DNA of 22,320 bases from IMG/VR virus record IMGVR_UViG_3300035698_000917, positions 1 through 22,320 of that record. The stretch is one strand, 5' to 3'. This document shows positions 1 to 22,320 of this stretch, piece by piece. Positions within the stretch are counted from its first letter, which is position 1. Each line of letters begins with the position of its first letter. Position numbers and translations under genes: made by a program. The notes beneath the pieces were generated by a model. That model ran no database searches. It worked only from the letters and a program-made list of their open reading frames with translations, and was not told the origin of the DNA. This DNA is from a virus.

Positions 1-2
1 GT

Positions 3-1124
3 TTCCCAGGCAACGGTGGTACTTTGTATTACGGCACAGTGTTGAGCACAGGCACAGTGAGTCAGTTGAATTACAATTGGAGCGGTGGATATATTTTAGA
101 CTCAGGCAGGAGTGACCGAGTGATCGTTAACTTCTATGGTTACATCACCATACCAGATACAGGTTCACAAGCCATACAATTCTATCTGTATGCTGATGAC
201 GGCGTTTACATGAAGATAGACGGCACAGTTGTTATCAATGATTGGAATGAACAGGGAGGTGCAACTTGGAATTATGTTTCCACGGACCAAACACTCACGG
301 GTGGTCAAACTTATTACATAGATGCTTGGTGGTATGAGAACGGTGGCGGTGCCTCTTTCAAATTATATTGGGACCAATCGGGTTCAGTAGCCTTGGTACC
401 CAGCTCAGCATATTCAACCACTGCACCTACACCCACTTCGGGTATCACTTCATCACAACAAACTATTGTAAACAATGCTAAGGCTAAAACAGGAGAAGGA
501 ATTTATATAGATCAAGCAGGTGATAATTTAGATTTAGATATAATACAAGACGGTGATAATAATTTAATTATAGGTACAGACTTATCTACAAACGCTCAAA
601 TTATAGGTGATGATAATACAATTAATATTCTACAAGAAAATGGAGGTAATGTATTAGGTTTAGATTTAAATGGTAACAACAATTTACTTAATATAGACCA
701 AAACCAAAATCAAACAGCATTAATTAATATAGTTGGGGATAGTAATGATGTGGCGTTAAATCAAATGCCGTATCTATCAGCAGGTGAACACTTTGCTGAT
801 GTAAATATACAAGGTGACAGCAATACTTTAAACCTCACTCAACAAGGTGTAGGAGATAAAATTTTATTTGTAGAAACAGGAAGTAATAATTCTGTTACTG
901 TAAATCAAAAAGATAATGGAGAACATTTTTTAGATATTAAACTTACCAATAATCATACAGTAGGTGTAGTACAAGAAGGTTCTGGCAATCATAGTGGCAC
1001 AATAGATTTAAGTGGCAATACAAGTTCAGTAGATTTACATCAACAAGGCAGTTCCAATCAAAACTATATTTTAGAACAACAATGTGCTTCAACAAGCTGT
1101 TCAACAACGGTGGTACAACAATGA
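3..1124 (+). CDS. PA14-domain plus curlin-repeat adhesin-like protein (5' partial)
   Basis: The reading frame is open to the left edge, so the N-terminus is missing; a TTG at 24 is internal. The first ~135 visible residues look like a PA14/GLEYA-type beta-sandwich (FYLYADDGVYMKIDG, then TYYIDAWWYENGGGASFKLYW), a fold often used for carbohydrate or surface binding. After a Thr/Pro/Ser linker (about residues 138-150 counted from the TTG), the rest is made of roughly seven units of ~22 residues of the form G-x-x-N, hydrophobic strand, Q, hydrophobic strand (GDDNTINILQ, GDSNTLNLTQ, GSNNSVTVNQ), as in curlin (CsgA/CsgB) repeats. The tail has two cysteines (CASTSC). It likely forms a beta-solenoid or amyloid-like surface or tail adhesin. 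GC drops from about 50% in the PA14 part to about 30% in the repeats, which suggests a domain fusion. The stop overlaps the start of the cyclase gene (ATGA). Domain calls are by eye; the role is inferred. Confidence 0.75.
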   Translation, partial: FPGNGGTLYYGTVLSTGTVSQLNYNWSGGYILDSGRSDRVIVNFYGYITIPDTGSQAIQFYLYADDGVYMKIDGTVVINDWNEQGGATWNYVSTDQTLTGGQTYYIDAWWYENGGGASFKLYWDQSGSVALVPSSAYSTTAPTPTSGITSSQQTIVNNAKAKTGEGIYIDQAGDNLDLDIIQDGDNNLIIGTDLSTNAQIIGDDNTINILQENGGNVLGLDLNGNNNLLNIDQNQNQTALINIVGDSNDVALNQMPYLSAGEHFADVNIQGDSNTLNLTQQGVGDKILFVETGSNNSVTVNQKDNGEHFLDIKLTNNHTVGVVQEGSGNHSGTIDLSGNTSSVDLHQQGSSNQNYILEQQCASTSCSTTVVQQ

Positions 1125-2971
1125 TAAAAAAAATATTAACACACTGGACATTTGCTTTTGTAACTTTATTTGTTTTAACATTTATAGGGTTAAAAGACCC
1201 ACAAGTAAAAGAAATATTACGATTAAAGTCCTTTGACTTATTACTTCAATCAGAAAAGAAAGAAGTATCAATAGATATAGGTGTTATAACCATTGATGAA
1301 AAGGCCATAGAAAAGTATGGACAATGGCCTTGGAAAAGAGATGTACTTGCCAATATCATTACTAAATTAAGAGAAGCTGAAGTTGGTATTATAGTGTTAC
1401 CTATTCTATTCGCAGAAAAAGATAGACTAGGTGGTGACGCTGTATTAGCAGAAACTATACGTGGTAATGGTGTTGTAATTGCTCAGACAGGAACCAATCA
1501 AATCAATAAAAATTCAGTACCAAGGGGGGTAGCAAAAATAGGTGACCCTCTGCCGTTCTTATTCGAATGGAAAGGTATGTTAGGACCAATTCCTATACTC
1601 GGAGAGAACGCTGATGGAGTAGGTGTAGTCAATACAGCACCAGAAATAGATGGTGTGATTAGGCGCATACCTTTGATAATGAAAATAGGTAATGAAACTT
1701 ATCCAGCGATGGCCATTGAAGTAATACGAGTAGCTACTCAAGCACCAAGTTATCAAATTAAATCAGGTCCTAGTGGTATTATTGCTATGAGAGTTCCTGG
1801 GTTTTCTACAATTGAAACTGATCCAAATGCTCGTATCTGGTTGAGATGGAATAAAGAGTATGAAACTATTAGTTTAGCAGATATAGACCAAGTTGGCAAG
1901 TGGAAAGGTCGTACAGTTATTGTTGCACCTACAGCAGAAGGATTAAATTCTATTGTTGCTACACCATTGGGCGAAAAGTATATGTATGAGATAACTGCCA
2001 ACACACTTCAAACAGTATTAGATGGTAAACAAATCAATAGATATGATTATAGTTTATTTTTAGAATTACTTATTTCGGTTGTAGTAGGATTGTTAATTGT
2101 AATACTTACAAGATTTACTCCTTATTGGTTTGTAGGTATTAAAATGATAGGTATGTATGTGGCAACTATCTATGCTTCGTATTATCTATTCCACAAATAT
2201 TCTATATTATCAGACGCAAGTTGGATTATTATTACTATAACAATTGTAGGATTTCATTCTGTATTTAATAGATTTATTTTAGAGTTTCAATTAAAACAAC
2301 AAATTAAGAAACAGTTTGAAAAATATTTAGACCCACGACAAGTTGCCATACTTCAAAAAAATCCTGAAAAAATAAGATTAGGTGGAGAAAGAAAAGAAAT
2401 GACTTTTTTATTTATGGACATTGTAGGGTTTACTCCAATATCTGAATACTATAAAAACAAAGATGATCCTGAAGGACTTGTCAAATTGATTAATGAATTT
2501 CTAAATGAGGTAAGTAAAATAATATTGAAAAATGGTGGAATGATAGATAAATATATGGGAGATTGTTGTATGGCGGTATTTGGAGCTCCTTTAGATATGA
2601 AAAACCACGCTGAAATGGCAATAAAATCTTGTATAGAGATAGAAAAAAAAGTAAAAGAACTTAAACTACTATATAAGGAAAGAGGATTGCCCGATATTAA
2701 TGTTGGCACAGGTGTGAATACAGGTATTGCTATTGTAGGTAATATGGGTTCAGAAACTAGATTTGACTACTCGGTAATTGGTGACGCTGTTAATTTGGCT
2801 GCTAGATTAGAAGCAACTGCTTGTAGGGGGGACTATAAAGATTATCCAACAATATATTCTAGTCATACTATGAAACAATTACCTAAAACAATTAAAAGTA
2901 AAAAGATTGGTGAAATAAAAGTTAAAGGTAAAGAAGAATTAATTAAGATTTACACTATAAAGGAGGACTAA
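1121..2971 (+). CDS. CHASE2-domain class III adenylate cyclase, membrane-bound
   Basis: Predicted 616-residue receptor cyclase making cAMP from ATP. It has an N-terminal membrane helix (residues ~7-24), a CHASE2-type extracytoplasmic sensor (~25-305, including the typical VITIDEKAIEKYGQWPW), three membrane helices (~312-385), a short linker, and a catalytic domain (~425-616). All catalytic residues are visible: metal-binding D433 (MDIVGFT) and D481 (DKYMGD), adenine-specifying K477 and D549 (DYSVIGD), and N558/R562 (NLAARLE). K plus D favours ATP over GTP. The ATG at 1121 is chosen because it overlaps the adhesin stop as ATGA and gives a normal signal-anchor N-terminus; the upstream ATG at 1082 would add 13 residues inside the adhesin gene. 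The coupling suggests the pair is made together. A cyclase of this type is unexpected in a phage. The family call is firm; the in vivo role is unknown. Confidence 0.93.
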   Translation: MIKKILTHWTFAFVTLFVLTFIGLKDPQVKEILRLKSFDLLLQSEKKEVSIDIGVITIDEKAIEKYGQWPWKRDVLANIITKLREAEVGIIVLPILFAEKDRLGGDAVLAETIRGNGVVIAQTGTNQINKNSVPRGVAKIGDPLPFLFEWKGMLGPIPILGENADGVGVVNTAPEIDGVIRRIPLIMKIGNETYPAMAIEVIRVATQAPSYQIKSGPSGIIAMRVPGFSTIETDPNARIWLRWNKEYETISLADIDQVGKWKGRTVIVAPTAEGLNSIVATPLGEKYMYEITANTLQTVLDGKQINRYDYSLFLELLISVVVGLLIVILTRFTPYWFVGIKMIGMYVATIYASYYLFHKYSILSDASWIIITITIVGFHSVFNRFILEFQLKQQIKKQFEKYLDPRQVAILQKNPEKIRLGGERKEMTFLFMDIVGFTPISEYYKNKDDPEGLVKLINEFLNEVSKIILKNGGMIDKYMGDCCMAVFGAPLDMKNHAEMAIKSCIEIEKKVKELKLLYKERGLPDINVGTGVNTGIAIVGNMGSETRFDYSVIGDAVNLAARLEATACRGDYKDYPTIYSSHTMKQLPKTIKSKKIGEIKVKGKEELIKIYTIKED

Positions 2972-2972
2972 T

Positions 2973-3083
2973 ATGTACTATGAAATACTTAATATGATAT
3001 TATGGGGAATAGTTATGCCATCGTGGATATCTATTTCGTTTTACCGATTTTGTATGAAGCTGAATCCATACTCGTTTAAATAA
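2973..3083 (+). CDS. Small putative membrane peptide (36 aa)
   Basis: A 36-codon frame beginning MYYEILNMILWGIVMPSWIS, with one central hydrophobic stretch (about residues 5-25) and a short basic tail, so it could be a single-span membrane peptide. A perfect AGGAGG (2961-2966) lies six bases before the ATG, one of the best ribosome binding sites in the window. The ATG is one base after the cyclase stop, so it would be translated from the same message. I do not recognise a family. A link to cyclase activity or localisation is only a guess from position. Confidence 0.6.
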   Translation: MYYEILNMILWGIVMPSWISISFYRFCMKLNPYSFK

Positions 3084-3126
3084 TATACGACAAGTAAGTT
3101 TTTTCTTTAACCAAACCAGGGGCTTT

Positions 3127-3321
3127 ATGATACTTCAACAAAGGAAGTTAAGAAAGTTTATATTTAAGATTATACGAAACGAAAAGAAAGCTAGATTATA
3201 TTTACTAAATCAAAACTGGATAAAAATTAGAAAACAAAAGGAAAGAAGAAGGAAAAGAACATTAGCGAAACTGTATAAAGCAAGAAGATTGAGATTATTT
3301 AATTTGTCAAAATCTGCTTAA
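3127..3321 (+). CDS. Small highly basic protein, unknown function (64 aa)
   Basis: A 64-residue frame unusually rich in Lys and Arg (for example KQKERRRKRTLAKLYKARRL), with interspersed Leu/Ile/Tyr and no acidic clusters. The pattern fits an amphipathic helical nucleic-acid- or ribosome-binding peptide, but no family is recognised. AGGGG (3118-3122) sits a few bases before the ATG as a weak ribosome binding site. It stands alone between two intergenic gaps. Composition alone can produce such frames in A-rich DNA, so moderate confidence only. Confidence 0.5.
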   Translation: MILQQRKLRKFIFKIIRNEKKARLYLLNQNWIKIRKQKERRRKRTLAKLYKARRLRLFNLSKSA

Positions 3322-3336
3322 CACTAAATAGGCATA

Positions 3337-3397
3337 TAAGTCAATATATATAAAGACGTGATGTCGGCGTATTCCCTATTGGGGCAAAATAGACTTA
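3337..3397 (+). other. Possible folded RNA element (three-way inverted-repeat arrangement)
   Basis: The ends are a perfect six-base inverted repeat (TAAGTC 3337-3342, GACTTA 3392-3397). Inside lie two further short hairpins: GAC/GTC (3355-3357/3363-3365) with a five-base loop, and CCC/GGG (3374-3376/3381-3383) with loop TATT. It occupies most of the ~104-base gap upstream of the coiled-coil gene. It does not match a tRNA. The stems are short, so this may be chance. Confidence 0.3.
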
Positions 3398-3425
3398 CCT
3401 AATCGCTTAACAGCAGAAAAACCAT

Positions 3426-3860
3426 ATGGACGATAACTACACTGAAATAGCAGGGATAAAAGTTAAATTAGAATCCCTATCAAAAGACATAGAGAATGTC
3501 AATAACATACAATCAAAACTTGATACTGCTATTGACAAACTAACAGACGTTTCGGGATCCATAAAATCTATGTTAGCGGTCCACGAAGAAAAAATTACCA
3601 GACAAGAAAAAGTAGATGAAATTATTTTTACAAAGATTCGAGATAGAGAAGATGAAATAGATACTGTTTATCGTGAATTAAAAAAAGATATTGAAATGAC
3701 CGAAAAAAGGTTATTATGTGAGATTAAATCATTAAGAAATGATATAGGCAGTAGAGTTGGGGTTTTAGAAAAATACCGTTGGATTATTATAGGTGGGGCC
3801 ATTGTTATTGGCTTCATATTATCAAAGAATTTCGCCACACTAGTTAGTATGATGGCCTAA
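3426..3860 (+). CDS. Coiled-coil protein with C-terminal membrane anchor
   Basis: A 144-residue protein. Residues ~5-115 are charged and heptad-like (VKLESLSKDIENVNNIQSKL and similar), with an overall long-coiled-coil look. A hydrophobic segment at ~118-135 (YRWIIIGGAIVIGFIL) is followed by a short tail, so it is tail-anchored with most of the protein on one side of the membrane. Phages use this layout for structural, lysis-related or membrane-tethering proteins, but nothing specific identifies it. The ribosome binding site is weak. It is followed directly by the promoter at 3866, so it is probably the last gene of its transcription unit. Confidence 0.75.
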   Translation: MDDNYTEIAGIKVKLESLSKDIENVNNIQSKLDTAIDKLTDVSGSIKSMLAVHEEKITRQEKVDEIIFTKIRDREDEIDTVYRELKKDIEMTEKRLLCEIKSLRNDIGSRVGVLEKYRWIIIGGAIVIGFILSKNFATLVSMMA

Positions 3861-3865
3861 AGAGC

Positions 3866-3894
3866 TTGACATTTTGAGTAATATGTAGTATATT
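3866..3894 (+). promoter_or_regulatory. Sigma-70-type promoter upstream of the primase gene
   Basis: Perfect -35 TTGACA (3866-3871), a 17-base spacer, and -10 TATATT (3889-3894). It lies in the 45-base gap between the coiled-coil gene and the primase. The expected transcription start is near 3901, only about five bases before the primase ATG at 3906, and no Shine-Dalgarno sequence is visible there. It is the only strong promoter I see ahead of the long gene run 3906-21093. Confidence 0.7.
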
Positions 3895-3905
3895 GTATAT
3901 GTGTT

Positions 3906-4916
3906 ATGTCGAGTTATATTGATTTAAAATTTATTAATTTATTGTCTTCCAGGTTGGAAAAGTTTGCAAGAAAAAACGATTACTTGTACAACTTTAGATG
4001 TCCTCATTGTGGAGACTCTCAAAAAAGCAAAAGCAAAGCAAGAGCATATTTTTATAGAGTTAAGAATGATATGTTTTTTAAATGCCATAATTGTGGAATG
4101 GGTCAAAACTTGGCCAATTTTATCAAATACCTTGATCCACAATTACACAACGAATTTATACTAGAACGGTATAAAGGGTCAGCGCCTGCGACACCGACCC
4201 CAAACTTTGACTTTAAACCACCAGTGTTTGAAGAAGTTGATATTATAGAAAAAGAATTGAAAACTATAGCAGAATTGCCTGAAGGCCATCCTGCTAGAGA
4301 ATATGTTATTAAAAGAAAAATACCTGAAAAATTTTTAGATGTATTATATTATACAGATAAATTTATGAATTTGGTTAATAAGATTAAACCAAACACGTTT
4401 AAAAATTTTAAAGGAGAACATCCAAGGCTGATAATACCTTTTTATGATACAACAGGCAATCTGTTTGCATTCCAAGGTAGAGCATTCGGCAATGAACAAC
4501 CAAAATATTTAACAATTAAATTAAATGAATCTAAACAAAAAATATACGGACTTGAAAGAATTAACTTCCAACAGCATATACATATTGTGGAAGGCCCAAT
4601 TGATTCTTTGTTTATTGATAATTGTTTGGCAGCTGGTGGAGCTGATTTACGGATTACTAATGTACAACCAAATAATATAACCTATATATTTGACAACGAA
4701 CCAAGAAACAAAGAAATAGTAAATAGAATGTATAAATTGGTAGAACAAGGTTATAATATATTTTTATGGCCAGATGAAATACAATCAAAAGATGTAAACG
4801 ATTTAATTCTTTCTGGCAAAACAATTGATGAGGTTAAAAAGATTATAAGTACCAACAACCACAAAGGGTTAGAAGCCATCACACGAATCAATAATTGGAA
4901 GAAATGCGAGATATGA
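3906..4916 (+). CDS. DNA primase (T4 gp61-like)
   Basis: A 336-residue primase that would make RNA primers for lagging-strand synthesis with the phage replicative helicase. The N-terminal zinc-binding region has C32-P-H-C35 and C60-H-N-C63 around a basic segment (GDSQKSKSKARAYFYR). A Toprim-type catalytic region follows, with E229 and D233 (VEGPIDS) and an acidic loop at D263-N-E265. The N-terminus resembles, from memory, primases of T4-like cyanophages, which supports the ATG at 3906. It follows a sigma-70 promoter so closely that the mRNA may be almost leaderless. Its TGA overlaps the nrdA ATG (ATGA). The family call is strong; no helicase gene lies in the window. Confidence 0.9.
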   Translation: MSSYIDLKFINLLSSRLEKFARKNDYLYNFRCPHCGDSQKSKSKARAYFYRVKNDMFFKCHNCGMGQNLANFIKYLDPQLHNEFILERYKGSAPATPTPNFDFKPPVFEEVDIIEKELKTIAELPEGHPAREYVIKRKIPEKFLDVLYYTDKFMNLVNKIKPNTFKNFKGEHPRLIIPFYDTTGNLFAFQGRAFGNEQPKYLTIKLNESKQKIYGLERINFQQHIHIVEGPIDSLFIDNCLAAGGADLRITNVQPNNITYIFDNEPRNKEIVNRMYKLVEQGYNIFLWPDEIQSKDVNDLILSGKTIDEVKKIISTNNHKGLEAITRINNWKKCEI

Positions 4917-7222
4917 AAGAAACAACTATACAAGTAAATAAAAGGAACGGCCGAGGATATGAAAACCTTAACATTGATAAGATTCACGAAATGGTTGAGT
5001 ACGCTTGTGAAAGCATATCAGGGGTTTCGTCATCACAAGTTGAAATGAATAGTGGTTTACAATTCTATGATGGAATTACTACAGACGATATACAACAAAT
5101 TTTAATTAAGTCTGCTTCAGATTTAATTTCTTTAGATAATCCAAATTACCAATACGTTGCAGCTAGACTATTATTATATAGTTTAAGAAAACAAGTATTC
5201 GGAAAACTTTGGGACCATCCACACTTTTATGAACACGTTGTAAAATGCCTTGACAAAAAAGTTTATGATCCTGAAATCACTTCTTGGTATGAGAAAAAAG
5301 ATTTTGATAGAATGGAAAATTGGTTAAACCACGAAAGAGATTACGATTTTACATATGCTGGATTAAGACAAGTTATAGACAAGTATCTGGTACAAGATAG
5401 AAGTAATGGTGAAGTTTTTGAAACTCCTCAATTTATGTATATGATGATATCTGCTACTTTGTTTGCAAAATATCCAAAAAATAAAAGAATGAATTATGTT
5501 AAGAAATACTATGACGCTATTTCTACATTTAAAATTAATATACCAACACCAGTGATGGCAGGAGTTAGAACTCCTATTAGACAATATGCTAGTTGCGTTT
5601 TGGTTGATGTTGGAGATACTTTGCCTAGTATTTTTAGTAGTGATATGGCTATCGGTAACTATGTTTCCCAAAGAGCAGGTATAGGTATCAATGCAGGTAG
5701 AATCAGAGGTATCAATAGTAGAATTAGAGGTGGTGAAGTACAACACACAGGTGTTATTCCTTTCCTTAAAAAATTCGAAGCAACAGTTAAATGTTGTACA
5801 CAAAATGGAGTTAGAGGTGGTTCAGCTACTGTTCATTTTCCTATTTGGCACCAAGAAATAAAAGATATTTTAGTATTAAAAAATAATAAAGGTAGTGAAG
5901 ACAATAGGGTTAGAAAATTAGATTACTCTATTCAATTATCAAAATTATTTTATGAAAGATTTATCAATGACGAAGATATTACATTATTTTCTCCACACGA
6001 AGTACCTGAATTGTATGAAGCTTGGGGCTCTCCAGAATTTGATGACCTATATGTAAAAGCGGAAAGAAAATCAAGTGTTAAAAAAACCAAAATAAAAGCA
6101 CAAGAAATATTTGGTGATATATTAAAAGAAAGAGCAGAAACAGGTCGTATCTATATTATGAATATTGACCACTGTAATACACACTCCAGTTTTAAAGATA
6201 GGATTACAATGTCAAACCTGTGCCAAGAGATCACACTTCCCACCTCTCCTATACAACATATAGATGGTGAAGGAGAGATTGCTCTATGTATTCTATCCGC
6301 AATCAACGTTGGTAAATTGCAACATTTGGATGATTTAGAAAACTTGTGTGATTTAACAGTTAGATCGTTAGAAGAAATTATTGACCATCAAAATTATCCT
6401 GTAAAGGCGGCTGAAATATCTACAAAGGCAAGAAGAAGTTTGGGGGTAGGATATATTGGCCTAGCACATTATCTAGCTAAATTGAAATTAAAATATAATG
6501 AGAAACAGGCTTGGAAGGAAGTAGATGAATTAACAGAAACATTCCAATTTTATCTATTAAAAGCAAGTAATAATATTGCAAAAGAAAAAGGACCTTGTGA
6601 ATTTTTCCATAGAACAAAATATTCAGATGGTATCTTACCAATTGATACTTACAAAAAAGAGGTAGATGAGATTGTAAATCGTAAACTATCTATGAAGTGG
6701 GAACAATTGAGAAAAGATATAAAAGAGTTTGGGTTACGACATAGCACACTCTCGGCCCAAATGCCATCCGAATCATCTAGCGTGGTTTCTAATGCTACAA
6801 ACGGCATTGAACCACCTAGAGATTATCTATCTATTAAGAAATCTAAAAAAGGTACATTGAAACAAATAGTACCTGATTATCAAAAGTATAAAAACTTTTA
6901 TACGTTATTATGGGATATGCCTAACAACACTGGATATATAAATATCGTTGCAGTAATGCAAAAATACTTTGACCAATCTATTAGTGGAAATTGGTCATAT
7001 AATCCTGAAAATTATGATGAAGGCCAAGTTCCGATTTCGGTAATGGCACAAGACTTGTTAACCACATATAAGTATGGTTGGAAAACATCTTATTATCAAA
7101 ATACATATGATGGTAAAAAAGATATTGACGATCCACAACATTCAATAGATTACGATACACCTATTGAAGAACCACAAGTTAAGGTAGAGGACGAGTCTGA
7201 TTGTGAGGCTTGTAATATTTAA
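4913..7222 (+). CDS. nrdA: Ribonucleoside-diphosphate reductase class Ia, alpha (large) subunit
   Basis: 769 residues, the usual size. It reduces ribonucleotides to deoxyribonucleotides together with NrdB. An N-terminal ATP-cone-like region (~residues 1-90) suggests allosteric control. Catalytic residues are all present: redox cysteines C228 (QYASCVL) and C459 (IALCILSAIN), thiyl-radical C437 with N435 and E439 (NLCQE), radical-transfer tyrosines Y727-Y728 (SYYQNT), and the C-terminal CEAC pair (C764, C767). The ATG at 4913 is chosen because it overlaps the primase TGA; ATG 4904 and TTG 4895 are also in frame but lie further inside the primase gene. No intein or frame break is seen. Confidence 0.97.
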   Translation: MKETTIQVNKRNGRGYENLNIDKIHEMVEYACESISGVSSSQVEMNSGLQFYDGITTDDIQQILIKSASDLISLDNPNYQYVAARLLLYSLRKQVFGKLWDHPHFYEHVVKCLDKKVYDPEITSWYEKKDFDRMENWLNHERDYDFTYAGLRQVIDKYLVQDRSNGEVFETPQFMYMMISATLFAKYPKNKRMNYVKKYYDAISTFKINIPTPVMAGVRTPIRQYASCVLVDVGDTLPSIFSSDMAIGNYVSQRAGIGINAGRIRGINSRIRGGEVQHTGVIPFLKKFEATVKCCTQNGVRGGSATVHFPIWHQEIKDILVLKNNKGSEDNRVRKLDYSIQLSKLFYERFINDEDITLFSPHEVPELYEAWGSPEFDDLYVKAERKSSVKKTKIKAQEIFGDILKERAETGRIYIMNIDHCNTHSSFKDRITMSNLCQEITLPTSPIQHIDGEGEIALCILSAINVGKLQHLDDLENLCDLTVRSLEEIIDHQNYPVKAAEISTKARRSLGVGYIGLAHYLAKLKLKYNEKQAWKEVDELTETFQFYLLKASNNIAKEKGPCEFFHRTKYSDGILPIDTYKKEVDEIVNRKLSMKWEQLRKDIKEFGLRHSTLSAQMPSESSSVVSNATNGIEPPRDYLSIKKSKKGTLKQIVPDYQKYKNFYTLLWDMPNNTGYINIVAVMQKYFDQSISGNWSYNPENYDEGQVPISVMAQDLLTTYKYGWKTSYYQNTYDGKKDIDDPQHSIDYDTPIEEPQVKVEDESDCEACNI

Positions 7223-7876
7223 ATGTCATTTTTATGTGCTAATTTACCACACGTAGAAGTTTTTATAAAAAAAGAATATCTGTATGACTTTGAGAAAGGT
7301 CACGGAGAATTGGTTGAAGGTGTTTGGGTAACTGTTAAGTCTATACAAGGTAGAGCATTATACTTTGAAACTTATATACCAGAATATGGTGCAGTATATG
7401 ACAAATTACCGTTATCAGCATTTGTATGGAAAAAAGACTTCGAAGGAGATTTAGATTTAGAAGAATTAGAATTATGGGATTGTTTCAGTTATGATATTAC
7501 AGTTATTGAAAAAAGATTACTCAAAGGACAAAGATCAAAATATTTTTCTCCAAGTAGAAAATGGCACGAAGGAATTTATATGTTTACAATAGATAGTTGT
7601 AATCCAGATAGTAATAGATTAAACACAACTTTTAGCGAGGTGCCAACACAACATAAATCTTTTAATATATTGAAATTAAACAATGGATACTTTGCAGCTC
7701 AACCAAATAATCGTATGCTGATATTAGATAAATCATATACACCTAAAACTTTAAAGTTTCCAGATTTTAAAGTATCATCCATTGAATATTCAGTGGAAGA
7801 TAAAGATAAATCAACATTTGGTGATGAAACAGAATTTTTTTATGGAATTAATAATAGTGAAAAGGAGAAAGAGTAA
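7223..7876 (+). CDS. Conserved-looking phage protein of unknown function between nrdA and nrdB
   Basis: A 217-residue protein whose ATG follows the nrdA stop with no gap; its stop overlaps the nrdB start (TAATG). It begins MSFLCANLPHVEVFIKKEYL and includes well-formed beta-strand-like stretches (GVWVTVKSIQGRALYFETYI), with no transmembrane segment, no cysteine cluster and no nucleotide-binding motif I can recognise. I have an impression that similar proteins sit between nrdA and nrdB in marine T4-like phages, but cannot check it. Its fixed place suggests a role tied to nucleotide reduction or early DNA metabolism. The gene is real by context; function unknown. Confidence 0.85.
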   Translation: MSFLCANLPHVEVFIKKEYLYDFEKGHGELVEGVWVTVKSIQGRALYFETYIPEYGAVYDKLPLSAFVWKKDFEGDLDLEELELWDCFSYDITVIEKRLLKGQRSKYFSPSRKWHEGIYMFTIDSCNPDSNRLNTTFSEVPTQHKSFNILKLNNGYFAAQPNNRMLILDKSYTPKTLKFPDFKVSSIEYSVEDKDKSTFGDETEFFYGINNSEKEKE

Positions 7877-8979
7877 TGGCAAAAAGTGTATTTAACAAAA
7901 CAAAGGGAATAGATTCAACCAAGCAGATGATGTTTTTTGGACCTGATTTAGCGGTTCAACGGTATGATGAGATGAAATATCCTATCTTTGATAAGTTAAA
8001 TCAACAACAACTTGGTTACTTTTGGAGACCTGAAGAAATATCTTTACAGAAAGATAGAAACGATTATCAAAATTTAACTGAACAGCAGAAATTTATCTTT
8101 ACATCTAATCTGAAATATCAAACAATGTTAGATAGTGTACAAGGTAGAGGACCTTGTTTAGCATTTTTACCTTTTTGTTCCTTACCTGAACTAGAGGGTT
8201 GTATTGTAACCTGGGATTTTATTGAAACTATACATAGTAGAAGTTATACGTATGTTATTAAAAATCTATATGCTAATCCAGGAGAAGTTTTTGATACCAT
8301 ACTTGAGGATGAAAGAATTGAAAGAAGAGCAGCTAGTGTTACAAAAACCTATGATGATTTAATTAAAATGGGATATCAATGGACACTTACACCAGATAAA
8401 GTTAATATGTATGAATTAAAGAAAAGATTATACCTTGCTATGGTATCAGTTAATATATTAGAGGGTTTACGATTCTATGTATCGTTTGCTTGTAGCTTTG
8501 CTTTTGGCGAACTTAAACTACTAGAAGGATCAGCAAAGATTATTTCATTTATTGCTAGAGATGAAAGTCAACATCTAGCAATGTCACAAACAATAATTAA
8601 TAATTGGAAAGACCGAGAAAATGATAAAGAGATGTTAAAGGTTATTAAAGATTCAGAAAAAGAAGTTTTAAAGATGTATGAAGAAGCCGTTGGTGAAGAA
8701 AAACGCTGGGCAACTTATCTATTCTCTAAAGGTTCTATGATAGGGTTATCTGAAAAGTTGTTACATCAATTTGTTGAGTATATGGCAAATAGAAGAATGA
8801 AAGCTATACAATTAACACCAGCGTATGAACAAAAAACCAATCCACTGCCTTGGGTAGATCATTGGTTGAATAGTAGAAGTTTGCAAAACGCACCACAAGA
8901 AACAGAAATTGAAAGTTATGTTATCGGTGGAATCAAACAAGACGTACAAAAAGATCAATTTAAAAAGTTTAAACTATAA
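7876..8979 (+). CDS. nrdB: Ribonucleoside-diphosphate reductase class Ia, beta (small) subunit
   Basis: 367 residues. It houses the diiron-tyrosyl radical cofactor that activates NrdA. Iron ligands D86 (MLDSVQGR), E117 and H120 (IETIHSRSY), E196 (NILEGLRF), E230 and H233 (ARDESQHL) are all visible, and the radical tyrosine is Y124. The presence of Y124 and full ligation indicates a classical class Ia protein. The C-terminus ends FKKFKL, consistent with the flexible tail that docks on NrdA. AGGAG at 7863-7867 precedes the ATG, which overlaps the upstream stop. The downstream zinc-ribbon gene starts in the same TAATG manner. Confidence 0.97.
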   Translation: MAKSVFNKTKGIDSTKQMMFFGPDLAVQRYDEMKYPIFDKLNQQQLGYFWRPEEISLQKDRNDYQNLTEQQKFIFTSNLKYQTMLDSVQGRGPCLAFLPFCSLPELEGCIVTWDFIETIHSRSYTYVIKNLYANPGEVFDTILEDERIERRAASVTKTYDDLIKMGYQWTLTPDKVNMYELKKRLYLAMVSVNILEGLRFYVSFACSFAFGELKLLEGSAKIISFIARDESQHLAMSQTIINNWKDRENDKEMLKVIKDSEKEVLKMYEEAVGEEKRWATYLFSKGSMIGLSEKLLHQFVEYMANRRMKAIQLTPAYEQKTNPLPWVDHWLNSRSLQNAPQETEIESYVIGGIKQDVQKDQFKKFKL

Positions 8980-9173
8980 TGGCAAAAGAAATATCAGCAA
9001 AAAATTGTTCTTCCTGTGAAACTAAATATACTATAACTTGGGATATTAATGAGCAAGATTTAGAACCGTTGGTTTGTCCTTTCTGTGGATATGAAGTAGA
9101 ATCCGAAGATGGCGATGATGACGAAGAATATATTTATGACAATAAAAACGACACCAACGATAGTTGGGATTGA
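8979..9173 (+). CDS. Small zinc-ribbon protein with acidic tail
   Basis: A 64-residue protein with two CxxC pairs (C10-S-S-C13 and C33-P-F-C36) about 20 residues apart, the usual spacing of a one-zinc ribbon. The tail (from ~41) is highly acidic (ESEDGDDDEEYIYD). Its start overlaps the nrdB stop (TAATG), and its 3' end overlaps the RuvC-like gene by 38 bases. Small ribbons of this type often bind nucleic acid or protein partners, for example polymerase; no exact family is recognised. Confidence 0.75.
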   Translation: MAKEISAKNCSSCETKYTITWDINEQDLEPLVCPFCGYEVESEDGDDDEEYIYDNKNDTNDSWD

Positions 9174-9711
9174 TTATAGTCTAAACAGTCCAGCAGTATG
9201 TGTTGCTGATGATAGTTTTGATTTCAATAAGTGTCAATTTTATTTCTTAACTAATAAAAAGAAATACATTGGCCAAATGAGAAAGAATGTAACAGGTGAA
9301 GAAATACAAGAATACAATACTCCCATTCATAGATTCGCTAATATTTCCGATTGGGTTTTTAATATACTACATAAAAACCACTTTGGCAACCATACTATTT
9401 TCATTGAAGGATATTCCTTTGGTTCTAAAGGAAGAGCAATATTCCAAATCGCCGAAAACTGTGGTATTCTCAAATATAGACTTTCAACCGAACCAAAATT
9501 TACATACGACACTATTGTACCTAGTGTTGTTAAGAAGATGGCTACGGGTAAAGGTAATGCGGACAAAGAACTTATGTATCAATCTTTTAAAGAACAAACA
9601 AAAATAGATTTAATGAAAGATTTTGATATGGAAAAATTAAATAATCCAGTAACAGATATTATTGACAGTTATTACATTGCAAAATTTGGTTATGAAAATT
9701 CTAAGAGCTAA
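9136..9711 (+). CDS. RuvC-like Holliday-junction resolvase (RNase H fold)
   Basis: A 191-residue protein with an RNase H/RuvC-like layout: first strand with D13 (IVGIDYSLNSP), E91 at the end of a later strand (IFIEGYSFG), and a C-terminal helix with D174/D177 (DIIDSYYIAKFG). These fit the acidic metal-binding residues of RuvC-type nucleases that resolve branched DNA. T4 itself uses the unrelated endonuclease VII (gp49), so a RuvC-like enzyme is a plausible replacement. The ATG at 9136 is chosen: it gives a start close to the first catalytic strand, whereas the ATG at 9109 lies deeper inside the zinc-ribbon gene. The fold call is by motif only. Confidence 0.7.
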   Translation: MTIKTTPTIVGIDYSLNSPAVCVADDSFDFNKCQFYFLTNKKKYIGQMRKNVTGEEIQEYNTPIHRFANISDWVFNILHKNHFGNHTIFIEGYSFGSKGRAIFQIAENCGILKYRLSTEPKFTYDTIVPSVVKKMATGKGNADKELMYQSFKEQTKIDLMKDFDMEKLNNPVTDIIDSYYIAKFGYENSKS

Positions 9712-10099
9712 ACAACATCACACTGATATTAAATTTAAGGTAATAGAAATTCCTTTAAAGGAAATTCGTATTATACCACCATTAGATTGGATAGAAAAAC
9801 GTAGTAAAGAATTTGATTATCAAACTAGTTTTGATAAACACGGAATGTTATGGCCAATAGTAGTTACTTCACACAAGCCACAGTGGGTAGTAGATAGAAT
9901 ATTACCTAAAAATCCTCACCATAAAGATATTACAGGAAACTTACTTCCTTATTTATATGTACACGTTGGAAATAAGAGGGTACTGTATGCTAATAAAATG
10001 GGTTATGATAGAATTGAAGGATATTTGGTCACAGAACATAAAGATAAAATAATGATAAAAAACTTACAACATATAGACCACAAAGAAATACCTAAATGA
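9692..10099 (+). CDS. ParB/sulfiredoxin-like domain protein
   Basis: A 135-residue protein. The order of motifs resembles the ParB N-terminal/sulfiredoxin fold: IEIPLKEIRIIPP (start strand), FDKHGMLWPIVV (47-58, as in 'hG...PI.V'), then GNKRVLYANKMGYDRIEGYL (93-112, as in 'G.+R..A....G...I...L'). Members include DNA-binding CTPases, nucleases and ATP-dependent enzymes, so activity cannot be assigned; no C-terminal HTH is present, making chromosome partition unlikely. The ATG at 9692 overlaps the RuvC-like gene; the TTG at 9662 in the same frame is less likely. Its TGA overlaps the start of the first glycan gene. Confidence 0.55.
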   Translation: MKILRAKQHHTDIKFKVIEIPLKEIRIIPPLDWIEKRSKEFDYQTSFDKHGMLWPIVVTSHKPQWVVDRILPKNPHHKDITGNLLPYLYVHVGNKRVLYANKMGYDRIEGYLVTEHKDKIMIKNLQHIDHKEIPK

Positions 10100-11148
10100 A
10101 ATTAACTATTATCAACAATTCAGGTGTCTGTAAAGATATATACAATAGTTTTTCAAATTTGTTATCTTCGGGAAAGAAAAAAGCGCAAGAAAGTAAAGTC
10201 TATAAAATTAATATCAGACATCATAAAGAAGCTAATGGAAATGTAAGTTTTTTTGAGGATCCAATTTTGACTTATACCGACTTATGGAATATTCAAACCT
10301 CAGACGCAATCGTAATATTCGGTACTTGGGGTAGTGTTGACCAGAATAGAATATGGCATCCTACCGATAATAAAAGAAGACAAGCCTGGCTTAATAATGT
10401 TAATGGATTTTTTACCAATCTAGCAAAATCTTATGGTATTAAAATAATTGTAATAGAAACAGGAACCCTATGCAGAAGTAGAGTTGCTTTCATTGGAGGT
10501 CACTGGAAGGAAAAATCTCCTAGATATTATAGAATGGGGCTTAATCATTGGACTTATGGACTTGCCAAATTCATTAACCCAAAAGGAAGAAAAAAAAGAG
10601 TAGCTAAGTTTAGAAATAGTTTTAGAAATAAAGAATTTGAAAACCAAGTTGATAATTTTGAATGGAAAAATAATAAAGAGGGAAAAATAGTAATTTTAAC
10701 AGGATTGGAAAATGATCCTACATCCACAATGCTAATACCGGATTTTGTAAAATCAAGTGTAAATGAGATAAGAAAACATACAGATAGAACAATTGCTCTT
10801 AAACCACATCCAAGTAGCGAGTATATACCTGATAAGGAATTAGGATTAGAAATAATAAAAAAAGAAATTTCTTTAAAGGATATATCTTCTGATATGTATT
10901 GTGCTGTGTTAGACAATAGTACATCCATATTTGAACTAATATTTTTGGGTATACCTACATTTACACAAAAGCATAGCTTTGGTTATAACTTAGGCAATAA
11001 TGATTTATCTAAAATAAATAATATACATTATGCTACAAGAGAAGTAATAAATGATTGGATTGTTGAAATGTCTTGGACAGAATTTACAGAACAAGAATAT
11101 GCTTCCGCAGTAATGCCTGGGTATGTAAAGGAATTGCTAGATGAATAA
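10096..11148 (+). CDS. Putative GT-B-type glycosyltransferase / surface polysaccharide protein (family member 1 of 3)
   Basis: A 350-residue protein. The N-terminal half has Rossmann-like strands (DAIVIFGTWGSV; IKIIVIETGTL). The C-terminal half has K236-P-H-P (ALKPHPSSEY) and N274-S-T-S-I-F-E-L followed by FLGIP, a pattern of capsule- and CDP-glycerol-type transferases in which the S/T-rich helix binds the donor phosphate. Near the C-terminus is W-x-EFTEQE. The same layout is seen in the genes at 18818 and 19620, so I treat the three as one family. Donor and acceptor are unknown. The ATG overlaps the upstream TGA; the stop overlaps the oxygenase gene by eight bases. Confidence 0.55.
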   Translation: MKLTIINNSGVCKDIYNSFSNLLSSGKKKAQESKVYKINIRHHKEANGNVSFFEDPILTYTDLWNIQTSDAIVIFGTWGSVDQNRIWHPTDNKRRQAWLNNVNGFFTNLAKSYGIKIIVIETGTLCRSRVAFIGGHWKEKSPRYYRMGLNHWTYGLAKFINPKGRKKRVAKFRNSFRNKEFENQVDNFEWKNNKEGKIVILTGLENDPTSTMLIPDFVKSSVNEIRKHTDRTIALKPHPSSEYIPDKELGLEIIKKEISLKDISSDMYCAVLDNSTSIFELIFLGIPTFTQKHSFGYNLGNNDLSKINNIHYATREVINDWIVEMSWTEFTEQEYASAVMPGYVKELLDE

Positions 11149-11818
11149 AATATTGAATATTACAGACACGCAACTGTTGGTAAAAGAAGGATATAATCCT
11201 CATTTATATATGAATGAATTTATTAATAATGAATATTACAAAAAATTATTAAATGAATTTCCTAATGATGATCTATTTACAGAAGAGCAACCAAAAACCC
11301 GAAAATTAGGCCAAAGACCTCATTGCCGTAGGTTTATGTGTATAACAACAGAAAAAGAAAGTCCTTATTTTGATGATTACATTATAAATCAAACGAAATT
11401 GCCAATGATATGGCAAGAGATATTAACAGAAATAAAAGGTGAAGAATATAGAAAATGGATTTGTGATATGTTACAAATTAAAGATTTCAGAATAAGATTT
11501 GATTTTCATAGAACAGAAAGTGGACTAGATGTTTCTCCTCACGTAGATAGTGTAGGCAAGTATGCCTCCCACCTGTTGTACTTTATGCCTGAAGAATGGA
11601 ATGACGATAATGGAGGTTCTACCATTTTCTATAGTGGTAAAACAATAGATAAATTAAATCCAGAACCTACTGATTTTAAACAATCAGTTTTATATCCGGT
11701 GATAGGAAATTCATCACTACTATTTAAAAATGTTCCAGATGGCTGGCACGGCATAACAGAAGTTAAAGCAAACAATATGTCCAGACAATTATGTAATGTA
11801 GTAATATTAAAAAAATGA
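11141..11818 (+). CDS. 2OG-Fe(II) dioxygenase (prolyl-4-hydroxylase-like)
   Basis: A 225-residue protein that likely uses 2-oxoglutarate and oxygen to hydroxylate a substrate. The iron-binding triad is visible: H134-V-D136 (SPHVDSVGKYASHLLYF), distal H203 (DGWHGITEV) and the 2-oxoglutarate-binding R215 (MSRQLCNVV). The HVD...H...R order and the GGSTIFY strand are standard. The substrate could be a protein, sugar or nucleobase; its place among glycan genes favours a sugar or surface substrate. Start overlaps the upstream gene and the stop overlaps the FkbM gene (ATGA). Confidence 0.85.
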   Translation: MNKILNITDTQLLVKEGYNPHLYMNEFINNEYYKKLLNEFPNDDLFTEEQPKTRKLGQRPHCRRFMCITTEKESPYFDDYIINQTKLPMIWQEILTEIKGEEYRKWICDMLQIKDFRIRFDFHRTESGLDVSPHVDSVGKYASHLLYFMPEEWNDDNGGSTIFYSGKTIDKLNPEPTDFKQSVLYPVIGNSSLLFKNVPDGWHGITEVKANNMSRQLCNVVILKK

Positions 11819-12537
11819 AACAAACAATATATAATCAATCAGGTGCAAAAGTAGATTATGAAATACCTTACGAAGAAGTGGGTAATATAAAATTTCATAA
11901 TGTTGGTAGAGTTATAGATAAAAGAATAAAATCATTTTATACTAAAGAACCAAAAACATTGCAGTGGATTGATTCATTTGAACCAAACAGTATGGTTGTT
12001 GATGTTGGAGCTAACATTGGAGTATATTCTTTATATGCAGGTAAATTAGGACATAAAGTTTATGCCTTTGAACCACAAGCATTAAACTTTGCCGAATTAT
12101 ATACAAACATTTATTTGAACAAATTAGCAGATAATATAATGGGGTACAACATTGCTTTAAACAACAAAAATTCAATAGAATATTTAAGCCTATTATCAAT
12201 GGTGCCTGGCCAATCTCATAATGATTTTGCTTTAGATATAGAAAATCAATTGAAACAAGGTTGTGTAGGATTTACATTAGACCACCTTGTCAATACGAAA
12301 GTAATACCTCAACCAAAATATTTAAAAATAGATGTAGATGGTTTAGAAAAATCTGTAGTGGAAGGCAGTATAGAAACTATCAAAAATTGTAAATCTGTTT
12401 TAATTGAATTAACAGGAAATAAAAATGAAAAAGAAACACTAACAATGATTGAGAGTTGTGGTTTTAAATTAGATGATAGTATGACCTATAAATTAAGTAA
12501 GACAGAAACAAATTATATATTAAGGAGTAGCATATAA
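11815..12537 (+). CDS. FkbM-family SAM-dependent methyltransferase
   Basis: A 240-residue protein with SAM-binding motif I at 61-69 (VVDVGANIG), the acidic end of strand 2 in FEP (85-87), and the FkbM signature KIDVDGLE (171-178) followed by IELTG. FkbM enzymes O-methylate sugars and small molecules, commonly in glycan clusters, fitting the cassette. The motif set is complete. Its start overlaps the oxygenase stop by four bases (ATGA), and the asnB-type gene starts one base after its stop. Confidence 0.9.
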   Translation: MKQTIYNQSGAKVDYEIPYEEVGNIKFHNVGRVIDKRIKSFYTKEPKTLQWIDSFEPNSMVVDVGANIGVYSLYAGKLGHKVYAFEPQALNFAELYTNIYLNKLADNIMGYNIALNNKNSIEYLSLLSMVPGQSHNDFALDIENQLKQGCVGFTLDHLVNTKVIPQPKYLKIDVDGLEKSVVEGSIETIKNCKSVLIELTGNKNEKETLTMIESCGFKLDDSMTYKLSKTETNYILRSSI

Positions 12538-12538
12538 T

Positions 12539-14362
12539 ATGTGTGCAATTCACGGTATAATAGGTAATAGAGAATCTATCATTGAACATATGATACAGGC
12601 AGCTCATCATAGGGGGCCTGATGGCAATGGTAAATGGAAAGATGATGATGTAACACTTGGCCATAACTTATTATCAATTGTTGATACAGAAACCAATTCA
12701 CAACAACCTTGGATACACGAAGATTTAGTTTTGACTTATAATGGGGAGATATATAATTATAAAGAATTACAAACAGAACTTAATTATGAATTTACCACAA
12801 ATGCAGACACGGAAGTTTTAGCAGTAGGATTAAAAAAATTTGGAATAGAATTTATTGAAAAATTGGATGGTATGTTTGCCTTTGCTTGTTATAATAGAAC
12901 AACAAAAGAACTTATATTAGCTAGAGATAGTAGTGGATGTAAACCTCTGTATTATGGTCACAAAGAAGGAATGCTCCACTTTTCATCCGAAATTAAAAGT
13001 TTGTTATCAGCAGGATTTGACAGAAAAATTTGTAAACAAGCATTTAAACATTACTACAACCAAGGATACAATTCAGGATATTTAACTTTATTTGAAGGTA
13101 TCAAAAAATTAGTCCCAGGCCAAATTAATGTAATAAATGTTAAGACAAATGAAAAAAAATATTACAACATAAACAATAAAAAAATACCATTAATAACTGG
13201 TAATCCACAAGAACTTGCTGAAGAATTAAGAAATAGAATACATAAGGCTGTTAAAATGACCTTAATGGGTCGTAGAGAGATTGGTTTGTTTTTAAGTGGT
13301 GGTATAGACAGTACATCTATTTTATATGAGATGATACAATCTGGAGTTAAACCAAGCACATTTACATCAAACTTTTCTACAACATTACCAGGTAGTATGT
13401 TGAATGAGGATTCAGAAGTTGCCAAACAATATTGTGATGAATTGCAAATAGAAAATAATAGACTTCATCAAAATGAAGCAGATTTTGTTAATGCAATGGA
13501 TGATACATTTTATGCTTTAGAAGAACCTAAACAAGGCAAAAGCTTTCCTACTTACTACAATACAAACAAGTTCCTGGCAAGTAAAGGTGTTACAGTAACT
13601 TTGAGTGGAGATGGTGGAGATGAATTGTTGATAGGATATAAACATCACGGTTTAGGTCATTGGACAACTAAAGTAAATTCATTAAGAATGAATCATAGAG
13701 GATTAAAAAATGAAGAATTACAAATAACCCTAGATGAACAAATACAATATTTGAACAAATGGTTGCCACAAGGAGGAATACAAGGTGATAATATAAACGA
13801 TATGATGTACATTGAATCTTTAAATTCTTTATGTGAGGATTTTTTAATTAGAAATGATAAACTAGGTATGCACTTTAGTATGGAGGCTAGATTTCCTCTT
13901 ATGTGTAACATTGTTAAAGATTTTGCAAGAAGTATTCCATCTTATATTAAAGCTGATATGGCCACATATGTTGCAGGAGATAAGATAACTAAGGTGGGTA
14001 AACGAATTATACATAAGGCTTTATTTAAACAAGCATATAGAAATCGATTGCCTGATTATATATTAAATAAAAACAAATCTGGATGGAGATTTCCTACAGA
14101 TGAAATATTAATAGGAACACAAGATCATCCAGGAAAAAATGACAGTGTATTAAGATTATATATAATTGAAACTTTAAAAGACAAAGAGGTTAGAGAATTA
14201 TTTGAATTAGATGATAACATAATTAACAATATATTTTTAAACAATGAAACATATGTTCCAGAAACAGGTAGTAAATACCCTCCTGGAGTATTAAAACAAA
14301 AAGAACTATTTACCATACTGAATTTTGCTATATGGAAAAAAGTATATAAAATGAGTATATAA
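12539..14362 (+). CDS. asnB: Asparagine synthetase-type, glutamine-hydrolysing amidotransferase
   Basis: 607 residues, the usual size. The N-terminal glutaminase (class II) domain starts with nucleophile C2 (MCAIHGIIG), with RGPDG (25-29) and N68-G-E (YNGEIYNY). The synthetase domain has the PP-loop S253-GGIDST and DGGDE. It would form asparagine from aspartate using glutamine and ATP. In polysaccharide clusters AsnB-type enzymes can instead amidate uronic acids, which fits the position, so the substrate is open. AGGAG (12523-12527) lies eleven bases ahead of the ATG. No truncation or missing key residue was noticed. Confidence 0.9.
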   Translation: MCAIHGIIGNRESIIEHMIQAAHHRGPDGNGKWKDDDVTLGHNLLSIVDTETNSQQPWIHEDLVLTYNGEIYNYKELQTELNYEFTTNADTEVLAVGLKKFGIEFIEKLDGMFAFACYNRTTKELILARDSSGCKPLYYGHKEGMLHFSSEIKSLLSAGFDRKICKQAFKHYYNQGYNSGYLTLFEGIKKLVPGQINVINVKTNEKKYYNINNKKIPLITGNPQELAEELRNRIHKAVKMTLMGRREIGLFLSGGIDSTSILYEMIQSGVKPSTFTSNFSTTLPGSMLNEDSEVAKQYCDELQIENNRLHQNEADFVNAMDDTFYALEEPKQGKSFPTYYNTNKFLASKGVTVTLSGDGGDELLIGYKHHGLGHWTTKVNSLRMNHRGLKNEELQITLDEQIQYLNKWLPQGGIQGDNINDMMYIESLNSLCEDFLIRNDKLGMHFSMEARFPLMCNIVKDFARSIPSYIKADMATYVAGDKITKVGKRIIHKALFKQAYRNRLPDYILNKNKSGWRFPTDEILIGTQDHPGKNDSVLRLYIIETLKDKEVRELFELDDNIINNIFLNNETYVPETGSKYPPGVLKQKELFTILNFAIWKKVYKMSI

Positions 14363-14377
14363 CACAAGAGGATAACA

Positions 14378-14908
14378 ATGAAGCATTTAGGTGGACATAA
14401 AGGAAGAACACATATTGATAAAGGTATATTGCAATTTGCAAAAGAGGTATTAGACTGTAAATCAGTCGTAGATATTGGTTGTGGACCTGGTGGTCAGGTA
14501 TACGAAGCACTAAATTTAGGTATGAATGCTATGGGAGTTGATGGAGATACTACTTTAAAATGGGAAAAACCAATACATTTTATACGACACGATTTTACAG
14601 AATCGTCATTAGAACATAAAGAAGTTGATATGGTGTGGTGTTGTGAATTTATAGAACACGTAGAAGAAAAGTATATTCCTAATTATATGTCTATAATGAA
14701 ATCAGCTAAATATGTTTTTGTTACATATTCAGAACCAGGAAAACCAGGACATCATCACGTAAATTGTCAACCAAAACAATATTGGATAGATATATTTAAT
14801 GAAAATGGTTTTGATTATGCAGAAAATTTAACAGTAACATCAAAAGAATATAGTACAATGGTACGAGAATTTTGGAACGAAAACGGTTTAATATTTAAAA
14901 GGAGATAA
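14378..14908 (+). CDS. Class I SAM-dependent methyltransferase
   Basis: A compact 176-residue enzyme. Motif I is VVDIGCGPGG (30-39), motif II region MGVDGD (52-57), and the motif IV/V-like VDMVWCCEFIEHVEE (83-97) matches the common 'D.v.c.evieHv' pattern of small-molecule methyltransferases. PGHHHVNCQP follows. The substrate is unknown; the neighbours suggest a sugar. AGAGG (14367-14371) precedes the ATG. Confidence 0.88.
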   Translation: MKHLGGHKGRTHIDKGILQFAKEVLDCKSVVDIGCGPGGQVYEALNLGMNAMGVDGDTTLKWEKPIHFIRHDFTESSLEHKEVDMVWCCEFIEHVEEKYIPNYMSIMKSAKYVFVTYSEPGKPGHHHVNCQPKQYWIDIFNENGFDYAENLTVTSKEYSTMVREFWNENGLIFKRR

Positions 14909-14909
14909 T

Positions 14910-16067
14910 ATGAAATATCCATTAGCGTGTGATACGTGGGACAATAGAGAAGTTGAAGCAATACAAGAAGTAGTCAAAACAGGTCGTTATACTATGGGGC
15001 CTTATGTAAAGAAATTTGAAAAAGAATTTTGCGATTATTTTAAATGCAATGACGCAGTTATGGTTAACAGCGGATCATCAGCTAATCTGTTGATGTTAGC
15101 TACGCTAGCACTAAAACATAAATTAAAAGGAGATATTATAGTACCTGCTGTTAGTTGGTCAACAACATATTATCCTTTACAACAATATGGTTTTAAATTA
15201 AACTTTGTAGATATTGATAAAAGTACCTTAAATATTGATCCTAGTAAAATAGAAAAAGCAATAACTAAGGACACGTGTGCTATTTTTGCTGTAAATTTAT
15301 TAGGCAATTCTTGTGAATATAAAAAGATTAATGAAATTGCCGAGAAACACAATCTTATGGTAATAGAAGACAATTGCGAAAGTTTAGGTGCAATATCAGA
15401 TACGGATATTTACAATGGAGTTGTGGGACATATGGGTAGTTATTCGTTCTTCTTCAGCCACCATTTACAAACAATGGAAGGTGGTATGATTGCTTGTAAA
15501 AGCAAAGATGACGCCGACTTTATTAGATCGTTAAGAGCTCACGGTTGGTGTAGGGATTTACCAGATGATAATACCATTTACAAAAAATCTGGAGATACCT
15601 TCGTAGATAGTTTCACTTTTATTACACCTGGATATAGTGTAAGACCACTAGAAATGAGTGGTGCAATTGGTAGTGTACAACTTAAAAAATGGCCCGAGAT
15701 GAGAGAACAAAGAGTTAAGAACGCAGAATACTTTAAACAAAAATTTAAAGACCTGCCAGATGTACAATTACAAGAAGAAGTAGGCAATTCTAGTTGGTTC
15801 GGGTTTTCTATGGTATTCAATGGCAATTTAAGTGGTAGAAGAGCTAAGATTGTAGAGAAATTTAAAGAGAATGAAATAGAAAGTAGACCAATTGTTGCAG
15901 GTAATTTTATGAAGAATCCTGTAATAAAATATTTAGACTATATAGATAACAAAGATTACAATGTTGCAGATTACATACACGACAATGGTTTGTTTATAGG
16001 TAATGATGTGAGAGATTTAAAAGATAATATAGATATGGTTTACAACATAATAAAGGATATAAAATGA
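14910..16067 (+). CDS. DegT/StrS-fold PLP enzyme, ColD-like GDP-4-keto-6-deoxymannose 3-dehydrase (putative)
   Basis: A 385-residue DegT/DnrJ/EryC1/StrS family protein. The SGSSANLL (55-62) and IEDNCESLG motifs bind the cofactor phosphate and ring. In aminotransferases a lysine sits seven residues before the first G of the EGG motif; here that position is H184 (SFFFSHHLQTMEGGM) and no Lys is nearby. Replacement of the lysine by His is the mark of ColD and RfbH, which remove the C3 hydroxyl of 4-keto-6-deoxy sugars using PMP. RfbH also needs an iron-sulfur cysteine cluster, which I do not see, so ColD is the better match. The next gene makes the expected substrate. Expected product: GDP-4-keto-3,6-dideoxymannose. 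No ColC-like reductase lies in the window. Function inferred from H184 and context. Confidence 0.75.
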   Translation: MKYPLACDTWDNREVEAIQEVVKTGRYTMGPYVKKFEKEFCDYFKCNDAVMVNSGSSANLLMLATLALKHKLKGDIIVPAVSWSTTYYPLQQYGFKLNFVDIDKSTLNIDPSKIEKAITKDTCAIFAVNLLGNSCEYKKINEIAEKHNLMVIEDNCESLGAISDTDIYNGVVGHMGSYSFFFSHHLQTMEGGMIACKSKDDADFIRSLRAHGWCRDLPDDNTIYKKSGDTFVDSFTFITPGYSVRPLEMSGAIGSVQLKKWPEMREQRVKNAEYFKQKFKDLPDVQLQEEVGNSSWFGFSMVFNGNLSGRRAKIVEKFKENEIESRPIVAGNFMKNPVIKYLDYIDNKDYNVADYIHDNGLFIGNDVRDLKDNIDMVYNIIKDIK

Positions 16068-17068
16068 AAACAGCATTAATAACAGGCATAACAGGACAAG
16101 ACGGATGTTATCTAGCTAAATCTTTATTGAATAAGGGTTACAAAGTATTTGGTGGACAGAGAAGAAGTACCACCAACAAATACTGGAGATTAGATGAAAT
16201 GGGTATTACAGACGATATAGAGTTTGTTGAATTGGATGTAATAGATCAATCAAACATTAGAAGAGCAATAGAAAAATCAGAACCAGATGTTGTTTATAAT
16301 TTAGCTGCTCAATCCTTTGTTGGACTATCCTTTGAACAACCTGAACTTGCTACACTCATTGACGCAATGGGAGTATTGAGAATGATAGAAAGTATAAAAC
16401 AAGTTAATAAAGATATTAAGTTTTATCAAGCTTCTACTAGTGAGTTATACGGTAAAGTATTTGAAACTCCTCAAACAGAAACAACGAAGTTTTGGCCTAG
16501 AAGTCCTTACGGTGTGGCAAAACTATATGGACATCACATAACAATTAATTATAGAGAGGCCTATGGTATGTTTGCTTCTACAGGTATCTTATTTAACCAC
16601 GAAAGTCCAATGAGAGGTGAAGATTTTGTCACTAGAAAAATCTCAAAAGGACTTGCTCTATGGAAAAAAGAACAAAGACCAATAGTGTTAGGAAATTTAA
16701 CTGCTAAAAGAGATTGGGGTCACGCTGAAGATTTTGTTGAAGGTATGCAACTTATTATGAATCATCATAAACCAGATGATTTTGTTTTGGCAACAGGAGA
16801 AATACATACGGTAAAAGAATTTTTAGAGATGTCTTTAGATTATCTAGGAGTTAAATATTACTTTAAAGATGATGAGTGTTTTGAACAAGACACAAACATA
16901 AAAATATCAACTACCGATAAAATACATTTTAGACCTGCTGAAGTAGATATACTACAAGGTGACGCAACTAAAGCTAAAACACAACTAGGTTGGACACATA
17001 AACATACAGCTCATAGTTTAATGGTAGATATGGTGGATGCTGATATGCGAAGATATTATGCACAATAA
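16064..17068 (+). CDS. gmd: GDP-mannose 4,6-dehydratase
   Basis: A 334-residue short-chain dehydrogenase/reductase that converts GDP-D-mannose to GDP-4-keto-6-deoxymannose, using bound NADP. The GxxGxxG dinucleotide motif is at residues 8-14 (GITGQDG), and catalytic T125/E127 (STSELYG) and Y149/K153 (YGVAK) have the same spacing as in E. coli Gmd (T132, E134, Y156, K160). NHESPMRGEDFVTRKI is characteristic of Gmd. It overlaps the ColD-like gene (ATGA), arguing that the two act in series. Confidence 0.95.
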   Translation: MKTALITGITGQDGCYLAKSLLNKGYKVFGGQRRSTTNKYWRLDEMGITDDIEFVELDVIDQSNIRRAIEKSEPDVVYNLAAQSFVGLSFEQPELATLIDAMGVLRMIESIKQVNKDIKFYQASTSELYGKVFETPQTETTKFWPRSPYGVAKLYGHHITINYREAYGMFASTGILFNHESPMRGEDFVTRKISKGLALWKKEQRPIVLGNLTAKRDWGHAEDFVEGMQLIMNHHKPDDFVLATGEIHTVKEFLEMSLDYLGVKYYFKDDECFEQDTNIKISTTDKIHFRPAEVDILQGDATKAKTQLGWTHKHTAHSLMVDMVDADMRRYYAQ

Positions 17069-17792
17069 AATATTTGTAACAACATTTAATAAAAGACTTT
17101 TTGATGATTATGCCAAAAAGATGATACAATCTTACAAAGAAACAGATCAAATATTACCTTTGTACGTTTTTGTTGAAGACGATATCAATACTTATCCTAA
17201 AGAAAAGAATGTACAGTATATTAATTTATTTGAAAAGGAACCTGACTTGAAAAAGTTTGTTGATAGAAATAAGCATAAGAAGGTAGAAAAATTTAGTTTT
17301 GACGCAGTAAGATTTTCTTATAAAGTATATGCTCAAAATGCAGCTAGACAATATGGTGAAAAGATATATTATGTAGATAGTGATTCGGTATTTGTATCAA
17401 AAATACCTGAAGAATGGTTTGATGAATGTTTACCTGATGATACTCTTATAACTTTCTATGATAGACCAAGTCAATATACAGAAACAGGTTTTTTGGCTTT
17501 TAATAATACTCATTTGTTAATAGATGAGTTTTTTGAAAAATATACAGAGTATTATAGAAAAAATACAATTTTTGATTTGAAAGCTTGGACAGACTGTCAC
17601 ACTTTAGACGCAACACGAAGAATTTGTAAATTTAAAAATAATTATAAAGAGAAAGCTTTAGGAGATGGAAAACCAGCCCACATTATGGCAAGAGATACCT
17701 TTATAAACAAATATATAGATCACAGAAAAGGTGATCGTAAAACACAGGCTAACAGTCCCGAGTGGATTCAGGCTAAAATGAAAAGGAGTTAA
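17058..17792 (+). CDS. Putative GT-A-type glycosyltransferase
   Basis: A 244-residue protein starting at ATG 17058, which overlaps the gmd stop by 11 bases (ATG 17037 in the same frame is possible but less likely). N-terminal strand (KIFVTTFNKRLFDDY), a helix with FSFDAVRFSYKVYA, then D107-S-D109 (YYVDSDSVFVSK), a DxD motif that binds the nucleotide-sugar metal. The tail includes YIDHRKGDRK, basic. The overall pattern is that of small nucleotide-sugar transferases; donor and acceptor are unknown. Confidence 0.65.
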   Translation: MHNKIFVTTFNKRLFDDYAKKMIQSYKETDQILPLYVFVEDDINTYPKEKNVQYINLFEKEPDLKKFVDRNKHKKVEKFSFDAVRFSYKVYAQNAARQYGEKIYYVDSDSVFVSKIPEEWFDECLPDDTLITFYDRPSQYTETGFLAFNNTHLLIDEFFEKYTEYYRKNTIFDLKAWTDCHTLDATRRICKFKNNYKEKALGDGKPAHIMARDTFINKYIDHRKGDRKTQANSPEWIQAKMKRS

Positions 17793-17793
17793 T

Positions 17794-18144
17794 ATGAAAG
17801 CAGGAAAAATTTGGGGGCAAACAGAACTAATACACGCTAATGGAGTATTAGAGTTTCACCGAATAGAATTTAAATCTGGCATACAGTGTTCTAAACATCT
17901 ACACAAACATAAATGGAATGGATTTTATGTAGAATCGGGTAAGATGTTAGTTAGAGTATGGCAACAAGGTAAACAAGATGGTCTTGTGGATGAAACTGTA
18001 TTAAACGCAGGTGACTTTACACAAGTTAGACCTGGATTACTACATCAATTTGAAGGTATAGATGATGGTGTGGCATTTGAATTGTATTGGGCAGAATTTG
18101 ATCATAATGATATTGAAAGAGAAACACAAGGCAAAAAAGTATAG
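17794..18144 (+). CDS. Cupin-domain protein
   Basis: A 116-residue single-domain cupin. Motif 1 has H35, H37 and E47 (SKHLHKHKWNGFYVESGKM) and motif 2 has H84 (PGLLHQFEG), so the metal ligands appear complete. This type resembles the C-terminal domain of mannose-6-phosphate isomerase/GDP-mannose pyrophosphorylase, which would fit mannose supply for Gmd, but a sugar epimerase or isomerase of other kind is equally possible. AGGAG ahead of the ATG is clear (AAAAGGAGTTAATATG). Confidence 0.85.
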   Translation: MKAGKIWGQTELIHANGVLEFHRIEFKSGIQCSKHLHKHKWNGFYVESGKMLVRVWQQGKQDGLVDETVLNAGDFTQVRPGLLHQFEGIDDGVAFELYWAEFDHNDIERETQGKKV

Positions 18145-18146
18145 AT

Positions 18147-18818
18147 ATGATCCAAGTCTTTATAGGTTACGATAGCAAAGAAAAGATAGCATATCACGTA
18201 TTATCCGAAAGCATATTACGAAACAGTACAAAGCCTGTAGCTATTACACCAATATATTTACCAAATATTAAAGATGATTTTGTAAGAGAAAGAAACAATC
18301 TATCGTCTACTGAATTTTCTTTTAGTAGATTTATTATACCACATCTTATGAACTACCAAGGTTGGGCTTTGTTTATGGATTGCGATATGTTAATGAAAAC
18401 GGATATCGCCGATCTATGGAGATTACGAGATGACAAATACGCAGTACAAGTATGTAAACACGATTACATACCTAAAGAAGAAACCAAATTTTTAGGTCAA
18501 GTACAAACAAAATACCAAAAGAAAAACTGGTCTTCTTTTATGTTAATGAATTGTAAGAAGTGTACAACATTAACACCAGAATATGTTAACAAAGCGAGTG
18601 GGTTAGAACTACATCAATTTAAATGGTTAGAGAGTGAAGAACTTATTGGACAATTACCATTAGAATGGAATTGGTTAGTTGGTGAATATGATAAGAAAGA
18701 AGACGTAAAGAATGTTCATTTTACAAAAGGTGGCCCCTATTTTGAAAAATATAGTAATAGTGATTACGCAGATGAATGGTTTAATGTTTATACCAATATG
18801 GTTAAAATTGAAATGTAA
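18147..18818 (+). CDS. GT8-like glycosyltransferase
   Basis: A 223-residue GT-A-fold transferase. It opens with IQVFIGYDSKEKIAYHVL, has D78-C-D80 (WALFMDCDML), the DxD metal site, and H191 with GGP (HFTKGGPYF), the third metal ligand region typical of this family. It starts two bases after the cupin stop, and its stop overlaps the next gene (TAATG). It is among the better-supported transferases in the cassette, although the sugar is unknown. Confidence 0.85.
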   Translation: MIQVFIGYDSKEKIAYHVLSESILRNSTKPVAITPIYLPNIKDDFVRERNNLSSTEFSFSRFIIPHLMNYQGWALFMDCDMLMKTDIADLWRLRDDKYAVQVCKHDYIPKEETKFLGQVQTKYQKKNWSSFMLMNCKKCTTLTPEYVNKASGLELHQFKWLESEELIGQLPLEWNWLVGEYDKKEDVKNVHFTKGGPYFEKYSNSDYADEWFNVYTNMVKIEM

Positions 18819-19639
18819 TGATACAAGGATTTGAAACAAAAGAAAACACAGATATTGTTATCCGATCCTTTGTAAAAGGAGTTAAAGGGGTATTACATAA
18901 AAAAGTTAGAAAAGTAGACCAGTACGAACAAACAGAATGGCCAACATTTAAAGATTTCACTCTACCCATAGCTGTATTTGGAGTATTACGTGGCACAGGT
19001 AATTTAATAAAGAACTCTATGGTTATTCCACAAGACTTTTATTACTTTGATCACGCTTATATTTTAGGCAATAGACACTTAAATAGTGGTTTTGTAGGTG
19101 ATAAGGTTTATAGATTAACAAAGAACGATTACTCATTAACATACATTGATAAACTTACTAAAGAAGATGAGGAAAGAATAGAAAAATATAAAGAACATAT
19201 AACTATAAAACCTTGGAAAAAAGAAGGTAAGTATATTCTGGTTTGCGAACCATCTGATCACGCAAAAAAATATTATAATGCAAGTGATTGGTTAGAACAT
19301 ACATTGGATAAATTAAAAAGTTATACCAAAAAAGAAATACTTGTTAGAAAAAAAACAACACCAGATAGTTTTAAAAAACAACTAGAAGAAGCTTTTGCTT
19401 GTGTTACCTTTCAATCTACGGCTTGCATTGAATCAGTTTTAAATGGAGTGCCTAGTTTCTGTGATGGCATTTCTTGTGGAGTACCTGTATCTAATATGAT
19501 ATTATCCGAAATAGAAAATCCTAATTACTCGGATAAGAGAGAAGAATGGATTAACAGTTTATTGGCCAATCAATTTACTATGACAGAAATAGGAAATGGT
19601 GTGGCGTGGAGAAAAGTTAGTGGCTATAATAACTCATAA
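18818..19639 (+). CDS. Putative GT-B-type glycosyltransferase / surface polysaccharide protein (family member 2 of 3)
   Basis: A 273-residue protein similar in layout to the genes at 10096 and 19620: PIAVFGVLRGTGN, then a YYFDHAYI segment, a Rossmann-like strand KYILVCEPSD, helix WLEHTLDKLK, and F198-QSTACIESVLNGVPSF, the counterpart of NSTSIFELIFLGIP in member 1. It ends with NQFTMTEIGNGVAW, a C-terminal signature shared with member 3 (HQFTIKEMENGTAY). Start overlaps the upstream TAA. Confidence 0.55.
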   Translation: MIQGFETKENTDIVIRSFVKGVKGVLHKKVRKVDQYEQTEWPTFKDFTLPIAVFGVLRGTGNLIKNSMVIPQDFYYFDHAYILGNRHLNSGFVGDKVYRLTKNDYSLTYIDKLTKEDEERIEKYKEHITIKPWKKEGKYILVCEPSDHAKKYYNASDWLEHTLDKLKSYTKKEILVRKKTTPDSFKKQLEEAFACVTFQSTACIESVLNGVPSFCDGISCGVPVSNMILSEIENPNYSDKREEWINSLLANQFTMTEIGNGVAWRKVSGYNNS

Positions 19640-20423
19640 ATTAGCTTGGGATAAATGTTTATCCCACCAAATATGGCCTGCCATAGAAAAAGGTTGGAAA
19701 GATGAAGGTAAAGATGTACACTTCTTTTGGGGATTAGCAGGTAATAATATAAAAGAAATAAATGATTGCAAGAAGAATGGAGAAGAATGGTGGTTTGTTG
19801 ATGTTGGGTATTTTACTGAACAGATTACCAGATATCCTGAACCTAGTATTAATAACTATGATAACACTTATTTTAGAATAGTTAAAGGAGGATTACATAC
19901 AACAGAATTTTCAGAAGGTAATACAGTAAGAATAAATGATCTTTTTAACAAAGGTATTGATGTTGAATTTAAGGGTTGGTACACAGGTGATACAAAACAT
20001 ATACTTTTAGCTCCATCATCACAAATGGTAACACATTTTATAAATGGTATTTCACAAGAAGACTGGATAAAACAAGTTACAGCCGACATTAGAGTATATA
20101 CAGATAGGCCTATAAAGGTGCGAAATAAACCTAGACCTAATAATGAATTTTGGAATACAGATATTAAAGATGATCTAAAAAACTGCCATTGTTTGGTAAC
20201 CAATCTATCGTTATCAGCTATAGACGCAATCTTAAATAAGGTTCCTATAATCACACACAAAAAGAATGTATGTTCTCCACTTTCGACCAATATTGCCAAT
20301 ATAGAAAACATTTTTAGAATTAATGCAAAAACTATAACACAATGGATGAGAAGTGTAGTTGACCACCAATTCACAATTAAAGAGATGGAGAATGGCACCG
20401 CCTATAAATATTTAAATGATTAA
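19620..20423 (+). CDS. Putative GT-B-type glycosyltransferase / surface polysaccharide protein (family member 3 of 3)
   Basis: A 267-residue protein from GTG 19620, preferred because GGAGA (19608-19612) lies seven bases upstream and the overlap with member 2 is short; ATG 19596 would give 275 residues. It shares the family layout: HFFWGLAGNN, WWFVDVGYF, RPIKVRNKPRP, then NLSLSAIDAILNKVP (195-209) and HQFTIKEMENGTAY at the end. It overlaps both neighbours by a few bases. Tandem arrangement with member 2 suggests duplication followed by strong divergence. Confidence 0.55.
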   Translation: MAIITHKLAWDKCLSHQIWPAIEKGWKDEGKDVHFFWGLAGNNIKEINDCKKNGEEWWFVDVGYFTEQITRYPEPSINNYDNTYFRIVKGGLHTTEFSEGNTVRINDLFNKGIDVEFKGWYTGDTKHILLAPSSQMVTHFINGISQEDWIKQVTADIRVYTDRPIKVRNKPRPNNEFWNTDIKDDLKNCHCLVTNLSLSAIDAILNKVPIITHKKNVCSPLSTNIANIENIFRINAKTITQWMRSVVDHQFTIKEMENGTAYKYLND

Positions 20424-21093
20424 TGTAAACTGTGTATATTACGGAAGCAAATACAAGCCAATTTATGTGCAAAATTTGTACAATATGGTTAACAGGCATT
20501 TAACAGTACCTTATCAATTCATATGTTGGACAGACCACGTTAATCTAAAAGATTTGGTAGATGGTGATATATTATATAAAATATTTAGAAGACACGATTT
20601 TGATGGTTGGTGGAATAAATTACAATTATTTGCTCCTGAATCAAAATTGAATGGTGTAAATTTCTATTTAGATTTAGATGTGGTTATATTACAAAATATA
20701 GATTGTTTTGTTAATTGGGGAGATGATGAAACTTTTGGAGTTATTAGAGATTTTGGTCAACCAAATATGTTTTTTAATTCGAGTATAATGAAATGGAATA
20801 ATTCAATAGCTTCAAATAAGATATGGGTTCCATATATTGCCGATAGGCCAAAATTTAGAAGGCTGCAAGGTGACCAAAATGTGGTTACAGACTTAATGAA
20901 AGGTGACCCCCATATTAAGGTATATCCAGATGAATGGACACAATCATACAAGTGGTTTGATAGAAGTCAAAAGAGATTTCATAAGAATAAATGGACCTTT
21001 GAAAAAGCTCCAGAAGCCAAAATAGCAGTATTTCACGGTTTACCAAATCCACACGAATCAAAAGAAGAATGGGTTGTAAATAACTGGAAATAG
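20416..21093 (+). CDS. Putative GT-A-type glycosyltransferase
   Basis: A 225-residue protein. It starts INVNCVYYGSKYKPIYVQNL, has W65-W-N-K, then D86-L-D88 (NFYLDLDVVIL), a DxD metal-binding motif, QGDQNVV (151-157) and the C-terminal H207 (AVFHGLPNPHE), a pattern of small GT-A enzymes where a late His completes the metal site. It begins inside the upstream gene (8-base overlap). It is the last gene of the long run that begins at 3906. Confidence 0.75.
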   Translation: MINVNCVYYGSKYKPIYVQNLYNMVNRHLTVPYQFICWTDHVNLKDLVDGDILYKIFRRHDFDGWWNKLQLFAPESKLNGVNFYLDLDVVILQNIDCFVNWGDDETFGVIRDFGQPNMFFNSSIMKWNNSIASNKIWVPYIADRPKFRRLQGDQNVVTDLMKGDPHIKVYPDEWTQSYKWFDRSQKRFHKNKWTFEKAPEAKIAVFHGLPNPHESKEEWVVNNWK

Positions 21094-21111
21094 AACATTA
21101 CCAGAACAACT

Positions 21112-21126
21112 TAGCTTAAAAAGCTA
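21112..21126 (+). terminator. Short inverted repeat after the glycan cassette, weak terminator candidate
   Basis: A perfect 6-base stem (TAGCTT/AAGCTA) with loop AAA lies 18 bases after the last glycan gene and before the next promoter. Its position suits a transcription stop, but the stem is AT-rich and no T-run follows, so termination would be weak or need a factor. Confidence 0.3.
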
Positions 21127-21149
21127 GTAAAATCAACAAAAAATAACGC

Positions 21150-21177
21150 TTGCTTTCTTCGTTCCATATGTTATAAT
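21150..21177 (+). promoter_or_regulatory. Extended -10 sigma-70 promoter for the small-gene cluster
   Basis: A perfect -10 TATAAT (21172-21177) preceded by TG at 21169-21170, the extended -10 motif (TGTTATAAT). TTGCTT (21150-21155), 16 bases upstream, is a plausible -35. The expected start is near 21184, giving a ~33-base leader to ATG 21217. The placement upstream of a set of small genes including a sigma-like gene suggests early expression by host polymerase. Confidence 0.75.
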
Positions 21178-21216
21178 GGTACCATAATGATTAACACTAA
21201 CAAAGGACAAAACACT

Positions 21217-21435
21217 ATGACAATACTTACTAACAACTTTTATACTACTATGAATAATGTTGATTCTCAATTATATGAAGTTGCGAAAATTCTTAAATCG
21301 TTTAATTCGTCTTTAAATGTAGAAGATTTAATGATTAATGTTTATGAGAACATTGAAAGAAATATTTTTAAACAACTTAAAGATGAGAACTTTAAAAAAT
21401 TACAAAAAAACAAAGACAACACAATTGTATCTTAA
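21217..21435 (+). CDS. Small protein of unknown function (72 aa)
   Basis: A 72-residue mainly helical-looking protein beginning MTILTNNFYTTMNN, with LYEVAKILKSFNSS, then a charged Lys-rich end. The ATG at 21217 is chosen because AAAGGA (21202-21207) lies nine bases upstream; an ATG at 21187 in the same frame has no ribosome binding site and lies almost at the predicted transcript start. I do not recognise a family. It is the first gene after the extended -10 promoter, the usual position for phage early host-takeover proteins. Confidence 0.65.
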   Translation: MTILTNNFYTTMNNVDSQLYEVAKILKSFNSSLNVEDLMINVYENIERNIFKQLKDENFKKLQKNKDNTIVS

Positions 21436-21454
21436 TTAAGAAAAGAATCACATT

Positions 21455-21886
21455 ATGAAACAATATAATATAAAACTTGATTTAGAGTTAGATAATAAAG
21501 ACTATTATTATAGTATTAAAAACACAAAAAATGGTTACCTTGCAAGACAAAAAGTTTATAAAAAGAGTAAAGACGCTTTATTTAAATCTACTAAACTGTC
21601 TGTTGCGAATAATATGATAAGTGAAATTGACCTTGACAGTATCATTGCAAAAAACCAGATAAAAGACAAAATTACTCAAGCTCTTATTTATTTAACTCCT
21701 AGAGAAGAAAGAGTGATAAGAATGAGATTTGGTATTGGAATGAATACTGATTACACTTTAGAAGAAGTTGGTCAGCAGTTTTCTGTAACAAGACATAGAA
21801 TTAGACAAATCGAAGCAAAAGCATTAAGAAAGTTGAAACACCCTAATATAACAAAACATTTAAAAGAACTATTAGAAAATGACTAA
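21455..21886 (+). CDS. Stand-alone sigma-70 region 4 (RpoD-like) protein
   Basis: A 143-residue protein. Residues ~80-130 match region 4 of housekeeping RpoD closely: [20 protein letters not shown] (80-99), [13 protein letters not shown] (101-113), [15 protein letters not shown] (116-130). Regions 1-3 (core binding, -10 melting) are absent; the first ~70 residues do not look like sigma. The recognition helix reads R113-H114-R115, where E. coli RpoD has R584-E585-R586, so a -35-contacting Glu is His while R113 and Q118 are kept. It could bind the beta flap and -35 DNA as an activator, a competitor of host sigma, or a helper of a phage sigma. GMNTD...[11 protein letters not shown] resembles alphaproteobacterial RpoD. 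Weak Shine-Dalgarno (AAGAAAAGAA). Strong domain call; role inferred. Confidence 0.92.
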
Positions 21887-22004
21887 AACAAGAACAAAAC
21901 AAGAACAAAAAAGATTATTTAATGGCTTGACATTTCTGGCCAGTATGATAGGATATACCTATATTAATAACAAAAAGGAGAAAACACTATGTCACAAAAA
22001 CTAA
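21879..22004 (+). CDS. Possible overlapping small ORF (41 aa)
   Basis: A 41-codon frame whose ATG lies inside the end of the sigma-region-4 gene (GAAAATGAC) and which runs 16 bases into the next gene. It reads [20 protein letters not shown] and includes one mildly hydrophobic stretch. The start contains a two-copy tandem 11-mer (AAAACAAGAAC, 21885-21906). There is no clear ribosome binding site beyond possible coupling. It may be chance, since the same bases hold a promoter-like TTGACA. Confidence 0.3.
21927..21957 (+). promoter_or_regulatory. Possible promoter upstream of the 63-aa gene
   Basis: A perfect -35 TTGACA (21927-21932) in the same GCTTGACATTT context as the promoter at 3866, but the best -10 candidates are poorly spaced: GATATA (21952-21957) with 19 bases, or TATGAT (21944-21949) with only 11. 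The identical 11-base context makes it worth listing. If TATGAT is the true -10, the -35 is not used. Confidence 0.4.
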
Positions 22005-22180
22005 AAGATTATATCACAGATACCGTTACAGATAACGTTGATAAATTAATCTCAAAACTAAAAGATAAATCAATTGATTACGAAACAGCTAAAATGAATA
22101 TATTGAGTATACCAAACCTTAATATGGTTCAAATTGATTTTGATAATGTTGATGAGGTACTTGCTGAGGAGTTAAAATAA
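21989..22180 (+). CDS. Small acidic protein of unknown function (63 aa)
   Basis: A 63-residue protein beginning [20 protein letters not shown], rich in Asp, Glu, Lys and Asn, with an amphipathic helical look in the first half and an acidic C-terminus (DFDNVDEVLAEELK). AAGGAG (21975-21980) eight bases before the ATG is a strong ribosome binding site. No family recognised. It sits in the small-gene early-type cluster. Confidence 0.75.
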   Translation: MSQKLKDYITDTVTDNVDKLISKLKDKSIDYETAKMNILSIPNLNMVQIDFDNVDEVLAEELK

Positions 22181-22182
22181 TT

Positions 22183-22320
22183 ATGTTGAATAAAAATAAT
22201 ACAATCCATTTAGTTTATGCCAGAGAATACGAATCTGATGAAATGAATGAACCATATTTTTATTCATATAATACTGTATTCAGAAATGTACATTTTTCTA
22301 AACTTGATAAATTAAAAAAA
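22183..22320 (+). CDS. Start of an unknown gene, cut by the window's right edge
   Basis: An open frame from ATG 22183 to the right edge, 46 codons visible, beginning MLNKNNTIHLVYAREYESDE. GAGGAG (22166-22171) lies eleven bases upstream within the end of the previous gene. The visible sequence has no recognised motif. The gene continues beyond the window. Confidence 0.65.
   Translation, partial: MLNKNNTIHLVYAREYESDEMNEPYFYSYNTVFRNVHFSKLDKLKK

Follow-up and report, generated by a model that had tools for sequence, protein, structure and literature searches.

A phage curli module with a head-exchanging curlin and a predicted CHASE2 adenylate cyclase

A curlin gene overlapping a cyclase gene at the start of the window

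The window analysed here is a whole IMG/VR record of 22,320 bases, and it opens with two overlapping plus-strand genes. The upstream reading frame (3-1124) joins a PA14-type head to a curlin-repeat tail, as identified by Pfam and by full-length homologues in the viral loci L001, L006 and L007. The contig begins inside this gene, which we call curlin2, so that the frame is open at its 5' end and the start codon and signal peptide are absent. The head domain (63-380, plus strand; residues 21-126; alignment A5) matches the PA14 profile with an E-value of 2.9e-9 and 37.3 bits against a cut-off of 24, and it has an invariant DDG motif at residues 65-67. Its nearest relative in the PDB is the extracytoplasmic anti-sigma factor RsgI3 (6qe7, E 3e-14); the PA14 domain of the biofilm adhesin Lap (6m8m, E 2e-4) is also related. 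The tail (498-1124, plus strand) matches the Pfam curlin repeat Curlin_rpt with an E-value of 8e-10 and 38.9 bits against a cut-off of 20.7, and in L068 the homologous tail is modelled by AlphaFold as a series of regular beta strands.

The downstream gene (1121-2971, plus strand) encodes a predicted CHASE2 class III adenylate cyclase of 616 residues (Pfam; phrog_35576, E 2e-244), whose start codon overlaps the stop codon of curlin2 in the sequence ATGA (1121-1124). A CHASE2 extracytoplasmic sensor domain (1172-2092; residues 18-324) scores 152 bits against a cut-off of 26.3 (E 3e-44), and it is followed by the catalytic domain (2393-2959; residues 425-613; Pfam Guanylate_cyc, E 1e-19) with the metal-binding D433 and D481, the base-specifying K477, and S551, N558 and R562. 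A first-pass annotation had described the PA14-curlin frame and its ATGA junction with the cyclase, both of which are confirmed by the sequence and by Pfam, and had credited the enzyme with every catalytic residue. The latter statement is nearly exact: D433, K477, D481, N558 and R562 are all in place, and Ser551 replaces the Thr or Asp that occupies the second base-specifying position in characterised class III cyclases. CyaB (3r5g, E 9e-34), the closest cyclase of solved structure, has Thr there, as does a divergent lineage. D433, K477, D481 and R562 are invariant in all 83 aligned phage cyclases, the window's counted, and N558 and S551 are each present in 82. A lysine of the K477 type is an established adenylate determinant in class III cyclases, and from it we infer a specificity for adenylate rather than guanylate. 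Only the Melnitz cyclase (L002, 7998-10049) lacks N558; it has Ser at that position and Asp at the position of Ser551, and its activity is possibly altered or lost. The Ser in place of Asn558 implies that cAMP may not be required in every member of the module. The complete genomes of the phage isolates HTVC008M and Melnitz yielded no recognisable cNMP-binding protein, so that any putative cAMP receptor would be the host's.

The phage-like character claimed for the genome is borne out by T4-like genes 3' of the cyclase, namely a primase, NrdA, NrdB, a RuvC-like resolvase and a sigma-like gene (Pfam, PHROGs), which place the window in a pelagimyophage, T4-like setting. We considered whether the first 3 kb might be an assembly chimera, a concern raised with the original claim. 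Six viral loci, L004-L009, are collinear with the window, and five of these (L005-L009) run without interruption through the cyclase into the replication genes; the cyclase region of L004 is 98.5% identical to that of the window. A chimera is thereby ruled out. A close cellular origin of the cyclase was likewise rejected: the only three matches on genome contigs are all to phage-like contigs within MAGs, and the best full-length plasmid-borne cyclases have about 30% identity to the window's. On these three contigs (L084, L085 and L086, filed under MAGs of Flavobacteriaceae and Pirellulales) the phage cyclase is 47-70% identical to that of the window; L085 and L086 have further module genes as well, and the cyclase of L085 is broken into two reading frames. 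They are probably misbinned phage DNA.

Two other parts of the window deserve mention. A 36-residue reading frame lies directly 3' of the cyclase (2973-3083, plus strand), and its membership in the module, suggested in the first-pass annotation, is putative: the frame exists, but its only two relatives, both weak (E 0.003-0.015), lie between curlin1 and FecR in L060 and L063, not 3' of the cyclase. Further on (10096-21093), the translations show a long run of apparent sugar or glycan genes, including asparagine-synthase-like, DegT-like, GDP-mannose-dehydratase-like, glycosyltransferase-like and methyltransferase genes. Judging by these translations, the run is probably a surface-modification island.

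A published module with exchanged heads

The cyclase has 292 relatives in IMG/VR, and about 30 of the viral loci retrieved hold the full order CsgF, CsgG, curlin1, FecR, curlin2, CHASE2 cyclase. HTVC008M has the same order (csgF, csgG, curlin, FecR-domain protein, second curlin, cyclase), as does Melnitz, and every complete module has two curlin genes. The window retains only the last two genes, a second curlin-repeat gene (3-1124) followed by the cyclase (1121-2971). Its near relatives supply the upstream part: L006 has FecR, and L007 has CsgF, CsgG, curlin1 and FecR. The link to csgG and csgF suggested in the first-pass annotation holds, both genes lying upstream in the modules of HTVC008M, Melnitz and L007. 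On gene content and order, the window belongs to a T4-like pelagimyophage, and its first 3 kb is the 3' end of a phage-borne module for curli (type VIII secretion). With this module, marine phages that infect SAR11-type bacteria appear to produce amyloid fibres at the surface and a cAMP-making membrane sensor.

This module is not new. Wittmers et al. 2022 (PMC9599517) described a pelagiphage curli (T8SS) module with the order CsgF-CsgG-CsgA/B-FecR-second curlin-adenylate cyclase in podo- and myo-type pelagiphages, and csgGF in pelagiphages had been reported earlier by Zaragoza-Solas et al. 2020 (PMC7029224). In HTVC008M, the annotated adenylate/guanylyl cyclase already adjoins the same curlin gene. 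Thus the coupling of curlin and cyclase, put forward in the first-pass annotation as the novelty, is conserved in HTVC008M, Melnitz and the roughly 30 complete loci but had been recorded before. The window does not differ in any essential way from the published module: gene content and order agree, second curlin then cyclase, in a T4-like background. Its pair is a real feature and a further instance of that module.

The spacing between curlin2 and the cyclase varies. A curlin gene lies upstream of the cyclase in 68 relatives; the two genes overlap in 25 of the 68 and are within 30 bp in 15 more (40/68 in total). Every locus without an upstream curlin ends at a nearby contig edge. In some loci unrelated genes, judged from their translations, have been inserted between the two (L017, L041, L068, L080 and L083), including a ferredoxin-like gene, a large protein of 1028 residues and, in L083, a relative of the window's 7223-7876 gene. 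The 2.4 kb upstream of the cyclase in L064 matches the L068 insertion.

Across the relatives, the C-terminal curlin tail of curlin2 is conserved and has about 225-245 residues. The N-terminal part varies: it may be of the PA14 type, an unrelated head (head B, about 200-230 residues) or missing altogether, and there are also short forms of 112-119 residues. Head B has no convincing Pfam family. Its structure model (pLDDT 69) gave only weak Foldseek matches, to the IFT52 N-terminal domain and to ThuA-like proteins, and a Rossmann-like fold is a lead only. In L008 (6647-7901) curlin2 is split into two reading frames by a frameshift or a sequencing error, and FecR and the cyclase are intact.

Comparison of the window with L007 places an inferred recombination boundary between the exchanged head and the curlin tail at 400-450 (plus strand). 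DNA identity is 95.5% over positions 1-400, 72% over 401-450 and 61.7% over 451-1124, and the G+C content of the window is 45.6% over 1-445, 30.8% over 446-1124 and 30.6% over the remainder. At the protein level the heads of the two are 98% identical, the tails 53% and the cyclases 78%. Other pairs of loci show similar mosaics. L006 and L080 share 99% identity in the tail and 100% in FecR, but only 51% in the head; L001 and L080 share 93% in the head and 60% in the tail; and the heads of L021 and L029 are unrelated, though their FecR and cyclase are 89% identical. In five divergent loci (L116-L120) the PA14 head is 75-76% identical to the window's, and FecR, the tail and the cyclase only 33-44%; the L120 contig carries T4-like tail and replication genes (PHROGs). 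Wherever the contig permits the comparison, loci found through the head sequence have the head fused to curlin. As judged from segment identities and G+C content, curlin2 heads are exchanged between phage modules with the tail conserved.

FecR as a candidate sensor partner

The adhesin had been proposed as the partner that supplies or senses a ligand for the cyclase. The two genes are indeed coupled, but in bacteria the usual neighbour of a CHASE2 cyclase is FecR. In ten annotated bacterial CHASE2-cyclase loci, a small, plasmid-derived and mostly alphaproteobacterial sample, FecR lies no more than one gene from the cyclase in nine (L088-L093, L095, L097 and L098), and in six of these it is directly upstream on the same strand; the tenth, L094, has no FecR near the cyclase. 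In the phage relatives FecR is two genes upstream of the cyclase, a position lost past the contig end in the window. The proximity in nine of the ten bacterial loci makes FecR a more probable sensory partner of CHASE2 than the adhesin. In the BiofilmReg operon of Burkholderia, FecR/LysM is paired with a CHASE2 histidine kinase (PMC5192318), and Sinorhizobium CHASE2 cyclases raise cAMP upon sensing an external protein via an outer-membrane protein (PMC7529298, PMC13001267). Two of the bacterial FecR partners (L092, 2099-5764; L090, 3907-5874) have extra C-terminal domains, TPR repeats and, weakly, a transferrin-binding-protein-type barrel, which suggests that such partners reach towards the outer membrane.

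The C-terminus of the phage FecR contains a curlin-like strand, N-x-I-x-I-x-Q, in which I365, I367 and Q369 are invariant in alignment A4. Scored with a curlin-strand profile that we built ourselves from a motif, the FecR tails had a median above the scores of all 245 unrelated reading-frame tails; individual tails vary widely, and in the most distant lineage the tail has no more than a loose resemblance to curlin. The strand suggests that phage FecR may be able to touch curlin. A structure model of FecR was too poor for use (pLDDT 36).

The bacterial FecR-CHASE2 pairs (the cyclases on mostly alphaproteobacterial plasmids and the Burkholderia kinase) resemble the phage arrangement in that a FecR gene adjoins a CHASE2 gene; in contrast to them, the phage has a curlin between FecR and the cyclase, and csgF, csgG and a curlin before. 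With bacterial curli (csgA/B/F/G) the phage module has in common the CsgG and CsgF Pfam domains, curlin repeats and signal-peptide-like N-termini, but it has no CsgE (PMC9599517), a linked cyclase and, in many members, the extra curlin2 head. Neither FecR nor a cyclase was found beside the two alphaproteobacterial curli loci that we read (L099 and L100). Given these loci and the bacterial FecR-CHASE2 adjacency, the phage module appears to unite a curli cluster with a FecR-CHASE2 pair.

The main text of PMC9599517 names neither PA14 nor CHASE, and we did not find head exchange or the curlin-like tail of FecR in that paper. The combination of a PA14 domain, curli and phage was not found in the limited collection of literature searched. 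The literature consulted yielded no earlier account of the exchangeable curlin2 heads, of the proximity of FecR to bacterial CHASE2 cyclases or of the curlin-like strand of phage FecR.

A monitored fibre and its alternatives

The explanation that we favour, and consider somewhat more probable than not, is that a CHASE2 cyclase producing cAMP inside the host monitors, by way of FecR, a curli fibre whose adhesive head can be swapped. It builds on the gene order, domains, residue conservation and head exchange read from the sequences. Beyond these, the curlins would be exported via CsgG/CsgF and would make up fibres on the infected cell or decorate them, with the curlin2 head setting the binding specificity of the fibre, for which a glycan is probable. 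FecR in the periplasm, possibly paired with curlin through its curlin-like tail, would report the status of the fibre or of export through contact with the CHASE2 domain, and the cyclase would then make cAMP that acts on a host target. Two published observations weigh on this scheme. Melnitz cultures show no clumping (PMC9004378), which counts against a fibre, and subunits are believed to pass through CsgG unfolded (PMC3521004), so that a folded curlin2 head may be problematic. A more specific version, possible rather than probable, is a viral outside-to-inside cAMP relay in which a curli fibre on the infected cell, with heads (PA14 lectin-like, Rossmann-like or none) that spread by recombination among otherwise dissimilar phage modules, acts through a curlin-tailed FecR that switches the CHASE2 cyclase.

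The absence of clumping would be in keeping with a phage that needed only the outer-membrane CsgG/CsgF pore, for uptake or lysis timing, with the curlins plugging or gating it and the cyclase signalling its state. A pore-only role was proposed in PMC9004378 (lysis timing, in Melnitz) and in PMC7029224. A mere plug, however, would need neither the two curlin genes of all complete modules nor heads that are swapped over conserved tails, and we regard this reading as unlikely. Head exchange suggests selection on the binding target and so speaks for a true extracellular adhesive fibre rather than a bare pore. Such a fibre might also mask or block receptors rather than join cells, the swapped heads serving superinfection control; this is compatible with the monitored fibre and differs from it in the fibre's purpose. 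Superinfection defence has been proposed for phage curli (PMC9599517), and the cassette-like exchange of heads is in keeping with it, but in the loci found through the head sequence the head is joined to curlin wherever the contig permits, nor did a connection with tail fibres or receptors come to light. On balance we think this purpose rather doubtful, though less so than the bare pore. The ATGA overlap of the window, and the overlap or short gap in more than half of the loci with an upstream curlin, would agree with an adhesin that is itself the ligand, or ligand carrier, of CHASE2, FecR being incidental. That reading appears quite improbable: the spacing is variable with unrelated genes in between, CHASE2 is conserved while the heads change, and the bacterial neighbour of the cyclase is FecR, in loci without curlin2.

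Curli modules of phages occur widely in the ocean. The FecR-CHASE2 pairing of the monitored fibre gives the cyclase a testable sensor partner and, together with head exchange, turns the phage curli genes into specific questions of binding, export and cAMP. Of the whole module, the curlin with its swapped heads is what deserves follow-up.

Follow-up and report, generated by a model that had tools for sequence, protein, structure and literature searches.

The first gene of the phage sequence studied here raises the question of why a virus would join a PA14 domain to amyloid-type curlin repeats, and where such a protein would act. The sequence, hereafter the window, is a whole IMG/VR record of 22,320 bp and represents a fragment of a T4-like marine phage; 15% of its length, in the primase-ribonucleotide reductase region, is 77% identical to Pelagibacter phage Mosig. 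The open reading frame (ORF) at positions 3-1124 (+ strand) encodes 373 aa, the 5' end of the gene being cut off by the start of the record. The fusion of a PA14 domain to curlin-like repeats, which the first-pass annotation had proposed for this ORF, is borne out by two Pfam families that both score above their curated cut-offs (PA14, PF07691, 37.3 bits against a cut-off of 24; Curlin_rpt, PF07012, 38.9 bits against 20.7, in three stretches). We consider it fairly probable that the product of this ORF is the second curlin subunit within a curli (type VIII secretion) cassette that the phage carries, and that it bears a surface-displayed, swappable glycan-binding head. This reading builds on the architecture of the protein, the gene order, the signal peptide, the exchange of modules and purifying selection, all of which are observed. 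The features are listed in Table 1; the position of this gene, between a FecR-type gene and a cyclase gene in relatives, is called slot 2 below, and numbers beginning with L denote individual loci.

Table 1. The PA14-curlin gene and its downstream neighbour in the window.
Feature	Position (nt)	Strand	Basis
PA14 head, 5'-truncated	3..440	+	Pfam PA14 at residues 21-126 (nt 63-380); fold of the L003 homologue
Head-stalk linker, S/T/Q-rich	441..491	+	Alignment of relatives
Curlin-repeat stalk (residues 164-373), about 8-9 two-strand units; ends in C...C and a VVQQ terminus	492..1121	+	Pfam, repeat statistics, beta-strand array in the model
Stop codon; overlaps the cyclase gene start (ATGA)	1122..1124	+	Sequence
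CHASE2 + class III adenylate/guanylate cyclase, next cassette gene	1121..2971	+	Pfam CHASE2 151.9 bits, Guanylate_cyc 71 bits

The repeats of the stalk can be recognized in several ways. Composition shuffles contain beta-x-beta-x-Q 2.2 times on average, whereas the stalk has it 12 times (0 of 5000 shuffles reach 12); for beta-x-beta-x-GxxN the numbers are 0.32 and 3 (11 of 5000 reach 3). The autocorrelation of G, N and Q peaks at lags 11 and 22, a signal that is mildly significant when taken alone (77 of 5000 shuffles are as high). Counted by eye, the stalk holds about 8-9 two-strand units of ~22 residues each, compared to the about seven repeats of the first-pass annotation. Two cysteines lie within the last 30 residues in 90 of 91 slot-2 proteins.

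Eight viral contigs encode close relatives of the ORF. The three that are complete (L003, L004 and L005) open with a hydrophobic signal peptide whose last residues are A-x-A, followed by the PA14 domain, the linker and the stalk. Compared to L003, the window ORF lacks about 42 residues, which comprise the Sec signal peptide (...KVKA/D) and the first PA14 strand; the signal peptide is thus seen in the full-length relatives and is absent from the window ORF through 5' truncation. Of 74 distinct full-length slot-2 proteins, 70 begin with what a simple pattern recognizes as a signal peptide; of the other four, one is a frameshift fragment, and the others seem to have a start called too early or a shorter signal. 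Recovery of the missing 5' end through relatives, a check recommended at the outset, therefore yields a Sec signal peptide and no tail-attachment domain. Separately, the PA14-curlin gene at L007 5875-7123 (the same contig was also recorded as L016 and L093) is frameshifted relative to its near-copy in L003, which could reflect an assembly error or a broken allele.

For structure prediction we used the mature protein of L003, the closest complete relative (69% identity to the window ORF over the aligned part), in place of the truncated window ORF, with an alignment of 32 rows. The AlphaFold2 model is of moderate confidence (mean pLDDT 73.5, pTM 0.58) and consists of a beta-sandwich followed by short strands, which are evenly spaced in the stalk at about every 11 residues. 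Residues 1-156 match PA14 folds with Z 15-18 and rmsd 2.1-2.8 over 135-148 residues; the best matches are the PA14 ectodomains of RsgI (Z 17.7-17.9), and the Marinomonas PA14 domains with bound sugars, from bacterial RTX adhesins, also match (Z 15.6-16.1). All 13 PA14 rows that reach the relevant alignment column contain a DDG motif, which we take to be the adjacent Asp pair that binds Ca. The predicted sandwich resembles sugar-binding PA14 domains, in keeping with the suggestion that an amyloid-type stalk is here combined with a head of glycan-binding type. The repeat region itself is predicted to adopt the solenoid-like fold that had been anticipated, and the stalk of a relative with a different head (L035; AlphaFold2, mean pLDDT 72.2) matches the beta-helix of SufB/SufD (Z 17.2, 191 residues).

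The surroundings of the gene are known from its relatives. In HTVC008M the order is csgF, csgG, a curlin gene labelled 'CsgB', a FecR-type gene, AGE60352.1 and the cyclase; Melnitz, a phage of OM43, has the same gene order, and both have the same cyclase neighbour downstream as the window. The evidence for csgG and csgF comes from relatives, as the upstream genes lie outside the window itself: csgF-csgG-csgA-fecR is found directly upstream of slot 2 in 64 of 65 distinct relatives with more than 3.5 kb of upstream sequence, and in 8 of 8 PA14-headed ones, the sole exception among the 65 being a fragment of a frameshifted gene. No csgE is annotated in the regions of HTVC008M and Melnitz that were viewed, and CsgE is reported as absent from pelagiphages in passages of PMC9599517. 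Among phage-collection isolates, a CsgG relative with the cassette occurs only in HTVC008M and four Melnitz strains (seven records have a CsgG relative, HTVC008M being represented twice among them and a 1.5-kb Salmonella record once), and only HTVC008M has a PA14 head. The 1.5-kb record OR851715.1 (Salmonella phage S.Kent 1-2-1), which carries a csgG gene, is probably host DNA.

The cassette also varies in ways that do not involve the heads. A gene for a 247-aa secreted protein, which to us is reminiscent of SoxY, lies between fecR and the slot-2 curlin gene at L144 6094-6837, L145 5704-6447 and L151 5739-6482, and the start of a copy is present in L140. Small genes occur between slot 2 and the cyclase at L030 3256-4085, L055 1137-1918 and L056 3092-3415; presumably these are ferredoxin-like and iron-sulfur-assembly-like. 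Farther downstream, window positions 10096-21093 encode an FkbM methyltransferase, an asparagine synthase-like protein, a DegT aminotransferase, a GDP-mannose dehydratase, a cupin and a GT8 protein, a glycan-type run of the hypervariable surface-modification type reported for pelagimyophages. The idea that this run makes or changes the sugar met by the head finds no support in its distribution: a homologue of the GDP-mannose dehydratase is present in 1 of 25 related records, many of which are fragments, and in none of the 8 PA14-headed ones.

To survey the heads, slot-2 genes were labelled at 118 loci by profiles and regular expressions and checked by eye, with L161, L165 and L166 assigned as headless and L024 as Rossmann; the contig with the frameshifted PA14 gene (L007, L016, L093) was left out of the final counts. 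The loci come from two profile scans of viral contigs, with cyclase and FecR alignments, and because the best 80 of 499 and the best 80 of 461 confirmed loci were used, the counts describe close relatives and are not a census. The 73 distinct full-length slot-2 proteins of these close relatives comprise 27 with a Rossmann-type head (441-497 aa), 13 with a PA14 head (417-474 aa), 2 with another beta-rich head (432 aa), and 21 short (111-146 aa) and 10 long (263-341 aa) proteins without a head. That many phages have only a short or a long headless subunit in this slot implies that the head is not essential, a point against the reading favoured here. The third head (L089 4297-5592, L090 3133-4428) is beta-rich, spans ~200 residues and sits on the same stalk; Pfam has no family for it or for the Rossmann-type head. 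The Rossmann-type head is GIFT/ThuA-like: its structural matches in the L035 model are to IFT52, OST48/Wbp1 and ThuA-like folds (Z 14-16, with 188-199 residues aligned), and Foldseek alone gives weak matches (best E 2.5e-3). GIFT domains (GldG, IFT52, Wbp1) are proposed as sugar binders in passages of PMC7226087. From these fold matches and this literature, two unrelated head folds, one a known and the other a proposed sugar binder, are placed on the same type of stalk.

Pairwise comparisons suggest that the heads have a history of their own. The window and L003 agree at 400 of 420 DNA positions in the head (95.2%, nt 3-422) but at 432 of 702 in the rest of the gene (61.5%; Fisher p 8e-42). 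The same pattern is found in HTVC008M and L034 (96.7% versus 67.5%) and in L116 and L087 (96.4% versus 66.8%), and it is reversed between L034, with a PA14 head, and L045, with a Rossmann head, whose stalk regions are 88.8% identical and whose heads are 43.7% identical. Between the headless L109 and the PA14-headed L110, identity is 98.7% across the 3839 bp that end with the signal peptide; the two are unrelated through the remainder of the slot-2 gene and the spacer, and identity returns to 97.8% in the 3534 bp that begin with the cyclase. These two near-identical loci, which over the compared stretch differ only in the slot-2 gene, represent natural allele replacements.

The phylogenies of the flanking genes point in the same direction. 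On a quick tree of FecR (72 rows) the head type needs 21 changes, with a minimum of 4, and PA14 needs 10 changes for 11 rows, 9 of them forced by supported branches. On a quick tree of the cyclase (65 rows) the head type needs 23 changes, and PA14 needs 10 for 12 rows, all of them forced. As expected for near relatives, the head labels are clustered compared to shuffled labels (means of 36.0 for the FecR tree and 34.5 for the cyclase tree); the PA14 label alone is unclustered, 230 and 92 of 500 shuffles being as low. Judged from these sequence comparisons, the heads recombine independently of the stalk and the flanks. Between PA14 pairs, dN/dS ranges from 0.11 to 0.75 in the heads and from 0.05 to 0.38 in the stalks, and is below 1 in all 21 computable of 22 comparisons, which places PA14 head and stalk alike under purifying selection.

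We also considered L012 as a head swap of the window and rejected this interpretation. The two align as a mosaic over window positions 1120-8536, with 98.5% identity in the cyclase, 71-79% through the coiled-coil, primase and ribonucleotide reductase large-subunit region, and 95.4% from position 7222. Only a different small gene (also present in L020 and L087) is visible upstream in L012, which therefore illustrates no more than a replacement or insertion at the boundary. A search for a bacterial source of the fusion matched 1 of 289 alphaproteobacterial genomes to the alignment (model positions 67-239 of 286, which we read as stalk), and a plasmid search returned one distant match, to the PA14 region.

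The FecR-type protein encoded next to slot 2 contains a PF04773 domain (Pfam, L003) and ends like a curlin subunit. The terminus [VI]x[IVFL]xQ is present in 85 of 86 distinct phage FecR proteins, compared to 2.7% of shuffled tails, and the full two-strand curlin pattern occupies the tail in 80 of the 86, compared to a shuffle rate of 0.4%; all 79 CsgA-like proteins have the same terminus. A FecR-like gene is adjacent and on the same strand at 27 of 77 bacterial CHASE2-cyclase loci. Profiles detected curli genes at 0 of these 77 loci, and 0 of 29 bacterial FecR-like neighbours of CHASE2 cyclases carry the terminus. Three loci, L171-L173, are outside the count of 77; the cyclases of L171 and L172 are phage-like and the contig of L173 carries the same cassette. 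L172 and L173, which hold a whole or partial phage-type cassette in Flavobacteriaceae and Pirellulales MAG contigs, are probably mis-binned phage. From the sequences we infer that the phage FecR protein is the envelope partner of the cyclase, and its curlin repeat could dock it to the fibre. The name 'FecR' would then denote a fibre-linked cyclase partner and not an iron regulator.

Taken together, these observations allow a mechanism to be outlined, in which we infer the export route, fibre membership, sugar binding, surface display, the link to cAMP and the purpose. The protein would be made during infection, pass the inner membrane with the help of its signal peptide and leave through the phage's own CsgG/CsgF pore, a route that would require CsgG to let through a head of the size of PA14. 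The curlin stalk would then join, or nucleate beside, the CsgA-like subunit, so that the infected cell would present the N-terminal PA14 domain on its surface, as a head that binds glycans in a Ca-dependent manner. The slot-2 protein could occupy the fibre tip, be a minor subunit along the fibre, act as nucleator, or be a free surface protein. The signal peptide and the type of stalk are shared, and recombination between related phages replaces what lies between them: a PA14 head, a GIFT-like one, another, or none. Such a surface might bind other host cells nearby (aggregation, 'sibling capture'), competing phages or particles. The FecR protein, whose end is a single curlin repeat, may link the fibre both to the envelope and to the CHASE2 cyclase, whose cAMP output would then signal the status of fibre or head. 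That the head is replaceable suggests selection on what the surface binds, and the swapping of domains among related viruses suggests that infected cells display exchangeable sticky heads. A more speculative extension, which we hold only tentatively, is that phages of the most abundant bacteria in the ocean run an exchangeable lectin display, made of exported curli-type amyloid subunits, whose heads are swapped like tail-fibre tips and whose curli fibre is coupled by FecR to the CHASE2 cyclase, so that host stickiness would be both reprogrammed and sensed.

The FecR and cyclase genes admit a different interpretation, which we regard as unlikely: the slot-2 protein would be a periplasmic or outer-membrane sensor that provides ligand input to FecR and the CHASE2 cyclase, its stalk docked to the curlin tail of FecR, and the output would be cAMP and not adhesion. 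The slot-2 gene does lie between these two genes in the ordered relatives, the FecR tail is a curlin repeat, and the bacterial loci that pair FecR-like genes with CHASE2 cyclases without curli (27 of 77) suggest a signalling module in its own right; in Burkholderia a FecR/CHASE2-kinase operon affects biofilm, according to passages of PMC5192318. However, the conserved csgF and csgG alongside argue for export, and a CsgA-like partner would be superfluous for a mere sensor. Passages in the literature on marine phage curli genes that are absent from hosts propose sibling capture, lysis timing, nutrient uptake and superinfection exclusion as purposes. If CsgG/CsgF served lysis timing, as passages of Buchholz et al. 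(PMC9004378) propose for Melnitz from CsgGF models and synteny, the curlin proteins might be a plug, gate or cargo of the pore and the heads incidental; this we consider improbable. Those passages state that csgA and csgB are missing in Melnitz, yet two curlin-repeat genes flank fecR in that phage, a finding that revises Buchholz et al. on the missing fibre genes, and an incidental part would not be expected to be exchanged repeatedly while under purifying selection. The same paper reports no clumping in Melnitz-infected cultures, which counts against the surface-display reading, but the Melnitz allele is headless.

Least probable, in our view, is a virion adhesin, that is, a tail fibre or a decoration of the capsid whose head binds glycans, even though predicted proteins of other phages also have PA14 heads, the heads swap like receptor-binding modules, and the cassette of HTVC008M adjoins tail and baseplate genes. 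The signal peptide, the csg neighbours, the curlin stalk, and the lack of a tail-attachment domain and of a PHROG tail family argue against it. PHROGs contained no family for the slot-2 gene in scans of the window ORF and of 10 proteins of relatives; the NCBIfam scan of relatives covered 8 proteins. We rejected the tail-fibre reading on the signal peptide, the csg neighbours and the missing PHROG tail match, and the Sec signal peptide together with the place in the csgF-csgG-csgA-fecR cassette distinguishes the full-length protein from a standard tail fibre, the outcome on which the first-pass annotation would have been abandoned. The best reading is an exported lectin displayed on curli, since sugar binding is known or has been proposed for each of the two named folds. 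An exchangeable and probably sugar-binding head on one of the curlin subunits speaks for specific recognition at the surface, and its alleles lend themselves to testing.

The csgF-csgG-csgA-fecR-[slot 2]-cyclase cassette itself is already known from pelagimyophages. The 'second CsgA/B' of the pelagiphage type VIII secretion system described in passages of PMC9599517 (2022) is in the same slot, a second curlin-repeat gene after FecR and before an adenylate cyclase. The main text of that paper, in the passages concerned, mentions neither PA14, GIFT, carbohydrate nor lectin, and neither a head nor head exchange; PA14 likewise goes unmentioned in the main texts of all three papers on the cassette, PMC9004378 among them. 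In the open-licence PMC literature we found no paper that brings together phage, curlin and the PA14 domain, and as far as we found nothing is in print on a head-bearing, head-swapping subunit of this cassette or on a FecR curlin tail. Public data probably contain the architecture already, although we found no remark on it, since uncultured Caudovirales are the source of A0A6J7WGW2, a predicted viral 'PA14 domain-containing' protein of 442 aa (aligned over 460 columns), and of several predicted 'Curlin associated' proteins. The closest named counterpart is AGE60352.1 of HTVC008M, which has a PA14 domain on a curlin stalk in the same FecR-type/cyclase slot (46.8% identity over 97% of the window ORF), but its head is of PA14 subtype 2, and in its record it is an unannotated hypothetical protein.

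Among cellular proteins, the PA14 anti-sigma ectodomains of RsgI (PDB 6qe7, 6qdi) are the top sequence and fold match for the head, but RsgI is a membrane signalling protein of clostridia and has no curlin. Bacterial CsgA and CsgB share with the slot-2 protein the curlin repeats, the Sec signal and the CsgG/CsgF partners, and there is a weak match to the CsgB model; unlike them, the slot-2 protein has an N-terminal globular head, a C-terminal Cys pair and a different repeat consensus, and its gene is accompanied by FecR and cyclase partners, with no CsgE found in the viewed regions of HTVC008M and Melnitz. The stalks of RTX adhesins and of yeast flocculins and epithelial adhesins are RTX/Ig or Ser/Thr-rich. 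With the PA14 domains of an RTX adhesin (Marinomonas, PDB 6x7z; 6m8m) and of yeast Flo5/Epa1 the phage head has in common the fold, the DDG motif and the adhesin role of the domain, whereas the identity is 10-21% and the stalk of the phage protein is curlin.
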